Virus record (IMG/VR): IMGVR_UViG_3300035034_001213
Span: 1 to 64,000 of that record
From: a virus
Direction: 5' to 3' (one strand)
Length of the DNA: 64,000 bases
In this document: in pieces, positions 1 through 64,000 of the stretch
Layout of the letters: every line of letters starts with the position of its first letter
Position numbering within the stretch: position 1 is the first letter of the stretch
The notes under the pieces: model-generated
The model's database searches: none
Told to the model about the DNA's origin: nothing
Seen by the model: the letters and a program-made list of their open reading frames with translations, nothing else
Program-made: the position numbers and the translations under genes

Positions 1-406
1 AGCCACCAGAAACCTCTGCGATGAAATCTTTCCATCCACGCTGAATTCGTCCACTGGCGTTGGCAGTGGCTCGCCCAATGCGTTTAATAACGTCGGCGAT
101 TCCTTCTTGACTGAATTCGGCTTCTTGAGCAAATTCCGGCCCGAAGTAGATTTCCAACGTCAACCGATACGCCTGTTCCAACTGAAGTCCGAGAGTAGCG
201 TCTTCTTGAGCAACGTCGTACAGTTTCGAAAACGCCTCCAAATGCTCTTCAGCGTCGCGCAAACCTTCCAGCTGCAGGGAGGCCGTGCGAATTTCACGCA
301 TGGCTTCGTTAACTCCACCGGTCGATTGCTCGAGACCGATATGATCTTCAAGAGTAAAGGACGCTGGTCGTTTTTCTTCAGCAAATAGTTCTTTGGACAG
401 CAACAT
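1..406 (-). CDS. Partial phage protein with prohead-protease-like SQE/AQE sites
   Basis: A reading frame starting at the ATG at 406 runs off the left edge of the window, leaving 135 residues. It is acidic and helical in character. It contains A/S-Q-E tripeptides at about residues 66-68, 93-95 and 99-101, the last written EFSQEGIAD, closely like FSQEGLAS in the capsid propeptide at 3095. In phiKZ, head proteins are cleaved after S/A/G-x-E by the prohead protease, so this may be an inner-head protein or a propeptide-bearing virion protein. That is inference: the C terminus is missing and I do not recognise the family. The same stretch is open in other frames, but this one best fits protein composition and the shared SQE motif. 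Confidence 0.6.
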   Translation of the reverse strand, partial: MLLSKELFAEEKRPASFTLEDHIGLEQSTGGVNEAMREIRTASLQLEGLRDAEEHLEAFSKLYDVAQEDATLGLQLEQAYRLTLEIYFGPEFAQEAEFSQEGIADVIKRIGRATANASGRIQRGWKDFIAEVSGG

Positions 407-461
407 AGTTCAGAGTTCCATGTTTAGCTTAATAAAATACCCTTATGCTCATAGTAAACGA

Positions 462-482
462 CATAAGGGAGCCGAAGCTCCC
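462..482 (-). terminator. Rho-independent-like terminator
   Basis: Read on the minus strand this is GGGAGC-TTCG-GCTCCC followed by TTAT. It lies directly after the stop codon of the minus gene ending at 483. Confidence 0.65.
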
Positions 483-746
483 TCAGTCGGTTTGATCAGA
501 GTCTAGGCTCACCCGAGGCCCTGAATCGGGTCCCAAGGTTTCCAACTGATTCATTGTGTTTCTCTGGAGAGATTCCGCAGTTTCCAACAAGGAAATGATT
601 GCCAAGTTGTTTGCACGGATAGGCGCGTTAATTGGACAATCGCCCATGAGCTTCGAATTTTTATCTCGAAGCTCATGTTGTACCCTAGACAAAAGCTCCT
701 CAAGCTTGTGACCGTCAGGGTTGTCAACACTCATCAAAATTGTCAT
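483..746 (-). CDS. Small hypothetical protein (87 aa)
   Basis: Unrecognised, mostly helical, polar protein with no membrane segment and an acidic end (SLDSDQTD). The start at 746 is preceded by AGGACCC on the minus strand. A second ATG 12 bases downstream (734) is possible but lacks a comparable ribosome site. The gene follows the helicase gene by 11 bases and is closed by the hairpin at 462-482, so the two are probably co-transcribed. No function can be assigned. Confidence 0.6.
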   Translation of the reverse strand: MTILMSVDNPDGHKLEELLSRVQHELRDKNSKLMGDCPINAPIRANNLAIISLLETAESLQRNTMNQLETLGPDSGPRVSLDSDQTD

Positions 747-757
747 GTAGGGTCCTA

Positions 758-2278
758 TTAAGTAAAGTCAATCCTCATTCCAGCTTCGGCGGTAGTCAAG
801 CTTTCCATCGACGAGTCTACGCCGTCGATATCATCCGGCACATATCCGACTTCTTGGAACGGTATGTAGAAGAACCGATACTTCAGAGGTGTTGCCTTAA
901 CGGTCCGATGCTTGCCACGGTGTATAGCCAGGTAGTGCTTCTTGTCACGTTCAACGATGTCGACGTAGACCTCCAGGTCGGCTTCGTTGGCAATACGCTT
1001 AGAGCCGTCCCAATAGTTCTTACCGGCGATTTCTGCAACGAAGTTACCAACCCCCGCTCGTTTCAAAGCCATGGCCTCCTGAGACAGCTGGTGAGGCGTC
1101 ACGAACAGGATGTTGCGGGACGACATGAACGTCCGGACCCGTTGCATTAGCATCCGAATGTCCTCACCAATCATACTCGATTGACAGCCTTTACGATTAA
1201 TCATGGCTAGGTAATCAAAGTACACTGCGTGGACCTCACACCCAGCCCCCTCGTAACGAAGGATGGTGTTATACAGATCTTGATACGTAAACGCGTTCGG
1301 ATCGATCCGAAGCATGTCAACGTTCCACCCCCTAGACGTTAGCTTATCGGCCACGTACGCGCCAGCGGTCTCCTCGTCGACCTGAGACACGTCGACGGCT
1401 TCGCCAGTCTCGTTCTCTTTCAGGGCAACGTACATCCGAATCAAATCTTCCTCAGCGCGGTTCTCGCTGGAGAAGTAAAGGATCATAGGCTTTTTGGTGG
1501 TGTCTTCTTGAATAGGGTCGTTGTACAAACACGCATGACGGAACAGGTCGTGAACCAAACCGGACTTGTAGCAGTGCGTCAGACCGCCCACCAGAACAAA
1601 CATACCTCGACGCATCTGATTCGATTCGCCGAGCATTCGGTTAAACGCTTGCCAGCCGGTTTTAAAGCCGCCAGCGCCGTCGGTGTCTTCTTTGGCTTTC
1701 TCCAATACTTTCTTCAAGCTGTCTGGGTTAGACATACTCATCAGGTTAAGGATAAAATCTTGTTGATCGTTGCTAGTGCCGTTTGAAAATGCTTCTAAGT
1801 CAGCCACAAGGTTCTCCACGTATTTTTTCCAATCCAGGGGTTTTTTGTTGTAAAACAATTCTCGGTGTGCTTTGTGAACGATTTCACGGATCGCCCACTG
1901 ATGTAAGAAGTTCTTCAGTTCGCCATGCAAACCGTTACACAACTTCATCATGGTTTCGTCATCAACGCCGTGATAACGGTCTACGTCTTCAAACGCTTGG
2001 AAGACAGTAAAGTCATCACCGGCGTTTAAACGAACTCGTTGAAGAAGCGCATTAAAGTCAAACGGCTCTTCTTCGGATTGGTCGCACATCCACATCACCG
2101 TCTCACGAAGCCCTACGATCGTATTGCGACCGCTGTCGGTTTCGGTGACTTGCTCGGGAAGCTTCAGTCTGGAAATGATGTCTTGCGCCAAGCTAATTGA
2201 CCGATGACTGATCCGTTTGCAGATCCCCTCACAATACAGTAATGTGATAATTTTAATCAGAACCAGTTTGGAATCCAT
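758..2278 (-). CDS. DnaB-like replicative helicase (SF4)
   Basis: A 506-residue protein with the layout of DnaB helicases: a helical N-terminal half of about 200 residues, then a RecA-type ATPase. The nucleotide-binding loop is at residues 231-240, written GGLTHCYKSG, so the last glycine of the usual GxxxxGK[ST] is tyrosine. A DnaB-style Walker B stretch reads AVYFDYLAMI, and later Arg/Lys/His-rich segments (DKKHYLAIHRGKHR) fit the DNA-binding loop and arginine-finger region. The expected role is hexameric unwinding at the phage replication fork. The start is an ATG after GAAGGATGAACA. No primase domain is visible. The altered P-loop is unusual, but the neighbouring Lys-Ser is kept, so activity is plausible. 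Confidence 0.8.
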   Translation of the reverse strand: MDSKLVLIKIITLLYCEGICKRISHRSISLAQDIISRLKLPEQVTETDSGRNTIVGLRETVMWMCDQSEEEPFDFNALLQRVRLNAGDDFTVFQAFEDVDRYHGVDDETMMKLCNGLHGELKNFLHQWAIREIVHKAHRELFYNKKPLDWKKYVENLVADLEAFSNGTSNDQQDFILNLMSMSNPDSLKKVLEKAKEDTDGAGGFKTGWQAFNRMLGESNQMRRGMFVLVGGLTHCYKSGLVHDLFRHACLYNDPIQEDTTKKPMILYFSSENRAEEDLIRMYVALKENETGEAVDVSQVDEETAGAYVADKLTSRGWNVDMLRIDPNAFTYQDLYNTILRYEGAGCEVHAVYFDYLAMINRKGCQSSMIGEDIRMLMQRVRTFMSSRNILFVTPHQLSQEAMALKRAGVGNFVAEIAGKNYWDGSKRIANEADLEVYVDIVERDKKHYLAIHRGKHRTVKATPLKYRFFYIPFQEVGYVPDDIDGVDSSMESLTTAEAGMRIDFT

Positions 2279-2417
2279 TGTTCATCCTTCGGTTGGTGCG
2301 GGTTCAATTACGGGATTGGAAGGACTCCTTAGGACCCGTAACTGATGGTGAAAATCTTCGAGCTATACCATGCCCAGCTCCCGTCCAATTTGAATGTTGT
2401 ACCATAATGTGATGCAG

Positions 2418-2430
2418 ACCTATATGAACA
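2418..2430 (+). promoter_or_regulatory. Possible promoter element CCTATATGA
   Basis: GACCTATATGAAC sits about 25 bases before the ATG at 2450 and resembles the TATATCA elements seen upstream of other genes (5358, 8792, 20642, 32235, 33905). It is in the divergent gap between the helicase (-) and this gene (+). The last bases differ from the core motif, so support is moderate. Confidence 0.35.
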
Positions 2431-2449
2431 ATTGACCAGGGAGTCACCC

Positions 2450-2998
2450 ATGCGGCTGATTTGTATCCCATTGTGGCTTTCACAAGCCCTGAACAGAGAA
2501 GGATTGGCGGAGAGCGCATTGCTGGATCAGTCAGCGTTGTCACCTTTCTTTCCGCAGAAAGACTTAGAGTGCTACGATAGACTCGCCAACGAGACTCGGA
2601 TGTATTTCGAATCCGTCTTCGGCGTGACTCTTCCTGGGCACGATGAAGCCCCAGTTCACATCGACCGTCCCTTGAACGCTTTCGAGAAAACAGGGATGGA
2701 TGCGGTCGTTGAACGACTGGAGCAAACTGATAAAACGGACTTAGCGTACAAACTGATCGGACGGCATTTGCCACCCGGCTTCCAGTGGAGTTTCGCGGTT
2801 CGCCCATTAAGTGGTCCTAACAGCACCGACACCGTTGGGTTGTTTGTGTACGTTTTTGAAGGTACCGGCAACGATAAAGTCGAAGCCGACAAAAAGTTTT
2901 TAGCAGAGTTGCTGGAACTATTGTATGCACACAATTTAACCATTGACAAGCTAGCCATGACTGGCTTTCTTGGAGCCTACGTTAAACGACTGGGCTAA
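2450..2998 (+). CDS. Hypothetical protein upstream of the capsid gene (182 aa)
   Basis: Soluble alpha/beta protein with no motif I recognise. I chose the ATG at 2450 because AGGGAG lies seven bases upstream; a TTG at 2432 is in frame but has no ribosome site. It is transcribed in the same direction as the major capsid gene, 96 bases ahead of it, and diverges from the helicase. Position suggests a role in head assembly or late expression, but no sequence feature shows this. Confidence 0.7.
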   Translation: MRLICIPLWLSQALNREGLAESALLDQSALSPFFPQKDLECYDRLANETRMYFESVFGVTLPGHDEAPVHIDRPLNAFEKTGMDAVVERLEQTDKTDLAYKLIGRHLPPGFQWSFAVRPLSGPNSTDTVGLFVYVFEGTGNDKVEADKKFLAELLELLYAHNLTIDKLAMTGFLGAYVKRLG

Positions 2999-3094
2999 GC
3001 TTGTGCTGAAATGACCACCCCATTGTATAGTGGCTGTTCCCAAACACCGGCTACTGGCCCACTAGATTTCTTTTGATCAAAGGAACCAAAAGGT

Positions 3095-5251
3095 ATGTCC
3101 AACAGAACGCGTTTTGCAACACAACTGAATAATATCGTTTCCGAACTGGAAACTACTATTCGTTCAAACGGCGTCGCCGCCAGCGCTGAGCTGGTTCGTG
3201 GCACTTACTCGCAGGAATCTGCGGGTGTTTTCGCTCGTGATTTCGAAGATCAAACCCGCGACCTGCGCTCTGCAATCGCCGATCATCTTTCCGAACTTGA
3301 CCCCAGCTTCTCCCAAGAAGGCTTGGCCTCTGAAATGAGTGAGCCGATGCGCGCTGGTTTGATTGCAGCCCTGGCTTCCCAAGGCGGTGCTTCTGGTTAT
3401 CACAAGCAGGCCCTCTCCGCTGGTGACGCAAGTCAGTTCAGCCTGGAATCTGTTTACACCGGTCTTGGTGGTTCTATCGACGTTGCTGAAGGCGACGCGT
3501 ACTCTCAGGAGTCTTTCGACGAAACTGAGCTGGCGAACTTCGCTGCACAGAACATCATGTACAACGTACTGGCTTCACGTCAGGACGCGTTTGCCGAAGC
3601 TTTCTTCCCGACTAAGGTAGTTACTCCGGCCGAAGGTGGCATCGCCATCACCGTTGATCGCCAGGAAGTCCTGGACTACGCTCAGCACAAGTCTGACGGC
3701 TCTGCACTGGGTCTGAAGCGCAGCAACCTGATCGACGCGTTTGCCGATCACAACATCCTGAACCGTCCGGCGACCGAGCTGGTGCCTTGGGCCAAGAACG
3801 ACAACAGCAACGACGCATTCTTCGTCGCTGAGTCTGAAGTTGGCGCGATCGACATGGACATCTCTGGCACGACTGTTCGCACTCGTCCGCTGAAGATGGG
3901 CAAGAAGATCAACCTACTGGGTCTGTCTTCACATCCTGGTCTGATCGACAACGGCATCCTGGACACCACTGATCAAATCGCCCCAGGCTCACGTCTGAAG
4001 AACCTGTACATCCGTCTGAGTGACGGCGCTGCACCGGCGAATGTTGAAGTGATCAAGCTGGACGTGGGCAACATGACCCGCAACCAGTTCAAGAAATATC
4101 ACGAAGGTCAAGGTCGTGAAGTGGTTCTGAACTTCATCAGTTCTGCAATCACCATCGATGCCAACACCAAAGCCGCTGACGGTGCTGCCGTTTCTTTGCT
4201 GGACACCCAAGTCAACACTCCGAACCTGTCGGTTCAGTTGGCTCTGTCTGTCAATGGTAATGGTAACCTGAACGAAGGTTCTGTCGACATCCATTCTTCA
4301 CCTGTGCGTGTTGAAAGTGTTGTTAACGACGCTGGTGAAGTTCTGGCTCTGGATACCGGTGCTGGTCAAGCGGTCATTGATCGTCTGGAAACCCTGAGCG
4401 CAACCGTTATCGGTTACGACCTGGCGGCTCGTCGTTCTAACAGCAACTGGCGTTCCACTGGTGCCCTGATCGACGTGACTCCGTACACCGAGTCTTACGC
4501 GATCCAGCCTGGCTACCCGATCAGCGTTCTGACGCCGACCGACGACCAGCAGAATGGTGCCAAGATCAGCGGTATGATCAACGCTGCTCGCATCCGCAAC
4601 AGCAACAACGCCATCACTACTCTGATCAACTACGCAGAGCAGTTGGAAGCGTACAAGAACGCCATGGCTCGTGGTGTGAAGCTGGACATCGTTGGCGCTG
4701 GTCGTCACGTGGTTCGTCCTTACTTCACTTCCAAGGACCTGGACGTTTCTGCAGCCATTAGCTCAATCAGCTCGCACGAGCGTGCTGAAGACGTATCCGC
4801 CGTACTGGTTGATGCGATCCGTGACATGGCTTACCGCATGTACCGTGAGTCCAACTACGGCCCTGCTCTGGATCTGGCCAACGCTGGTACCCAGACCCGG
4901 CCTACGCTGCTGATCGGTTGTGATGCTGTTGTACAGCGTTACTTGATGATCTCTGGTGACGACCGTCTGTTGGGTGAGAACATGCAGCATCGCATCGTCT
5001 CTACCAATGACACTCGCATGATCGACAACATCTACCTGACTTTCACTCGCGAGCGTCCAGGCAGTGAAGACGGCCTGAGCTTCGGTGTACACGCGTACGT
5101 ACCCGAGCTGATCCAGCGTGTTACTACCAGCCGTAACGGCTCTACGTCCAAGAACGACCGTGTCGTTCCGCGTAGCATCCATGTCCCGGTTCTTCCGGTC
5201 ATGGGTCACCTTCGCATTCAGAAGCTGTCTGAGGCGATTGGTAACGTTTAA
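3095..5251 (+). CDS. Major capsid protein with cleavable propeptide (phiKZ gp120-like)
   Basis: A 718-residue protein of the length and design of phiKZ-like major capsid proteins, which are HK97-fold with a long processed N-terminal region. SQE tripeptides occur at residues 39-41, 73-75 and 137-139. Cleavage after Glu139 would leave about 579 residues beginning SFDETELANFAAQNIMYN, where the conserved shell domain appears to begin (LASRQDAFAEAFFPTKVV follows). This matches the mature size known for phiKZ. The gene has a strong AAAGGAACC plus AAAAGG ribosome site and visibly biased codon use (CTG, GGT, CGT), as expected of the most abundant virion protein. A large hairpin terminator follows at 5297. 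The family is assigned from overall resemblance; cleavage positions are inferred. Confidence 0.85.
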   Translation: MSNRTRFATQLNNIVSELETTIRSNGVAASAELVRGTYSQESAGVFARDFEDQTRDLRSAIADHLSELDPSFSQEGLASEMSEPMRAGLIAALASQGGASGYHKQALSAGDASQFSLESVYTGLGGSIDVAEGDAYSQESFDETELANFAAQNIMYNVLASRQDAFAEAFFPTKVVTPAEGGIAITVDRQEVLDYAQHKSDGSALGLKRSNLIDAFADHNILNRPATELVPWAKNDNSNDAFFVAESEVGAIDMDISGTTVRTRPLKMGKKINLLGLSSHPGLIDNGILDTTDQIAPGSRLKNLYIRLSDGAAPANVEVIKLDVGNMTRNQFKKYHEGQGREVVLNFISSAITIDANTKAADGAAVSLLDTQVNTPNLSVQLALSVNGNGNLNEGSVDIHSSPVRVESVVNDAGEVLALDTGAGQAVIDRLETLSATVIGYDLAARRSNSNWRSTGALIDVTPYTESYAIQPGYPISVLTPTDDQQNGAKISGMINAARIRNSNNAITTLINYAEQLEAYKNAMARGVKLDIVGAGRHVVRPYFTSKDLDVSAAISSISSHERAEDVSAVLVDAIRDMAYRMYRESNYGPALDLANAGTQTRPTLLIGCDAVVQRYLMISGDDRLLGENMQHRIVSTNDTRMIDNIYLTFTRERPGSEDGLSFGVHAYVPELIQRVTTSRNGSTSKNDRVVPRSIHVPVLPVMGHLRIQKLSEAIGNV

Positions 5252-5296
5252 TCCAGCGATGGATTAACTTCAGGTGACATACCTGGTGTCCTAAGG

Positions 5297-5340
5297 GGCG
5301 GCATAGGGGCGGCCTTCGGGTCGTCCCCTATGCCGCCTTT
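5297..5340 (+). terminator. Strong terminator after the capsid gene
   Basis: A stem of about 18 base pairs (GGCGGCATAGGGGC... paired with ...CCCCTATGCCGCC) with a TTCG loop, followed by TTT. It is the longest hairpin in the window, fitting insulation of the highly expressed capsid gene. Confidence 0.85.
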
Positions 5341-5357
5341 GAAAATAATTTCAAGAA

Positions 5358-5366
5358 TATATCATG
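5358..5366 (+). promoter_or_regulatory. Candidate phage promoter, TATATCATG
   Basis: The context CAAGAATATATCATGCAGAT lies between the capsid terminator and the next gene start at 5412. The same motif with matching flanks recurs at 8792 and 20642, each time after a hairpin and before a gene. Confidence 0.6.
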
Positions 5367-5411
5367 CAGATGTACACGCCGCAATCAATCACCGGATGAA
5401 GACCATGTGAC

Positions 5412-6524
5412 ATGCAACATATCGAACCGCATCAGACTACTTACGTCGAGGTGAATGACGTAGAAGTCGACACAACCCTACGGCGGTCCAGTGGTCCTTT
5501 GGAATACACCATCTCTTACTACAATCATCTAAACTGTGACATCACGGTGACCCTTAGGAACGGTCTGCCGTTTAAACTCCCTGCTGGTGACGGTAGGAAA
5601 AACTGTATAGAGGTGTTAGTGACCTATTCGATCGATGCCCGCGTTGGCATTGATCCTAGAAGCACATTCCATCAACGAGCCAGTAACTCCGCAGAAAGTG
5701 CAGCGCTGCTGGCCGCCATTGAGAACTGCGAAAAAAGCGGTCGATTCAGCCGAAAGAGCTTTACTCTGAAGTACAGTGTAACGGCCGACGAGGTTGAAAA
5801 GAACAGTGGAGTCACCTACATTGCCGAGCTCGATTTAGTTCTGTCGGTCAGTGACGACGAGCGCCGAGCAATCCATCCTTATAGCCCCAGCAGTGACCGG
5901 TACCGGCTGATCGAGGCCGAGGTGAACGTCAACGACCCAGAGAAGTTTGGCTACGCCATGTATCTGGTGAGTAACAACGGGGCCATCGGGGATAGGTACA
6001 TCAACATAGGAGGTAACGCCTATCGAGTTCCAAGCACAACGAATAAATCTTTACGGGACGGGGTTTATGTATGTAGCAGCGGCAGGGTAGAAGCTCGAGG
6101 AAACGACCCTATCCCTGTAGCCGAGTTCTATCCGTTCGACCAAGCGTTCGAACTGCTCAAGTTGTATGACACGCCGGAGAGTGCTCTGAAACTAGGGGAT
6201 CAGTTGATCGCCCGGGAACAGGAACTCAAAGAACTGACCATGCACATGAAAGAGGTAGAACACTCGCATAAGCTGGAACGCATTAAATACGAACACGATT
6301 TTGCCGTTAAGAAACAAGAGTTGGAAGAGACTCGGATGGAATTGGACAATCAGTACGCAAAAGAAGAGCACGAGCGCCGGATGCGCGCCATGCGAGATAA
6401 GGAGTATCACGAGTCGCGTAGCTCAGCGCGTAAAGACTCCAGTGAGATCATTAAGATCATTCCAATTGTACTGACCGGGGTAATAGCCATCTCAGCGGCT
6501 ATTGCGAAATACAACAAAGATTAG
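5412..6524 (+). CDS. Hypothetical coiled-coil protein with C-terminal membrane segment
   Basis: 370 residues. The first 240 or so look like a soluble beta-rich domain. Residues about 262-345 are a charged coiled coil rich in Glu/Lys/Arg heptads, and residues about 348-366 (IIPIVLTGVIAISAAIA) form one hydrophobic helix followed by a short KYNKD tail. This suggests a C-tail-anchored membrane protein, or a virion protein with a buried hydrophobic end. No homologous family is recognised. It lies between the capsid terminator and the candidate RNA polymerase gene. The ribosome site is weak, but the first ATG after the promoter-like element fits. Confidence 0.7.
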   Translation: MQHIEPHQTTYVEVNDVEVDTTLRRSSGPLEYTISYYNHLNCDITVTLRNGLPFKLPAGDGRKNCIEVLVTYSIDARVGIDPRSTFHQRASNSAESAALLAAIENCEKSGRFSRKSFTLKYSVTADEVEKNSGVTYIAELDLVLSVSDDERRAIHPYSPSSDRYRLIEAEVNVNDPEKFGYAMYLVSNNGAIGDRYINIGGNAYRVPSTTNKSLRDGVYVCSSGRVEARGNDPIPVAEFYPFDQAFELLKLYDTPESALKLGDQLIAREQELKELTMHMKEVEHSHKLERIKYEHDFAVKKQELEETRMELDNQYAKEEHERRMRAMRDKEYHESRSSARKDSSEIIKIIPIVLTGVIAISAAIAKYNKD

Positions 6525-6536
6525 GATCTGTTGTTG

Positions 6537-8177
6537 ATGGACTCTCAACTATTAGAAGGGGTACTCAATGCGACACCTGAAATCAATTCCGACGTGGCGA
6601 ACGGACTAGCGACCAAGCAGTTGTTGGGTGCTGAGCAGTTTGTCGATGAGATCTTTCGCTGTGCAGCGGTGGATTTCCCAGACGGACTCACGTATGAAGG
6701 CTATCGGAGGTGTACGCCTCAGGAAGAATTCAACGAAGCAACACGTTCTCGGGACAACCGGCAGGTTTACGAACTTGCTCAAAGCGATTTCTACTTGGTG
6801 GCGTACTTCTTTAAATACAAGAAGGACGAGAATACGGAAGCGGAGGAACTCTTTCCCAGGTACTTGTATCTGCCGTATGTTCAGACAGGCGGTCTGCTGA
6901 ACGTGCGTGGAAAGAAGTTTGCCATTCACCCAGTTCTGGCTGACCCGGCATTTAGCGTTGGATCGAAGAGCATGTTCATTCAGCTCACCCGAGCCCGTCT
7001 GACGTTTGAGAGAACCACTCACCACTTCATGGCGAACGATGACCGAGAGTCTACGTACGTCGTTTGGTCGTGGGTACACAGCACCGCCCGAAATCGACAG
7101 CGGAGAAAATCAGGCAGTGCCAAGGTGATCTATTCTACCATGGCCAACTACCTCTTCGTTCGTCGAGGGTTTACGGAAGCTATGCGAGAATACGCAGGAG
7201 CTGACGTGGTGGTGGGAGAAGATGAGATCACCGCCAAAGACTACCCGTCCGACGAGTGGGTGATTTGCAGTACCGTGGGGAATAAACCGCGAGCATTCAT
7301 GGGTAATCAGTATCGCAGTACTCGCGTTCGCGTTGCGGTTCCCAAAGAGCAGTACACTCAGGCAGCGAAAAGCCTGATCGGTGCTTTCTTCTACATAGCC
7401 GACCATTTCCCCAACCGGGTAAAGCCGGAGTACGTAGACGACGTGTGGCTCTGGAAGGTTATCTTAGGCCACATCATCTACGAGCCCGGCACCGGCGAGG
7501 GTTTGATGGTCACCGAAATTGAGGATCACTTAGTCTCCCTCGACGAGTACCTTGATTCGATTGTGTGGAAGGAATTGAAAAGTTCAGGGGTGTCGTGCAG
7601 CGACATCTATGAATTGTTCATGTACGTGATTGAGACCCTGGCTCAGAAGACGGTGTCCTCCGATGTGGGAATCTCCAGCATCTACGGGAAACGCCTGATC
7701 ACGCTAAGGTACGTGTTGTTTGACATCGTGAGTCAGATCAATACGTTGATGTACAAGCTTCGAGCAGCTCAGAAGAAACGCAAAAAGCTTGAGATTACAG
7801 AAATCAATAACCTGATGAATATCTATTTACGCAGCAGCCGTATTGCCACCATCAGTAACCACGCGAAACACCCGGAGGTGAACCCTGTCTCTACGTCGAA
7901 TGACAATTTGTTCTTTGGTGTCACATCAACCATGTTGACCCAAGACAGTGCGTCTACCACCGGCGGTAAGAAGAGTAAGATTAACCTGAAGGACCCTAGC
8001 AAGCACTTGCACGCTAGCGTGGCTGAAGTTGGTTCATACAACAACATTCCTAAGTCCGACCCTACCGGGCGGAGTCGGATCAATCCCTGCGTTCACGTAG
8101 GACCCGATGGAATGGTGGAGCGTGACCATCAGAAGAAAGATCTGTTGGATCACGTTCAGAAATTGCTGATGCAGTAA
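6537..8177 (+). CDS. Candidate non-virion RNA polymerase subunit (phiKZ gp123-like)
   Basis: 546 residues, soluble. The evidence for an RNA polymerase beta N-terminal-type subunit is position and size: in phiKZ the gene a few places after the major capsid gene (gp123) encodes such a subunit of about 60 kDa. Some stretches (GLLNVRGKKFAIHP, SMFIQLTRARLTFER) are vaguely like the beta-subunit segment around the inner binding pocket. No catalytic motif is expected in this part of the enzyme and none is seen. The ATG at 6537 is preceded by AGGA; two TTG codons just upstream are in frame. It could instead be an unrelated structural protein. A strong terminator follows. Confidence 0.45.
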   Translation: MDSQLLEGVLNATPEINSDVANGLATKQLLGAEQFVDEIFRCAAVDFPDGLTYEGYRRCTPQEEFNEATRSRDNRQVYELAQSDFYLVAYFFKYKKDENTEAEELFPRYLYLPYVQTGGLLNVRGKKFAIHPVLADPAFSVGSKSMFIQLTRARLTFERTTHHFMANDDRESTYVVWSWVHSTARNRQRRKSGSAKVIYSTMANYLFVRRGFTEAMREYAGADVVVGEDEITAKDYPSDEWVICSTVGNKPRAFMGNQYRSTRVRVAVPKEQYTQAAKSLIGAFFYIADHFPNRVKPEYVDDVWLWKVILGHIIYEPGTGEGLMVTEIEDHLVSLDEYLDSIVWKELKSSGVSCSDIYELFMYVIETLAQKTVSSDVGISSIYGKRLITLRYVLFDIVSQINTLMYKLRAAQKKRKKLEITEINNLMNIYLRSSRIATISNHAKHPEVNPVSTSNDNLFFGVTSTMLTQDSASTTGGKKSKINLKDPSKHLHASVAEVGSYNNIPKSDPTGRSRINPCVHVGPDGMVERDHQKKDLLDHVQKLLMQ

Positions 8178-8192
8178 TCCAGATGTCTCTGA

Positions 8193-8222
8193 GGGGAGGG
8201 TCCGTAAAGGCCCTCCCCTTTT
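8193..8222 (+). terminator. Terminator after the 6537 gene
   Basis: GGGGAGGG and CCCTCCCC form an eight-pair stem around a ten-base loop, followed by TTTT. Confidence 0.8.
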
Positions 8223-8266
8223 GGGCACTTGTCATTTTAATAACCTATAAATCAAAGGACAGTCTC

Positions 8267-8470
8267 ATGAACCGTGACCAGAGAAAGCGACTCAATCGAG
8301 CCGCCACTATCTTTGCACTGTACGGCATTATCCTAGGTCTTCCCTCAGCGTTGTTCAGTGGGAGTCTTGCTGACATCCCTGTGGTTGCGTTGATCTTTGG
8401 GTTACCAACCTTGTGGTTAGACCGACCCTCTTCGAGGACAACCTATGTCCGTGTCAAGGAACATTCATGA
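8267..8470 (+). CDS. Small two-helix membrane protein (67 aa)
   Basis: A basic N terminus (MNRDQRKRLNRA) is followed by two hydrophobic segments (FALYGIILGLPSALF and VVALIFGLPTLWL) and a short polar tail. It is probably an inner-membrane protein with both ends in the cytoplasm. A small size and a pair of helices also fit a holin or antiholin, but nothing else supports lysis and the spanins lie 11 kb away. The ATG is preceded by AAAGGAC. The gene overlaps the next by 26 bases. Confidence 0.6.
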   Translation: MNRDQRKRLNRAATIFALYGIILGLPSALFSGSLADIPVVALIFGLPTLWLDRPSSRTTYVRVKEHS

Positions 8471-8771
8471 TTTCAGTAAATTGATCTGTGAGTGTCTGAA
8501 ACTTGGCTGGGAGTATTCCCGAGGACAACCCAATGAACAGCAGCTGCAACATTGGGCGACGCTTGGGCGAGCGACCAGCGCGTTTAAGAAAAGTCACAAC
8601 GATTCAATCTGCACCAAACATCAAGTCATTCATTTGATCCGATGTAAAGAAGAAGCGTCTGTCCTAAAGGGCTATCGGCGACTGTGCTCTATTGGTTTGT
8701 GGACCGCGTGGATAGAAGACTATCCGGTGATTCGACCCGTGGAGCGAACGATCTTCAGTATTCAACCGTAG
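8445..8771 (+). CDS. Small hypothetical protein (108 aa)
   Basis: Helical, soluble, Cys- and Trp-containing protein of unknown family. Its start overlaps the end of the membrane protein gene and is preceded by GAGGACAACCT, so the two are probably translationally coupled. No function can be given. Confidence 0.6.
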   Translation: MSVSRNIHDFSKLICECLKLGWEYSRGQPNEQQLQHWATLGRATSAFKKSHNDSICTKHQVIHLIRCKEEASVLKGYRRLCSIGLWTAWIEDYPVIRPVERTIFSIQP

Positions 8772-8791
8772 ATCTAAGTAGTTTGAAAAGA

Positions 8792-8800
8792 TATATCATC
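8792..8800 (+). promoter_or_regulatory. Candidate phage promoter, TATATCATC
   Basis: TTTGAAAAGATATATCATCCGT lies about 100 bases before the gene at 8896. It shares the TTGAA-GATATATCAT context with the element at 20642. Confidence 0.55.
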
Positions 8801-8895
8801 CGTGTGATGAGTGAATACACCAAGATTTTGGGTGGGGCTTAGCCTCAGAAACACCTTAGGCCTGCATAGGTCAGTGTGAACTTTAGGAGCTTTCG

Positions 8896-10851
8896 ATGCA
8901 ATACAACCAGCAACCCTTACCTGTATCTGCAGAACAATTGCAGTGCCGGTTCGTGCAGGGGAATCAACTTCCGCCTCTGCCGAACGTCCAGGAAGTGGGG
9001 CAGGTATCACAACAAGAAGCCTACAATCTCCATGGTGAGTTGATCAATCTCCTTCAAGCGGGGACTCAGAAAGGTCCGATTCGGGTCTTCTTGTTCAACC
9101 TCTATGGTCAGAATGGATTTGTGAACCAAGGGTACACCGATCTGTATGGCTTTGCGATTGAGTATTACCTGTTCCTACGTGCGTCTGGGCAACCCGATAT
9201 TCAGCGGGCCGTAGACGACACCGTCAAGTGCGACATTCCTCGGATAATGGCGCAATACCCAGCATTGCAAGGGCTCTTGAACCAACAGCAGATAAACGAT
9301 CTCAATCAGTTCGTCCAGCTGTCTCAAGCGATCTCTCAGCACATGCAGGCGTTCTACAGCCAACAGATGAATAACCAGAACGCTGGACCTCCTCAATGGG
9401 GCGGTCAGTCAAACACGATGAACTCAAACCAGGGACATCGTCCTGGTCCGGCCATGCAGTTTGGCAGTGGTGGTTTTACGGGACACGGCAATACGAATAT
9501 GGCGCCTGGTGGTGGTGGCGGTCGTCCAGGTGCTGGCGCTTGGTCACAGCCCAACCAACCGATCCAACAAACCACGCGACGTCCCGGTATGAGTGGTCCA
9601 AACGCTGGAAGTATGTTGACTCAGCCGAATGGACCTACGGGTTCGCCCGGCGGTTCTCGCCGTCCCGCTGTAGGCAGTCCAGCAACATCCAGCCTGAATA
9701 CCAACCCAGGGGTTATACCAGGTGCAGAACAAAAGGGAGATGACATGAGAGTTGTTACAGAAGAGAATCGCCAAATTGGTCATCTGAGCGCCGTTGCTGA
9801 GGTAAGAAACCCCACACCTCCCATCGACCGAGAAGTTGAACTAATCTCTTCTGAATACATCCCGGCCCGCACCAAGTCTCAACGGATCGTCAAGGGCGAG
9901 AAGAAAGGTAGAGCCGAATACAAACTTGTCGAGATTGAAGGAAGCCAAATGGAATACAGCGATCACGAAACCAACCCCGACCTGATAGAACTGTCGAGAA
10001 AACAAAAGACAGGACCTAAGGTTGGCCCTATACCCTCATGGGAAGGTATCTCAATGCCAAGCGAAATCAGCAAAGACGACACACCTGAAAACGTCGACAT
10101 CTTGTCAGTAGACGAGCCGCTGTATCTTAAAGAGACAGTAACCTCGTATTCAGTAATGCACGGCCGGTCTCTGGCGATGGAACAATACGACCGACTGAAT
10201 CTGAGCGGCGACGAACGAATGATCGAGTATTACATCGATCTTCTGACCCCCATCGGCGACAAGTCCCTGGCGGAAAACATTCAGAAGCTACGTGAGACAG
10301 TCACCCTGACTGAGCTGGTGGATGTTTTCAATCTTATGGCTAAAGAAATCGACGCGCGTGTGTGGTACCGTCTGCACGATTTGCTCACCGACGTGCTGCT
10401 GCGTCGCCTTCGCGGCGGCCTTGGCATGCGGATCAACGTCGATTCAATTACGGACGACTACGATGATCTGATGGACATGCTGGCTAAAGACTATCACACC
10501 AACGCGGTGGACCGGTTCAAGCGAAACACCCACATCGCCATCCTGAAAACTTTGAACATGCGTGAGAAAAACAACACGCTTCTTCTGAGCGAGACAATCA
10601 GCGTTACCGAACTTCCTTGGACCAGCAATCACATCGAGTTGGTTATGGAAGCAAAGTACGTCATGTTGAGTAAAGGAGTTAACGATCAGATGACAGCGGC
10701 TATGCTGAAACTGTTCGAGCGGACAAACGTCAAAGAGTGTAACATGTCTAGGCGTTACGTCGTCACCTTGGACAACGTAGTGATCGAACTGCATCCTGGT
10801 GATATGGGAACCAGCACGTTGCTGATTTCCAAAGGCAATCTTTGCTGCTAA
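8896..10851 (+). CDS. Large protein with Gly/Pro/Gln-rich linker, likely virion-associated
   Basis: 651 residues in three parts. Residues 1-160 are Gln-rich and globular. Residues about 165-280 are a Gly/Pro/Asn/Ser-rich disordered stretch including runs such as APGGGGGRPGAG. The C-terminal 370 residues are charged and alpha/beta. The arrangement of two ordered domains joined by a flexible linker is common in scaffolding or virion proteins, but no family is recognised. The ATG is preceded by TTTAGGAGC, with a promoter-like element upstream and a strong terminator downstream, so it is a one-gene transcription unit. The C terminus ends in two cysteines (NLCC). Confidence 0.75.
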   Translation: MQYNQQPLPVSAEQLQCRFVQGNQLPPLPNVQEVGQVSQQEAYNLHGELINLLQAGTQKGPIRVFLFNLYGQNGFVNQGYTDLYGFAIEYYLFLRASGQPDIQRAVDDTVKCDIPRIMAQYPALQGLLNQQQINDLNQFVQLSQAISQHMQAFYSQQMNNQNAGPPQWGGQSNTMNSNQGHRPGPAMQFGSGGFTGHGNTNMAPGGGGGRPGAGAWSQPNQPIQQTTRRPGMSGPNAGSMLTQPNGPTGSPGGSRRPAVGSPATSSLNTNPGVIPGAEQKGDDMRVVTEENRQIGHLSAVAEVRNPTPPIDREVELISSEYIPARTKSQRIVKGEKKGRAEYKLVEIEGSQMEYSDHETNPDLIELSRKQKTGPKVGPIPSWEGISMPSEISKDDTPENVDILSVDEPLYLKETVTSYSVMHGRSLAMEQYDRLNLSGDERMIEYYIDLLTPIGDKSLAENIQKLRETVTLTELVDVFNLMAKEIDARVWYRLHDLLTDVLLRRLRGGLGMRINVDSITDDYDDLMDMLAKDYHTNAVDRFKRNTHIAILKTLNMREKNNTLLLSETISVTELPWTSNHIELVMEAKYVMLSKGVNDQMTAAMLKLFERTNVKECNMSRRYVVTLDNVVIELHPGDMGTSTLLISKGNLCC

Positions 10852-10863
10852 CGCGGTATAACT

Positions 10864-10894
10864 GAGGAGGGGCTTCGGCTCCTCCTCTTTTTTT
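10864..10894 (+). terminator. Strong terminator with TTCG loop
   Basis: A GAGGAGGGGC-TTCG-GCTCCTCCTC stem is followed by seven T. Confidence 0.85.
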
Positions 10895-10903
10895 GTTTAC
10901 GCT

Positions 10904-10913
10904 TATACATCAT
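10904..10913 (+). promoter_or_regulatory. Weak promoter-like element TATACATCAT
   Basis: A variant of the TATATCAT element placed between the terminator at 10864 and the operon start at 10945, the same arrangement as at 5358 and 20642. The core has an extra CA, so it is a weaker match. Confidence 0.35.
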
Positions 10914-10944
10914 CCCATGACACGAGATAACTAATGGGTTGAGT

Positions 10945-11319
10945 ATGAGTAATTACATAGGCAACGTAGCCATTGTGCTCGGAGACCACGACACAGACGC
11001 TATTAAGACCCACCTGCGACGTAACTACGGTTTAGAGGTGGATACCGTGCAGCATGTAGCGCCTGATGCGCCCTACCGAGGAGAAATCCGAACTGAAGGC
11101 AATACCTTGCTCCATGTAGCCACTGAGATCACCCTCAAGAAGGAGTTGTACGAGTTGAAGTACATTGACTCAACCTTACCCTTAGAGGCCGTAGAGCTTA
11201 CGAGAGAGGCTCTCAGGAGGTCTAACCTAATTCTGGTTTTAATGAAAGACGACGAAGGCAGTCTGTGGTATTATCTATACAGCAACTCGTTGTATTCAGA
11301 AGAGGAGGATTACTACTAA
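10945..11319 (+). CDS. Member of a phage paralogue family (124 aa)
   Basis: The opening VAIVLGDHDTDAIKTHLRRN followed by YGL resembles VYLIAGDMSPSQVLMYFKNT at 23414 and MYIIHADRPTDEVKRRLFQQ at 12137: a hydrophobic strand, a Gly/Ala-Asp turn, a helix, then Gly-Leu/Phe. I infer a shared small alpha/beta fold of unknown function. The tail is acidic (SEEEDYY). It is first of four genes ending at 12532 and overlaps the next by one base (TAATG). I chose the ATG at 10945; a TTG six bases upstream is in frame. Confidence 0.65.
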   Translation: MSNYIGNVAIVLGDHDTDAIKTHLRRNYGLEVDTVQHVAPDAPYRGEIRTEGNTLLHVATEITLKKELYELKYIDSTLPLEAVELTREALRRSNLILVLMKDDEGSLWYYLYSNSLYSEEEDYY

Positions 11320-11816
11320 TGACGTTTCGTGTCTTTTATCTCACCTTGCACCCCACTAACCAACCCAGTGGGACAGCCCTCTTTAAACTGACTGACCCAG
11401 AGATGGCTCGGTTGGTATTTCCATCGCCTAAGGAATCCTTGTCTAAGCTGGAATTACAAACTCGATTCGATGGTCTGATTTCCGCAGCTCGGGCGTTAGA
11501 CGTCGACGTTGTCGTTGCTAATCCCCCAGAAGAATATCGGGAGATGTTTGAGTTGAGTATGGCGGCTGCGGGTTTGATTGTGGTCTATGAAGATCATCAA
11601 ATCCTCAAAGACGGTACCTTATTTAAAGTGGGGTATCGACTGGCGTCTGTTGTTCCTGGTTCACCCCCCACCCCTAAGTTGGAAAATCTGTACGACGATT
11701 GGATCAACACCGTCTACAGCAAACTCACCGAACAGAACTTAGTAAAGGTCGTCGACCCATGGCAAACATACCTGCATCAGAAATTGCGAGAAATGTATCA
11801 GCCCCCACTACACTGA
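11319..11816 (+). CDS. Hypothetical alpha/beta protein (165 aa)
   Basis: Unknown family. It begins with a strand (FRVFYLTLHP) like its neighbours, but the rest differs, with a central LDVDVVVANPPEE and VVYEDHQILKDG. The start codon overlaps the stop of the preceding gene as TAATG and has AGAGGAGGA upstream, so translation is coupled. It is soluble. Confidence 0.65.
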   Translation: MTFRVFYLTLHPTNQPSGTALFKLTDPEMARLVFPSPKESLSKLELQTRFDGLISAARALDVDVVVANPPEEYREMFELSMAAAGLIVVYEDHQILKDGTLFKVGYRLASVVPGSPPTPKLENLYDDWINTVYSKLTEQNLVKVVDPWQTYLHQKLREMYQPPLH

Positions 11817-11830
11817 ACGGAACTACCTTT

Positions 11831-12127
11831 ATGCCGGTGGTGGTTTTACTCCACGTCATCTGTGACAACGTTCTTATCCGTCAACTCAAAGCGCAGTTGA
11901 GCGCCGAGAACACCGTCCGTCTTGTTCAAGAAGACGACCAAGTTGTTTCTGAACTGGTTTATTTTGTCAACGGGACTCTGAGCAATTTCAATTGGGATTA
12001 CGTTCAGCTGATCGGTTCTGATGGAAGTCCTCTGAAACACATCGGTAACCCACAGCGACTTAGAGAAGGGTGCGGACATCCCCGTTTAAAGGCCCGCTTG
12101 TTAACTTACTTCCGACCCGCCATATAA
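11831..12127 (+). CDS. Small protein, diverged member of the 10945-type family
   Basis: 98 residues. The N-terminal strand-helix pattern (VVVLLHVICDNVLIRQLKAQL) resembles the openings of the proteins at 10945 and 12137 but is more diverged. The ATG at 11831 has CGGAA upstream; the frame is open further 5', but that part overlaps the preceding gene. Function unknown. Confidence 0.55.
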   Translation: MPVVVLLHVICDNVLIRQLKAQLSAENTVRLVQEDDQVVSELVYFVNGTLSNFNWDYVQLIGSDGSPLKHIGNPQRLREGCGHPRLKARLLTYFRPAI

Positions 12128-12136
12128 GGAAAGCGT

Positions 12137-12532
12137 ATGACTGCGTTGATTAGAATGTACATTATTCACGCTGATCGCCCTACCGATGAGGTTAAACGCC
12201 GCCTGTTTCAGCAAAGTGGCTTCTACCCAGATAGGACCTATCAAATCTCAGATCAGAACAACGAACCGCCAACGCCATCACTGTGTCGATCGATCATGAG
12301 ACAACACCTCGAGAAACGACACATTTTGATCCACAATAAAGACGTACCGACAAACCTTGGATCGCTTACTCTTAAGGAAGTTCACCAATTGATTCGATAT
12401 TCCTTTGGGTACAAGAACATTCCAAAGGAGCTGTTTCACTCAGATCACGTCGAGTTGATTGACGTAGGTCACGTCGATGGTCGCCTGCACGATTGTCGAG
12501 AATTCTATAGCAGTAACGTCAAGTCTGAATAA
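12137..12532 (+). CDS. Member of a phage paralogue family (131 aa)
   Basis: It starts with the strand-Asp-helix pattern shared with 10945 and 23414 (MYIIHADRPTDEVKRRL...GF). A later segment, LTLKEVHQLIRYSFGYKNIP, parallels SMRELRHHLTSESYSPSLL in the 23414 protein, so the likeness extends over most of the length. Unknown function, soluble. Good AAGGAAAG ribosome site; last gene of its cluster, closed by a terminator at 12533. Confidence 0.65.
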   Translation: MTALIRMYIIHADRPTDEVKRRLFQQSGFYPDRTYQISDQNNEPPTPSLCRSIMRQHLEKRHILIHNKDVPTNLGSLTLKEVHQLIRYSFGYKNIPKELFHSDHVELIDVGHVDGRLHDCREFYSSNVKSE

Positions 12533-12568
12533 GAGGAGGCCAGAAGGCCTCCTCTATATTTTTTTTTG
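12533..12568 (+). terminator. Strong terminator of the 10945-12532 cluster
   Basis: GAGGAGGCC and GGCCTCCTC pair around a four-base AGAA loop, followed by TATATTTTTTTTT. The stem is nearly identical to those at 39314 and 49098. It also separates the plus genes from the convergent minus gene ending at 12571. Confidence 0.85.
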
Positions 12569-12570
12569 CT

Positions 12571-13401
12571 TTAATTGTAAACAAAAACCAGTCGACCAGC
12601 GTACGCCGTACACTCTTCTGACAGTTCAATCACACACACATACGCGTAGGTGTGATCGCCCGTGTAGTAGACGCCGTCGTTCGCTCCGTTATAACTAACG
12701 ACCGATCCAGCCAGGTTATTGTCCCCTGGAGTTTGAAGGTCAACATACCAGTAAGGTCGCCGGTTCAAAGTAGGAATGTACTCCCCTTCAACACCGTCGG
12801 CCCCTATCACGTCGCCTACTTCGAGTGCCGCCAGCTTATCCTTTACGTCCGTGGCGTGTATCGATCCAAATCGTATCTCCGCCACCGCTCGGGTGGTATC
12901 CAACGACGCCGGATACACCAAGTCTGTGTAGGTTCCTGACACGATCACTGTATCTAACTCAGCCGGTGGAGTCAGCAGATCAACATAGAGCTGCCCCGTC
13001 CACATCAAAGACTCAGGTCGAGTCCGGATTGCGATCGGACCGATGTACCCAATGGAAAACGATTCATCGTGAACGTCGTCCTCTGTAAGAGCCAGTCGAT
13101 ACTTGGCGTTCAGCGCAGGAAGCAGTTCGTGAACCGACGCCGTCAGTGGTGCTGAGACCTGCATCTCAATGCCCGCTGTCAACGATCCAATGTCCTGACG
13201 CCTCACTCGAATCTGAGTGGACCCACTAAATCGATCTGGATCGCTGGACTGAACGGTCACCAAAACGTCGTTGCTTCCAGTGATGGTGTCTACAGGACCA
13301 AAAATCAGATCGGTAGCCGAAAAGGCCAGTCCTAACTTGAGATTGAGCTGTCTAGTTAGGTAGGCCTCTGCCTTTTGTTGATAAGGAAAGATGTTAGACA
13401 T
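12571..13401 (-). CDS. Probable virion structural protein (276 aa)
   Basis: A beta-rich protein with an N-terminal helical segment (PYQQKAEAYLTRQLNLKLGL) and repeated strand-turn patterns, ending in AYAGRLVFVYN. No catalytic motif. It is translationally coupled to the upstream 695-residue gene (its ATG overlaps that gene's end by eight bases, AGGACGC upstream) and faces the portal gene across a divergent junction. The setting among portal and other structural genes suggests a head, neck or tail component. This is inference from style and position. Confidence 0.6.
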   Translation of the reverse strand: MSNIFPYQQKAEAYLTRQLNLKLGLAFSATDLIFGPVDTITGSNDVLVTVQSSDPDRFSGSTQIRVRRQDIGSLTAGIEMQVSAPLTASVHELLPALNAKYRLALTEDDVHDESFSIGYIGPIAIRTRPESLMWTGQLYVDLLTPPAELDTVIVSGTYTDLVYPASLDTTRAVAEIRFGSIHATDVKDKLAALEVGDVIGADGVEGEYIPTLNRRPYWYVDLQTPGDNNLAGSVVSYNGANDGVYYTGDHTYAYVCVIELSEECTAYAGRLVFVYN

Positions 13402-15481
13402 TACTTGCGTCCTGTCGGATTACACCCGCGCCTTTAATGTTCACGTTGAAGTGAGCCACCACGTTTTGGGTCATCTCAATAGTTGTACCCAAATCAATAG
13501 TGGCTTTTCCAAGTCCTTTAGAGGCACTGAGTCGGATGGGTCGTACCCCAGCCCGCCGGTCGAAATTGCTACGGTGAGTTTTCATGGCGGTGGTGATAGG
13601 TTGCACTCGATGGATGTCGACTGGGAATCCCGTACGAGACGTGGAATCTAAGTCCGATACCCTCGGCATAACCGTATCCAAGATACGATACGACGTACTG
13701 TTGATGCTTTGTAAATACTGAACGCTGTAGCTTGAGAGTCTACCCATCAGATCCAACATAGATTCCTGAAGTTGAGCGAGAGCACTGGCGTTTCCTATTT
13801 CTTCACCAGTGACGCCCGTCAGGATGTTGTTAGCCAACAGATCCAGATCCAAGCTGCCCAATTGAGAGAAATCAAATCCCCGCTCTTGAAACCAAACGTC
13901 GTACGGTGTTCCTGCGTCCAGATCGCACGGCACGTCGTAGTAACAAAAGCTTGCAGCCCCTTCCGCCATACCTCGTGAGGGATGGTCTTCTGGGATTGCA
14001 TACATTCCCCGCTGGTAGTTCTGAGCGTATTGCAAGTCACTGCAGAATTCCCGAAACGCAGAGATAGACACGTACACCCCCATGGCTGGTTGGAACTCCA
14101 GCAGTTTGGCGAGGTAGACGTCGTTCAACCGATCGGAGTTAACCAGAACCCTTAGATCCTGAACCGTCGGTAGAATGGGTTTACGAACCCGGTTGGCCAT
14201 CAGCATTGGGATGGTAGGGAGGTCAAACCCACGAGCCTTGTTAAAGGCGTATAGGAAGATCACAAACGCTTCTTTCGCAGTGAGCGGTAGGGCAACCCCA
14301 GTGGTTGGATCGGAGACGTTCACAACCGCTAAGAAGCGATTGGTGGACGCCATGTACAACCAATGATTCAACAGAATGTCTTCCTTGGTGTAAGGCACGC
14401 TGTCGGTGGTGTCCAACAGAGCCGATTCAAACACCTTAGTGGGCAATCGATTGATCTGTGAGTGTTGCATAGTCCGAACCACGTCGTCTAGAACTTCATA
14501 GTGACGATCGTAGTTTGACCGAGCAACCCCGTACTGTTTGGTCATGACCTCGTCAACGGTCCGGCGATTACTGCTGCCGTCGCCTGGATGGTCATTCAAC
14601 GACTCGCGCCGCATTTCAATCTCTGGGTACAGCGTCTCCAGCTGTTCGAAATCGTCGTGCAGCATGTCGTACCGAGCCAACGGAAGGTTACGTTCGTTGA
14701 TGATCCGTTCAAGTAGGGTGTTGAACGTCTGCTGCATCCCAGCGTTGCGTTGCAGGTAGTTGATGTTCCGATACAAGAACAGTGCCTGCTTCAAAGTCAT
14801 CTGAGGCAGGTAGACGTCCAGTCCACCATGACTGGCCAAATATTCTCGGATGTGGAAACTGTGCGCTTCTTCAGTCAGACACGCTTCCAGCCGCAGGTTT
14901 AGAATCTCAACCGGTAAGTTGACAAACAAGATGCCCATTTGCGCAGCGGTGTAGTAGTCGTCTGTGACGCCGTACCCAGGCACTGTCCAACGAGACATGA
15001 ACGCATGCACCCAGCGCTGCAGTTTTGGAATGAGGCTCATTTCCTGAGATTCAACCAGCAGTTTGTCATAATGCAATATGTCGCCGTCTCTGGCAGCGAT
15101 CGCTGCGTCCAAGTCCACGGGGTTGAGAATCCCGAGGATTAAAGATTCTTGTTCAGGATAGCGGGCAACCAAGTCACGATAGTATCGAGAACCGTACACG
15201 TAGGCGTTGGCAGTGGCTCGATAAACTTGAAGGTTTTCTCGAGTAAACTCGATCTCCTCCAACGTGTCCATAGAGATAACTGTCATCATCGTATCTGTAG
15301 GATGATACAGCCCTGCTAAATTCCTATAGTACTTCCACGTTCGTGGATCGCTACTTGAAGCATTGCCAAACACTTCCAGTTCGGCGTTGATGGTTTCGGC
15401 AGCGACTTCAGACTTAATCACCATCGTTTTGGCCAGGGTCATTACCTGACTCACAAAGATACGATAGTAAGTGCTAGACAT
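13394..15481 (-). CDS. Probable large virion structural protein (695 aa)
   Basis: Mostly helical with many Tyr/Arg/Leu, a C-terminal segment richer in beta structure, and no enzyme motif. A long structural protein beside the portal gene is typical of phiKZ-like genomes, but I cannot name the orthologue. The start is an ATG preceded by GGAGAGTTGTC. That ribosome site overlaps the portal gene's site on the other strand (see 15489-15496). It is coupled to the 276-residue gene downstream. Confidence 0.65.
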   Translation of the reverse strand: MSSTYYRIFVSQVMTLAKTMVIKSEVAAETINAELEVFGNASSSDPRTWKYYRNLAGLYHPTDTMMTVISMDTLEEIEFTRENLQVYRATANAYVYGSRYYRDLVARYPEQESLILGILNPVDLDAAIAARDGDILHYDKLLVESQEMSLIPKLQRWVHAFMSRWTVPGYGVTDDYYTAAQMGILFVNLPVEILNLRLEACLTEEAHSFHIREYLASHGGLDVYLPQMTLKQALFLYRNINYLQRNAGMQQTFNTLLERIINERNLPLARYDMLHDDFEQLETLYPEIEMRRESLNDHPGDGSSNRRTVDEVMTKQYGVARSNYDRHYEVLDDVVRTMQHSQINRLPTKVFESALLDTTDSVPYTKEDILLNHWLYMASTNRFLAVVNVSDPTTGVALPLTAKEAFVIFLYAFNKARGFDLPTIPMLMANRVRKPILPTVQDLRVLVNSDRLNDVYLAKLLEFQPAMGVYVSISAFREFCSDLQYAQNYQRGMYAIPEDHPSRGMAEGAASFCYYDVPCDLDAGTPYDVWFQERGFDFSQLGSLDLDLLANNILTGVTGEEIGNASALAQLQESMLDLMGRLSSYSVQYLQSINSTSYRILDTVMPRVSDLDSTSRTGFPVDIHRVQPITTAMKTHRSNFDRRAGVRPIRLSASKGLGKATIDLGTTIEMTQNVVAHFNVNIKGAGVIRQDASNV

Positions 15482-15488
15482 GACAACT

Positions 15489-15496
15489 CTCCGGAG
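15489..15496. promoter_or_regulatory. Palindromic CTCCGGAG shared by two divergent ribosome-binding sites
   Basis: The divergent genes starting at 15481 (-) and 15508 (+) are only 26 bases apart. The palindrome supplies GGAG as Shine-Dalgarno sequence on both strands. There is no space for a promoter between them, so each must be transcribed from inside the other or beyond. Confidence 0.7.
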
Positions 15497-15507
15497 GATG
15501 GGGTTTT

Positions 15508-18198
15508 ATGGAGAAAAATGATAAACAACGCCGGGTCGACTTCGACTCGCGCGCCAAGCGTCAGCATGCGGTGGTCAGTAAGATTGTTACTGATAAGACC
15601 CGGGCGCAAGGATACGATGGAGAAGGTAATCGCAAGCCGATTACGCCACCACGTTCAGTACTAAACGCGGTTTCCGATAGAACTGCGAGTGTGACCCGAG
15701 ACATCGAGTCAATGGAACAGTTGCTTCCGGACATTGAGCTTGCCGCTCAGATTCTGGTCAGTAGCATTCTGTCACCCAAAGACATGGGTGCACCAAACCT
15801 GAACTTCACCTACACGACAACCTTTGAAAACGAAGACTTGGGCGGCAAACTGTTGAAGGTGGTCTCTGACTACTTCACAGAGGACTATAGGATTAACGAG
15901 CAGCTGTCGGAAATTCTACACGACATTTTGTTCCGTAAAGGGTCCTATCCTCGCATGATCATTCCCGAATCCAGTCTCGATCAGATCATCAACGATCGCG
16001 GTCGAGTTTCAATGGAGTCTATCCGGCCGTTTGTTAACGCAGACGACATGTCGGTTTCGAACTTGGGACTTCTTGGTGACTCCACCAAACAAGGTCGGGA
16101 GAAGACGGTCGGCAAAGACGACTCCAAGCTCAGTATGGAATCTTTGTTTGGAACAATCCACGGTACTGGGAGAAACGTTCCCAAGTACAGCGCGATCATG
16201 AGTACTATCACAGTGATCGACAACCCCGATGCGGTTAAGATGCCGAATCTCTATCGAAAGATCAGCAGCGATAAAACAACCAGTACGCTGGCCAGTCGCT
16301 TCATGACGCTCGAAGCCCGTCGTAAAGACGAGAAAGAGAAGAAGCAGAAGAAACGCAACGAACAAGCGCGGGAAAAAGCGATCGACTACGGAAAAAACGA
16401 CCGAGCCATCGAGCGAAACATGGATAGCGGTCGTGCTCACGAAATGGAACCGGTGGTTGAATTGAGAACCAAGTACAACTCAGATCGGGAAATGATTGGT
16501 CACCCGATGGTGGTGCATCTGTCTACCGAAGCAGTCATCCCAGCCCACATCCCATCGAACCCAAAAGAACACATTGGGTACTTCGTGTTGTTGGATCAGT
16601 TTGGCAATCCCATCAGTACTTCTACTGCCACAGACCACTACCGCGATTTGCAAGCCTCGTTTCAAAGCACCGGTCAAGAAAATCAAGTAACGGCTGTGTT
16701 GAAAGAACTGCGTGGTAATGCCGATCTCGGTGACGGTGGGCAGTCTACGGTTCAGTCCATTCACGAAGCAACCACCGCGTTCGCTGATGTGATTGAGCGG
16801 AACCTCTTGGATCGGATGCGCAAAGGCATGGGTCACGACTCCATTGAGTTGGCTCGTCCTAATGACGTGTATCAGATCATGTTGTGGCGGACCATGCAGC
16901 GTAAGCACACGCAGATGTTGTATGTGCCTGCGGAACTGATGTCCTACATGGCTTTCTACTACAACAACCAAGGGGTGGGTAAGTCCCTGCTGGAAGAGTC
17001 TCGCATTCTGGGCAGTATTCGAGTGATGCTGATGTTTGCCAACACCATGGCATCGATCCGTAACTCCACGTCTCGTACCGAGTTGGGCATTCAGTTAGAT
17101 CCGAACGATACCGATCCCATGAGCACGATCGATCAAGTGCGCGACGCGTTCATGCGGTCCCGGTCGGAACAGTACCCTTTAGGCGAGGGCGATCCGGCGG
17201 CGGTTGTCAAGTACTTGCAACAGTCGGGGGTAGATGTGGTCTACTCAGGTCACCCGGGTTTGCCAGAGATGCGGGTTGAGACCAATGAACGATCACCCGG
17301 TAAGGTGTTGATGGATCGAGACCTGGAAGAGAACCTAAGACATCAGCACATCATGTCCTTGGGCCTTTCTCCTGAGACGGTCGACACCAGCACGGGGATT
17401 GACTTTGCGACCACTTTGGTCAACTCAAGTCTTCTGTTGTCAAAACGAGTCGCGTTGTATCAGCGCGGGTTTGAAGACATGCAGAACGACTTCGTTCGTA
17501 AGTACACGCAGAACTCCGAGACTCTGATCACCAAACTGTTGGCGGCGATCGACGAACATGGCGACGCCGATGCGAAGAACGAACCCATGGACACGGTGGA
17601 TGCGTTCATTGCGGCAATGGATGTGGAGTTGCCGAAGCCAGACTCTGCAACCTTGGAAACTCAGATGGAGTCTTTCCGCTCGTACAGCGATGCGTTGGAC
17701 ATGGCGATGGATGCGTGGATCTCTGACGAGTTTGCCATCTTGGATGCCGAAGGTGATGTGGCTCAGTATCTGCGGGAAATGCGTTCGGCGGTGAAAGCGC
17801 ATTACCAGCGTCGTTGGCTGCGTGAGAACAACGTCTTACCAGAACTCGAAGAGATCACCGAGATGACCGAAGGCGGTGATGCGGTGTACAACTTCGCTGA
17901 GTCGCAAGGCAAACACATGGAAGCAGTCTTGAAGTCCATGCACGACTATCTGGAGAAAGCCAAGACAGCAGCTACCAAGCGGAACGAAAAGCTCGACGAC
18001 CAGCAGAAAGAACTCGGCGAACACGCACCGGGCGCTGACGGCATGAGCAGCAGTGGTGGCTTTGGTGACGACTCTGGGGGCTTTGGTGAAGATACATCAG
18101 ACGACTCTGCAGGATTCGGTGAAGAACCAGCTGCGGACGATGCGAGTGGATCGGACGACGGACTGGGCGACTTCGGAGACTTCCCAGATATCCCATAA
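15508..18198 (+). CDS. Portal protein (phiKZ gp129-like)
   Basis: 896 residues, resembling phiKZ-type portals: an N-terminal stretch with a membrane/clip-like pattern (DIELAAQILVSSILSPKDMG), a large central domain, and a helical crown. Residues about 260-310 are very charged (RRKDEKEKKQKKRNEQAREK). The last 60 residues are a Gly/Asp/Ser-rich acidic tail (repeats of GGFGDD and GFGEE) that is probably disordered. The portal forms the dodecameric DNA channel at the head vertex and docks terminase and neck proteins. The ATG is preceded by GGAGGATGGGG. Identification rests on overall resemblance and on the neighbouring structural genes. Confidence 0.7.
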   Translation: MEKNDKQRRVDFDSRAKRQHAVVSKIVTDKTRAQGYDGEGNRKPITPPRSVLNAVSDRTASVTRDIESMEQLLPDIELAAQILVSSILSPKDMGAPNLNFTYTTTFENEDLGGKLLKVVSDYFTEDYRINEQLSEILHDILFRKGSYPRMIIPESSLDQIINDRGRVSMESIRPFVNADDMSVSNLGLLGDSTKQGREKTVGKDDSKLSMESLFGTIHGTGRNVPKYSAIMSTITVIDNPDAVKMPNLYRKISSDKTTSTLASRFMTLEARRKDEKEKKQKKRNEQAREKAIDYGKNDRAIERNMDSGRAHEMEPVVELRTKYNSDREMIGHPMVVHLSTEAVIPAHIPSNPKEHIGYFVLLDQFGNPISTSTATDHYRDLQASFQSTGQENQVTAVLKELRGNADLGDGGQSTVQSIHEATTAFADVIERNLLDRMRKGMGHDSIELARPNDVYQIMLWRTMQRKHTQMLYVPAELMSYMAFYYNNQGVGKSLLEESRILGSIRVMLMFANTMASIRNSTSRTELGIQLDPNDTDPMSTIDQVRDAFMRSRSEQYPLGEGDPAAVVKYLQQSGVDVVYSGHPGLPEMRVETNERSPGKVLMDRDLEENLRHQHIMSLGLSPETVDTSTGIDFATTLVNSSLLLSKRVALYQRGFEDMQNDFVRKYTQNSETLITKLLAAIDEHGDADAKNEPMDTVDAFIAAMDVELPKPDSATLETQMESFRSYSDALDMAMDAWISDEFAILDAEGDVAQYLREMRSAVKAHYQRRWLRENNVLPELEEITEMTEGGDAVYNFAESQGKHMEAVLKSMHDYLEKAKTAATKRNEKLDDQQKELGEHAPGADGMSSSGGFGDDSGGFGEDTSDDSAGFGEEPAADDASGSDDGLGDFGDFPDIP

Positions 18199-18210
18199 GC
18201 GTTAACGTGA

Positions 18211-18248
18211 AAGGCAGGGTCGAATGTTATGATCCTGCCTTTCTTTTC
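18211..18248 (+). terminator. Terminator after the portal gene
   Basis: AAGGCAGG and CCTGCCTT form an eight-pair stem with a 15-base loop, followed by a T-rich run. Confidence 0.75.
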
Positions 18249-18274
18249 TCTTTTTCAGTAAGGAACACTCACCT

Positions 18275-19126
18275 ATGCGTAATGTAACACGTACCGTGTA
18301 CGGGGCGGCGATGCAGACCGCGATGTACATCGGCAAGTCGTATCAAGTTCAGGAAAACAGCACCCTGAACGAGAAGTTTGGTATTCAGGCGAATACCTTA
18401 CCCAGCGCCGAAGAACGCCACGCGGTCCGTTACTTTTGTATCGGTAATGGCGGTCACCGAGCCATCGTTGGTGCGGAAGGTCTCTCGTACACAACCCCCA
18501 ATCACCACGAAGCCACTGACGCGGCGTGTTTCAATCATTTGCCGTTTGTGCTTCGGGAAGTCACTGACGATTTGACCCAAGAACAGCGGGCGAAATACGG
18601 CCTGCGCCGGGAAGAGCAACACAACGGTCGTCAGTACTTTGCTTACTACGGTAAACGCCTGACACTGGACGCCGTTGAAGTGAACATGCAAAAGACTACG
18701 GTGGATGGGAACAATCAGACCTCCGAGCCTTTTGTACCGACCTCGTCTAACCTGAACCCTGAGCCCCTCGCAGGTACAGATCAGGAAACCAACGTCATTG
18801 AAGCTTCGGGCGAATACGTGTCGGGCAGTGCGGTCGTGACGATTGATTTCACAGCCGCCGATGCAGAAGAGCTGCGGAACGTGGCTTTGATCGTCTACGG
18901 CGACGAGAAGTACGCGGTCATTTCTGAGATAGCTCTGGTAGGTGGTGTGGATCGTGTAGTCACAGGCCCAGGCCCAGGCAACAACACCATTAACTACAAT
19001 GAAGTCATTTCCGCTCAGGCGACCACCTTCATTGCGTCTTACTATCAATTGGACATGCAGAACAACGGCTTCACCTTCACCGCAGACGTGGGTGTGACGG
19101 AACCTCTGTACGCCATCAGCGAGTAA
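18275..19126 (+). CDS. Probable virion structural protein (283 aa)
   Basis: Beta-rich, soluble protein with an Asn/Gly/Thr-rich C-terminal half and no enzyme motif. It lies directly after the portal gene and five bases before the RuvC gene. That position and the composition suggest a neck or tail protein, as usual for the gene after the portal in this phage group. No family name is recognised. The ATG is preceded by AAGGAACACTCACCT. Confidence 0.6.
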   Translation: MRNVTRTVYGAAMQTAMYIGKSYQVQENSTLNEKFGIQANTLPSAEERHAVRYFCIGNGGHRAIVGAEGLSYTTPNHHEATDAACFNHLPFVLREVTDDLTQEQRAKYGLRREEQHNGRQYFAYYGKRLTLDAVEVNMQKTTVDGNNQTSEPFVPTSSNLNPEPLAGTDQETNVIEASGEYVSGSAVVTIDFTAADAEELRNVALIVYGDEKYAVISEIALVGGVDRVVTGPGPGNNTINYNEVISAQATTFIASYYQLDMQNNGFTFTADVGVTEPLYAISE

Positions 19127-19131
19127 CGCGT

Positions 19132-19737
19132 ATGTTGATCGTACCCGACAGTGATGATCGGTTACGCATCGTCAGTTTTGATCCTGGCACCGACACCTTA
19201 GGCAGTAGTGTTTTAGAACTGAACGTTCGAACACTGCAGTTGACGGTGTTGGATGCTCAGACATTTGTGTCACGTCGTCCGATTCGATATCGCCCTGGAT
19301 ATCAACGAATCGAAGAGATCTACGGCGACCGGCTTGCACGGTTGTCCAGTCATCGACAGGCCGTGATGGGCCACTTGCATCGTTGGCAGCCTCATGTCGT
19401 TGCGTGTGAATCTCCGTTCATGGGGATGCGCGCTCAAGCGTTTGAGGCATTGATCGAATGCGTCAACGTGATACGCTGGGCGGTGCATGACTTTGACCCG
19501 ACGGTTCCTGTAGAAATGATCACTCCACCTCAGGCTAAGAAAACGGTGGGGGCGTCTTTTAAAGGGTCCGATAAAAACGACGTTCGATTAGGTATACAAA
19601 GTCTCTTCGAGAAATCCAACGGACAACTGGTCTATCGGGCGTACCAGCCCTTTGATCAAATCGACGAGCACAGCATCGATGCAATCGCTGTTGGTGTCTG
19701 TCATTACCAACAGTGGGTCGAGTTCCTCACCCACTGA
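19132..19737 (+). CDS. RuvC-like Holliday-junction resolvase
   Basis: 201 residues with the RNase H-like layout of RuvC. The first acidic residue is Asp17 in VSFDPGTDTLG, the second Glu93 in VACESPFMG, and the last pair lies in IDEHSIDAIAVGVCHY (about Asp178 and Asp183). These would bind two Mg ions and cut four-way junctions, debranching replicated phage DNA before packaging. Length is close to the usual 170-200 residues. It follows the 283-residue structural gene by five bases and precedes the spanin genes, so it is probably expressed late. Confidence 0.8.
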   Translation: MLIVPDSDDRLRIVSFDPGTDTLGSSVLELNVRTLQLTVLDAQTFVSRRPIRYRPGYQRIEEIYGDRLARLSSHRQAVMGHLHRWQPHVVACESPFMGMRAQAFEALIECVNVIRWAVHDFDPTVPVEMITPPQAKKTVGASFKGSDKNDVRLGIQSLFEKSNGQLVYRAYQPFDQIDEHSIDAIAVGVCHYQQWVEFLTH

Positions 19738-19755
19738 TTTAATCAGGGGGTACCG

Positions 19756-20391
19756 ATGGGTATCGGAGCGATTTTAGGAAAACTCAATCCTGTCAAAACC
19801 AAAAGTAAACTGATGGTTGCAGCGGGGATCGTGGTTCTTGTTTTCACCGTCTGGGCATGGACGAAATGGGATGCCTGGAAGATTCTCAACCTGGAAAAAG
19901 AAAACCAGGCACTTGAGATTGAAAATCAGTCTTCCAAAAAAGCGGCTGACGACGCAGAGTCTGTTCGAGCCATTGATGAAACCGCCGTTGTTGGAACTCT
20001 TAAACGTCGAGAAGACGCGGAAGATAACAGCAACGAGATTCAAGAGCAGGTGAGAAATGATGTACGCCAATTACAACAAGAGTTGGAGAAAGGTCGTCAA
20101 GCTCTCGATAAGACTCGCGACGAACTGGCTTCTTTGGAAAAGCAACGGGATGAGTACAAGCGATCAAAACCAGACGTGGCGAAAGAAACGCCCATCGAAA
20201 GGTCTGAGTCACAAACTCCCCGGGTGGTGGTCAAGACGGTCGAAAGGTCTGTCCCGGCTGTTGACTCTCGGATTGCTCAGCGGATTGTTGACGGCATGTG
20301 GGACAACTACTGTGGTCAAGTATCGAACGATCGCGGTTGTCCCTCCCCTGCCGTTACTGAGGGAGGTGACTCCAGCACCGCCGCCCCCTAA
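19756..20391 (+). CDS. Inner-membrane spanin subunit (Rz-like)
   Basis: One N-terminal membrane helix at residues 21-40 (VAAGIVVLVFTVWAWTKW) is followed by a long charged coiled coil in the periplasm (about 45-140) and a polar, Ser/Pro-containing end. This is the class II topology of Rz i-spanins, which pair with an outer-membrane lipoprotein to fuse the two membranes at the end of lysis. The matching o-spanin is encoded in another frame inside the 3' half of this gene and beyond it. The ribosome site is AGGGGGTACCG. Confidence 0.8.
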   Translation: MGIGAILGKLNPVKTKSKLMVAAGIVVLVFTVWAWTKWDAWKILNLEKENQALEIENQSSKKAADDAESVRAIDETAVVGTLKRREDAEDNSNEIQEQVRNDVRQLQQELEKGRQALDKTRDELASLEKQRDEYKRSKPDVAKETPIERSESQTPRVVVKTVERSVPAVDSRIAQRIVDGMWDNYCGQVSNDRGCPSPAVTEGGDSSTAAP

Positions 20392-20590
20392 GGACGCGTT
20401 CGTTTCAGCCAGTGACACAGACCGCTTGTTGATGCTGTCAGAGGCGTGGAATAAGCAGACAGATAAGGTGTTGGTTGGTAATGAAGGGATTCGTGGGTTG
20501 GTAAGGTGGCGAGAGGCCATCCTTGAATATTACGAGGACGACCCCGACGTGGAAGTCGTAGAGAGGAAGAACTTTCGACAAGGACGCTAA
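20150..20590 (+). CDS. Outer-membrane spanin lipoprotein (Rz1-like), nested
   Basis: 146 residues in another frame, overlapping the i-spanin gene by 242 bases. A lipoprotein signal ends in GLLSGLLTAC with the acylated cysteine at about residue 50, followed by a Pro-rich stretch (VVPPLPLLREVTPAPPPP) typical of Rz1. I chose the ATG at 20150, which has ACGGG just upstream; this gives a long basic n-region, so a non-ATG start closer to the hydrophobic core is possible. The C-terminal half is longer than in most Rz1 proteins and helical. Predicted site: inner leaflet of the outer membrane, contacting the i-spanin. Confidence 0.8.
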   Translation: MSTSDQNQTWRKKRPSKGLSHKLPGWWSRRSKGLSRLLTLGLLSGLLTACGTTTVVKYRTIAVVPPLPLLREVTPAPPPPKDAFVSASDTDRLLMLSEAWNKQTDKVLVGNEGIRGLVRWREAILEYYEDDPDVEVVERKNFRQGR

Positions 20591-20591
20591 G

Positions 20592-20613
20592 GGTAGGCTT
20601 CGGCCTACCTTTA
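20592..20613 (+). terminator. Terminator after the spanin genes
   Basis: GGTAGGC-TTCG-GCCTACC followed by TTTAT. Confidence 0.8.
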
Positions 20614-20641
20614 TGCTGTTTGATGGAGAAGATTTGAAGAA

Positions 20642-20650
20642 TATATCATG
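20642..20650 (+). promoter_or_regulatory. Candidate phage promoter, TATATCATG
   Basis: TTTGAAGAATATATCATGAAGG lies between the spanin terminator and the first accessory gene at 20733. The core and left flank match the elements at 5358 and 8792. Confidence 0.6.
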
Positions 20651-20732
20651 AAGGTGAATGGATTGGTCTTATAATCTATAACGGCGTCTATGAATGCTAT
20701 GAGCGAGCCACTGCGTCTTTAAGGAGAATACG

Positions 20733-21083
20733 GTGAAGGTAGATAGAATAATTAAGAAGCTTCGTAAAGCTGCCGACAAAATTCCAGACATGCACCGGTG
20801 CTTAGTTCGAATGAACACGTACAGCGCCGAGTGGACTGTGTCTGCAAAGAACAAAGTTGCGTTTCGTTTCATTCGGGATCAATTGGAATGTCAGGCGGCA
20901 AAAGACGTCAACCATTGTTATGGTATTGGTGGTAGTATGTCGATTCTCCAAACAGACACGCAACTCATCTTTGTGTTGAGAAATGAAAACCGGAAAGAGT
21001 ATCGGCGGGTAGTGTTGACCTGCGATCAAAAATCTGAAGAAGAAGTACTTGACGACTCTACCAACAACCTCGCCCCGTCTTAA
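20733..21083 (+). CDS. Hypothetical protein (116 aa)
   Basis: Small basic N terminus followed by alternating strands and an acidic end (DQKSEEEVLDDS). It has a GTG start with AAGGAGAATACG upstream. No family recognised. It opens the accessory gene block after the spanins. Confidence 0.6.
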   Translation: MKVDRIIKKLRKAADKIPDMHRCLVRMNTYSAEWTVSAKNKVAFRFIRDQLECQAAKDVNHCYGIGGSMSILQTDTQLIFVLRNENRKEYRRVVLTCDQKSEEEVLDDSTNNLAPS

Positions 21084-21133
21084 CGTGACAGGGTTGTTTT
21101 ATCTTTTACTCACGGAACCGGAGACCGTAGTAC

Positions 21134-21835
21134 ATGTGCCCTCCCTATCACGAAGAATTTACATTGGCCCCAACCCAAAAACCTGAGGTTCGTTCGAAAC
21201 ACTACCTCAACCGCATTGTCGATGGAGAACCCCTTCCTGTTAGTCGTGCTCTGTTCTTACCGTCTATGATGGAGATGGTCCGAAACTTATGTCACGATGG
21301 ATTGCAGCGAGATCATCTCGTCCGCGATCTGAAGCTTCTGACCAATGCGGATCAGAAAGAACTCGATGCCTCAGTAGACTTTCTTTGCAAGCTTTATCGT
21401 CGAATGCCGTTCTCGATGCTTGAGCAGATCAGCGAAGGCGAGTTCTTGCGGATCTTAACAGAGATGAACTCCGGATTCTCTCCTGAAGAAGCCGCCGTGG
21501 GACTTTGGGGGATCGAAATACATCTCACAGATCTGGAGACGCCTTACGAACAACTGGCTTGGGGGTTGGAGTGGCTTCAGAAGAGCGACTACCTACCAGA
21601 CGTTCCTAAGGACACTGTTCTCACGACCGATCTAGGAGGTGACTGTCTACTCATTCGCGAAATCGAGAAGTTAGCTGACCGATTCTTAATCACGAGTTCT
21701 GGAGGGCATCATACTGGGTTAATTGCCTGGTTAGCTGATCACCCAGGCGTCGACCACGTCGTTCTTGAGTCCGACAGCTTTGGTCCACTGCGGTGCGGAC
21801 TGAAGACATCCAAAGGTACCCTGCGTTATGGGTAA
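21134..21835 (+). CDS. Hypothetical protein (233 aa)
   Basis: Soluble helical protein of unknown family. The N-terminal region includes Met-rich helices (LPSMMEMVRNL). The C-terminal part has a TTDLGGDCLLIREIEK segment and a SSGGHHTGLIAWLADH segment resembling nucleotide- or metal-binding loops, but no known motif is complete. It overlaps the next gene by eight bases. Confidence 0.6.
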   Translation: MCPPYHEEFTLAPTQKPEVRSKHYLNRIVDGEPLPVSRALFLPSMMEMVRNLCHDGLQRDHLVRDLKLLTNADQKELDASVDFLCKLYRRMPFSMLEQISEGEFLRILTEMNSGFSPEEAAVGLWGIEIHLTDLETPYEQLAWGLEWLQKSDYLPDVPKDTVLTTDLGGDCLLIREIEKLADRFLITSSGGHHTGLIAWLADHPGVDHVVLESDSFGPLRCGLKTSKGTLRYG

Positions 21836-22199
21836 GGTAGGTTCAGACCGTAATCGGGTGAATATAAAAGGCGATGGCCTCGTACACGTTATAAGTCTTC
21901 CACAAGGCAATGAGGACGTCATGAACTGGGTTAAAGACATAGACCCTACCAATGCCAGGGTTTACAAAGTAGACGCTACAATCGACGGTGAGACGTTCTC
22001 AGACGCCTTTGCCGTTGGCAACATGATTGTACCGAAGTTCCCACCGTGGGACAGTCACGGTTCGTTTCATCCAGTCCTTCGATTGACGCTCAGTGCATTT
22101 TACCCCAAATTCATTGCTTACGTAATTGATTACTACGTTCAAACTAAGAAAGTCAAAGAATACCAAGTCGACCTACACGATCTAACGGTACTGAATTAA
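21828..22199 (+). CDS. Hypothetical protein (123 aa)
   Basis: Soluble protein with a central strand-rich region and Tyr-rich C-terminal helix (YPKFIAYVIDYYVQT). Its start overlaps the previous stop, indicating coupling. No family recognised. A terminator follows. Confidence 0.6.
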   Translation: MGKVGSDRNRVNIKGDGLVHVISLPQGNEDVMNWVKDIDPTNARVYKVDATIDGETFSDAFAVGNMIVPKFPPWDSHGSFHPVLRLTLSAFYPKFIAYVIDYYVQTKKVKEYQVDLHDLTVLN

Positions 22200-22203
22200 C
22201 CAG

Positions 22204-22226
22204 GGCGACCTTCGGGTCGCCTTTTA
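22204..22226 (+). terminator. Terminator with TTCG loop
   Basis: GGCGACC-TTCG-GGTCGCC followed by TTTTAT, after the gene ending at 22199. Confidence 0.85.
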
Positions 22227-22330
22227 TGCCGTCTGTAATATGTTATTTTTGATCCACTGGACTGATTTAATGGTAGACACCACGTCCAGTTACACTCGTG
22301 TTTTACCCGAATTATAACAGGAGCTCAACG

Positions 22331-22627
22331 ATGTCTAGGTTCAACTTCACGCAGTTTGGCACAGAATCTGAAATCGATGCCAAAGACGTTGGTCAACCTA
22401 AGTTTCGAGTCAACAAACCCGGTGATGACTCAGAGCAGATTTACGTGCTGTTAGGTTCCTTGCATATGCCGCTTGAAGACGAAAATGCAATTAAGGCGGT
22501 AGAATCGTACGTAAACTCAGGCTTCACTCGTGACCTGTTGAATAAAGCGCTAGGCATTTACTGCAGGCGCACCATTGACAACGACGTTACTTTCGAGTAT
22601 GTCCCACGACTCAGTGTGGCGTGCTAA
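22331..22627 (+). CDS. Hypothetical protein (98 aa)
   Basis: Small acidic alpha/beta protein, unrecognised. The ATG at 22331 follows AGGAGCTCAACG. It is the first gene after the terminator at 22204 and starts a run that includes two winged-helix genes. Confidence 0.6.
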   Translation: MSRFNFTQFGTESEIDAKDVGQPKFRVNKPGDDSEQIYVLLGSLHMPLEDENAIKAVESYVNSGFTRDLLNKALGIYCRRTIDNDVTFEYVPRLSVAC

Positions 22628-22658
22628 CCCTTCACCGGCTTTAAAGGACAACGAGCTG

Positions 22659-23048
22659 ATGATTCATGAAACTTTGATACACCAACTCAGTGTAAAAGCT
22701 TTATGTAAAAAACTTGAGTTAAGTCCAAGGGATCTCGACGTTTTACTTTTGTTGCAAACCAGCCGCAGTTTGAGTACTCCGAGTATTCATCAATTGCTGA
22801 GTATCCGTAAAAGTGAAATGAACCGACGCCTCGGTCCGAAGTTGATTGAACTTGGGTGGTTGAAATCAGAGCAGGTCAATCATTCTCGAAAATCAGGCTT
22901 ACCAACGAATCGCTGGTGGGTACCCGAGGACAAACAAATGCTTATTAGCAATGCGTTGAATGAGATTCGACGAGACGTCCTTACTGAACTAGGGGCAGTC
23001 TACAACGAAGATTTATATTGGTTACCTCATTCCGAAGAAACCGTTTAA
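22659..23048 (+). CDS. Winged-helix DNA-binding protein (MarR-like)
   Basis: 129 residues. LSPRDLDVLLLLQTSRSLS then TPSIHQLLSIRKSEMNRRLG then PKLIELGWLKSEQ follows the helix / helix-turn-helix / wing pattern of MarR-type repressors, with a basic wing containing Ser/Arg/Lys. It may regulate phage or host transcription. I chose the ATG at 22659 with AAAGGAC upstream. Two further paralogue-like proteins occur at 23062 and 26949. It is a minimal wHTH with no ligand or dimer domain obvious beyond the terminal helices. Confidence 0.55.
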   Translation: MIHETLIHQLSVKALCKKLELSPRDLDVLLLLQTSRSLSTPSIHQLLSIRKSEMNRRLGPKLIELGWLKSEQVNHSRKSGLPTNRWWVPEDKQMLISNALNEIRRDVLTELGAVYNEDLYWLPHSEETV

Positions 23049-23061
23049 CGAAGGATACACA

Positions 23062-23421
23062 ATGGCTACTCCAATAACCAAAGTTGCCCGTCTGATCGAG
23101 CAACTGAGTAAAGGGTTGCGAATAACACCACGTCAAACTGAAATGTTGCTGACGATATACGAGATGAAGTCCATCACGCTAGACGATTTGGCTGCCTTAT
23201 ACAACCTTAAGTCCTCGACCACGTCGACCCATGTCTTAAAGTTGATTCAGAAAGGATACGTCGAACAAGACGACCACTCTGGCTTTGACGTGTTTGTCGT
23301 TGAGAAGAATCATCGACACGAGTTGAACCGCTTAATCAACTTGTACATGAGGCGTTTGAAGTTCACAACCATGCGACTGATGCAGGAACACACTCACCGA
23401 ACAGGACGACCGGATGCTTAA
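23062..23421 (+). CDS. Winged-helix DNA-binding protein (MarR-like)
   Basis: 119 residues with the clearest MarR-like pattern of the three: ITPRQTEMLLTIYEMKSITL (helix 2), DDLAALYNLKSSTTSTHVLK (helix-turn-helix), LIQKGYVEQDDHSG (wing), and a long C-terminal basic helix suited to dimerisation. It probably binds DNA as a dimer. It lies 13 bases after the similar gene at 22659 and overlaps the next by eight. Confidence 0.65.
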   Translation: MATPITKVARLIEQLSKGLRITPRQTEMLLTIYEMKSITLDDLAALYNLKSSTTSTHVLKLIQKGYVEQDDHSGFDVFVVEKNHRHELNRLINLYMRRLKFTTMRLMQEHTHRTGRPDA

Positions 23422-23788
23422 GAGTCGGAGCAGTCTTCCACAGCGCAAGTTCGATCTGATGTGGAATTTCCAAAGAAAGAATCGACGTCACGTTTACTTG
23501 ATAGCGGGCGACATGTCGCCATCTCAGGTGCTGATGTATTTTAAGAACACGTTTGGTCTAGCGGCCGTGGTGGTTCACGTAACCCAGGAAACCACCACCC
23601 GGCGAATTGAAGAGGTCATCGATACCTACAGATGTTGCGTCTTCTACATAAGTGAGTTTCTTCCTGTGAGTATGCGAGAACTTAGACATCACCTTACCTC
23701 TGAGTCGTATTCTCCATCGCTTCTGAACGTGATAAATAAAGTGTATAGAGGGAACGATCCCAATCGTCAATGTTGGTTAGCGACATAG
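23414..23788 (+). CDS. Member of a phage paralogue family (124 aa)
   Basis: A basic N-terminal tail precedes HVYLIAGDMSPSQVLMYFKN-TFGL, the strand-Asp-helix opening shared with 10945 and 12137. It ends YSPSLLNVINKVYRGND, like YPPKLLSHIGDIYVV at 23808 and YGPELIRSIRQVHYAY at 24699. This links five or six small proteins of the window into one diverged family of unknown function. The first ATG overlaps the preceding winged-helix gene. Confidence 0.65.
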   Translation: MLKSRSSLPQRKFDLMWNFQRKNRRHVYLIAGDMSPSQVLMYFKNTFGLAAVVVHVTQETTTRRIEEVIDTYRCCVFYISEFLPVSMRELRHHLTSESYSPSLLNVINKVYRGNDPNRQCWLAT

Positions 23789-23807
23789 GGGACATTTAAA
23801 CGGGACA

Positions 23808-24200
23808 TTGAACGAAGGCGATGCGTTCAATGTAGTAAGGATTCTTACAGACATGACTAACTGTGGTATTATAAAAATACACGACGGCACCGCCGGACTT
23901 CCATTATTTGTAGTCACCGTCGAGGTCTCTTGTGGCACTGCTTATTCGTCAATATCGGATATGTTCAGAGACCCCCCGACCTTAGTCGACCTCACTCATT
24001 TACCAAACCCACTAGAGATCGTCGAGTCCGAATCAAATTCGCAGGACATAGTCTTATGTCTTTTAGCGGTTGATGTATACCTAAGCGATCGAGAAGACTT
24101 TAGTAATTGGACGATAAAACATAACTACCCCCCCAAGCTTCTAAGCCACATAGGCGACATCTACGTCGTCGTGGATATGAAACGGTGGGCTCAAAATTAA
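23808..24200 (+). CDS. Member of the same paralogue family, start uncertain
   Basis: The C-terminal YPPKLLSHIGDIYVVVD matches the family tail seen at 23414 and 24699. A TTG at 23808 gives 130 residues; the first in-frame ATG is at 23853. I kept the TTG because the segment it adds (NVVRILTDMT) aligns with the family's first strand and Asp turn. The ribosome site is poor for either start. Function unknown. Confidence 0.5.
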   Translation: MNEGDAFNVVRILTDMTNCGIIKIHDGTAGLPLFVVTVEVSCGTAYSSISDMFRDPPTLVDLTHLPNPLEIVESESNSQDIVLCLLAVDVYLSDREDFSNWTIKHNYPPKLLSHIGDIYVVVDMKRWAQN

Positions 24201-24216
24201 TTAATGAGGAATAACC

Positions 24217-24510
24217 ATGGAAGACGAAAACGTAGTAAAAGCAGTTCCAGTCAGCGACCGTCCTCGCATCAAAGTTGAGATCACTGGAGATCAGAGTAAG
24301 ATCGGTAAGACTTGCGTGGGTGCGTTGATTGTTCAAGCGCTGCGGAACGCAGGTTTCGACGACATACGCGTTGACTGTGAAGACGGGGACCTTAAGACTC
24401 GGTTCTTGGAAGGAGTTGACATCACCCGGCTCGTTCCTATGCCTGGAATCGACGTCGTTGATCGAAACGGCTCGCCCACATCGGAAGACGCTGCCATATG
24501 GCGCGCGTGA
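24217..24510 (+). CDS. Miniature P-loop protein (97 aa)
   Basis: Residues 18-34 read IKVEITGDQSKIGKTCVG, a strand followed by a full Walker A loop GxxxxGKT (Gly24 to Thr32). A following helix and strand (LIVQALRNAGFDDIRVDCED) keep the start of a P-loop NTPase fold, but the protein ends before a Walker B or sensor region would be expected. It may bind a nucleotide, or be a truncated or specialised remnant. GAGGAATAACC precedes the ATG. It overlaps the zinc-ribbon gene that follows. Confidence 0.6.
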   Translation: MEDENVVKAVPVSDRPRIKVEITGDQSKIGKTCVGALIVQALRNAGFDDIRVDCEDGDLKTRFLEGVDITRLVPMPGIDVVDRNGSPTSEDAAIWRA

Positions 24511-24686
24511 TCCAAAATCTGTGTCCTTACTGCCAACACGAACTTCCCAAGCCTCATCGCATGTACGGTCAGATTTCGTTCAGTTGCAGTAACTGTCGTC
24601 GGTGGGGTCCTTGGAAATCAAGACTCCGACGCCGAGTCACCTCAAACCTACATCCGGTAACACACACAGACGTGAGTGTTCGTTGA
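24498..24686 (+). CDS. Small zinc-ribbon protein (62 aa)
   Basis: CPYC at residues 9-12 and CSNC at about 30-33 form a CxxC...CxxC zinc ribbon of the size common in phage regulators; the C-terminal half is Arg-rich (RRWGPWKSRLRRR). It could bind nucleic acid. The start overlaps the previous stop; the ribosome site is not obvious, so expression depends on coupling. Confidence 0.55.
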   Translation: MARVIQNLCPYCQHELPKPHRMYGQISFSCSNCRRWGPWKSRLRRRVTSNLHPVTHTDVSVR

Positions 24687-24698
24687 AGAGAATTGTGT

Positions 24699-25091
24699 AT
24701 GTCCAACATCAAGCTTCGACCTATGTTTACCGACACGTCCCCCAGCGTCGGTAAGTCCTTTCAGGTTCTTGTGGGAGTAGTTCCTTTCTTGCCCTTAGTG
24801 CGTTTGTACAACGAGCAAACCGGAAACATCACCTCGTTCGTTGGTATTGATCCTGAGGACAAATACGATCGCAATGCAATGGACTGGTACCGAACGTTGC
24901 CAGACAATGCTGTGTTGTATATCGAAGATAAGATCGAGAGCTACCCGGCGTTGGTTGATTATCTATCAAAGTTTCCTTATGGTCCTGAATTGATTCGATC
25001 GATTCGGCAGGTACATTACGCTTACATACCACCAGTGAAACCAAAACCTATACCCATGCCGAATCAGTCAATTAATTTACTGAGGGTATAG
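24699..25091 (+). CDS. Member of the 23414-type paralogue family (130 aa)
   Basis: The tail FPYGPELIRSIRQVHYAYIPP parallels the Y-x-P-x-L-L-x-x-I-x-x-V-Y end of 23414 and 23808, followed by a Pro-rich extension. The N terminus is more diverged. The ATG at 24699 has GAAGAG upstream; TTG at 24693 is also in frame. Unknown function. Confidence 0.6.
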   Translation: MSNIKLRPMFTDTSPSVGKSFQVLVGVVPFLPLVRLYNEQTGNITSFVGIDPEDKYDRNAMDWYRTLPDNAVLYIEDKIESYPALVDYLSKFPYGPELIRSIRQVHYAYIPPVKPKPIPMPNQSINLLRV

Positions 25092-25125
25092 ATTATCTCA
25101 TCGATTCATCCAAACGGAGGACGCT

Positions 25126-25422
25126 ATGCCGAGTACTTCACAGAAACAACACGACCTGATGGTGGCTGTCAGTAAAGATAAGGACCTGGCTGACAAACTC
25201 AAAGTCCAACAAAAGGTAGCAAAGGAGTTTGTTCAAAAAGACGAAGAGGAAGGCCTATGGCAAGAAGCCCCAGAACTTGATGTAGAAAGTCTCGAAGCAG
25301 TTTCCTTTGAAGACAAAAGCATCCTAGAGTTAATTCCCGAAGATGCATGGAACCCCGAGGTTAGTGAACCTCCATTCCGTTTAGAAGACCGCTTCGTTAA
25401 AGCGGACAACGACCCGACATAG
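25126..25422 (+). CDS. DUF3008-like small protein
   Basis: 98 residues. The opening MPSTSQKQHDLMVAVSKDKD followed by LADKLKVQQKVAKEFVQKDEE matches the hallmark of the DUF3008 family (P-S-x-S-x-x-Q-x-x-x-M-x-x-x, then K-x-x-V-x-x-x-V-x-x-E-F-V-x-x-D), which is common in phages and of unknown role. The rest is acidic and probably extended. GGAGGACGCT precedes the ATG. Confidence 0.65.
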   Translation: MPSTSQKQHDLMVAVSKDKDLADKLKVQQKVAKEFVQKDEEEGLWQEAPELDVESLEAVSFEDKSILELIPEDAWNPEVSEPPFRLEDRFVKADNDPT

Positions 25423-25520
25423 ACGTTCCGTTGTTGTCGTATACCCCCTGACGATACCCGATGTACGCCGACAAGAACCCTGCGTTTAGGTGATCGTTAC
25501 GATTGAGGAGACATGGGAGT

Positions 25521-25991
25521 ATGGACAAAACCGTACACACCGTGTTCGATTTTCGAACAGAACTCATGCGCGCCCCAGGCAGCTGTCAAATTCTAATGCG
25601 TACGACCGATAAGGGATTGCAAGTCATGCATATGAAAGAAGTTAACCGCGGCGGGCGACAGTTCATAATTCTTGAACCAATCGGGGTACCGGATGACTTA
25701 GTGTCATTGGCAACCCTAGCTACAGGGAATCGATTCCGCTTTCAAGAAATGCTCGACGAGGATTTCGAAGTTGTGAAAGTGGACGTAGAACCAGACCACG
25801 AGCTCATTATGGAAATTAGAAGCGTTAAGGACGGATGGCATGGGCGAGTTGGTCTAATGACTGGTGGCGTCGATTGGGATGTGGGTAAGTACTACGACAC
25901 TCGGGTATTACCGATGCGTCGAGGGGAAGATCGAGGTGAGAAGTTTTTCCTCGTCAACGGTCCCATTCCTGAAAGACGTGCAGGGCGATAA
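25521..25991 (+). CDS. Hypothetical protein (156 aa)
   Basis: Soluble alpha/beta protein, charged, unknown family. I placed the start at the ATG 25521 with GAGGAG and GGGAG upstream. It ends with a Gly/Arg-rich tail (PERRAGR). A terminator follows. Confidence 0.6.
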   Translation: MDKTVHTVFDFRTELMRAPGSCQILMRTTDKGLQVMHMKEVNRGGRQFIILEPIGVPDDLVSLATLATGNRFRFQEMLDEDFEVVKVDVEPDHELIMEIRSVKDGWHGRVGLMTGGVDWDVGKYYDTRVLPMRRGEDRGEKFFLVNGPIPERRAGR

Positions 25992-26006
25992 TACCATTGA
26001 GCAAGT

Positions 26007-26039
26007 GGGGAGGGTATAGTTCACCTCCCCTAATTTTTT
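26007..26039 (+). terminator. Terminator after the 25521 gene
   Basis: GGGGAGG and CCTCCCC stem with a ten-base loop, then TAATTTTTT. Confidence 0.8.
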
Positions 26040-26074
26040 ACAATAAAACAACCTCTAACATGGAAGATAAACGT

Positions 26075-26530
26075 ATGTCTGAGAACCGCACCAACTTGAC
26101 GTCAAACACCTCCTACTCAACGGCGCCCCCTCGTTCTTCCGTCAGTCGACCGATCTTGTCGTGTGATTTTGACGGGGTACTGCACAGCTACGTCAGTGGA
26201 TGGCAGGGTGCTGACGTTGTCGGTGACCCGCCCGTTGATGGTGCTATGCGCTTCTTGACCGACGCTACTGAGAAGTTTGAGGTTCACATCTTCTCGTCGC
26301 GTTCAGGAAAACCCGGTGGGATCTCAGCGATGTATGGGTTTCTGGCGAAAGGACTTAGACGCTACTGGGCCGACATGCCAGAGGTGGGGGAAAAGGTTCT
26401 ATCTCGGTTGAAGTTCCCTATGGAAAAACCACACGCCGCCGTGAGCATTGACGATCGAGCGGTGACCTTCACAGGAATATTTCCAGACGTGGACGAGTTG
26501 TTAAGTTTCCAGCCCTGGAACAAAAAATAG
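26075..26530 (+). CDS. HAD-superfamily phosphatase
   Basis: 151 residues. After a 25-residue polar leader comes SCDFDGVLHSYVSGW with the nucleophile pair Asp31 and Asp33 (motif I). VHIFSSRSG is the motif II Ser region, KPHAAVSIDDRAVTF carries the motif III Lys and the motif IV Asp pair. This is a compact HAD hydrolase without a large cap, of the kind phages encode, acting on phosphate esters, perhaps a nucleic-acid end or a nucleotide; the substrate is unknown. The start at 26075 has GGAAG upstream; an ATG at 26060 is possible. Confidence 0.75.
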   Translation: MSENRTNLTSNTSYSTAPPRSSVSRPILSCDFDGVLHSYVSGWQGADVVGDPPVDGAMRFLTDATEKFEVHIFSSRSGKPGGISAMYGFLAKGLRRYWADMPEVGEKVLSRLKFPMEKPHAAVSIDDRAVTFTGIFPDVDELLSFQPWNKK

Positions 26531-26542
26531 CGATGCGTTCTT

Positions 26543-26917
26543 ATGTCCGAATTAATGATAGTTGCCGCTGTGCTGCTGGTGCTGACGTTCACGATATTGC
26601 TTCGTCAGTACGTTATTGCCCAGAAGTCGATTCAAGTCCGTCTGAGTGATCAGATAGAAGCGTACAAGAACACGTTGTCCTTAGCGTCATTGAACGAGAC
26701 TCACGCTGAGCTAGAGTTTTGTCGAATCATTCTAGAAGACGCTCAGAGACGTTCCTCGCTTGAGTTGAGTGACGAAGAACACAAACAACTACTGAGATCG
26801 ATTTACCTGTGTCTAAAAACAATAGAGACAGCGTGGTCCCAAGAAGGGGTTTCGTTTTCTTTACCTTACACACATCGTCCTTTGGCTACCAAGTCTCAAG
26901 CGACGTCTTCTTCTTAG
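26543..26917 (+). CDS. Single-span membrane protein (124 aa)
   Basis: Residues 4-24 (LMIVAAVLLVLTFTILLRQYV) form one N-terminal membrane helix. The remaining 100 residues are a soluble, mostly helical domain with an acidic and Gln-rich character. The topology resembles a membrane-anchored cytoplasmic or periplasmic protein. Unknown family. Confidence 0.6.
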   Translation: MSELMIVAAVLLVLTFTILLRQYVIAQKSIQVRLSDQIEAYKNTLSLASLNETHAELEFCRIILEDAQRRSSLELSDEEHKQLLRSIYLCLKTIETAWSQEGVSFSLPYTHRPLATKSQATSSS

Positions 26918-26948
26918 TAACTTTATTAAAATCAATAAAGGAGTTTTC

Positions 26949-27341
26949 ATGGACTCGCCCGTCCTTATCCACGATCTCACCCTAGACGCCATGGCCAAGC
27001 GCATGGATCATAGCAGACGTACCATACAGGTACTCATGTTGATTGCCCATTATGGTGAATTGACCACCGATCAAATCGCAGACATGCTTGACATCACAAT
27101 CAAGACGCTCAGGAACAGTCACCTTCCAAGACTGCAAAAAGATCATTGGATCAAGTCTACGAAACTGCTCAACGCGCCCCTGGGCGATGAGAAGTGGAAG
27201 ATGGAAGCGGTGAAACGAAAACGCGTTGGCTTCTACTACGCCAGCGCTGAGGTTCAAGTCAAGGCTCGATTGAAAAAGTTTAGACACCTACATTATCCCA
27301 TTGTACCTAAAGGTCCGGTCCCTTTGGGATCTATGGAATAG
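26949..27341 (+). CDS. Winged-helix DNA-binding protein
   Basis: 130 residues. RTIQVLMLIAHYGELTTDQI, ADMLDITIKTLRNSHLPRLQ and KDHWIKSTK follow the winged-helix order of the proteins at 22659 and 23062, and a wing rich in Lys/Arg follows. It is the third and most diverged of the set. AAAGGAGTTTTC precedes the ATG. A terminator hairpin lies just downstream. Confidence 0.6.
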   Translation: MDSPVLIHDLTLDAMAKRMDHSRRTIQVLMLIAHYGELTTDQIADMLDITIKTLRNSHLPRLQKDHWIKSTKLLNAPLGDEKWKMEAVKRKRVGFYYASAEVQVKARLKKFRHLHYPIVPKGPVPLGSME

Positions 27342-27352
27342 TTTTTGTATTT

Positions 27353-27378
27353 AGGTCCGCGACGATGCGGACCTTTAT
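27353..27378 (+). terminator. Terminator after the third winged-helix gene
   Basis: AGGTCCGC and GCGGACCT form a perfect eight-pair stem with a six-base loop, then TTAT. Confidence 0.75.
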
Positions 27379-27405
27379 GCCCATTTCTTAAATAAGGAAT
27401 TCAAC

Positions 27406-27825
27406 ATGACCGCCAGCAACAATCCCCATAGGAACTTCGTGGCGATACTCGATGGTCCTCAAGGCGATCGGGAAGTTCCTCGAATGAAGATCTTGAATAG
27501 CCTCAGGGAACTCGGGTACGCCAAAGCCTTGTCTCATCACTACACCCCACGAGGCGATCTGATCGCAGGGCCAGACGACCCTAAGGAGTTGATCGATATC
27601 CATGAGAAACAATACGTCAAAGCCGCGGCGCATAAATTAATCGATGGGTCTTGCGTGTTGTTCTTTGAGGCCGAACCCAATGCAGAAGGTCTTACTCCCG
27701 ACATCGGCATGAAAGTGTGGAAGGAAGCTGACTTCGCGTACGTGCACGTAGACGGACAGTGGCACTGTCAAAAAGACGCTGAGTTGCAACCGGCAGAACA
27801 AATAAAGGAAGGCGACAATGGATAA
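27406..27825 (+). CDS. Hypothetical protein (139 aa)
   Basis: Soluble protein with His/Tyr-containing central region and acidic C terminus; no family recognised. AAGGAATTCAAC precedes the ATG. Overlaps the next gene by eight bases. Confidence 0.6.
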   Translation: MTASNNPHRNFVAILDGPQGDREVPRMKILNSLRELGYAKALSHHYTPRGDLIAGPDDPKELIDIHEKQYVKAAAHKLIDGSCVLFFEAEPNAEGLTPDIGMKVWKEADFAYVHVDGQWHCQKDAELQPAEQIKEGDNG

Positions 27826-28222
27826 CGTAGACGTTAAGTTGGCGATGATCGGTCTGGGTAAAACCCTACTTCGACTGAATCCGGCGACCGAACGGGCGTT
27901 GATAACCCGACTGACCTCAGCCCCCGCACATTTGGTACTTAATCAGGTAGCCAATCCAAAGGCCACTTTGATCTACAACTCGGACGAACGTGTGTGTAGG
28001 ACTTACTGCTTTGAACTCACCATCGGCGGTATGACTATCGGTCTCTCCTTGATGACCAATTACGACAACGCCAAAGACCCCACCAAACGGTTCGTTGAAT
28101 TCGTGCCGGTGTACGTACTGAGAGGCACCCGAGTCGACTGGTGGGCGTTTCAAAACGACGAACTGGTCATGGGTCTTCTGATCAATCAAATCAATACCCT
28201 AACCCTAACACTTGATCAATAA
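27818..28222 (+). CDS. Hypothetical protein (134 aa)
   Basis: Alpha/beta protein with no recognised domain; strands such as GGMTIGLSLMTNYD and FVEFVPVYVLRG dominate the middle. Coupled to the preceding gene by overlap. It is followed 10 bases later by a tiny zinc-ribbon gene. Confidence 0.6.
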   Translation: MDNVDVKLAMIGLGKTLLRLNPATERALITRLTSAPAHLVLNQVANPKATLIYNSDERVCRTYCFELTIGGMTIGLSLMTNYDNAKDPTKRFVEFVPVYVLRGTRVDWWAFQNDELVMGLLINQINTLTLTLDQ

Positions 28223-28232
28223 GGAAGTACGC

Positions 28233-28346
28233 ATGGCCGATCACGTACAGTGCGAAAAATGTTACGAAGTCAAAGAAGTCAAAGAAGTTAGAGACAACGG
28301 CAACGATTGTCCTGACTGTGGTGGTAAATCGTTCAGACCAACCTGA
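28233..28346 (+). CDS. Very small zinc-ribbon protein (37 aa)
   Basis: The product contains CEKC at residues 7-10 and CPDC at about 27-30, a complete CxxC...CxxC zinc ribbon joined by a Lys/Glu/Val repeat. It ends GGKSFRPT. AAGGAAGTACGC precedes the ATG at 28233, and the ten-base spacing after the 27818 gene fits the operon. The size is typical of single zinc-ribbon proteins. Confidence 0.7.
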   Translation: MADHVQCEKCYEVKEVKEVRDNGNDCPDCGGKSFRPT

Positions 28347-28422
28347 GGTCTTTAATTTTGATCAACACGACGTCCTAAGTAATACGGTGACGTTTCTACA
28401 AGAAGATAGGGTGGATTGACGT

Positions 28423-29340
28423 ATGAAACCAAACGTGGATGTAAACTGGCTACTCTCAGACTCGTTCGAACATAAATACTTGAACGATGTATTGTCGGGT
28501 AGTGAATTTCCTCGAACGTGGGAGTCTAAGTTCTGGCGGGATGAAATCTTCAGGTTCGCCGTCAAAAACGGGAAGTTAACTGAGACTACCATTCCCGAAC
28601 AGAAAGACGAAACCAAGCGGATAAGGCGTTTCGGTGTGGTCAAACAGTCGGTGACACTTGTGGGGTCAGATTACCGAGCTAAAGACATTGATGTAAGGGG
28701 CCTCGATAATTGGAAGGTTATTCCAATCGGGATTAGTCACGTCAAGGCCTTGGTCGGGAATCGAAAGAAACTTCAACTCGGTTCAGTAATAGAGGCAACC
28801 AATAATCGCTGGGTTGCTCAAATCCATTTGCATCGCGGGATGTGGGAAAGGAAACATCTTGGGGATTATTACAGTCGGATGCTCGTGGAAGTCCTTAAAA
28901 CCGAGGGGACTTATCGGATCGGAGAGATTATTTTTGAAAAGCCCGCTGGACGAACCCACGGTCCAAGGTCTATTAGAATTGACCAAGCCGTTCACAAACC
29001 CGTTGTTGAACTGGTACTCAACACGCTGATCGTGGTGATTACGAATAAGCGTCCGCCGAGAGTGGTGAATGCCCGACTTCCTAAGGAGCCCGATAACCTA
29101 GGCTACTACGATGGAAAACCGGCTACGAATCTCTTCTCCGACTCTCTCAAAGGAATAAGAACGTGCGGCTATCGGGACCCAGACCCATTCGTCGAGAACC
29201 AAGACGCGCCGTGGCTTCTTCGTCTCAACCCATTCTTTGCTATCTTTGGGTGGAAGTTCTGGTGGGAGTATGAGTACGTCTCTGGCCGATTGACCAAATC
29301 AAAAACCCACTGGATGCGTGTTGATAACCCCCCAGAATAA
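28423..29340 (+). CDS. Hypothetical protein (305 aa)
   Basis: Unknown soluble protein, rich in Arg/Lys/Trp, with a Trp-rich C-terminal section (GWKFWWEYEYVSGRL). The composition could fit nucleic-acid binding, but no motif is recognised. The first ATG follows GGGTGGATTGACGT. Confidence 0.6.
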   Translation: MKPNVDVNWLLSDSFEHKYLNDVLSGSEFPRTWESKFWRDEIFRFAVKNGKLTETTIPEQKDETKRIRRFGVVKQSVTLVGSDYRAKDIDVRGLDNWKVIPIGISHVKALVGNRKKLQLGSVIEATNNRWVAQIHLHRGMWERKHLGDYYSRMLVEVLKTEGTYRIGEIIFEKPAGRTHGPRSIRIDQAVHKPVVELVLNTLIVVITNKRPPRVVNARLPKEPDNLGYYDGKPATNLFSDSLKGIRTCGYRDPDPFVENQDAPWLLRLNPFFAIFGWKFWWEYEYVSGRLTKSKTHWMRVDNPPE

Positions 29341-29356
29341 ATAAGGACGCAGCGGT

Positions 29357-29645
29357 ATGAAAGACTATCAATCTCTATTGCGAACCTCCAATCGTTTGGT
29401 GGCCGATGCTAGACCCGCTGAATTTTGGACAGACGACTCGACGGCAGTTATCTCTGCTGAAGAAATGTCGATAGCAATACAATGCTTACCGGTGGACGTT
29501 GAGATCGGAACGCTTTAAGAACCACCCGAAGTACGGTGTTCACAAAGGTGTACTGGTCAGTCAGTCGTGGTGCGGTCCTAAGACCTACGTCCATCGCAAG
29601 AAGACATACCGTCTGTGGGAACCGCCTGAAATAGACGTAGGGTAA
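29357..29645 (+). pseudogene. Possible frameshifted small gene
   Basis: An ORF starting at 29357 with AAGGACGCAGCGGT upstream encodes 53 residues to a stop at 29516. In the frame one base further, an open stretch from 29475 to 29645 encodes a protein-like, basic/aromatic sequence (YRWTLRSERFKNHPKYGVHK...SWCGPKTYVHRKKTYRLWEP) with no good start or ribosome site of its own. A single +1 shift within 29475-29516 would join the two into about 95 residues. This could be a decayed gene, a sequence error or programmed frameshifting. I see no classic slippery heptamer. Confidence 0.4.
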
Positions 29646-29712
29646 CTGCGTCAGGATAACGAATCCTCTTATCAAACAGACAGCAATCACTTTAACCTAT
29701 AAAGGATCTTTT

Positions 29713-30168
29713 ATGTTTAAGCTTCAACTGTCTAAACACGATGTCACTCGCCGACTGTCATCTGAGACTCGAGATGAAGTTGAAAAGGTAGCCGAGCGTT
29801 TGAACGGCTTGCCCGAAGAGAATAATCTTTTCGACTTCACGTTGTATTCAGCGGATGGCGATAAAGGTGTCTTTGTGATATCGGGGGTGGTGGTCAACTT
29901 CAAGCACGACCAAAGTAAGAACCATATCCATCGAGACAATCGGTTCATCATCGACTGTCTACACCTCGAAGGTTCAGCTATGGATCTAGATGGGATGGAC
30001 GAATCCTTGGCTGAGTTTGTTCGTCTTTGGCACGAAGGTCGCAGTGTCTCCTACGAGAATCTCATCGGGTACTTTAAAGGTCTGGACGATCGTACGGTTG
30101 TGATTTTATCGACCGAAGCTGACGAACCGGACCGCGATCTGAAGGCACCTGACTTGGAACGCGTTTGA
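29713..30168 (+). CDS. Hypothetical protein (151 aa)
   Basis: Soluble, acidic alpha/beta protein of unknown family. AAAGGATCTTTT precedes the ATG. The C-terminal end is charged (EADEPDRDLKAPDLERV). After it lies a short C-rich then A-rich stretch (30181-30200) that is not a clear terminator. Confidence 0.6.
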   Translation: MFKLQLSKHDVTRRLSSETRDEVEKVAERLNGLPEENNLFDFTLYSADGDKGVFVISGVVVNFKHDQSKNHIHRDNRFIIDCLHLEGSAMDLDGMDESLAEFVRLWHEGRSVSYENLIGYFKGLDDRTVVILSTEADEPDRDLKAPDLERV

Positions 30169-30268
30169 GAAACGTACGACCCCCCACCCCAAAAAAAAAA
30201 TCAAAGCAGTAAATGAAGTAGGACCAACCCCGCAAGGACGCGATTCGATAACTAAGAGGAATGTCATT

Positions 30269-31180
30269 ATGACACAATTCAACCCCCCACGTCGTCAAGC
30301 GACTGAAACAATCGTCAGGGCACTTACGTCTTTAACCGAAGAGATTGCGATTGACCTCGTCAAAGCGATCGGTCTGGAGAAGCTGTCTGACACACCAATC
30401 AGCTATCCCCATCGTAAGTTCAGTAAGAACTATGTCGGTCTCCCTGAAAAGGTCAGACTCTTTACACGCGTCTTCCACGCCATTGGAGTAGAAGGTCGGA
30501 AGTCCCTTGATAAGGCATTTCGTTTTGAGGTTGTTTCCAACGACCCCACTTGTTGGTCAGTCGTTATTAAGAAGGTTGCCTCGTTTGATTCCGCCAAAAC
30601 AATCTGCGTAGCGATCCACGCCAAAGAGAATTCGGACACCAAGAAACCGATGATTGCGTTCGACGTCATGGCCGTAGACGACGAAGACGTACCATCGACC
30701 GAGGTTGCTAAGGCAGACCGTAAGAACCTGACCGTCGAACAACTGCGCCGAGCCTACACCGCGTATTTGAAATGGGGGGGCTGGCTACTGCCGCACGAAC
30801 CTACGATGGGTATGATCGGTCTACCCAATCGCATGCACGAGATGACCATCGTGTTGTCAGGATTAGGTACGGCTTCTCTGTCAGCGCTGATTGTGGAGTT
30901 GAATGCCCAAGTCATGGTTGAAGAATACGAGTTGATTCTAGGTGACGTTCCTGTGAAAGGCGAGAACGGCAGGGACGATGATGTAGAGTGGACGTTAACG
31001 CACTATCGTGCGATCGGCAGAAACTACTTCGACGTTCACTACGTACTGTGTCATCGGTCTGGTCCAAAAGAATTCACGCAGTTATCAGTACTAGAACGTA
31101 TGAATAGGTTCTCAGAGAACTGCCGACTTAGAGCAAACAAGTACGACAACGTCCTAACTCTGAATCGTCGATCCCAATAA
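30269..31180 (+). CDS. Hypothetical protein (303 aa)
   Basis: Large unknown soluble protein with strands and helices evenly mixed; no catalytic motif is visible. AAGAGGAATGTCATT precedes the ATG at 30269. It is followed after 10 bases by a 125-residue gene with which it is probably co-transcribed. Confidence 0.65.
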   Translation: MTQFNPPRRQATETIVRALTSLTEEIAIDLVKAIGLEKLSDTPISYPHRKFSKNYVGLPEKVRLFTRVFHAIGVEGRKSLDKAFRFEVVSNDPTCWSVVIKKVASFDSAKTICVAIHAKENSDTKKPMIAFDVMAVDDEDVPSTEVAKADRKNLTVEQLRRAYTAYLKWGGWLLPHEPTMGMIGLPNRMHEMTIVLSGLGTASLSALIVELNAQVMVEEYELILGDVPVKGENGRDDDVEWTLTHYRAIGRNYFDVHYVLCHRSGPKEFTQLSVLERMNRFSENCRLRANKYDNVLTLNRRSQ

Positions 31181-31190
31181 GGAGCTTCCT

Positions 31191-31568
31191 GTGATTGAAC
31201 ATCCATCATTAATGTTTGCCTATGAAGTGGTTGACCACATCGCCGAGTTGGACGATGAAGAACAAAGTGCTAAGGCCGATCTTTTGGTTGAGACGTTTCG
31301 TGATCACGAAATCAGTGGATTGATGGTCACTAACGTCATGACCAATAATCGAGTCACGATATCGATACGCGCGTCAGATCGACGACCTAAGATCGTCTAC
31401 GGTTCGGTGGCGCACTTCGATCCAGTTTCCGGCCGCGTTCTGGGCGGTGGTGTGACGGTGGTCTATCGACACAAAGACCCAGAGACCATTGCGTCTTTGT
31501 GTATGGACTTCTTGATCCGCAGTCGACCAGTGTGGATAATCGGACATAACGAAGAAGAAAGCGAATAA
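31191..31568 (+). CDS. Hypothetical protein (125 aa)
   Basis: Acidic N-terminal helix (DHIAELDDEEQSAKADLLVE) and a beta-rich second half with a Gly-rich turn (SGRVLGGGVTVVYRHKD). GTG start after AAGGAGCTTCCT. Unknown family; closed by the terminator at 31571. Confidence 0.6.
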   Translation: MIEHPSLMFAYEVVDHIAELDDEEQSAKADLLVETFRDHEISGLMVTNVMTNNRVTISIRASDRRPKIVYGSVAHFDPVSGRVLGGGVTVVYRHKDPETIASLCMDFLIRSRPVWIIGHNEEESE

Positions 31569-31570
31569 TG

Positions 31571-31602
31571 AGGAGGACCTTCGGGTCCTCCTTTTATTTT
31601 TT
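31571..31602 (+). terminator. Strong terminator with TTCG loop
   Basis: AGGAGGACC-TTCG-GGTCCTCCT followed by TTTATTTTTTT. Confidence 0.85.
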
Positions 31603-31719
31603 TGTCTATAGACGACTATGGACCTCTGTGGATCTATACGGACATCTGTCGAAAATTAAAGGTTACAGACGAGAAAAATCCAATGAAAGCAACCAATCAT
31701 TACAGAAGGAATACCCCCA

Positions 31720-32178
31720 ATGAATACTAATGAGACGTGGAACATTGAGTGTCGTTCATACGGACGAGTAGCTATAGATCAACTCAAAACTAAACCTGAT
31801 CTCGATCCCAATACTGCACCGTTAGAAGAAATGCTGGCACACGCCATGGTGTTCAGTTACTTCACGTTTGCACTGATCGAAGAAATTCAGGATCTGTTGG
31901 TTAGACACCACACATTCAAGATGGGCCTGATTGACTTTGATCAGTCCGTTAAACTGGCTGCAACGATGTTGGGTCATGAACATCCGGAGTTTGGTCAATA
32001 CAGCATTCCGATGGCCGAGGACGCGCTAAGGGATAAGTTCGACCCAAGTACTCCGGCACCCATGGTTATGGCGATGGGATTTGGATTTGAACAAGACGAT
32101 GGTAGTTTTTTGGAAGGTCAGATGGACGCGGACGGTAACTACTCAGAGAGTGTCACAGATACTCCTACCAGACATTGA
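31720..32178 (+). CDS. Hypothetical protein (152 aa)
   Basis: Soluble, mostly helical, acidic; no recognised family. AAGGAATACCCCCA precedes the ATG. It sits alone between two terminators (31571 and 32187), so it is its own transcription unit. Confidence 0.6.
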   Translation: MNTNETWNIECRSYGRVAIDQLKTKPDLDPNTAPLEEMLAHAMVFSYFTFALIEEIQDLLVRHHTFKMGLIDFDQSVKLAATMLGHEHPEFGQYSIPMAEDALRDKFDPSTPAPMVMAMGFGFEQDDGSFLEGQMDADGNYSESVTDTPTRH

Positions 32179-32186
32179 TAGTACAT

Positions 32187-32211
32187 AGAGGGGTTCGTCC
32201 CCTCTTTTTTG
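32187..32211 (+). terminator. Terminator after the 31720 gene
   Basis: AGAGGGG and CCCCTCT stem around TTCGT, followed by TTTTTT. Confidence 0.85.
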
Positions 32212-32234
32212 TTGATTCTACACAATCACAGACC

Positions 32235-32242
32235 TATATCAC
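32235..32242 (+). promoter_or_regulatory. Candidate promoter element TATATCAC
   Basis: CAGACCTATATCACACAGGTG lies about 50 bases before the lipoprotein start, directly after a terminator. The ACCTATATCACA core is repeated at 33903 before the next gene. Confidence 0.5.
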
Positions 32243-32283
32243 ACAGGTGAAGTACACAACCTAACCTTTAAAGGAACGTGATT

Positions 32284-33840
32284 ATGAAAACTGTAAACAA
32301 CATTGCATCTGTATCTATCCTGGTTATGGCAATTGCAGGCTGCGGTGGAGGTGGAGGCGACAGTTCTAACGACACCACTACTCCAGTCTCACCAGATACC
32401 GGCGATACACCCACAACCACCAACGTCATGACTCCAACGTCTGAACTGAAAGGCGTTCAGACAGGCAGCTTTCAAGACGCGGCCGTTAAAGGTCTGACGT
32501 ATTGGACCGCTTCCAACGGTCTGGGTGTTACTGGCGACGCTGGTAGTTTCAGCTTTGTCCCAGGTGAAGTCATTGCGTTGTACATCGGTAACGAGCTGCT
32601 CATCCTCACGGACGCTGAGCTGTACTCTACGCCTATGGACACGTTGTCTGTACGTAGTATCACCGAACCGGGTGAAGGCCACCCACACCAGTCTCTGAAC
32701 GTTCTGAGGCTACTCCAGACCATCGACACCACTCCCGATCAAGATCTGATCGCTATTCCCGAAAGCTTTCACAACGATCGCAACGGTAATGTGGTTGGAC
32801 TGAACTTCGCTCAAGACACCGAAGCCTTCGCCAACTCGGCGGAAGTGGCGGCGATCTTGACTGAAGCGGGTAAGCAAGGCGAGCAACTGATCGATCGCAG
32901 TGTGGCGGCCGCGCACCTCAAAGCGACTCTGGAAGGTCTTGACAATAACGTCATCGATCTGCGGGGTACTTGGGTGGCGAACTCGTCTTACCTGGATCGC
33001 TTTGGTGAGACGCCCGAGTCTTCTTGTATGGAAGTGGGTCCAGCTACGTGGGTCGTGGGTGATAACGACGTGTTTCTGTACGGCGATGAGCTGAACAGCG
33101 ACAGCAACGGGTCCACCACTACCTGTAACGGTGAGGATTACGGTCAGGCCGACATCAGCGATTGGCCGGGTGTCAACAACGCGACCCGTGACGGCAACGC
33201 CGGTGTTGAGTGGTTGATTGCCGATAATGGTGCCCTGGACTTCAACTGTGGTCCGGAATGCACCTTAGCTGAGCTGCGCGGTACGATCGACGATTGGGAA
33301 GAGCGTTGCTTAGCCAACGATTTCTACACCTACAAGAACGAAGGTTCTATCATCGATCAAAGCGACACAGATTACTGTGCAGAAAGTGAGGACCACAACG
33401 GTCCAGTCGTAGGCTACTCTGAAATCACTTACGCCGATCGGCTGGGCGGTGATCGTATCCTGCGAGTCAAGCGTGACTTCTATGCCATCACCGCGCCTGC
33501 GTCTACCGCCGAGCGCGCTGACGACTTTGTCGAAAGTGGATTGGGGTTGGATATCATGAACCGTGAAGAGGCGCTGGCAGGGACGTTGGATCTGACTCAG
33601 GGTGAATGGGTTGAAAAGGTAATCTCCTCAACCGATACCCAAACGGTTGACGGTGGTACCTACGTCTTCCCGTTGGACAATGGCAACGTGGACTTGAAGT
33701 GTGCAGCAGGCTTTAACGCATGCACTTGGGAAGAACTGAACGACAGCTACAACGACGTCCAGTACATCCACGTCAGAGGCACTAACGTCATCAACTGGGT
33801 AGACGGCGACACAGTCGGTACGCTGACACGAGTCGAGTAA
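32284..33840 (+). CDS. Large secreted lipoprotein (518 aa)
   Basis: An N-terminal lipoprotein signal (VSILVMAIAGC, acylated Cys20) is followed by GGGGGD, a Thr/Pro/Asp-rich linker to about residue 50, and a long acidic domain with paired cysteines. The +2 residue is Gly, not Asp, so the Lol pathway would be expected to send it to the outer membrane. The style is that of large surface lipoproteins of marine Gammaproteobacteria, which makes host origin likely. In a phage it may alter the cell surface, for example to exclude other phages, but this is a guess. It has its own promoter-like element and terminator. Confidence 0.7.
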   Translation: MKTVNNIASVSILVMAIAGCGGGGGDSSNDTTTPVSPDTGDTPTTTNVMTPTSELKGVQTGSFQDAAVKGLTYWTASNGLGVTGDAGSFSFVPGEVIALYIGNELLILTDAELYSTPMDTLSVRSITEPGEGHPHQSLNVLRLLQTIDTTPDQDLIAIPESFHNDRNGNVVGLNFAQDTEAFANSAEVAAILTEAGKQGEQLIDRSVAAAHLKATLEGLDNNVIDLRGTWVANSSYLDRFGETPESSCMEVGPATWVVGDNDVFLYGDELNSDSNGSTTTCNGEDYGQADISDWPGVNNATRDGNAGVEWLIADNGALDFNCGPECTLAELRGTIDDWEERCLANDFYTYKNEGSIIDQSDTDYCAESEDHNGPVVGYSEITYADRLGGDRILRVKRDFYAITAPASTAERADDFVESGLGLDIMNREEALAGTLDLTQGEWVEKVISSTDTQTVDGGTYVFPLDNGNVDLKCAAGFNACTWEELNDSYNDVQYIHVRGTNVINWVDGDTVGTLTRVE

Positions 33841-33848
33841 GTAGATTG

Positions 33849-33880
33849 AGGAGGGCAGAACACCGCCCTCCTTATTTTTT
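33849..33880 (+). terminator. Terminator after the lipoprotein gene
   Basis: AGGAGGGC and GCCCTCCT stem with an eight-base loop, then TATTTTTT. Confidence 0.85.
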
Positions 33881-33904
33881 GTTCACTCCATTAAAATACA
33901 AACC

Positions 33905-33912
33905 TATATCAC
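33905..33912 (+). promoter_or_regulatory. Candidate promoter element TATATCAC
   Basis: CAAACCTATATCACAGTAATG lies 47 bases before the gene at 33952, in the same position after a terminator as at 32235. Confidence 0.5.
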
Positions 33913-33951
33913 AGTAATGCATTGAACATACAAACCTTTAGGAGAATACTC

Positions 33952-34215
33952 ATGGACCGTGAAATCAAAGCAATCAAGAACACCATCAGTTCAGTGAAGA
34001 AAATCAGCACGTCAACCGACCGTGCCTTAGAGCAACTCAAGATATTAGATTCTGAGATCCAAGCGCAAAGTCAGCGGATCTTTCAAGACTGGACCACGGG
34101 GGCCACCGATCAAGATGAGTACAATCGTCAGATGGACGAACTCGCCGATCGGCAGCGTCGGGAGGGTAATCTCATCGAAGAGACTTACCTTAAACTCACT
34201 CGCAACACCGGGTGA
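33952..34215 (+). CDS. Small coiled-coil protein (87 aa)
   Basis: Charged, helical protein with heptad-like repeats throughout (KAIKNTISSVKKISTSTDRA, DEYNRQMDELADRQRREGNL); probably a small coiled coil. TTTAGGAGAATACTC precedes the ATG. Function unknown. Confidence 0.6.
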   Translation: MDREIKAIKNTISSVKKISTSTDRALEQLKILDSEIQAQSQRIFQDWTTGATDQDEYNRQMDELADRQRREGNLIEETYLKLTRNTG

Positions 34216-34220
34216 TCGAC

Positions 34221-34568
34221 ATGACTGTACCCAAGAAAAGACGACCTCGGTCTAAAGCCGAGTTCGTTCGCTTACTGTGGACAAGTCCCCAGGCCGAGTT
34301 TGACGACGACATACCCACGGCGTTGTCGTACCTGATCATCCCGAGGGATAAGTACCACACTCTAATCGTCTCTATGGACAGTGCTCTGGGCGATGTCACA
34401 ATCCCAGACTGGGTATGGTGGCCCTGTTACCTGACCGACAGAGACGAAGTTGAAAAGCTTGTGAACAAGTCTCAAGTTCAATACCTACCGATCGATGAAT
34501 TGAGAAACACCAGCCAGCGATATCTAGACAACCTGTACGACAACCCGAACGACACGCCGTTCACCTAA
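34221..34568 (+). CDS. Hypothetical protein (115 aa)
   Basis: A basic start (MTVPKKRRPRSKAEF) followed by an alpha/beta domain with DWVWWPCYLTD. I chose the ATG at 34221, with GGGTGA upstream; a GTG at 34212 overlapping the previous stop is possible. Unknown family. Confidence 0.55.
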   Translation: MTVPKKRRPRSKAEFVRLLWTSPQAEFDDDIPTALSYLIIPRDKYHTLIVSMDSALGDVTIPDWVWWPCYLTDRDEVEKLVNKSQVQYLPIDELRNTSQRYLDNLYDNPNDTPFT

Positions 34569-34585
34569 CCTTTAGGAGTACTACT

Positions 34586-34753
34586 ATGAATTTCTTTCAA
34601 TCCGTATCTGCAAACGATATCAGTTGGATGGTTATAGTCTTTTTGATTTGGGCCGCTGTCGATTTCGCCATCGTTAAACGCGTCGATAAGAAAAAGACTA
34701 AGCAAGTTGAAGCCAAGCGTTTTGAAAACCGTAAACCCACAATTCTTTACTAA
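34586..34753 (+). CDS. Small single-span membrane protein (55 aa)
   Basis: Residues 11-30 (DISWMVIVFLIWAAVDFAIV) form one membrane helix, followed by a very basic tail (KRVDKKKTKQVEAKR), so the C terminus is expected inside the cell. TTTAGGAGTACTACT precedes the ATG, and the next gene follows after 10 bases. Such small inner-membrane proteins often act in host takeover or lysis control; nothing here distinguishes these. Confidence 0.65.
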   Translation: MNFFQSVSANDISWMVIVFLIWAAVDFAIVKRVDKKKTKQVEAKRFENRKPTILY

Positions 34754-34763
34754 GGAACGCACC

Positions 34764-35180
34764 ATGAGTCAACCGCAGTACTTCGCCTACGGGGTCAGTG
34801 GCTACATCGACTCGAACGGACTCTCGTTTACCCCTAAGGTAACCGCGTCTACGGATCTGAATGTCATTCTGGAAAGAGCTACACCGGTCTTGACCGACAT
34901 ACTTGACGAAGTTACAGGGGAGGATCATGACGAAGACCACATCAAGTCTATGATTCTAGGTCACCTATTGGGGATGGAGTTGATGGACCCTGTAGAGTTG
35001 TTCAGTGAGATGAACACCGACGGGCAGTACGACGGTGCCCCAAAGTTCTATGTCGCCATTGGCATGGACGAAGCAGATCTGGAAGATCTCTTGATCGGAA
35101 TGGTTGGTGACCCCGACGACGATGAAGAGGACTATCTGGAAGAAGAAGACGAAGAACCTGAAGACGACACCGAGCTGTAA
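34764..35180 (+). CDS. Acidic hypothetical protein (138 aa)
   Basis: The last 25 residues are almost all Asp/Glu (DPDDDEEDYLEEEDEE...), a DNA-mimic-like tail. The rest is a small alpha/beta domain. I chose the ATG at 34764 after AAGGAACGCACC. It might bind a basic protein, but that is speculation. Confidence 0.6.
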   Translation: MSQPQYFAYGVSGYIDSNGLSFTPKVTASTDLNVILERATPVLTDILDEVTGEDHDEDHIKSMILGHLLGMELMDPVELFSEMNTDGQYDGAPKFYVAIGMDEADLEDLLIGMVGDPDDDEEDYLEEEDEEPEDDTEL

Positions 35181-35247
35181 CCCAAAGCGATGAGACCAGT
35201 CGGTCTTGTCGTTTATTCTGATTTAAAACTTTAGAAGGAAACGTGTA

Positions 35248-36408
35248 ATGACTAGAACAACTACGATTATCGTCCACCCAGGAGAACAGTACCTGTCATC
35301 GTCGTGTGTGGATTCGGCAGATGAGTTGGCTCAGAAGCTTTTGGACCATCCGTTTACCGATCTCAGAACCATCAATAGCGAAGAGAGGCGTGCCTTGATG
35401 GATGTTTATCACATGACGCCTTTAGACTTCCGCGACTACTACGCGGGTAAAAGCAAATATAAGGTAAGTTACGTCGAATCGGTTATCGAGTTCAGTAAAG
35501 ACAGCAAATCAGTTGACTTGTTAAAGCTTGCTGGACTCGACGGTCGCGGTAAGGTCGTCAATGTTTCGATATCAGGACAGATAGCTCTGGTACAGACCGG
35601 AGGACACGTCAACGATCTTAATCTAATCCAACACAGCGACGACCTGGATGTGGTGTCTTTTTCCACGAGTTGGAATGACGTCGTCATTAACTGTAAACAG
35701 GTAGGCAACAAATTGATTGTAAAGCCGCTCACCAATTATTTAGCCGTAAATCCTTGGGAGCTCAAAACAACAGTGATACTCCATTGTATCATTCCAGAAT
35801 CCTCAGAACCTGCACACAAGGAGATTAAAACAGTGAAACCTGAGAGTTTGAAAAAGTCTTCAATTCAGCGGGCCCAGGAAAACCACACCTGGCAAGAAGA
35901 GATCACCTACCCAGTCCACCGCATGGGACTGAGAGTCGGCGATACACTGTTTGCCATTGAAGGCGAACCAGACGTGGGTCAGTTGAGAGAAGAGTGGTTT
36001 GGCCGTCATGACACCCGCACGACTCAACTGAAGGTTTGTTACTTGACGCCTGAGTTGGCGGTACTTCGTCAGAATGAACTGATCGAGGTGGCTAACAGCT
36101 TCGTTGGTCGAGTGACTTACACCACTACCGTTAAGAACGGTACCTACTACGCGTTGGTAGTGAATGAAGGCGATCCGATGGATCTGATCATGCAGTTGGA
36201 CACCGGTTTCTGGAAGACGCGTAAGGTTGCTCACCCTACGGTGATCGAACGTTGGCAGGACGCTGACATTGTGGAAGTCGTTGACTGGACGCGCGCGCTG
36301 TTGCTTCAGGCCAACTGGAGGATGGCTACGGAAGTTAAAACCAAATCAAAGGCTAAGGCGACCGTCACCTGGCAGAAACCGCCAAAGAAAGAAAGTGCTG
36401 CTAAGTAA
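35248..36408 (+). CDS. Paralogue with degenerate AraC-like half HTH (386 aa)
   Basis: Residues about 44-66 (EERRALMDVYHMTPLDFRDY) weakly match the second helix-turn-helix of AraC regulators, much more clearly present in the proteins at 36572 and 38199. Two beta-rich domains follow, then a basic C-terminal tail (KTKSKAKATV...PPKKESAAK). The three genes have similar length and layout, so I treat them as an expanded family. Function unknown. AAGGAAACGTGTA precedes the ATG. Confidence 0.6.
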   Translation: MTRTTTIIVHPGEQYLSSSCVDSADELAQKLLDHPFTDLRTINSEERRALMDVYHMTPLDFRDYYAGKSKYKVSYVESVIEFSKDSKSVDLLKLAGLDGRGKVVNVSISGQIALVQTGGHVNDLNLIQHSDDLDVVSFSTSWNDVVINCKQVGNKLIVKPLTNYLAVNPWELKTTVILHCIIPESSEPAHKEIKTVKPESLKKSSIQRAQENHTWQEEITYPVHRMGLRVGDTLFAIEGEPDVGQLREEWFGRHDTRTTQLKVCYLTPELAVLRQNELIEVANSFVGRVTYTTTVKNGTYYALVVNEGDPMDLIMQLDTGFWKTRKVAHPTVIERWQDADIVEVVDWTRALLLQANWRMATEVKTKSKAKATVTWQKPPKKESAAK

Positions 36409-36435
36409 ATAGGATGGGTGCAGGTTTGTTATTTT

Positions 36436-36449
36436 GTACAGGCCTGTAC
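36436..36449. promoter_or_regulatory. 14-bp perfect palindrome, possible operator
   Basis: GTACAGGCCTGTAC lies in the 163-base gap before the gene at 36572. It is self-complementary without a loop, which suits a dimeric DNA-binding protein rather than a terminator. A second inverted repeat, CGGTGAG and CTCACCG, follows at 36489-36511. Confidence 0.35.
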
Positions 36450-36571
36450 CATCTATTGACCTTAAACGGCGGCTTCTGGAGTGATCCAGCGGTGAGACAT
36501 CTGAGCTCACCGAATACCCAGACTTTATGCTGTTTTGATTTTTTATTGCAACCTTTATAAGGATACTGATC

Positions 36572-37672
36572 ATGAGATCAACTGGAATGGTAGTCGATTT
36601 AAATGAAGCTGTGTTCACGCGGGCCTTGGACGTCCCGGCTTCGGTCATGGACCTTGTCACCACCACAGATTCAATCCATAGGGTGATAAAACGACACAAT
36701 CTCAACTCCAAAACGTTCTACCGTGAGTTTTATAGCGTCTTTGGTGTGACCGTCTCTTCCTTTAGACACTTGGCGGGAGGAATGTTTATACCTAAGAAGT
36801 CAAGAGAGGTGCGGTACCTTGAGGTATGCTTACCAACGCAAACGGTTACGACTGATCAACGTTTTGACTTCTCGGCTAGGTTACCTAGCGATCACCTGGA
36901 AAAGATTCAAGGCGCTTGTCGAATCTTAGGTACACGGCTCGCTGAGGTGGAAGTTACTACGCCTACGGGAAAAGTTTATCGGGAGTCAAACATAGAGTTG
37001 GACGTGAAAGGTACCAGTAAATTTCATCTAGAATCCGAGTGTATTACTGTATCTCTCGATCAAGGTAAAATCGCAATCGCCAATCTCGAGCCAGGCACGA
37101 CAACGTTCTTTAATGAAGACGACGTTCAACTGTCCGGTTGGGCGAGCGGAATCGATCATTGTCCAACCCAAGCAGGGTTCCTGGTTTGCGTAAAGATCAA
37201 AATCCCATATATCACCGGGGAAACGTGTCAGGGAGTTGACGGGCGGTGGAGGTCCTTGGAAGGACCAATTTGGACGTTTGTCGAAGACCTTGTTTCACAT
37301 CCGATTCAATCGGTCACAAATAAGACCGTAGAAGATGAGTCGAGTAAAGAAGAAGTTCCTGACGAGTACTTCGTCACGGTCAATCCGGTGTCTCACAATG
37401 GAGGACTGTCTCCATTGGAGCCTGGATTTTCTGTGTTGGTGGTGATGAACAATCAGTTCCGCTTCTTAGCGCATATGTCAGCGAAAAATAGCGATGCGCC
37501 TTACAAAACCGTGAAAGAACTGATGATGTCAAAACACGGACCTTGGTTTAAGGCTCAGGTGCGTGAAATTCTTGAACGGTACGTTGATGGTGAAATGACG
37601 TTGGTCTTTGGATTCCCGTTAGAATCTATTACACCGCCCAACTTGCAATGGCGTCCAAGCCCGAGGGCATAG
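36572..37672 (+). CDS. Paralogue with AraC-like half HTH (366 aa)
   Basis: Residues about 45-67, NSKTFYREFYSVFGVTVSSF, match the second helix-turn-helix of AraC proteins (S-x-x-x-L-x-R-x-F-x-x-x-F-G-x-T-x-x-x-F/Y). Only one HTH is seen, at the N terminus, whereas AraC members carry two at the C terminus. The remainder is beta-rich with no known domain. Related by layout to 35248 and 38199. Possibly a phage transcription factor. Strong TTATAAGGATACTGATC before the ATG. Confidence 0.6.
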   Translation: MRSTGMVVDLNEAVFTRALDVPASVMDLVTTTDSIHRVIKRHNLNSKTFYREFYSVFGVTVSSFRHLAGGMFIPKKSREVRYLEVCLPTQTVTTDQRFDFSARLPSDHLEKIQGACRILGTRLAEVEVTTPTGKVYRESNIELDVKGTSKFHLESECITVSLDQGKIAIANLEPGTTTFFNEDDVQLSGWASGIDHCPTQAGFLVCVKIKIPYITGETCQGVDGRWRSLEGPIWTFVEDLVSHPIQSVTNKTVEDESSKEEVPDEYFVTVNPVSHNGGLSPLEPGFSVLVVMNNQFRFLAHMSAKNSDAPYKTVKELMMSKHGPWFKAQVREILERYVDGEMTLVFGFPLESITPPNLQWRPSPRA

Positions 37673-37680
37673 CGTCGACT

Positions 37681-37707
37681 GGGGAGCATAATGCTCCCCT
37701 TTTTTTA
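37681..37707 (+). terminator. Strong terminator
   Basis: GGGGAGCAT-A-ATGCTCCCC, a near-perfect palindrome, then seven T; just after the gene ending at 37672. Confidence 0.85.
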
Positions 37708-37724
37708 TTCTCTGAGGAACCTTT

Positions 37725-38189
37725 ATGTTTAATCCAGAATATGCAGACGCGATTGTCGAGAACATGCCAGTCACCATGTTGCGATGTTGGGGATTGGTGT
37801 TGTCTGACTACCCTAACGTTCTTAAACAGACGGTGGAGACCATGGCAACCGAAGACCCACGAATTGTCACTCGCTACACTGAACAGGTAGACATCAAAGA
37901 CGCTGCGCTTTTGGTGGAGCTCCAGATCGACGTCTTAGAACCTGAGATGGCCGAAGTAACGGGGCCAGAGATTGCTGTAGTACCCAAAGGCCATTGGATC
38001 GGTAAACGAGAGTGGACCGTTCACGACGTGACGTTAAGTACCTCTAGCGACGACGGACGTGGGGAGATCACTTGCGATGTGGTCATTACCTATAACGATT
38101 ATCTTGCAAGAGATTGTGAGACCTACGAAGACACTGACAACCTCAAATACGAGCGATCTGCTCAGGTGGTGTTCTACGTAAAAGCCTAG
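37725..38189 (+). CDS. Hypothetical protein (154 aa)
   Basis: Acidic, soluble protein with an N-terminal helical half and a beta-rich C-terminal half. It lies between two of the AraC-half-HTH paralogues and is 9 bases ahead of the third. GAGGAACCTTT precedes the ATG. Unknown family. Confidence 0.6.
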   Translation: MFNPEYADAIVENMPVTMLRCWGLVLSDYPNVLKQTVETMATEDPRIVTRYTEQVDIKDAALLVELQIDVLEPEMAEVTGPEIAVVPKGHWIGKREWTVHDVTLSTSSDDGRGEITCDVVITYNDYLARDCETYEDTDNLKYERSAQVVFYVKA

Positions 38190-38198
38190 GAGTTTGAT

Positions 38199-39293
38199 AT
38201 GCCTTCGACATGGCGACTTCAAGTCATTAAAGACAACCTGTTATTACAACTGATCAACTACCATCATCTAACGATTGATGACTTGGTGGAACGTCATCTG
38301 GTATCTAAGACTCGGCTGTACGAGCACTTTCGAGACGTCTTTCGTACAACCCCCGGTGCTTGGCGTAAACGGTATTGGCGTGGGTGTCATTGGGCAGCTC
38401 GCTTCTACTACAACGCCTTTGAGTTGACGGTGTGTCACGAGTTCCAAGATCAACGCATCGACGATACGTGTTACATAGACCCGATACTGGACGACGAAGA
38501 CACGCCCATGACGTGGGACGTCATCCGAGTAAAAGCAACGATCGAGGGGCGCGTTCACGATTTTCGAACCAACCGTCCGATCTACGTGGGGCAATGGGAG
38601 GACATCCATTCTTCGGACAACAAGTTCACGCTGTCTATCCGTCTCTCTCGGGGGGGACGACACCCAGTGGTTACGGCGTACCTGAGTTTGGGCGGTCATC
38701 TTAGCGGTCAGATCTCTAAGTCGTACGACCTGGATGTGACGGTGCGTACCCACATGGTTGGGTATGACGTGAATCAGTTAAAGCCTGCTCCTGTGGAACT
38801 GGCTCTACCCAAACCTATCTACATGAAGTTGGTGGATACCGGAGCTGAGTTTGACTTGAACCTAAGATCGGTCTACCTGTTGAAACTGGGCCCACAGACT
38901 TTGATCTTAGGGCTCTATGAAGGGTTAGATGAAACCGACGTGAATCGTCTTCACCCTCAATGGACAATGACGCCGTTAAACAACGCTCTGAGACGAAAGT
39001 TGAGGACGGCGTTCCACACGAGCGAGTACGTGGAGGTCACGATGAGAACCGCTATCGAGATGCAAAAGCGGGTCGGTGCAGTAATGGATCAGATGGTAGG
39101 GGTGCCGGTGTGCTTCTTTAAGAAGAACGATCGGAATTACCTAGTTAAGTTCGACGGAGACTCGGACCTAACCTTGTTGACGAAACTGTATCCTTACATG
39201 GAGTCTTCCCCCACCCGGATTGCTGAGTCGGCCATACCGACCCTAGCCAATCGGTACCAGGCTAAGGTGATTCACTTAAACGACTTATCCTGA
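38199..39293 (+). CDS. Paralogue with AraC-like half HTH (364 aa)
   Basis: Residues about 36-60, SKTRLYEHFRDVFRTTPGAW followed by RKRYWRG, are the best AraC-type helix-turn-helix match of the trio, including the F-x-x-x-F-x-T-T-P-x-x-W/Y signature. The preceding TIDDLVERHLV could be the first helix pair in reduced form. The rest is a beta-rich region without known domain. Placement of the HTH at the N terminus is reversed from classic AraC regulators. Last gene of the plus-strand accessory block; a terminator follows. Confidence 0.65.
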   Translation: MPSTWRLQVIKDNLLLQLINYHHLTIDDLVERHLVSKTRLYEHFRDVFRTTPGAWRKRYWRGCHWAARFYYNAFELTVCHEFQDQRIDDTCYIDPILDDEDTPMTWDVIRVKATIEGRVHDFRTNRPIYVGQWEDIHSSDNKFTLSIRLSRGGRHPVVTAYLSLGGHLSGQISKSYDLDVTVRTHMVGYDVNQLKPAPVELALPKPIYMKLVDTGAEFDLNLRSVYLLKLGPQTLILGLYEGLDETDVNRLHPQWTMTPLNNALRRKLRTAFHTSEYVEVTMRTAIEMQKRVGAVMDQMVGVPVCFFKKNDRNYLVKFDGDSDLTLLTKLYPYMESSPTRIAESAIPTLANRYQAKVIHLNDLS

Positions 39294-39313
39294 AAAGCAG
39301 TTAAAACGACATA

Positions 39314-39347
39314 AGAGGAGGTCCGAAGGCCTCCTCTATTTTTTTTG
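39314..39347 (+). terminator. Strong terminator ending the plus-strand accessory block
   Basis: AGAGGAGG and CCTCCTCT stem, then ATTTTTTTTG. The minus-strand genes begin beyond it, so it separates convergent transcription. Confidence 0.85.
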
Positions 39348-39382
39348 TCTTATCGTTTTAAATCACGATACCTATCTACTCA

Positions 39383-39637
39383 TCACTTGCCCATGATCTC
39401 GTCGTATCGGTTATTCGATTGAACGATGTAAGCCGCTCCGTATTTCAGAGGCGCGTGTTCTCCTGGGTGGACGATGCCTGCCAGTAGAGGCCCTGCCGAA
39501 TACAGGATTACCGGCAAGTCTTCGATCTCTCGACCGGCCAGCCGACACAAGGTCCCATAACTCACGGTTCGGTCGTATTTTACTTTACAATCCACCCCGT
39601 TAATGCTGATGGTCATCTTTACCGTGGGTTCTGACAC
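39383..39637 (-). CDS. Ubiquitin-like beta-grasp protein (84 aa)
   Basis: The pattern ISINGVDCKVKYDRTVSYGT, LCRLAGREIEDLPVILY, LLAGIVHPGEHAPLKYGAAY follows the multiubiquitin (PF14452-like) beta-grasp order: strand with I-x-x-N-G, V/I-x-Y-x-x-L, L-A-G, then G-x-x-x-P-L-x-x-G-x-x-Y-x-V. It differs from canonical members in standing alone and ending NRYDEIMGK. A paralogue lies 56 bases upstream on the same strand. GTG start with GGAGGTAAGTT. No E1, E2 or JAB gene is in the window, so it may interfere with host ubiquitin-like systems or simply use the fold. Confidence 0.55.
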   Translation of the reverse strand: MSEPTVKMTISINGVDCKVKYDRTVSYGTLCRLAGREIEDLPVILYSAGPLLAGIVHPGEHAPLKYGAAYIVQSNNRYDEIMGK

Positions 39638-39693
39638 AACTTACCTCCACGTTGGTTGATCGTACAAACAAGATATCTTTACGGGCTTTAGAG

Positions 39694-39927
39694 TTAGTCT
39701 CGCCCGGTCAACATGACCGTGTAAGACGCACCTTCCACCAACGGTACATCGTCGCCGCATTTGATGGTTTTTAATTTATCACCCGGATAGAGCGTGCATG
39801 TAACCTTGGGTCGGTATTCTACTGGCTGTACAGCCAGGGTACACAGTTTAGCGTAGTTGATGCTTTCAGCGGATATAATGTCGTGTTTTAGACCATTAAC
39901 GGTAATACCAATGGTTTTCTGTGTCAC
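39694..39927 (-). CDS. Ubiquitin-like beta-grasp protein (77 aa)
   Basis: The same layout as the protein at 39383: IGITVNGLKHDIISAESINY, AKLCTLAVQPVEYRPKVTC, then GDDVPLVEGASYTVMLTGRD. The last part matches the G-x-x-V-x-V-x-x-G-x-x-F/Y-x-V-x ending of multiubiquitin domains well. GTG start with AAGGA upstream at rather long spacing. It is probably co-expressed with the endolysin gene immediately upstream. Confidence 0.6.
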   Translation of the reverse strand: MTQKTIGITVNGLKHDIISAESINYAKLCTLAVQPVEYRPKVTCTLYPGDKLKTIKCGDDVPLVEGASYTVMLTGRD

Positions 39928-39943
39928 AGAGTGATTTTTCCTT

Positions 39944-40747
39944 CTAGTTGAGTGTGTGTCTTTCGTAGGCCGCGGCCATTTTTTGGTCGTACTTATTTTT
40001 TGCGTAAGCAGGACCGTTGTACACCCTTGCGAACGTTGGCCAGTCTTTCGACTTCAAGGCCTTCAGTAATCTGGCGTCGGCCAAGATAAACTTAACAAAC
40101 CCATCCAACTGATGGCCTTCATTTGTGGAGTGCTTCTCCACGAAGTCTTGTATTGATGGGTAACCCAAGTTGTCCCAATGGAATCCCATTAACTGATATC
40201 GCCCGTAGGATGCGCTTTCTAAAGCAGCCTCGTCAGACAGCTTTCTAGCTGTCTGTAAGCGCGTCCATTCGTGAGAGCCACCACGGTAGCCCCCAGTGCT
40301 CGTATTGACGATGTCTGGTCTCTCAGAGCGTCCTAGATCCGCTGCCAGAGTCAGTCCCCGACTATTGAGTCGACGATTCATCCAGTGGCGCTCAAACAGC
40401 ACTTTGGGTTGGCCTTCTTTGACAAACCCCCCACCAGAGGACTCCACTTCAGAGACGGCTTTGATGGCTGCGATCTCCACGCCTAACGTGTCGGCTGCGC
40501 GGGCGATGTCCTGTGCGGTTAACTGCCAGGGGTCAACGTGATTTCCTCTGAGTTGTTCCCAGGTCCGTTTACCTGCGATACCATCGTCCAATAGGTTGTT
40601 CGCCTTTTGAAAGCTTACTAACGCTGCGTGGGTACCGGGACCGAAGGCGCCGTCGGCCATTCCAGTAAGAAACCCTTTGTCTCTGAGGAGACGCTGAAGC
40701 TTCATAACGACTTTACCACTAGAACCTATCTTAATCATCCGGGACAT
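39944..40747 (-). CDS. Endolysin: peptidoglycan-binding domain plus N-acetylmuramidase
   Basis: 267 residues in two domains. Residues 4-66 are a PG_binding_1 repeat (VVMKLQRLLRDKGFL...FGPGTHAALVSFQKANNL). Residues about 75-265 match the N-acetylmuramidase family (PF11860, DUF3380): AIKAVSEVESSGGGF with the catalytic Glu at 100 or 102, then PKVLFERHWMNRR, GGYRGGSHEWTRL, ASYGRYQLMGFHW, and AKNKYDQKMAAAYERH. It cleaves the glycan backbone of peptidoglycan. No signal peptide is visible, so release presumably needs a holin. The ATG at 40747 has AGGTG upstream; a GTG nine bases further up is in frame. Confidence 0.85.
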   Translation of the reverse strand: MSRMIKIGSSGKVVMKLQRLLRDKGFLTGMADGAFGPGTHAALVSFQKANNLLDDGIAGKRTWEQLRGNHVDPWQLTAQDIARAADTLGVEIAAIKAVSEVESSGGGFVKEGQPKVLFERHWMNRRLNSRGLTLAADLGRSERPDIVNTSTGGYRGGSHEWTRLQTARKLSDEAALESASYGRYQLMGFHWDNLGYPSIQDFVEKHSTNEGHQLDGFVKFILADARLLKALKSKDWPTFARVYNGPAYAKNKYDQKMAAAYERHTLN

Positions 40748-40788
40748 ACATAACACCTACTTAGAACGGATTGTTTAGAAATTTCGTA

Positions 40789-40813
40789 AGAGGAGGGCAT
40801 TTAACCCTCCTCT
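40789..40813. terminator. Terminator-like hairpin between the endolysin and the relic gene
   Basis: AGAGGAGGG and CCCTCCTCT form a nine-pair stem with a seven-base loop. It is followed on the plus strand by a T-rich stretch and on the minus strand by TTACG, so it could act either way. It shares stem sequence with the hairpins at 12533 and 39314. Confidence 0.6.
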
Positions 40814-40847
40814 ATATTCGGTTTTTAGAATGGACTGTTAGCTGGTG

Positions 40848-41018
40848 TTAACGCGCTGCCTGATGAGAAGCCTGAGCTACTGGTGACAGCCGAGACGTTC
40901 CATCCAGTGCCGTTTGATCGATAGTCGATGACTGGAAGTCTAGGATGGCTTGTTTGTACGCATCGATCGCGGTATTCAGCTCTGTACGCTTGGTATTTAA
41001 GTCTGCAATGGTGCTCGT
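40848..41018 (-). pseudogene. Relic of an adhesin gene start (ACG in place of ATG)
   Basis: The frame from 41018 encodes ACG-Ser-Thr-Ile-Ala-Asp then LNTKRTELNTAIDAYKQAIL. This closely matches the first 28 residues of the 291-residue adhesin at 48182 (MATLADVNVKCTEMNSAIDA then YKQAVLDF). GGGGAA lies at ribosome-site distance before the ACG, which stands where that adhesin has ATG. After the match the frame ends in 28 unrelated residues. I read it as a truncated duplicate with a lost start codon, though a rare ACG start cannot be excluded. Confidence 0.5.
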
Positions 41019-41067
41019 GCGTTTCCCCAGTCTTTTTAAACGATGTCATAAGATAAAGCCGAAATAC

Positions 41068-41088
41068 AGGAGAGCCTAAGCCCTCCTT
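41068..41088. terminator. Terminator-like hairpin after the lone desaturase gene
   Basis: AGGAGAGC and GCCCTCCT form an imperfect stem with a short CTAA-type loop, followed by TTTTTATTT on the plus strand and GTATTTC on the minus strand. It lies at the 3' end of the minus gene ending at 41090. Confidence 0.5.
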
Positions 41089-41089
41089 T

Positions 41090-41854
41090 TTATTTCGTTG
41101 ATTTAAAGAACGTCTCACCCATCCAACCGATAGGATCGTACTTGTGAAAACGCACGGCCCCAGGTTTCTCATGATGATTGGCGTGCCAACAGTCTCCTAG
41201 AACAAAAGGAAACATCAACACGCTGTTGTGCGGTTCGTCGATGTGGTCTCTACCCCAATTGTGACCCCAAGTATTGGCGAGTGATTGGAGCTGCCAAGTT
41301 AAGGCCACGGGCGCCCAAACTAATGCAAGGGCCCAGACCGGCGGCAATAGAAACAACGCCCCAAAGAAGATAGGGCCGTAGATGTGCCAGTAGTGATTGT
41401 GGAACCACACGTGCCACTTCGATCGAAGAAGTCGTCCTGCGTGTCGGCCGCTGACCTTACGAAACGTGTACCCCAACAACTGAACCGACAACCAATGACT
41501 CCTCGCTGGGCTGTGAGGGTCACCAGAGAGCCCCTGATGCTTGTGGTGAGCATTATGAGTCGCTACCCATCCGAGTGTACTCCCCTGAAGAGACAGGCCG
41601 CCTATGAAGGTCAAGAGCGCTTCTATTGGCCATGGGACGTTGACTGCGTTGTGAGTCAACACCCGATGGTACATGAAACTGATGCCCAACTGACTGATCA
41701 CGTACCCCAACAACAACGACACACCCAACGGGCCCCAGGCACCTTGGATCATCAGTGCCAGAATCGATAGGTGACACAGAACGATCATAGCGTAGTGCAT
41801 CACTCGGTTCATTGGCAGCGTTTCAATGTTCAGCGTTTGTAATAAGGTACTCAT
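41090..41854 (-). CDS. Membrane fatty-acid desaturase (lone copy)
   Basis: 254 residues with the three histidine boxes of acyl-CoA/lipid desaturases: HRVLTH, HNAHHKHQG with DPHSP after it, and HANHHEKP. GHNWGRDHIDEPHNS supplies the extra conserved His/Asn. Four hydrophobic stretches fit membrane helices around a di-iron site. Expected reaction: O2-dependent insertion of a double bond into a fatty acyl chain, needing host electron donors. It is 8 kb from the five-gene desaturase array and more diverged from them (HANHH rather than HNNHH). GAGGAAGCAGT precedes the ATG. Length is at the short end for the family. Confidence 0.85.
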   Translation of the reverse strand: MSTLLQTLNIETLPMNRVMHYAMIVLCHLSILALMIQGAWGPLGVSLLLGYVISQLGISFMYHRVLTHNAVNVPWPIEALLTFIGGLSLQGSTLGWVATHNAHHKHQGLSGDPHSPARSHWLSVQLLGYTFRKVSGRHAGRLLRSKWHVWFHNHYWHIYGPIFFGALFLLPPVWALALVWAPVALTWQLQSLANTWGHNWGRDHIDEPHNSVLMFPFVLGDCWHANHHEKPGAVRFHKYDPIGWMGETFFKSTK

Positions 41855-41881
41855 ACTGCTTCCTCGTTTATAGAGTCGGCC

Positions 41882-42778
41882 TTACAACACCGCAACGTTG
41901 TAGGCTTTCTCAAAGATCTTATCTAGATCGCCGTACCGATCCAGCTGTCGTTTTACGTTCGCCCGGATCTGAGTCACAAAGGCATCGTCCAGATGTTCAG
42001 AAACCATCATCGCTCGATTGTAATACATCCGGTAAGGTATCTGAATGAACAGTCGGTCGATTTTATCAATAGGTAACCATGGGGCTTTCTTACTTGAGAA
42101 ATCCGTGATGGTAGCGTGTAACATACGAACTTGATGTCGCATGCATTGCGACGACGAAAAGATTTCGCACATCACCTCTTCAGGCTTTACCAACATTCGA
42201 CCAAGCAACAGACCCTTCTTCAGATCGCCCATCACCCGATTGAGGTAATGTTTCGGCATACCGCGATCCAAACAGTCACCGCTCATGTAGTGACTCAGAA
42301 GCGTTTCACAGTTCAGGACGTCTCTTAAGACCGTCAGATTGAACACCACGGTACCCATAGAGAAATAGCTACGCGACCGCATGTAACGATCCAAGTACCT
42401 CGGGTCGTATTTAGGGTATGCCTTTCCCCAAGTTGTCAATTCAAACGGGCGATCTGGACGCATAACAACGGCCTGATCTTTAAGGTCCACGTTCGCAATG
42501 TCAAGAAGCGGTCTGTTACACAGAGTCGTCACATTAAACAAAACCATCACCGACTGATCGGTCTGGTTTAAAGCGTGGTCCAACGCCGATACTGAGTTAG
42601 CGTCATTTAACTGAATGTACTCCAGATCGGTGAACGCATTTTCGAGACGCTGACGAGTCAAGACGTCGTCGTAGAAAACCGTGAGAGTCCAACTCGGATT
42701 TTTTCGACGGTAGGTACTGATCGAAACAATCGCTTGATTGATACTTTCCCACGGAACCACAAATCCAGAGATGACCAT
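41882..42778 (-). CDS. Glycosyltransferase family 8-like protein
   Basis: 298 residues. SMGTVVFNLTVLRD matches the GT8 signature (F-N-S-G-v-x-x-x-N-L-x-x-x-R) and MLHATITDFSSKKAPW the terminal H-x-x-x-x-x-K-P-W motif. The usual DxD metal site seems replaced by VMVLFNVTTLC, so the enzyme is either diverged or inactive. I chose the ATG at 42778 because GGAGGAAC lies just upstream; a longer frame exists. It sits beside another transferase-like gene (42982) and near an extreme Ser/Thr-rich protein (44214), so virion or surface O-glycosylation is a reasonable guess. Confidence 0.5.
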   Translation of the reverse strand: MVISGFVVPWESINQAIVSISTYRRKNPSWTLTVFYDDVLTRQRLENAFTDLEYIQLNDANSVSALDHALNQTDQSVMVLFNVTTLCNRPLLDIANVDLKDQAVVMRPDRPFELTTWGKAYPKYDPRYLDRYMRSRSYFSMGTVVFNLTVLRDVLNCETLLSHYMSGDCLDRGMPKHYLNRVMGDLKKGLLLGRMLVKPEEVMCEIFSSSQCMRHQVRMLHATITDFSSKKAPWLPIDKIDRLFIQIPYRMYYNRAMMVSEHLDDAFVTQIRANVKRQLDRYGDLDKIFEKAYNVAVL

Positions 42779-42788
42779 AGTTCCTCCG

Positions 42789-43082
42789 TTAGAACGTTCG
42801 TTCACGTAGCTGAATTTTGAGATCAGTCGTGAAATCGGGTAATTCCGTTATACTCGGTCCCATGTCAAGACCTTTTTCAACCAACGACCTTAACTGCGGT
42901 GTCAGCAGGTTCACGTTAGGAGGCGTCGGCTCAAGCTTTGCAATTTCTGCACGCATTTGATCTACGGGCATTTCTGGATTATCAACGATCGTCTGAGGCA
43001 AAGGATGACTCGATTGCATCCACCCCCAATCCACCAAAACCGTCTGACTTGCCAGATCCAGATCTTTCACTTTGAATTTCAT
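42789..43082 (-). CDS. Hypothetical protein between two transferase genes (97 aa)
   Basis: Small soluble protein, Pro-rich in the middle (KLEPTPPNVNLLTPQ), unknown family. The ATG at 43082 follows GGAGCG. Its first 101 bases overlap the end of the gene at 42982 in another frame. Confidence 0.55.
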   Translation of the reverse strand: MKFKVKDLDLASQTVLVDWGWMQSSHPLPQTIVDNPEMPVDQMRAEIAKLEPTPPNVNLLTPQLRSLVEKGLDMGPSITELPDFTTDLKIQLRERTF

Positions 43083-43956
43083 AAGGCGCTCCAAGTCCTG
43101 ACTTACTTTCGTTAGAATACCGTTGTCGGTGCAGCGTGTCCATCACCTCTAAAACTTGATCCAGTTTGCTAGAGGGGTCGTTAACCCAAACGACCCCACT
43201 GTACGGACTGGCCAACAGACGACAGAGTGCTTCGTAAGGATCGGATTGAATTTTGATGACTTCGTACAACTGCCTATAGATGTTTCTGTTCACGCATTCG
43301 TGTTGGACGTCGATCAACCCTACTGGTTTTTTCATCAACTTACCAAGCAAACCTAGTTCGCTGGCGGACGTACAGTAAACGACCTCAGATCGCCTAAGCA
43401 GATCGTGGCCGCTGACATGATTCCCGTAGACCGCCTCTGGAAAACTCTGTTCGATGCGAATCAACCAATCGTCCAGAGTAATGGGGTGCGGTTTGATCTT
43501 AGCGCCTTTCTTATATAGTTCATACACAAAGTGCCAATCGACCGCATGTTCCAATAGATTAGACCCAGGGAGAAAAATGACCGCTGGGATAGACTCGGTA
43601 TCAAACTGAGGGATCAGTCGATACTTGTCCAAACGCTTGGATAACAGTTCGGTAGGATCGATTGGCGTTACGGTTTGATCGTTGACTCCGTTAATAACGG
43701 ACTCGTACCGCAACGCGTCGTCGCAGTGTGTGATCAACAACGCGTGAGAAAAAAGTTCGGTGTAATGAATGCTCTTGAACTTGGGGTCGTGACTGTAGTA
43801 AACGTCGTAGAGAACTTCCTTATCCGTTTTACGTTCTAACGCCGTTGATAGGTCCACTAAATCGTTCAACTGGTCCGATCGTCCCACCGTACCTGTTTTT
43901 TGAATCTTCGTATACCCATCCCCTAACCGATCGTCAGCAAAGTTAGGTCGTGTCAT
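42982..43956 (-). CDS. GT-B-like transferase, capsule-synthesis type
   Basis: 324 residues. IKPHPITLDDWLIRIEQSFP resembles the KPHP stretch of capsule (KpsC/KpsS-like) and glycerophosphotransferase-type enzymes, and LLRRSEVVYCTSASELGLLG, LMKKPVGLID resemble their S-x-x-x-x-E-x-x-x-x-x-K-P nucleotide-sugar end. I infer a sugar or polyol-phosphate transferase of GT-B fold. The last 45 residues (Ser/Gly-rich) look low-complexity and overlap the 97-residue gene. Acceptor and donor unknown. Confidence 0.5.
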   Translation of the reverse strand: MTRPNFADDRLGDGYTKIQKTGTVGRSDQLNDLVDLSTALERKTDKEVLYDVYYSHDPKFKSIHYTELFSHALLITHCDDALRYESVINGVNDQTVTPIDPTELLSKRLDKYRLIPQFDTESIPAVIFLPGSNLLEHAVDWHFVYELYKKGAKIKPHPITLDDWLIRIEQSFPEAVYGNHVSGHDLLRRSEVVYCTSASELGLLGKLMKKPVGLIDVQHECVNRNIYRQLYEVIKIQSDPYEALCRLLASPYSGVVWVNDPSSKLDQVLEVMDTLHRQRYSNESKSGLGAPYEIQSERSGSGKSDGFGGLGVDAIESSFASDDR

Positions 43957-43958
43957 AA

Positions 43959-44201
43959 CTAGCTTCCTTCGAGTACGTTCCCCTCAGTTGGGGTAATCCC
44001 ACACTTAGCCAGCTCGTCCTTAACTCTCGCTTCGATCCGAGCGTTCATGGTAGCTTCCAGCTGTTGCATGGTTTGTTCAAGTCGATTGTCGAACGTTGTC
44101 AAATGTTCAAGCAACGCGTCCGTTAAGGTCTCTGCTTTTGTAAGCGCTTGTGTCGCTCGCTCATGAACTGACTGTTCAGATTCATTCTCTATATCCGCCA
44201 T
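43959..44201 (-). CDS. Small coiled-coil protein (80 aa)
   Basis: Heptad-rich helix through most of its length (TKAETLTDALLEHLTTFDNR, LEQTMQQLEATMNARIEARV). The ATG at 44201 follows AGAGGAATTGACC. It lies just downstream of the Ser/Thr-rich gene and might be a chaperone or partner for it. Function unknown. Confidence 0.6.
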   Translation of the reverse strand: MADIENESEQSVHERATQALTKAETLTDALLEHLTTFDNRLEQTMQQLEATMNARIEARVKDELAKCGITPTEGNVLEGS

Positions 44202-44213
44202 GGTCAATTCCTC

Positions 44214-44927
44214 TTAGTAAGTATACGTTGTAAGTCTCAAACTGGTCCGCGTCGTGTTAAACGTGGTGTTGATATTAATCGTCGTTGTTGTGTTTCTAGA
44301 CATCGCAGTGTCTCTGGACGTCACTCGATCGGTTATCACTGACGTGGTAATGGTAGTACTGCGGTCAGTTGTTCTCGACGTGGGAACGCTTGTGATTCTC
44401 GACGTCGTTGCGGAGGTTGACCTTGATGTAGTTCGATTAAACCCAGCTGAAACGAGCGTACTGTAGGTCGTGGTTTCGGTGATAGTTCCGCCTTTGCTAT
44501 CGGTGTAACTTGTGCTTCTACTCGTCGTTCTGTACGTTGGGGGAACGGAGGTCGAGAACGACGTTGTGTAGGTTGTCGTAAATGCGGTTGAGTATGAGGA
44601 CGTGTACGAGGTCGTAAATTGTGTGTTTACCGTTGTGTCTCTGAGGGTTGAAAACGAGGTCGTAAACGAGGTCGCTGCCACCCACTCGGTGGTTGTAGTT
44701 TCTGAAACCGACGTTGATCTTGACGTGCTCTGAATAATCGGGACACTGGTGGTGATTGTCCTCTGATAGGTTACCCCGGCTAACATACTGAAGCTGATTG
44801 GGGCAACGCTTGGCAACGCAGGAAACCCACGCCCAAGTAAAGAGGACAATTGGTTACTACTCAGAGTCCCTTGAAACTCAGACACTACGTCGGAAAAGGT
44901 AATGGGGGGAAGTGCCGGTAGAGCCAT
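44214..44927 (-). CDS. Extreme Ser/Thr-rich fibrous protein (237 aa)
   Basis: Residues 1-50 are ordinary (LPPITFSDVVSEFQG, then LPSVAPISFSMLAG), a pattern seen in phage tail-associated proteins. From about 52 to the end more than half of residues are Ser or Thr, with regularly spaced Arg and aromatics. Residues 104-127 show a strict four-residue repeat, [F/Y]-[S/T]-[S/T]-[S/T/A], six times over; similar tetrads occur at 88-95. No transmembrane segment. I infer a fibrous, possibly O-glycosylated virion decoration. It is adjacent to the 785-residue tail fibre and to two transferase genes. Confidence 0.7.
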   Translation of the reverse strand: MALPALPPITFSDVVSEFQGTLSSNQLSSLLGRGFPALPSVAPISFSMLAGVTYQRTITTSVPIIQSTSRSTSVSETTTTEWVAATSFTTSFSTLRDTTVNTQFTTSYTSSYSTAFTTTYTTSFSTSVPPTYRTTSRSTSYTDSKGGTITETTTYSTLVSAGFNRTTSRSTSATTSRITSVPTSRTTDRSTTITTSVITDRVTSRDTAMSRNTTTTININTTFNTTRTSLRLTTYTY

Positions 44928-44970
44928 CGGTCTCTCCTAGGATAAGGGACGTCCGTGTCCATTGACGGCG

Positions 44971-47328
44971 CTATTGACGATTGGTTAGCAAATCAAAGAG
45001 TTGATCAATTTGATTCTGCATCCCAGCCATCTCGACTTTCATCTCATCCAGTTCAGTGGATTTCTCATTGAAACCTTGAACCAATAGAGGTATGATGTCG
45101 GTATACGCCAGTGCTTTCTTATCATCTTCACGGTAACGCAGCAGCTCTGGAAAAACCTCCGCCGCCTCATGCGCCAGGAAACCAAAGCGTACCCGCCGCT
45201 CAGGGTCATCCTTGAAGATGTATTGCTTGGCCAACAGTCGGGTCAATTTCTCACTGACCGGACCAATCGACTCGATCGCTTCTTTTAACGACTCATCTGA
45301 CGAGTAGACAAAGTCCGCTGCCGTGATGATACCGGTAACCGTACTGTCTCCAGACTTCGTCACGTATTGAGAATCGTGATCGCCGCTCGTACGGTGGTCA
45401 TTCATCGCTTTGGCTTGCAAGATAGTCGTTGTCGCACTCGACGTACGTGACGCGGTGGTCGGTTGATTTACTTCAGCACCAGTCTCTATGCCGTTAAGTT
45501 TCGACTTGTCACCGATGCTTTGGAAACCAGCGTCAGTCGTACTGGCCACAGGAACCGTAGCCGCAACGCCAGTCGACGACGTTATTGTTCGGTTATTGCC
45601 TGAGCCCCCAACCGCCAGATCCGTATTCACGTTCACTTCAGCGCCAGCTTCAACGCCGTCCAACTTGGTTTTATCGGACGAAGACATCCAACCTGCCAAG
45701 GTAACCGTTGCACTACCGATGCTGGTATTGCTACCCGTCGACGACGTGATGGTCACTGATCCGGCAGCTCGATTCACCCCCAGATCAGTGCCAACGTTCA
45801 CTTGGGCACCAGCGGCGATTCCGTTAAGTTTCGACTTGTCGCCGATACTCATAAAACCAGCGTCTGTTGTCGTAACAACCGGTACTGCAACGTTACTGCC
45901 GGTGCTGGAGGCGAGCGTTAAGCTGTCGCCGGTTCCCGTCAACGAAAGGTTTGTGTCAACGTTGGGTTGCGCACCAGACTGAACGCTGTTTAACTTGGTT
46001 TTGTCCGCCGAAGTTAAAAGTCCAGCGGCAGCGGTTGTTGCCGAAGGGAGAACAACGTTCGTACCGTTGCTGTTGGTGATTGTAATGGTGCCTGAAGAGA
46101 CCGACTTGTCAAGGTTCGTTGAAACGTTGACTTGTGCTCCGACTTCAACCCCAATTAACTTATCGTAGTTAGCAATCGACATCAAACCCGCTGTGGTGCT
46201 GGACGACACAGGTAACGCGACATTCGACCCGGTGGAAGATACGATAGTCCTGGCGTTGCCACTGCCACCTAAGGACAAGTTTGTGTTGACGTTAACTTGT
46301 GCTCCGGCAGCGATGCCTGAGAGTTTGGTTTTCTCAGCCGCGGTGTAGTCCTCGCTGGACAGTCCTTTACCAGAAATCTTATCGACCTTGCCGTTCAAAG
46401 ACGCGTCGAGTTGGGTCTGCGTGTAATACCGTGCGTCGTGGTCGGCACTCTGGCGGTGGTTGTTCATCCCCGCTGCTTGAAGTACCGATGTGGTACTGGT
46501 ACTGGTTCGAGACGCCGTAGTGGTTGGGTTTACCTGTGCCCCAGCGGCAATGCCCGACAACTTGGTAAATTGAGCGGGGGACATCAACCCTGCGTCGACT
46601 GCATCTGCCAAGTCTAAGACAAACCCAGTACCGTTGCTGTTGGTGATAACGTACGAGGTGGCACTGCGAGTAACCGATAGATTACTATTAATGTTGCTTT
46701 CAGCACCTGGCTGGATGCTGTTTAGCTTAGTCAACAGGGCGTCGGTAAAGTCGTTCTCGGACAAGGCCTTGCCCGTTACCTTATCGACTTTGTCGTTCAA
46801 AGCGGTCCCCAACCCTGAGATTGAGGCGATCGACAGATTGTCTAGGTCTGCCCGGTTGAGCTTGATGTAATCGACAATTTCTTGCAACTCATTCAGCGTT
46901 GTATCGTCACTGTTGATGAGTGCGTTGATTTGATCGACCGCATCTTTAAGAACCTTGCCCTGGGCGGCAGACAGGGGTACGTCTGTGCTGGTGCTGGTGA
47001 GGTTGTCGACGATGGACGAAATATCGACCTTCAAAGCCAAGGCCGCGTCCGCCAGCGTCTTCGTGTAGTATCGAGCGTCGTGGTCGTCGCTGGCGACGTG
47101 ATCAAAAATACCCTTAGCCGTCAACAGACTGCCTTCGCTATTGATGGTTCTCAACGAAGTAATGGCGTTTGGCAATTCACCGAGGCCTACTTGGGCCTTA
47201 GTGACAGCGTGTGGATTCGACGTATCGGCGATGTGCGTGTCTGTTGAGACGAGGAGAGTATCGAGCTTCTCCTTCAATGCAGCAAAGACGGCATCGATCG
47301 ACGACTTAAGCTGAACGTTATCGGTCAT
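44971..47328 (-). CDS. Tail fibre with S74 intramolecular chaperone
   Basis: 785 residues. The middle is made of about eight repeats with a K-x-K-L-x-G-[IV]-x-x-G-A-x-x-N core, each followed by a Ser/Thr/Gly-rich strand stretch, and there are three DDHDARYYT-type motifs; this is the trimeric fibre pattern. The C-terminal 109 residues are a peptidase S74 domain starting at SDESLK (Ser677, catalytic Ser and Lys). It includes FGFLAHEAAEVFPELL and a final coiled coil. The domain guides trimer folding, then cleaves itself off. Role: host receptor binding. GGGGAATTACCGCT precedes the ATG. Confidence 0.85.
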   Translation of the reverse strand: MTDNVQLKSSIDAVFAALKEKLDTLLVSTDTHIADTSNPHAVTKAQVGLGELPNAITSLRTINSEGSLLTAKGIFDHVASDDHDARYYTKTLADAALALKVDISSIVDNLTSTSTDVPLSAAQGKVLKDAVDQINALINSDDTTLNELQEIVDYIKLNRADLDNLSIASISGLGTALNDKVDKVTGKALSENDFTDALLTKLNSIQPGAESNINSNLSVTRSATSYVITNSNGTGFVLDLADAVDAGLMSPAQFTKLSGIAAGAQVNPTTTASRTSTSTTSVLQAAGMNNHRQSADHDARYYTQTQLDASLNGKVDKISGKGLSSEDYTAAEKTKLSGIAAGAQVNVNTNLSLGGSGNARTIVSSTGSNVALPVSSSTTAGLMSIANYDKLIGVEVGAQVNVSTNLDKSVSSGTITITNSNGTNVVLPSATTAAAGLLTSADKTKLNSVQSGAQPNVDTNLSLTGTGDSLTLASSTGSNVAVPVVTTTDAGFMSIGDKSKLNGIAAGAQVNVGTDLGVNRAAGSVTITSSTGSNTSIGSATVTLAGWMSSSDKTKLDGVEAGAEVNVNTDLAVGGSGNNRTITSSTGVAATVPVASTTDAGFQSIGDKSKLNGIETGAEVNQPTTASRTSSATTTILQAKAMNDHRTSGDHDSQYVTKSGDSTVTGIITAADFVYSSDESLKEAIESIGPVSEKLTRLLAKQYIFKDDPERRVRFGFLAHEAAEVFPELLRYREDDKKALAYTDIIPLLVQGFNEKSTELDEMKVEMAGMQNQIDQLFDLLTNRQ

Positions 47329-47348
47329 AGCGGTAATTCCCCGTACCC

Positions 47349-47391
47349 AAAAATAATAAGACGAGGGCGCCCTGGTCTCAGGAGCCCTCGT
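47349..47391 (-). terminator. Terminator after the 47405 gene
   Basis: Read on the minus strand, ACGAGGGC and GCCCTCGT form the stem around a 15-base loop, followed by CTTATTATTTTT. It separates the 47-49 kb genes from the tail-fibre gene. Confidence 0.65.
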
Positions 47392-47404
47392 TGGTGATCC
47401 AAAC

Positions 47405-47875
47405 TCAACTCGCCGGTGACGTACTGCAAAGTCCGGGAAACGATAACGTTTCCCATAACGCAGTTAAGGTGAGTTCCGACTCCGTCCACGCAATGACCGA
47501 CCCAGCCTTGCTAAGCGCCGAAGCTATAAGCGCCGGACTCGACCACTCGTTACGTACCTCACCTTGGTAAAGGACGCTTTGAGGCAGATTGGTCTCTGGC
47601 TTTGAAAGCTGCTGTTGCAAGAACTTTCTTAGGGCACTCGTGTCGAGTACCCTTGTCATGGTGACGGCTCGGTCTGGATACCGTGAATCAAAATTATCCA
47701 GGGTCATGAACATCACCCCAGCTTTCGAATCGATCATGCACACTCGGTCGTTTAACTGAATGGCCACACGATCGCCTGGGCGGTTCGTTAGGGTGCGGCG
47801 AATCTTAGCCAACCACCCAAAATCACTGATGAACCACACTTTGACCCAAGTCTGTTTTCTACCCTTCTTTGTCAT
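47405..47875 (-). CDS. Hypothetical protein (156 aa)
   Basis: Basic N-terminal segment (MTKKGRKQTWVKVWFI), then a mixed alpha/beta protein of unknown family. The ATG at 47875 overlaps the end of the holin-like gene. The frame extends further upstream but only within that gene. Confidence 0.55.
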   Translation of the reverse strand: MTKKGRKQTWVKVWFISDFGWLAKIRRTLTNRPGDRVAIQLNDRVCMIDSKAGVMFMTLDNFDSRYPDRAVTMTRVLDTSALRKFLQQQLSKPETNLPQSVLYQGEVRNEWSSPALIASALSKAGSVIAWTESELTLTALWETLSFPGLCSTSPAS

Positions 47876-48110
47876 CGATTTTCTTCCCTGACCACTTCTC
47901 ATAGATGTCCTTGACCGCCTCAACGTCCTTAGTGTTGTTGAATGCGTTACCGATGAGCTTAACGATTTTGTCGTCGATTTCGTTGTCGGTCTTAGCAGCC
48001 ATCTTAACCAAAAGAGAAACGATGATCTGCTTAACGGCCTTGTTGCCAAGAAGACTCACGATAACAACGCCAATTTTACCGAGGATGCTGTCTTTCTGTT
48101 GTTCGCTCAT
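47859..48110 (-). CDS. Small membrane-active protein, possible holin (83 aa)
   Basis: Two hydrophobic or amphipathic stretches (KIGVVIVSLLGNKAVKQIIV and SLLVKMAAKT) and a charged C-terminal third. The size and composition are compatible with a holin, and an endolysin lies 7 kb away, but the segments are short for clear membrane helices. AGGAGCTAAGCA precedes the ATG. Unknown otherwise. Confidence 0.5.
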   Translation of the reverse strand: MSEQQKDSILGKIGVVIVSLLGNKAVKQIIVSLLVKMAAKTDNEIDDKIVKLIGNAFNNTKDVEAVKDIYEKWSGKKIDDKEG

Positions 48111-48181
48111 TGCTTAGCTCCTGTTTTTCGAAAAAAGAAATACTGTCATATCATTTCCAAGGTTTGGGGACTACCACAGAC

Positions 48182-49057
48182 CTAAGGGGTAAGTGTGGGT
48201 AATTGGGAAGGATTGATGTCGCTGTTCAGAGCAAAGTCAGACACTGCGTTCTCATCAATCGCTCTGGATAGATCCCACGTGCTGAGGTCGTCTGTCATAC
48301 CGGTACTGTTGGCAAAGAATGAGTTTGCATTAGCGATGTTGGTGGTCGTCCAATGCGCCAGCCGCAAGGGTTCAACCAATGACGTCCCACGGAACATATT
48401 CGAGGCATCGGAAGCGGTTCTGAAATGAGGCTCGTCTGTGGCCGTGACGCTGAAGTTTCTCTTGGCGTCGAACGCGTTGGCCCAATTGTCCATAATGAAC
48501 TCAGCACCCCACGCCTCGATATCCACCAACCAATCTCGGTCGTCTATCAAGCTGCCGCTGGAGTCGTAAGAGCCTTCGGCAGTGCCTGTGACTCGAACTC
48601 GGTAACTCCCAGGCTCCTCGTACGTGTGTGAGGGTTTGGCGCCATTAACGAAATCCTCCATGCTACCGTCGCCCCACTTGATCGTACCGGTGAAGTTAAT
48701 AAAGCTTAACTCCACAGTAGCGTTCTCAGCATCGACCTTATCGGTCTTCACCAGCCAGACCATTGGATTGCCCAAGATACCGGTCATCAAAATAGCGGCA
48801 ATCTCACTGCGTCTCAACTCGCCCATCAATTCTGGGTTTGAGAAGAACTCGTCGGTGAACATCGATGGGTTGTCCCGTTTAGCTTGAAGTACTACCCACG
48901 CAAAAGCATCGCCTTCGTTTTGCGCTAAGGATAGAGCCGAATCAAGATTCGCTCGAGTAATAAGACCGTCAGCAAAATCGAGAACGGCCTGCTTGTAGGC
49001 ATCGATCGCTGAGTTCATCTCGGTACATTTAACGTTTACATCTGCCAGCGTTGCCAT
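48182..49057 (-). CDS. BspA-like/PKD-like adhesin or tail protein (291 aa)
   Basis: An N-terminal helical region (residues 1-95) is followed by a PKD-like strand stretch (GTIKWGDGSMEDFV, HTYEEPGSYRVRVTGT). A C-terminal part resembles BspA/DUF285 repeats (DASNMFRGTSLVEPLRLAHW, TTNIANANSFFANSTGMTDD then LSTWDLS), the M-F-x-x-x-x-x-x-x-x-L-x-x-W pattern. Such proteins bind surfaces, so I infer a fibre or adhesin. A truncated copy of its first 28 residues lies at 40848. Confidence 0.65.
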   Translation of the reverse strand: MATLADVNVKCTEMNSAIDAYKQAVLDFADGLITRANLDSALSLAQNEGDAFAWVVLQAKRDNPSMFTDEFFSNPELMGELRRSEIAAILMTGILGNPMVWLVKTDKVDAENATVELSFINFTGTIKWGDGSMEDFVNGAKPSHTYEEPGSYRVRVTGTAEGSYDSSGSLIDDRDWLVDIEAWGAEFIMDNWANAFDAKRNFSVTATDEPHFRTASDASNMFRGTSLVEPLRLAHWTTTNIANANSFFANSTGMTDDLSTWDLSRAIDENAVSDFALNSDINPSQLPTLTP

Positions 49058-49097
49058 CGGGTTACCTTAATAAAGACGTGGATTCATAAAATGGGAA

Positions 49098-49122
49098 TAA
49101 GAGGAGGCCCGAAGGCCTCCTC
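49098..49122 (-). terminator. Terminator ending the desaturase/radical SAM operon
   Basis: On the minus strand the stop codon of the last desaturase runs into GAGGAGGCC-TTCG-GGCCTCCTC, then TTATTCCC. On the plus strand the same hairpin is followed by TATTTTTT, so it may work in both directions. Confidence 0.75.
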
Positions 49123-49934
49123 TATTTTTTCGTCGCGGCTTTCAAAACATCGCTCAAATCGCAGGCGTCGTGGCCACGTCTAGGTTTCTTTATCAACCAA
49201 ATTACCCAAGCGGCTGGATCGATCTCCCACCATTTTATTTGCGTGTTCCAACGAGTTGGATACATGTGATGGTTGTTGTGCAGTCCATCGCCTAAAGTCA
49301 TTACGTGCATAAACCAACTGTTTCTACTTTCATCGGTTGTGTCGTAGTTACGGTACCCCCACTGATGTCCAGCAACATTGAACAGTCCTTTCAGATGAAA
49401 CATACACGCAGCCGGAATGCAGTATGCGTAAGCTGCGATCTTCCAATCAATCAAAGTCAGGACAAGGCTGAACATCAATAGAATAGGTACGTAGTATTTA
49501 TGCGTAAACTTGAAGAAGGGGTCTTTCAGTTCTTTCTTGATCAACCTGAGTTCAAGGTGCGGTACGTAATCGGTCCAGTCGCTGAACCACGACGTTAAAA
49601 CCCCTCGACCAACAGGACTGTGAGGGTCCTTCTCAGTGTCTGTGTGCTTATGATGCGATCGATGGACCAACGTGTTGGTCAACGGTGAGGCGATGGTGCA
49701 CAACATACCACAGAAGATTAGAAGATACCGAATAGGTGCGTAGGTCTCAAACGAGTTGTGGGCAAGCATGCGGTGGTAGCCTATCGTGACTCCTAAGAAT
49801 CCGTATGTTAAATAGGCGATCAACGAGACCTGAAGCCAAAACCACCAACCATTATACACTGCCGCAGAAATGAACGACAATGCTCCAATCTGCAACGCGA
49901 GCTGCAAGTACTTCAGTTGTCGAACTTCAGACAT
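49122..49934 (-). CDS. Membrane fatty-acid desaturase, array copy 5
   Basis: 270 residues with all iron ligands: HRMLAH, HRSHHKHTD with DPHSP, HNNHH, and GHQWGYRNYDT. Hydrophobic stretches fit four membrane helices. Reaction: introduction of a double bond into membrane or CoA/ACP-linked acyl chains. It is the last gene of the array and shares a 50-base identical run with the gene upstream, so the two are recent duplicates. The start has AGAAGACTAATG-type spacing after the preceding gene. Confidence 0.9.
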   Translation of the reverse strand: MSEVRQLKYLQLALQIGALSFISAAVYNGWWFWLQVSLIAYLTYGFLGVTIGYHRMLAHNSFETYAPIRYLLIFCGMLCTIASPLTNTLVHRSHHKHTDTEKDPHSPVGRGVLTSWFSDWTDYVPHLELRLIKKELKDPFFKFTHKYYVPILLMFSLVLTLIDWKIAAYAYCIPAACMFHLKGLFNVAGHQWGYRNYDTTDESRNSWFMHVMTLGDGLHNNHHMYPTRWNTQIKWWEIDPAAWVIWLIKKPRRGHDACDLSDVLKAATKK

Positions 49935-49946
49935 TAGTCTTCTCCA

Positions 49947-50705
49947 CTATGTCGGTTTTTTGATAAGCCAGATTATCCAAGCCGCTGGGTCTAGTTCCCA
50001 CCAGCGAATTTGAGTGTTCCAACGACCGGGGTATTTATGGTGGTTGTTGTGCCACCCGTCGCCGAACGACAATATGTGCATTGGCCAACAGTTGCGACTA
50101 TCCTCGTCAGTATCAAACGATCGATACCCCCAGGAGTGACCGAAGACGTTTGAAAACCCTTTGTAATGATAAAAGAACAAAGCCGGTACGCAGTACAAGT
50201 ACACAGCTACTTTCCAATCAACCAATGCCAGCATTACCACAAACAACAATAAGATTGTAGCGTAATGTTGATGCGTGAACTTAAAGAAGGGGTCTTTCAA
50301 CTCCTTTCTAGCGGTTCGAAGATCTAACTTCAAATCAATGCCCATCCAGTCTCCAAACCAAGTTCCTTTGTATCCCATTACGCTTGGACTGTGTGGGTCC
50401 CTAGCTCGGTCTGTGTGTTTGTGATGCGATCGGTGAACCAGTACGCCAGTCAACGGTGAGGATACCGAACACAGCATTCCACAGAAGATCAGCAGATACC
50501 GAATGGGAGCGTAGGTCTCAAACGAGTTGTGGGCAAGCATGCGGTGGTAGCCTATCGTCGTTCCAAGAACACCCACAACAAAATACACCAATAGTGCCCA
50601 ACCAAACCACGACCACATCTCTTGATAGATCCCATAAGGAATGGCCACAATCGCAATCGCGTGTGTGGCGATTTGAAAATATTTCAATTTGGTTGACGGT
50701 TGCAT
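49947..50705 (-). CDS. Membrane fatty-acid desaturase, array copy 4
   Basis: 252 residues. Boxes HRMLAH, HRSHHKHTD, HNNHH and GHSWGYRSFDT are intact. It is closely related to the copy at 49122 (identical at nucleotide level over 50509-50558 against 49739-49788). I placed the start at the ATG 50705 because GAGGTACTA precedes it and it overlaps the upstream stop as TAATG; a longer frame extends into the previous gene. Confidence 0.9.
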   Translation of the reverse strand: MQPSTKLKYFQIATHAIAIVAIPYGIYQEMWSWFGWALLVYFVVGVLGTTIGYHRMLAHNSFETYAPIRYLLIFCGMLCSVSSPLTGVLVHRSHHKHTDRARDPHSPSVMGYKGTWFGDWMGIDLKLDLRTARKELKDPFFKFTHQHYATILLLFVVMLALVDWKVAVYLYCVPALFFYHYKGFSNVFGHSWGYRSFDTDEDSRNCWPMHILSFGDGWHNNHHKYPGRWNTQIRWWELDPAAWIIWLIKKPT

Positions 50706-51463
50706 TAGTACCTCGGTTTCTTTATCAAACGGATAACGACGGTTGGAATATCGACTTCCCACCAACGATCCCAGTTGTTCCAGTCGTTAGGGCGTGCATG
50801 ATGATTGTTGTGAAATCCTTCACCGCCTAATAACCAAGACACTAGCAACGAGTTGACTGACGCATCGTCCGTATCGTAGTTTCGATAGCCCGACGTATGG
50901 ATCCACGCGTTTGCAAAACCAAAGAGGATTCTTAGTAATGCAATCGGTAGTGCATACGCAAACAAAAACAAACGCCAATCGATGACTAACAGCAACGCTA
51001 CCCAACTGTAGATGATCTTAAAGTACTGGCGGTGAAAGAACAACATGTCTGGATCTCGAGTCAGATCCCGTATCGAACGAGGCGAACACTTCGACGTATC
51101 CATACCGATCGAGAACCAGGCTCTGAAGAACCCCATTGTCTTAGGACTGTGTGGATCTCCAGGTTTATCTGGGTACATGTGATGGGTTCTGTGTACCATG
51201 GCCCAAGTGACTGGTGAACCAAGACACATCAATGTACCACAGAACAGTAGAAACCACCGAACCGGAGTGTACGTAACAAAGCTGCGGTGCGATACGTATC
51301 GATGAAAGCCAACCGCGTTACCAAAGACGCTGAGAGTCAAGTAAACTCCCAACGTCCACCACAGCCAATGCCATTGCTGACTGTGGATTAGGTAAGTAAC
51401 CGCGACTATTCCAAAGACCGCATTGAACATCGTCAGTATGTTCGACTTGCGAGCTTCAGTCAT
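50705..51463 (-). CDS. Membrane fatty-acid desaturase, array copy 3
   Basis: 252 residues. Boxes HRYVSH, HRTHHMYPD with DPHSP, and HNNHHARP are present. HRTHHMY lacks the last His of HxxHHxH, as in many acyl-CoA delta-9 desaturases, so it is probably active. The GHxWG motif has become IHTSGYRNYDT. The start is the ATG at 51463 after TAGGAGAACCTCT. Coupled by TAATG to the next gene. Confidence 0.9.
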   Translation of the reverse strand: MTEARKSNILTMFNAVFGIVAVTYLIHSQQWHWLWWTLGVYLTLSVFGNAVGFHRYVSHRSFVTYTPVRWFLLFCGTLMCLGSPVTWAMVHRTHHMYPDKPGDPHSPKTMGFFRAWFSIGMDTSKCSPRSIRDLTRDPDMLFFHRQYFKIIYSWVALLLVIDWRLFLFAYALPIALLRILFGFANAWIHTSGYRNYDTDDASVNSLLVSWLLGGEGFHNNHHARPNDWNNWDRWWEVDIPTVVIRLIKKPRY

Positions 51464-51473
51464 AGAGGTTCTC

Positions 51474-52271
51474 CTAGGCGGTTCTGTGTTTGGGCAAAGG
51501 ATGACCACGATGATGAATCAACTTAATGACCTGAGCCGGAATGTCCCATTCCCACCAACGTTCACGTGTATTCCACCGCGACGGATGCGCGTGATGATTG
51601 TTATGCCAACCTTCACCCATGGTCATGACGTTAGCGATCCAACTGTTCAAGCTGGTGTCGCCTTCCAACTGATGGTTACGATACCCATGAAGATGTGGGA
51701 TGACCACGATACCGCTGGCGCTGTGTAATGACAACACGGCCGGTAAAGCGTAGACGAAAGCTACCCCTTGCCAACCCAAGGTCAGGAACAGCAAGAGCGT
51801 CCAACCTGCCAACACATGGAAGTAGTAGTTATGCGTCCAGATGTATAAGGGATCCCGTCTCATCGTCTTCGAGACTCGACCAGCTTGTCGAAATCCTGAA
51901 GTATTCCAAGCACCGAACCATGCTTTCAATGGTCCTATGGCGTGTGGACTGTGCGGGTCGTGTTCACCATCCGTGTGAATGTGGTGGATGCGATGCACAA
52001 TGGACCAGGCCATCGGAGAACCCACGGTAGTGATGATGCCACAGAACATCAAAACGTATTCAACCGGTCGGTATGTCTTAAACGCCCCGTGCGCTAAGAA
52101 ACGATGAAACCCAACATTGATTCCTAGGATACCGATTACCCAATAGGTCAACCATGCGGTCAACAACCACATCCATTCACCCATGTAGATCGCCCAGCCC
52201 ACTGCAGGAATGGCAATTAGATGCGTGACTACTTGGAGCAGTCGTACACCGTTGTTGTGTGTCAATTTCAT
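51474..52271 (-). CDS. Membrane fatty-acid desaturase, array copy 2
   Basis: 265 residues. Boxes HRFLAH, HRIHHIHTD with DPHSP, and HNNHHAHP. The fourth conserved site reads IPHLHGYRNHQ. Its sequence is distinct from copies 3-5, so the array is not a simple recent expansion. GAGAGGGTAGTA precedes the ATG. Confidence 0.9.
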   Translation of the reverse strand: MKLTHNNGVRLLQVVTHLIAIPAVGWAIYMGEWMWLLTAWLTYWVIGILGINVGFHRFLAHGAFKTYRPVEYVLMFCGIITTVGSPMAWSIVHRIHHIHTDGEHDPHSPHAIGPLKAWFGAWNTSGFRQAGRVSKTMRRDPLYIWTHNYYFHVLAGWTLLLFLTLGWQGVAFVYALPAVLSLHSASGIVVIPHLHGYRNHQLEGDTSLNSWIANVMTMGEGWHNNHHAHPSRWNTRERWWEWDIPAQVIKLIHHRGHPLPKHRTA

Positions 52272-52273
52272 TA

Positions 52274-53035
52274 CTACCCTCTCTTCTTGATAAGTCGAAT
52301 AAACATTGCGGTAGGATCAAGTTCCCACCATCTATGTTGAAGATTCCATTGACTGGGAAACGTGTGATGGTTGTTGTGCCACCCTTCGCCAACCGATAAG
52401 ATGTTGCAAAGCCAGCTGTTCTTTGAATGATCGTTATCTGGGTAGTTTTGATACCCCCAAGAATGACTCATAATCGATAGACAGAAGCCTACTACGAACG
52501 AATGCAGCGCCGCTGGAACGATGTACACGGCCAGAAGCCACTCAGGCCCTCCGAACAATAACAGTCCAAGACCATAAAGCGCATTCAATAAAAAATAATG
52601 CGTGTGAACCCAAAACATGATCGGATCACGAACCACGTCTCTGACGGAAACCCGCCGGTCTTGCATGTCGACGTATTTCAAACACAGAAGCGCTTTCCAG
52701 AAACCCATGTGACGATGACAATGTGGGTCCTTAGGCGTCTCGGTATAACGATGATGAACTCGATGCATCCAGGCCCAACTGATGGGAGTTCCCATCGCCA
52801 AAGGCACACTCATCAACGCCATGATCAATTCAATGGGTCGGTACGTCTTGTAGCTTCGATGCGAAACGTATCGATGCATGTACGCGTTGAACCCAATGCA
52901 TTGTTGAACACAATAGACACCGAGGGTTACCCAGAGCAACTCAGGGAAGGCCACCGCCAAGTAGATAACACTTGGAATAAACGCTAACCATAACCCGTTT
53001 CTAAAGACGTTCAATCGTTGTACGCTATACTCCAT
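52274..53035 (-). CDS. Membrane fatty-acid desaturase, array copy 1
   Basis: 253 residues. Boxes HRYVSH, HRVHHRYTE with DPHCH, HNNHHTFP, and SHSWGYQNYPD. HRVHHRY is the delta-9-type second box. It is the first desaturase downstream of the ketoacyl synthase gene and overlaps it by 11 bases, tying the array to fatty-acid synthesis. TAGGAGTCACCAG precedes the ATG. Confidence 0.9.
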   Translation of the reverse strand: MEYSVQRLNVFRNGLWLAFIPSVIYLAVAFPELLWVTLGVYCVQQCIGFNAYMHRYVSHRSYKTYRPIELIMALMSVPLAMGTPISWAWMHRVHHRYTETPKDPHCHRHMGFWKALLCLKYVDMQDRRVSVRDVVRDPIMFWVHTHYFLLNALYGLGLLLFGGPEWLLAVYIVPAALHSFVVGFCLSIMSHSWGYQNYPDNDHSKNSWLCNILSVGEGWHNNHHTFPSQWNLQHRWWELDPTAMFIRLIKKRG

Positions 53036-54221
53036 ATCTGGTGACTCCTAAAACACTGTTCAATCCACCAAAGCCAAATGCGTTCTTGATAAACGAATTG
53101 ACTGGACCAGTAACTTGGTGTTTGGGAAGGTTAATCGGTTTTATGTCGGGGTCAGCTTCGAATTTACCGTTTGAGATGATAAACTCATACTTCATTTGAT
53201 ACAAGCTGTAGATCAACTCAATAATGCCAGACGCCGTGAGGGTGTGACCAATCAAACGTTTAAACGCAACGACTGGAATCTCATTGCCAATCACGTTTGA
53301 GATTGCTTCTGCTTCAACGACATCGCCATTAGGGGTTGAGGTCGCGTGTGCTGAGATGAAATCCGGACGGTGTCCCAACATAGCCATCTTACCTAAAACC
53401 TCAGACATGGACGCTGAGGCCCCCTCACCGGAAGGGTTCGTCATGTCTTCGCCGTCTGAATAATCAGCGTAGGCTATAGGCTGACCATACGCTTTAGTAC
53501 CACCACGTTGACGGAAGTATTCTTCCGATTCGAGAATAACACACCCGCCACCTTCACCATGTGTAAACCCACCACGATGTTTGACAAACGGCACACTGGC
53601 GTACGCTAGGTCGTCGCCTCGATAGAGTGCTCTCATGGCATCAAAGCCACGCATACCCTCATCGATGTATTTTTCAGTACTTACACAAATAACCACATCT
53701 GCACGACCAAGTTCGATCAGATCCATACCTTGGGTCACCGCGCGTAGTCCTGTAGCACACGCGTGTTGCACTGTGTGCGTTGGGCCTTTCAACTTAAGAA
53801 CGGTAGAGAGAGGTCCAGTTACAACCGTCGGAAGAGTCTTCATGAGATCAAACGGTTTGACCCGTGGGAAGTCCTTCTGAACAATACTACGCATGGAAGG
53901 CATGTCGCCAGCACCGCTGCCTGAGCACAAGGCTACTCGTCGAGTATTTATGTCGTCTAAACACAACCCCGCGTCCGCTAATGCGTCTAGTACTACTGCG
54001 TAGGAGATGTTTAAATGATCCATTTGATAACTACGAGGAATCCCGGGCGCCAGTAACCGTGAGTCGTCAATGCATTTGGAAACACTGCTCGCCTTGTTCC
54101 TGGGATCGTTACTTTCGTACCGTTGGATCGAAACTGTCTCTTGTTTCAGATTGCCAACAATTTCTCCCTCCCAACGTCCAATTGAGGTAATACACCCCAC
54201 ACCCGTTATTACACAACTCAT
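53025..54221 (-). CDS. Beta-ketoacyl-ACP synthase (KAS I/II, FabB/FabF type)
   Basis: 398 residues, normal for the thiolase-fold condensing enzymes. The full active site is present: Cys155 in QHACATGLRAV, His292 in SAHATSTPNGD, and Lys321/His326 in FKRLIGHTLTASG; the terminal AFGFGGLNSVLG loop is also intact. It should condense acyl-thioesters with malonyl-ACP, extending host fatty acids by two carbons. Diverged N-terminal half. It sits between the oxygenase/radical SAM genes and five desaturases. AGGACATCGGT precedes the ATG. Confidence 0.9.
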   Translation of the reverse strand: MSCVITGVGCITSIGRWEGEIVGNLKQETVSIQRYESNDPRNKASSVSKCIDDSRLLAPGIPRSYQMDHLNISYAVVLDALADAGLCLDDINTRRVALCSGSGAGDMPSMRSIVQKDFPRVKPFDLMKTLPTVVTGPLSTVLKLKGPTHTVQHACATGLRAVTQGMDLIELGRADVVICVSTEKYIDEGMRGFDAMRALYRGDDLAYASVPFVKHRGGFTHGEGGGCVILESEEYFRQRGGTKAYGQPIAYADYSDGEDMTNPSGEGASASMSEVLGKMAMLGHRPDFISAHATSTPNGDVVEAEAISNVIGNEIPVVAFKRLIGHTLTASGIIELIYSLYQMKYEFIISNGKFEADPDIKPINLPKHQVTGPVNSFIKNAFGFGGLNSVLGVTRYGV

Positions 54222-54278
54222 ACCGATGTCCTATCTCAAGATGAGGTGTCTCCGATGAAACACCCATCGATTGGTTTA

Positions 54279-54806
54279 CTAGATGTACTCGATCTCGATA
54301 GCCCCGACCTGCGCGCCATTGGACCCAGCATTGATCGTAACCGGTGTACCGCTTAGGGTAATGATTTCAACACCCACAACCGGCTGGCCATCGATATCGA
54401 TATCACCCTCGGCTACAGAGAGAAATCCCAATATCGACAGAGTCGTAGATTCGTTGGGACCGAGGATTAGGCGATGCGGTGCCAGCTGTCGATGGTTGGT
54501 GTTAAACGTATCTAGACAATACCCAACGGTTCCGTCTTCCTGAATGGTCATTCGACTCCAATGTGCATTGTGGGTTGTTTGGAAAGGGGTCGATGAGGTG
54601 ATCAAGTCTTCTCTGAACGTGTTTGTCTTTAAAATACTACCAGAGACTATGAACCGACAGTCGTTCGTGGGGACGTAGTCATCAGCTTCCACTTCTACGT
54701 GAGTCGGCTGTTCACCGAAAATAATAGATTCCCCAGTGTCGCCAATAAAGAAAGCAACCGCCACATCACCATCTGGCAGTTTTAAACGATTTAGACGCGT
54801 TCTCAT
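54279..54806 (-). CDS. Beta-rich hypothetical protein in the biosynthetic operon (175 aa)
   Basis: Strand-rich protein with many Thr/Asp/Gly and a C-terminal Ig-like or jelly-roll-like pattern (ILGFLSVAEGDIDIDGQPVV, then GVEIITLSGTPVTINAGSNG). No catalytic residues stand out. It could be a virion or binding protein, or a target of the enzymes encoded beside it. Ribosome site not obvious (ATGAAGGGGTTATAATG-type context gives AAGGGG). Confidence 0.6.
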   Translation of the reverse strand: MRTRLNRLKLPDGDVAVAFFIGDTGESIIFGEQPTHVEVEADDYVPTNDCRFIVSGSILKTNTFREDLITSSTPFQTTHNAHWSRMTIQEDGTVGYCLDTFNTNHRQLAPHRLILGPNESTTLSILGFLSVAEGDIDIDGQPVVGVEIITLSGTPVTINAGSNGAQVGAIEIEYI

Positions 54807-54816
54807 TATAACCCCT

Positions 54817-55371
54817 TCATTCTTTTAAATAAACATCAATAGGTATCGCAAGTCTAAGTCCAGGCTCGTGATTCTCAACGCTGTGCTGTAAGTACGATGG
54901 AAAGATAACCAGACCGCCGTGTTCGGTTTTGTATTTGTACGGCTGAAAGTGATTGTTGATCACATCCGTTGGGTATCCTCGAGACGCCAGTCCTCTTGGG
55001 TCAAACAAAGTTAAATACCCTTCCCTTGCCTCCAAGTAATAAATTGCAGAAACGTGGGCACCGCTGTGGTGGTGGATTGGTGTCCCGCACCCGTCGCTGC
55101 TGTTTCTTACCCAGCCAGTCCAGCTGTCTAGTAAAGGTTCGTAATTAAACTGATCCCAGGCGTACTGCATGATCTTGGGGATCAAGGTCTCCTCTACAAA
55201 CTCTTTCAGGTTCGGGTACTGTCTTAGATGCAAACTTCTGGTGTCGTCGATTGGAAGTCCGTCGGTACTCCTCGGTTGCATCATCGCTTCGTAAATCAAC
55301 GTTTCGTGCTGTTTAGAGACGACCGAATCTTCACGTATCGCGACAGTCCATGGATGAACGTCAATTGTCAT
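54817..55371 (-). CDS. 2OG-Fe(II) oxygenase-like protein, copy 2
   Basis: 184 residues resembling the phage/cyanobacterial putative 2OG-Fe(II) oxygenase family (PF13759-like). PIHHHSGAHVSAIYYLEARE supplies the first His pair, LTLFDPRG the next strand, and GGLVIFPSYLQHSVENHEPG then LRLAIPIDVYL the second His and the 2OG-binding Arg. Expected chemistry: O2- and 2-oxoglutarate-dependent hydroxylation or related oxidation. Similar throughout to the gene at 55381, so the pair arose by duplication. Confidence 0.65.
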   Translation of the reverse strand: MTIDVHPWTVAIREDSVVSKQHETLIYEAMMQPRSTDGLPIDDTRSLHLRQYPNLKEFVEETLIPKIMQYAWDQFNYEPLLDSWTGWVRNSSDGCGTPIHHHSGAHVSAIYYLEAREGYLTLFDPRGLASRGYPTDVINNHFQPYKYKTEHGGLVIFPSYLQHSVENHEPGLRLAIPIDVYLKE

Positions 55372-55380
55372 GGAATATCC

Positions 55381-55947
55381 TTACTTAGGTTTACTCAAGT
55401 ACAAATCGACTGGAATAGAAATTCTCATCTTTTTATCATGTCCGTCAACGTAGTGTTGAAGATACGACGGGAATACAAGAAGCAATCCTTCTTTTGGATC
55501 TTCGCTGAACAAATTAAAAAATTCATTCCGAACCACCGTCGGGTATCCTCGGCACGCAGACCCTCGGGGGTCGACCAGATTGAGTGCGCCGCCATTGGTA
55601 GTTAATGGATAGTAGATCGCTGACAGAACGGCCCCACTGTGTTCGTGAAGTTTCATACCTTCGCCACCGGTCGTTACTCGGACCCAAGCGTTGTATGTGT
55701 ACTCCACGGCTTCTAATTCCCAGTGCTCGTAAAGATACGACAGCAGCGCTGGGAGAACTCGATCTTCAAGCATCCGATGGATCTGTGGAAACGTCTTTAA
55801 TGAAACGGTGTTGTCATCCAGATCCAGATCGTCGAAGTTTCGGTTTGTAGACCGTATCAGCGCTTCGGTTATCAATTCGTCGTTGTCTACGTTTTCGAGT
55901 ATCTCCCGACGGACCACTGTCCGCCATGGTTCTATATCTTGAAACAT
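55381..55947 (-). CDS. 2OG-Fe(II) oxygenase-like protein, copy 1
   Basis: 188 residues. MKLHEHSGAVLSAIYYPLTT, LNLVDPRGSACRGYPTVV and LLLVFPSYLQHYVDGHDKKM then RISIPVDLYL match the copy at 54817 and carry the same His...His...Arg pattern. Both end in DVYLKE/DLYLSK. I chose the ATG at 55947 with GGAGGCCGC upstream; a longer frame overlaps the previous gene. Substrate unknown. Confidence 0.65.
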   Translation of the reverse strand: MFQDIEPWRTVVRREILENVDNDELITEALIRSTNRNFDDLDLDDNTVSLKTFPQIHRMLEDRVLPALLSYLYEHWELEAVEYTYNAWVRVTTGGEGMKLHEHSGAVLSAIYYPLTTNGGALNLVDPRGSACRGYPTVVRNEFFNLFSEDPKEGLLLVFPSYLQHYVDGHDKKMRISIPVDLYLSKPK

Positions 55948-56357
55948 GCGGCCTCCGCCATACACTCGTCTTTGAAATATTGGACCGTGAAATCCACCCA
56001 CCGACCTTTTAGGGGAATGTTCTCAATGCCCCCTAAGGCCTCCAATATGATGTCGTACGATTCCTTGTCTTGGGTGTAGGGTACAAAGTATTCATCAGTT
56101 CCGTATAAAAGCATGGGGTCGTTTAAGACCTCATAGAACGGTTCGTTGAAGTGTTCCCAAAGTAACCGAGAATAAATCAAAGCAACCGCGTATGACTTTC
56201 CTGGATAAACCGATTCTTCCCGAGGGTCTAACAAATACTCCAAAGCCGGACCTACGACGTCTTCTCGATCAATGATCGTCTCAAAGTTTTCGACAGCGTC
56301 GGTGTGGACTTGGGTCATAAGGTGATATAGCTTCTGATTGGCTTTCCATTCTTTCAT
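55932..56357 (-). CDS. Hypothetical protein between oxygenase and radical SAM genes (141 aa)
   Basis: Helical, acidic, aromatic-rich protein with no recognised family. It overlaps the radical SAM gene upstream by four bases (ATGA) and the oxygenase gene downstream by 16, so it is translationally coupled to both. A small partner protein, such as a substrate-recognition element, would fit; nothing in the sequence proves it. Confidence 0.6.
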   Translation of the reverse strand: MKEWKANQKLYHLMTQVHTDAVENFETIIDREDVVGPALEYLLDPREESVYPGKSYAVALIYSRLLWEHFNEPFYEVLNDPMLLYGTDEYFVPYTQDKESYDIILEALGGIENIPLKGRWVDFTVQYFKDECMAEAACFKI

Positions 56358-57442
56358 GAAGCACGCCGCTCCCAGTTAAACTCTTCACGCATCTCCCTTG
56401 CGGTTGAAATACAGTGTTCGGAGTCGGTAATGGTCATCACTTTCTGGACTCCCCGCTCAGCGCACTTGGCAATGAACTCACACCCGTCACAGATGCCGTT
56501 GGTTTGCGCCAACGACAGACACTCGATCATACCGTCCTCTTCTTGACGAAAGATGTTCTCGAAGGTCCAGGGACCGTCCACTCGATGCTCCGGTTCAAAG
56601 GAGGAGAAGGCTTCCACAATGAACGGAGGCACAAACATCTCACCGTTGCGGTACACCACGTCCCAGTCTTCCCCTTCGTTCATCTGCAACTCAACGATTT
56701 CGAAATGTTCCTGACGCTCGTTCGCAGCCATCCGTGACTGGATAAGCAACCGGTTTAGGTGTTCAAGACTGGACAGGAAATTTTCTTGATTGACGGGATC
56801 TCTGAGGCTCTCTCGACCGTGAGGAAGAATGAAATCGCTGTGCGACGTCGGATGGAGATTGACGTGGTACGCTCGAGTAAGGATGTCCTTAGTCAGAGTG
56901 AAGCCGCGTTTATGATCGTTGGCGATCGACTCCTCAAAGTTAACGACGCTGTAGACTCGAGTGATCTTAACGGTACTTAAGCAGCTTTCGAAATACGCCA
57001 CCCTGTTACGAATGCCTTCGATGTACGCTGGGTTGTCAATGTGACGCACCTCAAACGGCACCGTAAACTTCAGAAGACCGTTAGGAATCAACGCTTCGAC
57101 TTGTTCCGCCAACTTTTCATAGACCTCAGGTTTCGGATCTAGGAACGCACAGTTCAAGGTGGTCTTGAGAAACCGCTGAGCAATCTGCTTGATCCTCGGG
57201 TGTTCCAAGATCAAGTTTTTGTTCTCGGAGCTGAGGATGTCTGTGGGACCCAAGATAAAGTTGAGGACCTCCAACTCAGCGGTTTCAAAGGTATCGATCA
57301 TTCGATCAATGCGATCAAACTCTTCAAGGGTTGGGAATCGATTGTCTTCTTTCTCAACCATACATCCCGAACAATTGTGTCGACAGCCACTTGCGATTTC
57401 CATAGTGAAGTCGATTAACTTATTAACTTGTGACTTGTGCAT
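56354..57442 (-). CDS. Radical SAM enzyme, non-GGEP pair member A
   Basis: 362 residues. The [4Fe-4S]-SAM motif is CRHNCSGC (Cys20, 24, 27). Instead of the usual G-G-E motif it has ILGPTDILS, also seen as APVDIMS in the next gene. The C-terminal region has CDGCEFIAKCAERGVQKVM and a last EHC, a SPASM/twitch-like cluster site. I chose the ATG at 57442 with GGTGA upstream. It is a clear paralogue of 57447, with matched LNCAFLDPKP and VPFEVRHIDNP blocks. Probably modifies a peptide or protein. Confidence 0.85.
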   Translation of the reverse strand: MHKSQVNKLIDFTMEIASGCRHNCSGCMVEKEDNRFPTLEEFDRIDRMIDTFETAELEVLNFILGPTDILSSENKNLILEHPRIKQIAQRFLKTTLNCAFLDPKPEVYEKLAEQVEALIPNGLLKFTVPFEVRHIDNPAYIEGIRNRVAYFESCLSTVKITRVYSVVNFEESIANDHKRGFTLTKDILTRAYHVNLHPTSHSDFILPHGRESLRDPVNQENFLSSLEHLNRLLIQSRMAANERQEHFEIVELQMNEGEDWDVVYRNGEMFVPPFIVEAFSSFEPEHRVDGPWTFENIFRQEEDGMIECLSLAQTNGICDGCEFIAKCAERGVQKVMTITDSEHCISTAREMREEFNWERRAS

Positions 57443-57446
57443 AATT

Positions 57447-58502
57447 TCACCAACTGCATTTATAGCTGAGTTTACCGAGCACCGACAAACACTCATGCGT
57501 TCCTAATAACCTCTGTACTCGATGTACCCCTCGAGTTGCGCACTTGCTGACAAACCGACACCGAGAACATTCGTTAGATTCACCAGCACGGGTGATGGAT
57601 TCGAAAAAGGTCTCTTGATCGGCCTGTTGGATCTTGTCAAGTGTCCAGGGTTTCTTGAATTTGAAGTCGTCGTGAAAAATGGTGATCGGACTGTTAATAA
57701 GGGGGGCTATATACAGGTCGCCATTGCGATACGCCAGATGATAATCGCACCCAACGTGCTCACCCAGATCGTCGATCTTAAACTCGTACCCTTTGTCCAC
57801 CTGATTGGCAAACATTTCGTTTTGCTTCAAGATGGTTCTTAAGAACTCTTCTCGGTCTTCGTTAACCGACAGGTCACGGCGGCCGTAATGAAACACAAAC
57901 GTGGTGGTGTCTGACTTTTCAAACAACTCGATGTGTCGGGTCTTATGGAGCGTCTCTTCACTGACAACGCCTTTGTCCATCAGCGACTCGGTCATATTCA
58001 CGATCGCGGTAACACTCCCGATCCCCACCGACTTCAGATTTTCATTCAACCAGTTGATGCGACCCCGGAGCTTTTCAACGTACCCCAAGTTGTCGTGATG
58101 CTTTAATTCGAAGGGTACCAGAAACTCCGCGTTCAACCCTGGCATAAACGCCTCGAGCTCTTCAGCAAACTGAACGTACGCGTCCGGATCGGGGTTCAAG
58201 AAGGAGCAGTTGAACACCACCGACTTAAACCCTTTTAACATCTTTCGAACCGCAGGGTGAGTTAATACGTCTTGTCGATTGCTGGCGGACATGATGTCTA
58301 CCGGTGCAAACTCCATCCAAGACATCTCCCATCCACGACTGCGTACGTCGTCAATAATCTCACTGAGCGCTGCGAGATCGGCTTCTGTGTATGGGGTAAT
58401 GTCTTTGGTGTTAACGCTGCACCCAGAACACCCGTAGTCACAGTCTTTTAACAACTCCAGCGCTAGATTGCCGATGTTGTCCCCTCGAACCATGGTTGTC
58501 AT
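57447..58502 (-). CDS. Radical SAM enzyme, non-GGEP pair member B
   Basis: 351 residues. CDYGCSGC (Cys21, 25, 28) is the SAM-cluster motif, with FAPVDIMS in the GGE position. FNCSFLNPDP and VPFELKHHDNLGYVEKLRGR align with member A. The C terminus has CSRCRFVSKCATRGVHRVQR and HEC, a cysteine pattern for at least one auxiliary cluster. Overlaps the neighbouring radical SAM gene by four bases. Confidence 0.85.
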   Translation of the reverse strand: MTTMVRGDNIGNLALELLKDCDYGCSGCSVNTKDITPYTEADLAALSEIIDDVRSRGWEMSWMEFAPVDIMSASNRQDVLTHPAVRKMLKGFKSVVFNCSFLNPDPDAYVQFAEELEAFMPGLNAEFLVPFELKHHDNLGYVEKLRGRINWLNENLKSVGIGSVTAIVNMTESLMDKGVVSEETLHKTRHIELFEKSDTTTFVFHYGRRDLSVNEDREEFLRTILKQNEMFANQVDKGYEFKIDDLGEHVGCDYHLAYRNGDLYIAPLINSPITIFHDDFKFKKPWTLDKIQQADQETFFESITRAGESNECSRCRFVSKCATRGVHRVQRLLGTHECLSVLGKLSYKCSW

Positions 58503-59443
58503 TGCGATTCAGCCCATTTTAACAAATGTAGAAACCCGTTGCACGAGTGCGTCGTATCGGTGACTTTACGAAGATGTTCAGACAAACACTTACCGGCGTA
58601 GTCACATTCCGAACACTTGGAATCAAGTACCTTGAGCTTCTCTCCTGCACACCAACCAAAGTATTCCTCGATACTGTCCAACTCCAAAAAGTATTCGTTG
58701 TCTTGTTCATCAAAGTCCAAGACGCCGAACTTCCCAGTTGGGGTGATGTAGACGTGGTCGTCGGAGAACGAATGTCCCCGACCTTCCAAACAATCTTGTA
58801 TGTTCAACGCGTTCACAAAATCAAACTTCATCTTATCTTGGCGCTTGTACAACACCTTGATAAACGCCTCGTAGTCGTGATAACTCACCGGCAGTTGATT
58901 GGCTTGATTAGGACTGTACGGCTTGATCTCTACCGACGTGAGATTTGACAACAGGTTTAACGTGTTGATGATCTCATCTGGGTCTTTCGCCATTACTTCG
59001 GGAGTAGCCAACATCAAAATCGAAAAGTCGCGTTCCATTTTTAACATCTGCTGAAAGACGTGGTCGTGCTTTTCTCGAGCCTCAAAGTCGTAGCTCACTG
59101 AGATGCCCCAGCTCACGTCGTGGACCGCAGGATTGTTCATGGATAGATTGGTGATGATGTTAAGATCGTCAATCCCACGATCGTGTAACCCGTCCTTCAG
59201 TGCGCCGATGTATTCCGGTGGCAACAACAAAGGTTCGCCACCGTACAGATCCACCATCTCTACCTTCCGGTGAATCATTACCTCATCGATCCGATCAAAC
59301 AACCGATGCAACGTCAAGCGCTTCTTGTCGCCGAGTTGTTCTGACGTGAGATAACAAAACCCACATCGGAAATTACAGAAGTACGAAGGATTAATGCTAA
59401 GATTAATCGGAATCTCAGGTAACGTCAAAGAGTTTGAGTTCAT
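58499..59443 (-). CDS. Radical SAM enzyme with SPASM-like C terminus
   Basis: 314 residues. CNFRCGFC (Cys23, 27, 30) and DLYGGEPLLL are the canonical radical SAM motifs. A C-terminal CSECDYAGKCLSEH, with nearby WCAGE and HSCNGF, is a short SPASM/twitch-type cluster site. Such enzymes commonly modify ribosomal peptides or proteins. I chose the ATG at 59443, with GAGAGT upstream, over the one at 59455. Confidence 0.85.
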   Translation of the reverse strand: MNSNSLTLPEIPINLSINPSYFCNFRCGFCYLTSEQLGDKKRLTLHRLFDRIDEVMIHRKVEMVDLYGGEPLLLPPEYIGALKDGLHDRGIDDLNIITNLSMNNPAVHDVSWGISVSYDFEAREKHDHVFQQMLKMERDFSILMLATPEVMAKDPDEIINTLNLLSNLTSVEIKPYSPNQANQLPVSYHDYEAFIKVLYKRQDKMKFDFVNALNIQDCLEGRGHSFSDDHVYITPTGKFGVLDFDEQDNEYFLELDSIEEYFGWCAGEKLKVLDSKCSECDYAGKCLSEHLRKVTDTTHSCNGFLHLLKWAESQ

Positions 59444-60506
59444 CGTTACTCTCATCTACGTAGGGGGTGGGAATCAATTGCCCAGTCAATCCATTGGCCT
59501 CGATGATCTCTGGGGCAAGAGCTTTCATCTTACGACAGTGCTCTTCAACACGACCTGTCTTTTTAGCGTCGCGTATGCTCTTCTTACACCCATTGCATAT
59601 AGAGAACATTGGACAGAAGAAACAGTCTTTCTTCAGACTTTGCAGTTCATAGACTTGAAGCGGCAGTTTCATCTCCCCTTCCATCTCCTCGTTAAAGTCG
59701 ATGGGGTATTCTCGATCGTCCCCAAACGACCCACAAGAATAATAGCCACCATTGGGTTGCATGGTGCGAATACCAGAGTCGCAGTTACGAGACAAAGGAC
59801 AAGCGTCAGAACCTTTGGCTAAAACTTGAAGCATCTGCTTAGTGCTGTACTCCCAGGGTGCCAGACCTTCCCGCCACACCGCCAAATACGCTTTGTACAT
59901 ATCGGCGACTAAGAAATGTTGATCTTCACTGCCCATGGTGCCTTTACGGGTTTGTATTACCGGACCCGAAGCGTTGGTGTAGTTGATCTTACATTCCACA
60001 TCCATCGCTTTGGCTAAACGTACTGTCTTCACCACATCGTCGACGTTCGTTTCATCGATTACTGAGATGAACGATGGGCGATACCCCACCAGCTCCAACA
60101 TGAGGTCTGAGACGGCCCAGAACTCCTCTTCGGTGAAAGGGGTATAATCACCCTTCAAACGCTTGTTACCGTACTGGAAGCTCGTAGCAACGCCCACACG
60201 AGGGTGTTTGAACAACTCCAGCCACATCTGAGGTTTCTTGTAGAACGGCCAGAGGTTGGTCGTCAGTGAAATGGACGTGTGGGGCATATCCAACTCATCC
60301 AGAATCTCAATCATTTCCCAGTAGTACGACACGGGCATCATAAGGGGATCGCCGCCGTTGATGATGATCGTATCGGTTTGTGGGAATCGTTGAAGAAACC
60401 GTTTGATGTCCGGAAGCTCAACGATGTCGTTGCTGTCCTCAGCGATGTCGGTGCTTGAGCAGAAGGTGCACTTAAAGTTACACTTCTCAGTTGGCTTAAT
60501 TATCAA
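59415..60506 (-). CDS. Radical SAM enzyme with full SPASM domain
   Basis: 363 residues. CNFKCTFC (Cys9, 13, 16) and IIINGGDPLM give the core. The C-terminal half has CPLSRNCDSG, GGYYSCGSFGDD, and CFFCPMFSICNGCKKSI...EEHC, the spacing of a SPASM domain with two auxiliary clusters, as in peptide-modifying maturases. The only conventional start in frame is TTG at 60506; GGAGGG lies 13 bases further up, so the true start may be different. The motif begins unusually close to the N terminus. Confidence 0.85.
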   Translation of the reverse strand: MIIKPTEKCNFKCTFCSSTDIAEDSNDIVELPDIKRFLQRFPQTDTIIINGGDPLMMPVSYYWEMIEILDELDMPHTSISLTTNLWPFYKKPQMWLELFKHPRVGVATSFQYGNKRLKGDYTPFTEEEFWAVSDLMLELVGYRPSFISVIDETNVDDVVKTVRLAKAMDVECKINYTNASGPVIQTRKGTMGSEDQHFLVADMYKAYLAVWREGLAPWEYSTKQMLQVLAKGSDACPLSRNCDSGIRTMQPNGGYYSCGSFGDDREYPIDFNEEMEGEMKLPLQVYELQSLKKDCFFCPMFSICNGCKKSIRDAKKTGRVEEHCRKMKALAPEIIEANGLTGQLIPTPYVDESNDELKLFDVT

Positions 60507-60543
60507 ATCGATTTTACTACCCTCCTAGCCGTTAAGGGCTCGT

Positions 60544-61602
60544 TTAAACATTCATGGCAGGAATGCGTTTATCCGGTCCTTCGACGACCGAGTCAATGTA
60601 CCGATGCGTGACTTTGTAGACACACTCATCCATCTCTTCCCGGAACCGGTAATTGTGTTGCATGAAACAACCCAACTCACAACGCTGGAAATACTCACAG
60701 GTCAAGCACCCATATTTCTCCATGAAGTGCTCTTCAATCGCCGAGTTGTCGGTTTTGTCCAACGGCACCTCGTAAATCTCTTCCGCCACCTTGGGATCGA
60801 TCAGATTACCGCAGCCGCACGTGGTCCCGTCTTCTAAGACCAGTTTACTCGACCGACACGACAGTGCCGAAGGCTGACGTCTTAACCACCCGGCGACCGG
60901 CTCACAGTTCGGGTAGTGGTCAATCAAAAACTTGAACATGCGTAACAAGTCATGATCGCTTGGGGCTGCGTTGGTTTTCTCATCCGGCATGAGGTAATCG
61001 AAGTACAACTTAAACCCTTGATCGTACGCCCAACTAAAGAACTCGTCTTGGTCTTTGACGAAGTGTTCGATGTTTTGCTTGGTCATCAAAAGACTGACGC
61101 TTCGAACCACGCGCGGTCCATAGTAAGCCAGGTTCTTCTTGAAGATCTCTAACTGCGCTCGATTGAATCTTCCTTTTGGATCGTAGGACACCGTCACTGT
61201 GGTGCTTCCGCCCAAGGTTCTTGCTCTTTCTAAGAAGTCGTCCAGTAGCGGGCGGTCCTCCGTGACCAGATTTGTCACCCAGTTCAACGTCACCGCTATG
61301 TTCTTCGCCCGACATTGATCGATAATCGCTTCACTGAACCGAACGTAGGTGTCGGCCAATTCGGGGGTAAAGACCTCTGGTGCAAAGACCTCACCCCCCA
61401 TAATGTTAAACACCACTTTGCGTTTGGTTTCTTTTTGCAGAAGCGCTTCAACAGAAGAGAGCTTGCCCATGACATCATCGACCCCCACTAAGGAGTCGTG
61501 ATCCTGCCAACAGAAACTGCATGACAGGTTACAGTAGGTGAACAGATGTAACGTGTACTCCTGCTCTTCATCGCGCTTGTTCTGTAAAAAGACGTCCATC
61601 AT
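60544..61602 (-). CDS. Radical SAM enzyme with SPASM-like C terminus
   Basis: 352 residues. CNLSCSFCWQD (Cys24, 28, 31) and FNIMGGEVFAPE are the core motifs. The end carries SCRSSKLVLEDGTTCGCGNL and CLTCEYFQRCELGCFMQ, fitting a SPASM-type auxiliary cluster. The start overlaps the upstream stop as ATGA. It is the first radical SAM gene of the operon, directly after two unknown proteins and the Cys/His-tailed protein. Confidence 0.85.
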   Translation of the reverse strand: MMDVFLQNKRDEEQEYTLHLFTYCNLSCSFCWQDHDSLVGVDDVMGKLSSVEALLQKETKRKVVFNIMGGEVFAPEVFTPELADTYVRFSEAIIDQCRAKNIAVTLNWVTNLVTEDRPLLDDFLERARTLGGSTTVTVSYDPKGRFNRAQLEIFKKNLAYYGPRVVRSVSLLMTKQNIEHFVKDQDEFFSWAYDQGFKLYFDYLMPDEKTNAAPSDHDLLRMFKFLIDHYPNCEPVAGWLRRQPSALSCRSSKLVLEDGTTCGCGNLIDPKVAEEIYEVPLDKTDNSAIEEHFMEKYGCLTCEYFQRCELGCFMQHNYRFREEMDECVYKVTHRYIDSVVEGPDKRIPAMNV

Positions 61603-62612
61603 AATTCAAAGCCTTTACAGTCCTCCGCTGTCAACGTCACGGCCCAATGGATCACGTGGACTTTGAGTTTGTCCATGTCGGCCCAGTCGAGGTAGTCCGT
61701 GTGTTCGGTGCTTGTGCGGAGCATGGAAATGAATTGAGTCACCACTTCGTCATCGCTCAAAGGCGCTAACGTGTCGATGATCTTCAACTTGGCGCGTTCG
61801 CCTGCGATTTGCGTTTTCTCGATCTGAACTTCCTGATCCAGATACACCGCCATGTCTCGCAGCACCGCCTCTTGAGCCGGTTCTTTTAAACGAGTGATGC
61901 GAAGACTCAGGTTCGGGTCGTTCAAAAAATTGAGTCTGGGTATCTTACGCAGTATGTCGAAATCACCCAGGTACTTAGCAGCGGTGTATCCGTACTTCTT
62001 CTGCATGTTCTCAGAAAAGAACAGAGACACCAGGTTCCGCTGTATCTCATCGATGTGATTGTGCATCGATCGTAACGCAAATACTCGAATCGGATCGGCT
62101 AAGTTCGCACGTTTGTTCCCAGACAAATGGTCCAAGAGTTTGTATTCCAACGACACTCGTTCTGGCATGTCTCGAACCAAAGCCCTCAGTTCTGGATCTT
62201 GCTCCACGATTGAGAGACCAACCAACGTTTCTTTCAGCACGTCGGTCTTTGGCAGCGGTACGCCTTGAGTGCTGAGTGACAGAAACTCCAGATTCAGTAG
62301 CTGAAGCAATTGTTCTGAACTGGCGTTTGGAAACAACGCTTTGAGCCACTTAGCCACTAATTGCCCGTAGGACTCGACACTGGTGTAGATAACTACCTTC
62401 TTGTCACCCAGTCCTTTGTACTTAGCAATCAGATCGGAGAAACCGCTTTTAACGAATTTCTCTTCGTCAGGCTCCACCCCCATGACAAAGGGACCAGAGA
62501 TTAAAGTTTCATCAAAATTCTCACCTAAGGCCTTTGAAGCCAGGAAGAACGTGTTCTGCTCGTCTTTGAGTACGTCCACACCTAGGTAGATGCGATTAAA
62601 CAAATGATACAT
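61599..62612 (-). CDS. Hypothetical protein, radical SAM partner (337 aa)
   Basis: Large, helical, charged protein with no recognised domain. It begins MYHLFNRIYLGVDVLKDEQN and has a strand-helix start like a ligand-binding domain. Genes coupled by four-base overlaps on both sides (TGATG upstream, ATGA downstream) suggest it acts with the radical SAM enzymes, perhaps in substrate presentation. AAGGAAACGTG precedes the ATG. Confidence 0.6.
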   Translation of the reverse strand: MYHLFNRIYLGVDVLKDEQNTFFLASKALGENFDETLISGPFVMGVEPDEEKFVKSGFSDLIAKYKGLGDKKVVIYTSVESYGQLVAKWLKALFPNASSEQLLQLLNLEFLSLSTQGVPLPKTDVLKETLVGLSIVEQDPELRALVRDMPERVSLEYKLLDHLSGNKRANLADPIRVFALRSMHNHIDEIQRNLVSLFFSENMQKKYGYTAAKYLGDFDILRKIPRLNFLNDPNLSLRITRLKEPAQEAVLRDMAVYLDQEVQIEKTQIAGERAKLKIIDTLAPLSDDEVVTQFISMLRTSTEHTDYLDWADMDKLKVHVIHWAVTLTAEDCKGFEL

Positions 62613-63337
62613 CACGTTTCCTTAAGCGACTCTTGCTGTTTTTGTAAGACTGCAACCGCCGACTGAAATTCATCGTCGGATATCATGTGGCCGTCGGCCA
62701 GTGCCGTCGTTAACACGTGCACGTCGTTCTCAGGAATTGACCAGTATGCGAACAGGTTCTTACCTTTGAACATGTAGTCGTTGAAGTACTTGGTGTAGTT
62801 CTTGACCAAGTTCTCACTGATTACGTTCATTGTCAATGGAAACAATGGGTTGTCGAACAAATGTACGAAGTTGATGCCTTTTGTATCAGCGGTTTCATCT
62901 AGGGGGAAGTGCTCCACCACCGATGAGATTGTTTCATCGTTGATCGTGGTCATCATGTACAGACTCATGGAGTCGATCAACGACAACCATTTACCAAGGA
63001 TCTCGGTGTGGTCTTTGATCCACTTATCCGTAATCCAATTGCATTCAGCAATGCCTTTGATGTGCAAGATGACCTCAAGCACCATGGTCTCAAGGGTTGG
63101 GCATTTCAGCAACGTTGGTAGTGTGAGGTAGGCTTCAAGTACGTCCCACGCTTCGTCGCCATTGAACGTGACGTCCACTGGGAGTTCCAAGTTACTTAGA
63201 TACACCAACGCTTGATACGGACTGACCCTTTCTCGGGAAGCGCTAAGATCAACCAAAAGCGAGACTTCTTTATCGCCAATGATTTCTCTGAGAGTTTCAA
63301 CCGGAATAGGCACGGTGGTTTCTATTACTCTACTCAT
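62612..63337 (-). CDS. Hypothetical protein, radical SAM partner (241 aa)
   Basis: Helical protein of unknown family. It starts as TAATG on the stop of the Cys/His-tailed gene and overlaps the next gene, so translation of all three is coupled. AGAGGTCGGCGATA precedes the ATG. The close coupling to both a candidate substrate and the enzyme genes makes it a candidate carrier or recognition protein. Confidence 0.6.
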   Translation of the reverse strand: MSRVIETTVPIPVETLREIIGDKEVSLLVDLSASRERVSPYQALVYLSNLELPVDVTFNGDEAWDVLEAYLTLPTLLKCPTLETMVLEVILHIKGIAECNWITDKWIKDHTEILGKWLSLIDSMSLYMMTTINDETISSVVEHFPLDETADTKGINFVHLFDNPLFPLTMNVISENLVKNYTKYFNDYMFKGKNLFAYWSIPENDVHVLTTALADGHMISDDEFQSAVAVLQKQQESLKET

Positions 63338-63888
63338 TATCGCCGACCTCTTGAGTTATGGCACCGAGAGTGACATCGAGTGTGACAGACATCTCGAGTT
63401 AATAACGTAGCCCCTCCCCGAGCGAATGCTAAATAGTTGTTTCTTAGAGACTCGATGAAGTCATACGTATCCGATTGATCAACGTCGTTTCCGGCGATAA
63501 CGGTGGTTATATCCGGAAATCCAGTGTCGGCAGCGTATTGAGGGGCCAAATGAGCCACCGCTGTGACGTTGTAAATCAATCTTTTGCTGTTGTTGTAATA
63601 CCCAGATCGGGTTCGATAAATAGTGATCTGCGTGTTACGAACATTGAAATACCCTTGTGCAACCCCGATCAAACTGCTCCTACATCTCAATGCGTCCAAT
63701 TCCCCATCGGTGCCTCGTATTGAAGCATATGAAGGCATCGTGTAATCGCCACCAGTGCTTCCACCAAACCATCCCAGAAGGGAACCGGAAGGGTAATTGT
63801 TGGTGCCCCACGAAATACCACTTCTTTGCAGCTCTCTTACCCGGGTTAGAAACCGGTTGTAGACGTCGTATACCCTAATGTCAGCCAT
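63337..63888 (-). CDS. Cys/His-tailed protein, candidate radical SAM substrate (183 aa)
   Basis: Residues 1-160 are an ordinary Tyr/Gly/Asn-rich domain that looks like a virion or fibre protein (YASIRGTDGELDALRCRSSL, FNVRNTQITIYRTRSGYYNN). The last 16 residues, 168-183, are CHTRCHSRCHNSRGRR: three Cys-His pairs at exact four-residue spacing followed by a basic end. This may be a modified core peptide or a metal-binding tail. It heads the radical SAM operon, with TATATAGGAAGCTTGAC before the ATG. Residue 69 or so holds another Cys. Confidence 0.75.
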   Translation of the reverse strand: MADIRVYDVYNRFLTRVRELQRSGISWGTNNYPSGSLLGWFGGSTGGDYTMPSYASIRGTDGELDALRCRSSLIGVAQGYFNVRNTQITIYRTRSGYYNNSKRLIYNVTAVAHLAPQYAADTGFPDITTVIAGNDVDQSDTYDFIESLRNNYLAFARGGATLLTRDVCHTRCHSRCHNSRGRR

Positions 63889-63934
63889 GTCAAGCTTCCT
63901 ATATATTTAAATGTCCATACGATCTAACGTTCCT

Positions 63935-64000
63935 CTATCCCACGTTCAAAGCAGGGATGATCTCTGTCTCTCCGTACTTAAAATGAGAGAGTAACATTCT
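63935..64000 (-). CDS. Partial 3' end of an upstream gene
   Basis: Only 21 codons lie in the window; the frame reads RMLLSHFKYGETEIIPALNV and ends GVG-less at a TAG (63935-63937). The composition is protein-like. The rest lies beyond the right edge; it may belong to the same operon. Confidence 0.45.
   Translation of the reverse strand, partial: RMLLSHFKYGETEIIPALNVG

What the first reader, a model, noticed from the sequence alone, without database searches (positions are those of the whole stretch)
44214..44927. Ser/Thr-rich protein with a strict four-residue aromatic repeat
Most of the last 185 residues are Ser/Thr. Residues 104-127 repeat [F/Y]-[S/T]-[S/T]-[S/T/A] six times. Two transferase-like genes lie just downstream, so the protein may be a mucin-like glycosylated fibre, or a novel beta-fibre.
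Basis: partly seen in the sequence, partly recalled or inferred. Interest (0 to 1): 0.72.

Follow-up and report, generated by a model that had tools for sequence, protein, structure and literature searches.

The report
Mucin-like phage fibre with dedicated glycosyltransferase
A giant phage carries, right behind its tail-fibre gene, a protein made mostly of serine and threonine in four-residue units next to a gene that looks like a sugar-transferring enzyme, and the same gene pair recurs in unrelated phages, which suggests that many phages sugar-coat a mucin-like tail protein.

Summary
Residues 52-237 of the 237-aa protein are 53% Ser/Thr and four-periodic throughout (0 of 20,000 shuffles); the six-fold aromatic run at 104-127 is exact. 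No DNA tandem array explains it.

The protein (STR) lies in an operon: S74 tail fibre, STR, 82-aa coiled-coil-like gene, HPT, GT8-like gene. HPT (42982-43956) has an invariant KPHP motif; its relevant matches, all sub-threshold, are to CMP-sugar transferases (KpsC, Capsule_synth, polysialyltransferase). The GT8-like gene is tied by homology to a real GT8 beside HPT in another phiKZ-like phage, but lacks the metal-binding residues.

The STR-HPT pair recurs in phiKZ-like, KVP40-type, T7-like and siphovirus-like phages. Of 26 HPT clusters with upstream sequence, 21 have a Ser/Thr-rich protein directly upstream, against 0 of 278 other ORFs. Of 18 STR contigs 13 carry HPT, against 0 of 49 controls.

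Best reading: a tail-associated mucin-like fibre, O-glycosylated by its own transferase. Linkage is shown; glycosylation, donor sugar and virion location are inferred. I found no description in the papers searched. Novelty: a new variant of phage virion glycosylation, testable in KVP40 and Caulobacter phage Lullwater.

The parts
44971..47328 (-). Tail fibre protein, 785 aa, upstream of STR
   Evidence: PF22337 Phage_fiber_rpt 1.8e-8 and PF13884 Peptidase_S74 chaperone 4.3e-8; tail fibre PHROGs to 1e-19. A fibre frame with an S74-like C-terminus lies upstream of STR in L328 (read by eye).
44214..44927 (-). STR: Ser/Thr-rich tetrapeptide-repeat protein, 237 aa (the finding)
   Evidence: Translation; periodicity; ortholog in L328, 43% identity; no Pfam, PHROG or tblastn hit.
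44760..44927 (-). N-terminal 56 residues of STR, not repetitive; conserved head, probable docking domain
   Evidence: Best-conserved part versus L328 (FSDV..EFQ.TL..N..S.LLGRGFP). Homology to the KVP40-type N-terminal domain was tested and NOT supported (E=3.4).
44217..44774 (-). Tetrapeptide-repeat region, residues 52-237, X-[S/T]-T-[S/T]
   Evidence: Lag-4 z=6.2, 0 of 20,000 shuffles; varied codons, no long tandem DNA array.
44547..44618 (-). Six perfect [FY][ST][ST][STA] units, residues 104-127
   Evidence: 0 of 200,000 shuffles.
43959..44207 (-). 82-aa coiled-coil-like gene between STR and HPT
   Evidence: A short heptad-like gene sits in the same slot in KVP40 (.0255, 72 aa), L325 (57 aa), L328 (5760-5989) and before HPT in DLP_6 (57 aa). 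Similarity is by position and look only.
42982..43956 (-). HPT: putative HP-motif, CMP-sugar-type glycosyltransferase, 324 aa
   Evidence: Relatives in 28 phage records; invariant D51, K111, G131, N133, K155, H157, P158, E200; phrog_26179 in 26 of 26; sub-threshold PF05159 0.006, PF07388 0.034, PDB KpsC 0.25 aligned over K-x-HP and S...GKP.
42789..43094 (-). 101-aa conserved gene overlapping the HPT 3' end, function unknown
   Evidence: Homologue in the same place in L328 (6852-7148), judged by eye.
41882..42805 (-). GT8-like glycosyltransferase homologue, 307 aa, DxD lost
   Evidence: 43% to L328 and 25-27% to L325 homologues in the same operon; hhalign of these three versus the true GT8 of L326 (PF01501 4e-17) gives probability 98.4, E=5.6e-15; alignment including L326 hits PDB GT8 WbbM 4e-8.

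Best explanation
STR is a tail- or baseplate-associated virion protein: a short N-terminal head followed by a mucin-like rod of X-[S/T]-T-[S/T] units. HPT, encoded two genes downstream, is a dedicated cytoplasmic glycosyltransferase of the HP-motif GT-B type. It probably uses a CMP-activated sugar from the host (CMP-Kdo, or a CMP-nonulosonic acid such as pseudaminic acid) and puts it on the Ser/Thr of STR, most likely on the predominant third-position Thr, before assembly. The GT8-like protein may extend the glycan or help as a non-catalytic partner. The result is a stiff, hydrophilic glyco-fibre that adheres reversibly to the cell envelope or shields the tail. Shown: the repeat, the operon, the conserved STR-HPT linkage in unrelated phages, homology of the second gene to GT8. 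Inferred: HPT's chemistry and donor, STR as acceptor, virion location, adhesion or shielding role.
For: Linkage, HPT-first: 29 HPT clusters at 80% identity, 26 with at least 1.5 kb upstream, 21 with a Ser/Thr >=33%, >=100 aa ORF directly upstream on the same strand (22 with relaxed criteria), 0 of 278 other gene-like ORFs. Linkage, STR-first: contigs picked by a T.[FY].(x4)T DNA pattern and kept if the ORF was Ser/Thr-rich carry HPT in 13 of 18 cases against 0 of 49 control contigs. The pair spans phiKZ-like jumbo phages (window; L328, 222 kb, PhiKZ_MCP 4e-186), KVP40-type Straboviridae, T7-like Caulobacter phages and a siphovirus-like contig (L114). Sugar genes near HPT: GT8 and GT2 in L326 (PF01501 4e-17, PF00535 3e-7), an NDP-sugar dehydratase in L290 (PF16363 1e-55). 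HPT motifs and sub-threshold hits converge on KpsC, Capsule_synth and polysialyltransferase; KpsC-type enzymes share the HP motif with CMP-sialic-acid GTs (PMC10148158), where it binds the CMP donor (PMC2169525). Tail location: an S74 fibre gene is upstream, and STR regions are fused to or adjoin baseplate-wedge proteins in T4-like contigs (L207, L253, L243). Precedents from papers: mycobacteriophage capsid and tail glycans (PMC11256854, PMC12619734) and Maf enzymes putting nonulosonic acid or Kdo on flagellin Ser/Thr (PMC11339370).
Against: No direct evidence of modification or of STR in virions. HPT reaches no curated cut-off in Pfam or NCBIfam; the D/E-D/E-G motif of HP-motif sialyltransferases is absent. 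No structure could be predicted. Some HPT genes (Cr30, DLP_6, L285, L286, L326) follow fibre-type proteins that are not tetrapeptide STRs, so STR is not the only possible partner. Five of 18 STR contigs show no HPT, though all are fragments. The GT8-like gene lacks DxD and the C-terminal His ligand. Pro, common in animal mucins, is rare in the units.
Confidence: 0.58

Rival explanations
1. HPT is a glycosyltransferase whose main acceptor is the tail fibre (or another tail protein); STR is a co-assembled spacer that merely shares the fibre operon.
For: HPT follows non-STR fibre-type proteins in Cr30, DLP_6, L285, L286 and L326. A fibre gene is upstream in many of the loci, and a tail-fibre-assembly-like gene sits between STR and HPT in marine T4-like contigs.
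Against: The gene directly next to HPT is far more often Ser/Thr-rich (21 of 26) than fibre alone would predict, and such composition is absent from 278 other ORFs. The fibre types differ between the phages, while STR composition and HPT stay.
Confidence: 0.17
2. STR is an unmodified beta-structured or extended fibre whose four-residue periodicity comes from packing; HPT acts on host surface glycans or DNA.
For: Regular period 4 with bulky residues on one face of an extended strand. Phage GTs are known that modify host serotype or phage DNA (review passage in PMC12619734).
Against: The bulky position is variable (Arg, Trp, Tyr, Phe, Val, Gln, Asn), unlike a packed core, while the Ser/Thr triad is constant. 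Linkage is to STR and tail genes, not to DNA-modification or lysogeny genes.
Confidence: 0.13
3. STR is low-complexity linker sequence without its own function, kept by drift or slippage.
For: Length varies widely (170-1835 aa ORFs), and the repeat region is shorter in the L328 ortholog.
Against: Period 4 and the X-[S/T]-T-[S/T] pattern recur in unrelated phages with varied codons and no long tandem DNA array in the window gene, and the linkage to HPT is specific.
Confidence: 0.05
4. STR is the acceptor, but the modification is phosphate-, polyol- or sulfate-based rather than a sugar, HPT being a CDP-polyol or other HP/E-type transferase.
For: From my own knowledge, CDP-glycerol glycerophosphotransferases share similar H and E motifs; HPT has invariant KPHP and SE. 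A gene that looks like a sulfotransferase by eye follows HPT in L128.
Against: Sub-threshold hits are to Kdo and sialic acid enzymes; the sulfotransferase look is not confirmed by Pfam, PHROGs or PDB.
Confidence: 0.07

Closest known systems
Mycobacteriophage virion glycosylation (Che8, Rita and relatives; cited in PMC11256854 and PMC12619734)
   Same: Phage-encoded transferases are held to glycosylate virion proteins (capsid, tail tube).
   Different: There the acceptors are C-termini of capsid and tail-tube proteins; in Maravista the GT genes lie near the genome end. Here the candidate acceptor is a repetitive fibre-operon protein with its transferase next to it, and the transferase appears to be of a different kind.
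Maf / FlmG flagellin O-glycosylation with nonulosonic acids (PMC11339370, PMC7591256)
   Same: Cytoplasmic transfer of a CMP-activated ulosonic acid onto Ser/Thr of an extracellular filament protein; a bacterial Maf can also use Kdo.
   Different: HPT has no detectable Maf match and the acceptor is a phage repeat protein, not flagellin.
HP-motif GT-B enzymes: KpsC/WbbB beta-Kdo transferases, GT38/GT52/GT80 sialyltransferases (PMC10148158, PMC2169525)
   Same: Invariant HP motif (KPHP) and a downstream S...GKP segment that aligns with KpsC.
   Different: No D/E-D/E-G motif, no significant family match; acceptor proposed to be protein, not polysaccharide.
KVP40-group protein KVP40.0254 (phrog_30374), annotated 'hypothetical' or 'cell wall mannoprotein'
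   Same: Same operon order, Ser/Thr tetrapeptides, coiled-coil-like gene, HPT.
   Different: N-terminal domain not demonstrably homologous; second downstream gene only weakly similar.
Mycobacteriophage Tweety gp54 tetrapeptide repeats (PMC2884959)
   Same: Phage protein with four-residue repeats.
   Different: Repeats are Ala-Ala-x-x and come from a 12-bp DNA repeat; a different composition and a different, temperate-phage setting.

Membership tests
STR-HPT module (as seen in KVP40, Lullwater, L328) | Ser/Thr-rich protein with period-4 signal next to HPT, same strand | tested here: met
   Period 4; HPT two genes downstream; all 26 aligned HPTs including the window's match phrog_26179; L328 ortholog operon.
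STR-HPT module (as seen in KVP40, Lullwater, L328) | Shared N-terminal domain with the KVP40/L176 type | tested here: not met
   HMM of seven such domains against the window gives E=3.4; the window shares its head only with L328. This feature is not general to the module (Lullwater lacks it too).
HP-motif CMP-sialyltransferases (GT38/52/80) | HP motif | tested here: met
   H157-P158 in 26 of 26.
HP-motif CMP-sialyltransferases (GT38/52/80) | D/E-D/E-G motif | tested here: not met
   No such conserved columns; only D51 and D/E67 are conserved acids in the N-terminal half.
KpsC-type retaining beta-Kdo GTs | Significant family match | tested here: inconclusive
   Best PDB hit by profile but E=0.25-0.85; PF05159 E=0.006 in one of 26 members, below cut-off.
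KpsC-type retaining beta-Kdo GTs | GT-B fold with catalytic Asp, His and Glu | not testable with these tools
Glycosyltransferase family 8 (window 41882-42805) | Homology to GT8 | tested here: met
   Only by transitivity: A13 versus the L326 GT8, hhalign probability 98.4, E=5.6e-15. Direct Pfam scan of the window protein: none.
Glycosyltransferase family 8 (window 41882-42805) | DxD and C-terminal His metal ligands | tested here: not met
   FNVTTL and ITDFSSKKAPW replace MDTDTL and IVHFLSLFKPW of L326.
Maf flagellin glycosyltransferases | Significant match to a Maf family model | tested here: not met
   No Maf family among Pfam or NCBIfam hits for HPT.
Phage virion glycoproteins | Covalent glycan on a virion protein | not testable with these tools
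   Needs mass spectrometry.

The most novel reading that the evidence does not exclude
A widespread, undescribed class of phage mucins: tail-associated Ser/Thr tetrapeptide rods, each glycosylated with CMP-activated ulosonic acids (Kdo or nonulosonic acid) by a dedicated, new family of HP-motif protein glycosyltransferases, spread across unrelated tailed-phage lineages.
Probability: 0.33. Interest if true: 0.82.

Novelty: new variant of a known kind. Interest (0 to 1): 0.66.

Why it matters
If true, phages in very different lineages (phiKZ-like jumbo, KVP40-type, T7-like, siphovirus-like) decorate a tail protein with sugars by a shared two-gene cassette that annotators call hypothetical or miss. 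It would give a function to phrog_26179, reveal a protein O-glycosyltransferase family suited to simple repeat acceptors, and suggest that phage adhesion or shielding can rest on a glycan made from host CMP-sugars. The test is direct, because the pair is present in culturable laboratory phages of Caulobacter crescentus and Vibrio.

Tried and rejected
Homology search of STR itself: Pfam, PHROGs, tblastn against phages and a viral-contig scan found nothing; low-complexity filtering makes this uninformative, so I used HPT as an anchor instead. First DNA pattern (seven Thr at period 4): almost all hits were chance or poly-Thr; two real STRs. HPT alignment A1 was too divergent for pattern search, and the window's HPT alone found none. 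HPT in 84,980 bacterial genomes: two pattern scans, none confirmed (limited sensitivity). Common N-terminal domain with KVP40: tested, not supported. KVP40.0257 as homologue of window 41882-42805: only 42 C-terminal residues align, probability 6, not claimed. Sulfotransferase neighbour in L128: by eye only, unsupported. Tweety gp54 tetrapeptides: read and set aside as unrelated. Cr30's 116-aa neighbour is Tyr/Thr-rich but not four-periodic. One control contig (L178) was itself an STR contig, entered by oversight; the control is therefore 0 of 49.

Full report
The window is part of a 73,033-base viral record of a phiKZ-like jumbo phage: the ORF at 3095-5251 matches the PhiKZ major capsid protein at 1e-185. 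The gene of the finding, 44214-44927 minus, encodes 237 aa. I call it STR.

Observation. Residues 52-237 contain 66 Thr and 33 Ser of 186. The run at 104-127 is exactly as described and does not occur in 200,000 shuffles. The bulky residues of the whole region recur every four residues (lag 4 z=6.2, lag 8 z=5.3, lag 12 z=3.9) and are depleted at lags 1-3 and 5-7. Thr and Ser codons are mixed and only a trivial 12-bp array exists, so the pattern is kept at protein level and is not a microsatellite.

Anchor. STR itself could not be searched by homology. The next large gene, 42982-43956 (HPT), has relatives in Vibrio KVP40-type phages, Caulobacter Cr30 and the T7-like Lullwater/BL199 group, and Stenotrophomonas DLP_6. 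Reading their neighbours showed that KVP40 has the same order (Ser/Thr tetrapeptide protein, 72-aa coiled-coil-like gene, HPT) and that Lullwater and BL199 have tail fibre, Ser/Thr tetrapeptide protein, HPT. The period-4 signal is as strong in those proteins. In Vibrio phage K575 the deposited annotation misses the STR frame altogether.

Linkage test from the HPT side. Viral contigs encoding HPT were fetched by HPT sequence and joined to the phage records. Of 29 clusters at 80% identity, 26 have at least 1.5 kb upstream; 21 have a Ser/Thr >=33%, >=100 aa ORF directly upstream on the same strand, 22 with the relaxed rule, and none of 278 other gene-like ORFs in the same loci qualifies. Of the four others, L288 and L296 have look-alike proteins with 31-33% Ser/Thr, leaving Cr30 and L326 as real exceptions. 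One of the 21 (L128/L114) was first met through a repeat pattern, so 20 of 25 is the unbiased figure. The queries were themselves mostly HPTs from STR loci, which may favour near relatives.

Linkage test from the STR side. A DNA pattern for T.[FY]. Searching the whole records of the other 18 found HPT in 13 and in 0 of 49 control contigs that held other pattern hits. In some of these (L207/G005, L262/G008) HPT is in the contig but next to a different fibre-type protein. In L207 and L253 the STR region is part of an ORF that begins like a baseplate-wedge protein, and in L243 it follows a PF23786 Baseplate_wedge gene. This points to a tail or baseplate location.

Direct orthologs. L328 (222-kb contig, PhiKZ_MCP 4e-186) carries S74-like fibre, desaturase, STR (170 aa, 43% identity, conserved head, shorter repeat), coiled-coil-like gene, HPT (51%), the 42789-43094 homologue, and the 41882-42805 homologue (43%). 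L325 has STR, 57-aa coil-like gene, HPT (42%), GT8-like gene. L326 (250 kb, PhiKZ_MCP 2e-171) has HPT, then a true GT8 (4e-17), then a GT2 (3e-7); L290 has STR, HPT and an NDP-sugar dehydratase (1e-55).

What the neighbours are. HPT has invariant D51, K111, G131, N133, K155, H157, P158 and E200 in 25-26 aligned members. It reaches no curated cut-off, but its relevant sub-threshold matches are PF05159 Capsule_synth (0.006), PF07388 polysialyltransferase (three members) and, in the PDB, KpsC, with K-x-HP and the later S...GKP segment collinear. Beta-Kdo GTs share the HP motif with CMP-sialic-acid GTs (PMC10148158), where it binds the CMP donor (PMC2169525). The D/E-D/E-G motif is missing, so I do not file HPT in those families. 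The gene 41882-42805 is homologous to GT8 by profile comparison (PDB hits of the joint alignment) but lacks DxD and the C-terminal His.

Mechanism. The most economical reading is that STR is the protein acceptor of HPT, giving a mucin-like glycosylated tail appendage. Across 16 STRs and 559 units the constant elements are the Ser/Thr residues, with Thr at position 3 in 82%, while the fourth residue is free. That is what a repetitive acceptor would look like, and not what a packed hydrophobic core would look like. CMP-Kdo is made by Gram-negative hosts, and Caulobacter flagellins are O-glycosylated by the cytoplasmic enzyme FlmG (PMC7591256); a Maf enzyme can put Kdo on Ser/Thr (PMC11339370). 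The donor assignment is an inference from motifs only.

Rivals. HPT may act on the fibre, with STR as spacer; STR may be an unmodified beta-fibre; the modification may not be a sugar. The HPT genes beside non-STR fibres keep the first rival alive.

Known or new. Ten paper searches found phage capsid and tail glycosylation in mycobacteriophages but no STR-HPT module; the library lacks most subscription papers. I rate it a new variant of a known kind (phage virion glycosylation), interest 0.66.

Noticed in passing
window 41090-41854, 49122-49934, 49947-50765, 50705-51508, 51474-52271, 52274-53035 (all minus): Six fatty-acid desaturase genes (PF00487, 4e-19 to 1e-11), five of them in a row next to a beta-ketoacyl synthase at 53025-54221 (PF00109 2e-25). 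A desaturase also sits between fibre and STR in the relative L328. A large lipid-modifying set for a phage.
   Followed up: partly
window 56354-61602 (minus): Run of five radical-SAM-like genes with Cys-rich N-termini; one (58499-59455) matches PF04055 at 9e-10, two others tested gave no Pfam hit.
   Followed up: partly
L274 about 3402-3958 (Vibrio phage K575, OZ196514.1): The STR gene is present as an open frame but not annotated; short ORFs in other frames were called instead.
   Followed up: yes
L279 3064-3594 (Vibrio phage phi-pp2, JN849462.1): STR annotated as 'cell wall mannoprotein' after yeast Tir proteins, evidently from Ser/Thr composition; the same name is used in PVA8 and PC-Liy1.
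   Followed up: no
L284 7269-8141, L285 7658-8413, L286 7264-8127, L004 2696-3448: A second conserved gene family of unknown function (about 250-290 aa, starts like MxxLxIAxHHGxxLTxxS) directly follows HPT in several phages; no relevant Pfam match.
   Followed up: partly
L128 6884-7708: Gene after HPT with a sulfotransferase-like N-terminus (LNSMGKAGTHLVKN) by eye; no Pfam, PHROG or PDB support.
   Followed up: partly
L131 4763-4960 and equivalents in other marine T4-like contigs: Small four-Cys zinc-ribbon-like gene (weak PF19668) regularly flanks HPT in marine T4-like contigs.
   Followed up: no
window 48182-49057 (minus): 291-aa protein combining PKD-like and DUF285-like segments, upstream in the same tail region.
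   Followed up: no

What the first reader, a model, noticed from the sequence alone, without database searches (positions are those of the whole stretch)
53025..63888. Phage operon of five radical SAM enzymes, two oxygenases and a condensing enzyme
Five separate CxxxCxxC radical SAM proteins lie in a row, three with GGE motifs and SPASM-like tails, plus two 2OG-oxygenase-like proteins and a beta-ketoacyl synthase, joined by overlaps of 1-41 bases or short gaps. I know of no phage gene set like this. The order (Cys/His-tailed protein, two unknowns, maturases, oxygenases) is what one expects of a peptide or protein modification pathway.
Basis: partly seen in the sequence, partly recalled or inferred. 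Interest (0 to 1): 0.92.

Follow-up and report, generated by a model that had tools for sequence, protein, structure and literature searches.

The report
Radical-enzyme cassette maturing phage fibre tips
Hundreds of uncultivated phages, a few jumbo phages and some predatory bacteria carry the same set of radical enzymes next to a fibre-associated protein whose end always reads Cys-His-x-x, Cys-His-x-x, Cys-His-x-x-Arg-x-Arg-Arg, so they probably chemically remodel the tip they use to touch prey cells, something not described before.

Summary
Five radical SAM (rSAM) proteins, two 2OG oxygenases and an intact FabF-like synthase lie in a row on the minus strand; a sixth rSAM (63935-64996) and a cupin follow just past the window end. 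The real unit is cupin / rSAM-A / X / D / E / rSAM-B, C, D, E, F / J / 2OG. X (63337-63888) ends CHTRCHSRCHNSRGRR-stop. In reverse, 73 of 76 loci fetched by rSAM-A alone, and 80 of 80 fetched by protein D alone, encode the same tail. X bodies are divergent, with no PDB match. In one phage the tail is fused to an S74 fibre self-cleavage domain; in Atu_ph07, X (gp170) marks the edge of the mass-spectrometry-defined virion cluster; cassettes sit beside tail-fibre genes, and in some Bdellovibrionota beside S74 fibre-like proteins. Best reading: the enzymes post-translationally rebuild the Cys/His tail of a fibre-tip protein. The chemistry is unknown. The synthase and the desaturases are a separate, lineage-specific module. 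I found no report of this substrate or tail.

The parts
63935..64000 (-). rSAM-A: radical SAM/SPASM protein, 353 aa; the full ORF is 63935-64996 of the 73,033-bp record (continues past the window); a cupin (64984-65466) lies just upstream
   Evidence: PF04055 over cut-off and TIGR04085 30.8 bits; CX3CX2C, HGGEPF and SPASM Cys invariant in 11 homologues; cupin upstream in 77/79 loci fetched by rSAM-A
63337..63888 (-). X: proposed substrate; folded body plus C-terminal tail CHTRCHSRCHNSRGRR-stop
   Evidence: tail invariant in 141 distinct X proteins; AF2 body pLDDT mostly 90-98, tail about 53; no PDB fold match; S74 fusion in L158
62612..63337 (-). D: conserved unknown protein (phrog_20767), 241 aa, encoded directly after X
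   Evidence: D downstream in 72/76 rSAM-A loci; 80/80 D loci carry the X tail and an rSAM
61599..62615 (-). E: fast-evolving unknown protein, 338 aa
   Evidence: no Pfam, NCBIfam or PHROG family; homologue in the same place in other cassettes
60544..61602 (-). rSAM-B, 352 aa, CNLSCSFC, MGGEVF
59415..60506 (-). rSAM-C, 363 aa, CNFKCTFC, NGGDPL
   Evidence: PF04055 41 bits
58499..59455 (-). rSAM-D, 318 aa, CNFRCGFC, YGGEPL
   Evidence: PF04055 39.4 bits; 43-50% identity to 5 isolate phages
57447..58502 (-). rSAM-E, 351 aa, CDYGCSGC, no GGE
   Evidence: phrog_31457 6e-15
56354..57496 (-). rSAM-F, 380 aa, CRHNCSGC, no GGE
   Evidence: PF04055 22 bits, below cut-off, phrog_31457
55932..56357 (-). 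J: conserved unknown protein (phrog_20737), 141 aa
   Evidence: 1.7e-38; found in the same 5 isolate phages as rSAM-A
55381..56001 (-). 2OG-Fe(II) oxygenase (PF13759, phrog_81)
54817..55371 (-). 2OG-Fe(II) oxygenase (PF13759, phrog_81)
54279..54806 (-). unknown 175-aa protein at the end of the cassette; membership uncertain
   Evidence: no family hit
53025..54221 (-). FabF-like beta-ketoacyl synthase; adjacent lipid module, not part of the conserved cassette
   Evidence: only in closest relatives G293, G294
49122..53035 (-). five tandem membrane fatty-acid desaturases (49122-49934, 49947-50765, 50705-51508, 51474-52271, 52274-53035), His boxes intact; adjacent lipid module
   Evidence: PF00487 for 49122-49934; His boxes of all; relatives
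44971..47328 (-). tail fibre with repeats and C-terminal S74 chaperone/autoprotease, flanking the region
   Evidence: PF22337, PF13884, phrog tail fibre

Best explanation
The cassette is a virion-protein maturation system. X is a small fibre-tip or baseplate-tip protein: a folded body (confident model) that ends in a flexible, invariant Cys-His tail (seen in sequence and model). The rSAM enzymes, which look like peptide-modifying SPASM maturases, with the cupin and the 2OG oxygenases, convert that tail into a cross-linked and/or hydroxylated tip (inferred). D, E and J probably help recognise or present X (inferred). X is then built into the tail-fibre apparatus so that the modified tail is exposed at the end that meets the cell, perhaps as a metal-binding or redox-stable adhesive tip (inferred). 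The exact chemistry is unknown; thioether (Cys to carbon) or Cys-His cross-links are the likeliest guesses. The synthase and the desaturases are a separate lipid module.
For: Tail: 142 ORFs in 119 IMG/VR stretches end CHxxCHxxCHxxRxRR; permuted control 0. Positions not in the search pattern are also fixed: Ser/Ala at -5 in 137/141, Gly at -3 in 127/141, Ser at -13 in 127/141. All synonymous Cys, His and Arg codons are used, so the constraint is on protein. Linkage: rSAM in 113/119 tail loci; exact tail in 73/76 rSAM-A loci; tail + rSAM in 80/80 D loci; X begins a median 42 nt after rSAM-A. Enzymes: CX3CX2C and C-terminal Cys motif nearly invariant in all rSAM families; nearest solved structures include anSME, CteB and ChlB (the name CteB for 5wgg/5why is from memory). 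Fibre: L158 X is fused to S74 (PF13884 1.5e-11) so that self-cleavage would leave the CH tail C-terminal, and L333 ends naturally at nearly that point. Tail-fibre or baseplate genes flank the cassettes. Atu_ph07 X is gp170, the first member of the virion-protein cluster CDS 170-215 set by ESI-MS/MS (PMC6102473). Bdellovibrionota cassettes adjoin S74 fibre-like proteins.
Against: No modified X has been measured. Table S5 of the Atu_ph07 paper could not be opened, so virion detection of gp170 is inferred from the cluster limits. Bacterial variants have altered tails (CHGNFPPPCHGSRGRR, CHSNHCSHSNHGSRGRR), so the Cys-His spacing is not absolute. Atu_ph07 and Phosso lack obvious 2OG oxygenases and rSAM-E, so those are accessory. 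A marine X type occurs as tandem pairs with mostly rSAM-E paralogues nearby. No RiPP recognition element was identified.
Confidence: 0.75

Rival explanations
1. The CH tail is a precursor core: rSAM and oxygenases modify it, it is cut from the X body, and a free RiPP-like peptide is released against the host or competing phages.
For: Folded leader-like body with an invariant C-terminal Cys-rich segment and SPASM maturases resembles RiPP logic.
Against: No protease or exporter recurs in the annotated cassettes; location beside tail fibres; S74 fusion in L158; X at the edge of the virion cluster of Atu_ph07.
Confidence: 0.1
2. The tail is an unmodified metal-binding (Zn, Fe or Cu) C-terminus of a fibre tip, and the rSAM enzymes act on something else such as fibre proteins or surface glycans.
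For: Cys-His pairs are good metal ligands; metal-bearing tail-spike tips are known (general knowledge).
Against: rSAM and the X tail co-occur almost without exception in two searches that did not use the tail; only D and the cupin are as tightly linked.
Confidence: 0.12
3. The rSAM genes are auxiliary metabolic genes (Fe-S or cofactor metabolism) carried in a host-recognition island.
For: This is how marine phage papers have read them (PMC5332604); rSAM cassettes were noted in the host recognition cluster of pelagimyophages (PMC7029224).
Against: No NCBIfam metabolic equivalog is met, all scores far below cut-offs; strict linkage to one structural-type protein with an invariant tail.
Confidence: 0.05
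4. In this lineage the synthase and six desaturases make an unusual acyl group that is attached to X or a fibre, so the whole 49-65 kb block is one pathway.
For: Contiguous genes, and the pair synthase + desaturases stays next to the cassette in relatives G293 and G294.
Against: Absent from most phages with the cassette (14 of 17 jumbo records have no desaturase); fabF and desaturase genes occur in freshwater pelagimyophages reported to lack radical SAM genes (PMC7029224).
Confidence: 0.1

Closest known systems
His-Xaa-Ser (Hxs) system, HxsA/B/C/D (TIGR03976-03979)
   Same: Target with a short repeated His-containing C-terminus and a pair of rSAM enzymes; rSAM-A and rSAM-C hit HxsB (38 bits) and HxsC (31 bits) weakly.
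   Different: Far below cut-offs (370, 268); no HxsA or HxsD family hit for X, D, E or J; repeat is CHxS, not HxS; 4-8 rSAM, cupin and 2OG enzymes; phage fibre context.
SPASM-type RiPP maturases (ranthipeptide PapB, CteB; dynobactin DynA; sactipeptide enzymes)
   Same: rSAM core plus C-terminal auxiliary-cluster Cys; Cys-rich C-terminal target encoded next to the enzyme.
   Different: No maturase equivalog cut-off met; target is a 120-365 aa folded protein, not a small leader peptide; no protease, exporter or RRE identified.
Anaerobic sulfatase-maturating enzyme (anSME)
   Same: Among the closest solved structures to rSAM-A; modifies a residue of a protein rather than a free peptide.
   Different: No sulfatase in the annotated cassettes; score 47 bits against cut-off 349.
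S74 (endosialidase chaperone) tail fibres and Bdellovibrio MAT fibres (PMC10769870)
   Same: Trimeric self-cleaving fibre tips; S74 proteins encoded beside the cassette in phages and Bdellovibrionota, and one X fused to S74.
   Different: The MAT paper mentions no rSAM enzymes or modified tips.
rSAM clusters of Campylobacter phage CP220 group
   Same: Several rSAM genes in a row in a phage.
   Different: Only 26-30% identity over 22-31% of rSAM-A; no CHxxCH protein in the 24-kb region; amidinotransferase and sugar-transferase partners instead.

Membership tests
Radical SAM superfamily | CX3CX2C cluster motif in a PF04055-type core | tested here: met
   Motif in all six; PF04055 over cut-off for A, C, D
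SPASM/twitch subfamily | C-terminal auxiliary Fe-S cluster cysteines (TIGR04085) | tested here: met
   A over cut-off (30.8 vs 27), C and B below (19.2, 14.4); CxxCx(4-7)C..C in 86/86 A, 67/68 B, 44/44 C, 34/35 D, 87/89 E
RiPP pathway | Genetically encoded substrate next to maturase with conserved core | tested here: met
RiPP pathway | Cleaved leader with protease/exporter | tested here: not met
   None in annotated isolate cassettes or listed neighbourhoods
RiPP pathway | RiPP recognition element (RRE) | tested here: inconclusive
   No PqqD-like Pfam/NCBIfam hit in D, E, J; a dedicated RRE search was not possible
Hxs system | HxsA HxS-repeat target, HxsD, and HxsB/HxsC above cut-off | tested here: not met
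S74 fibre proteins | C-terminal PF13884 domain | tested here: not met
   Window X lacks it; one homologue (L158) has it
Virion structural protein | Detected in purified virions | tested here: inconclusive
Modified protein | Mass shift or cross-link on the tail | not testable with these tools
   needs mass spectrometry

The most novel reading that the evidence does not exclude
A new kind of viral machinery: phages (and, by an ancient split, predatory bacteria) use four or more radical SAM enzymes to build a chemically unprecedented Cys/His-derived tip, exposed at the end of a trimeric fibre, which is needed for contact with or entry into the prey cell.
Probability: 0.4. Interest if true: 0.97.

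Novelty: new variant of a known kind. Interest (0 to 1): 0.92.

Why it matters
Phage tail tips are thought to be plain protein, sometimes with a metal ion. A conserved multi-enzyme radical pathway aimed at a fibre-associated tail would mean that many phages chemically remodel the part that touches the host. It would give a function to rSAM genes repeatedly listed in marine and jumbo phages without a role (PMC5332604, PMC7029224, PMC8066314, PMC11898562), provide a new family of peptide-modifying enzymes with an obvious substrate, and link phage adsorption to the fibre-like proteins of predatory Bdellovibrionota. One intact-mass measurement can test it.

Tried and rejected
Rejected: that the synthase belongs to the pathway; that the CP220 rSAM cluster is a relative; Hxs membership; that the tail is a DNA-level signal; that the tail is a chance or composition effect (control); viperin (33 bits against a cut-off of 180). 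Chance motif matches in L133, L134 and L140 were discarded because no ORF of at least 50 aa ending in the tail exists there; L139 is only a fragment. The exceptions to the reciprocal test were examined: L158 is the S74 fusion, L181 has a two-repeat tail, L179 has rSAM-C, a cupin and rSAM-D after rSAM-A but no X within 5 kb.
Full report
WHAT WAS CHECKED. The window is bases 1-64000 of a 73,033-base IMG/VR virus record. Five rSAM ORFs (B to F) carry CX3CX2C and a C-terminal CxxCx5-6C...C motif; GGE is in B and D, GGD in C, neither in E or F. Beyond the window end lie a sixth rSAM with a full SPASM domain (A, 63935-64996) and a cupin (64984-65466). The two 2OG oxygenases (PF13759) and the FabF-like synthase are real. 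Five membrane desaturases with intact His boxes follow (49122-53035), and a sixth lies at 41090-41854.

SAME CASSETTE ELSEWHERE. tblastn with protein D, protein J, rSAM-A and rSAM-D each finds, with good coverage, the same seven records among 50,697: Pseudomonas phage DT01, Burkholderia phages FLC6, FLC8 and SURPRISE13, Agrobacterium phage Atu_ph07 (two records), Sinorhizobium phage Phosso; that is six phages in four groups. rSAM-A also finds weak partial matches in Campylobacter phages. The regions are largely collinear: cupin, rSAM-A, X, then D and E, rSAM-B, C, D and J, with rSAM-E/F and 2OG enzymes present in some.

THE TAIL OF X. In these phages the protein right after rSAM-A has a divergent body but almost the same end: CHTRCHSRCHNSRGRR (window), CHTSCHTSCHSARGRR (DT01), CHSSCHTSCHGSRGRR (SURPRISE13), CHSSCHASCHNSRSRR (Atu_ph07), CHTSCHASCHSSRSRR (Phosso). 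I estimate about 0.01 expected by chance, and a pattern of the same composition with His and Cys swapped gave 0. Positions outside the pattern are conserved too (Ser -13, Ser -9, Ser/Ala -5, Gly -3). Synonymous codons are freely used, so selection acts on the protein. Bodies fall into about ten groups that BLAST does not join. A shorter pattern, CHxSCHx[SN]C, matched 356 stretches without reaching a limit.

LINKAGE TESTED BOTH WAYS. From the tail: 113 of 119 loci contain an rSAM homologue; the six others are mostly short or truncated stretches. From rSAM-A alone: 80 loci, 76 with enough downstream sequence, 73 with the exact tail; of the rest, L158 is an S74 fusion, L181 has a two-repeat tail, L179 has none nearby. 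From D alone: 80 of 80 have the tail and an rSAM. The cupin is upstream in 77 of 79, D downstream in 72 of 76, and X starts a median 42 nt after the rSAM-A match. These sets share contigs, so the numbers are not fully independent.

WHAT X IS. AlphaFold2 with 59 homologues gives a confident body (most blocks pLDDT 89-98, pTM 0.81) and a flexible tail (about 53). There is no PDB match (best E 0.83). BFVD matches include the X of Atu_ph07 and three larger proteins of Myoviridae sp. ctijX18. Three lines point to a fibre or baseplate tip. (1) In L158 the tail (four CH units) runs straight into an S74 self-cleaving chaperone domain (PF13884 1.5e-11, SDERLK motif); such domains sit at the C-terminus of trimeric fibres and cut themselves off, which would leave the CH tail terminal. 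L333 ends naturally near that point. (2) Tail-fibre or baseplate genes flank the cassette. (3) Counting features, X of Atu_ph07 is gp170; gp18, gp125 and gp132 match the numbering of PMC6102473, which defines virion-protein clusters by mass spectrometry as CDS 31-76, 170-215 and 284-329.

PREDATORY BACTERIA. A GTDB scan found the tail pattern in 19 stretches: several are phage contigs in bins, at least three are chance matches, and a group belongs to Bdellovibrionota. rSAM-A homologues at E under 1e-30 occur in 16 of 291 genomes of that phylum, one on a 4.15-Mb contig. There the tails vary (CHGNFPPPCHGSRGRR, CHTNVPTPPPCHASRGRR, CHSNHCSHSNHGSRGRR, or canonical), and neighbours include a prepilin-like protein with an S74 domain. 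Bdellovibrio is known to use S74 MAT fibres to recognise prey (PMC10769870), but no rSAM role is mentioned. In an rSAM-A tree, phage and bacterial sequences are essentially separate; the exceptions are L148, a short MAG contig, and a very long-branched row. This points to an old split.

MECHANISM. Shown: conserved genes, invariant tail, linkage, SPASM-type enzymes, fibre context. Inferred: the enzymes act on the tail; the product sits at the fibre tip; D, E and J assist. SPASM enzymes near rSAM-A (anSME, CteB) modify peptides or proteins, so cross-links or oxidation of Cys, His or Ser are expected, with hydroxylation by the cupin and 2OG enzymes. Which bonds form is unknown.

SYNTHASE AND DESATURASES. 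Among 17 large virus records with the cassette, a synthase is found only in G293 and G294, the closest relatives, and desaturases only in these and G300. They are a neighbouring lipid module; fabF and desaturase genes are known in freshwater pelagimyophages reported to lack rSAM genes (PMC7029224).

LITERATURE. Papers list these enzymes as accessory proteins without a role: PMC8066314, PMC11898562, PMC5468394, a T4-like marine genome with 12 rSAM genes (PMC5332604), rSAM cassettes in the pelagimyophage host recognition cluster. No paper found names X, its tail or a substrate. The library holds open-licence papers only, so prior work in subscription journals or preprints could be missed.

VERDICT. 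A real, widespread and overlooked system. It works like an rSAM/SPASM maturation pathway but meets no known maturase family cut-off and has a new substrate, so I file it as a new variant of a known kind; if the product proves to be an exposed chemical tip, it would deserve a category of its own.

Noticed in passing
window 41090-53035: Six membrane fatty-acid desaturases with intact His boxes (five in tandem) plus a FabF-like synthase: an unusual phage lipid module, shared only with close relatives (and partly G300).
   Followed up: partly
window 44214-44927: 237-aa protein made almost wholly of Thr/Ser/Arg-rich repeats (RTTSRSTS), beside an S74 tail fibre; no family hit. Could be a heavily modified fibre segment.
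   Followed up: no
window 41882-43956: Two genes (41882-42805, 42982-43956) that look like glycosyltransferases from sequence; the second matches phrog_26179 (unknown function), the first nothing.
   Followed up: partly
L008 18001-19178: Two dihydrofolate reductase genes inserted inside the rSAM cassette of Burkholderia phage SURPRISE13.
   Followed up: no
L011, L042, L051, L073, L075: Phages with X as a tandem pair (about 125-140 aa, QLRTFD motif in most), each with the CH tail, and several rSAM-E paralogues in a row.
   Followed up: partly
L040: Divergent cassette on a 231-kb contig: four-repeat tail CHSNCHSNCHSNCHTNRSRR with at least six rSAM genes.
   Followed up: no
L250-L255: Bdellovibrionota: S74-containing prepilin-like protein and a conserved KVWNxVWNDxADxQ protein of unknown function near the rSAM cassette; small MNRR-start proteins recur beside it.
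   Followed up: partly
L266 (Campylobacter phage CP220): A different multi-rSAM phage cluster with an amidinotransferase and sugar-transferase-like proteins, no CH-tail protein.
   Followed up: partly
window 48182-49057: Protein with PKD-like and DUF285 matches, probably another fibre or adhesin part.
   Followed up: no
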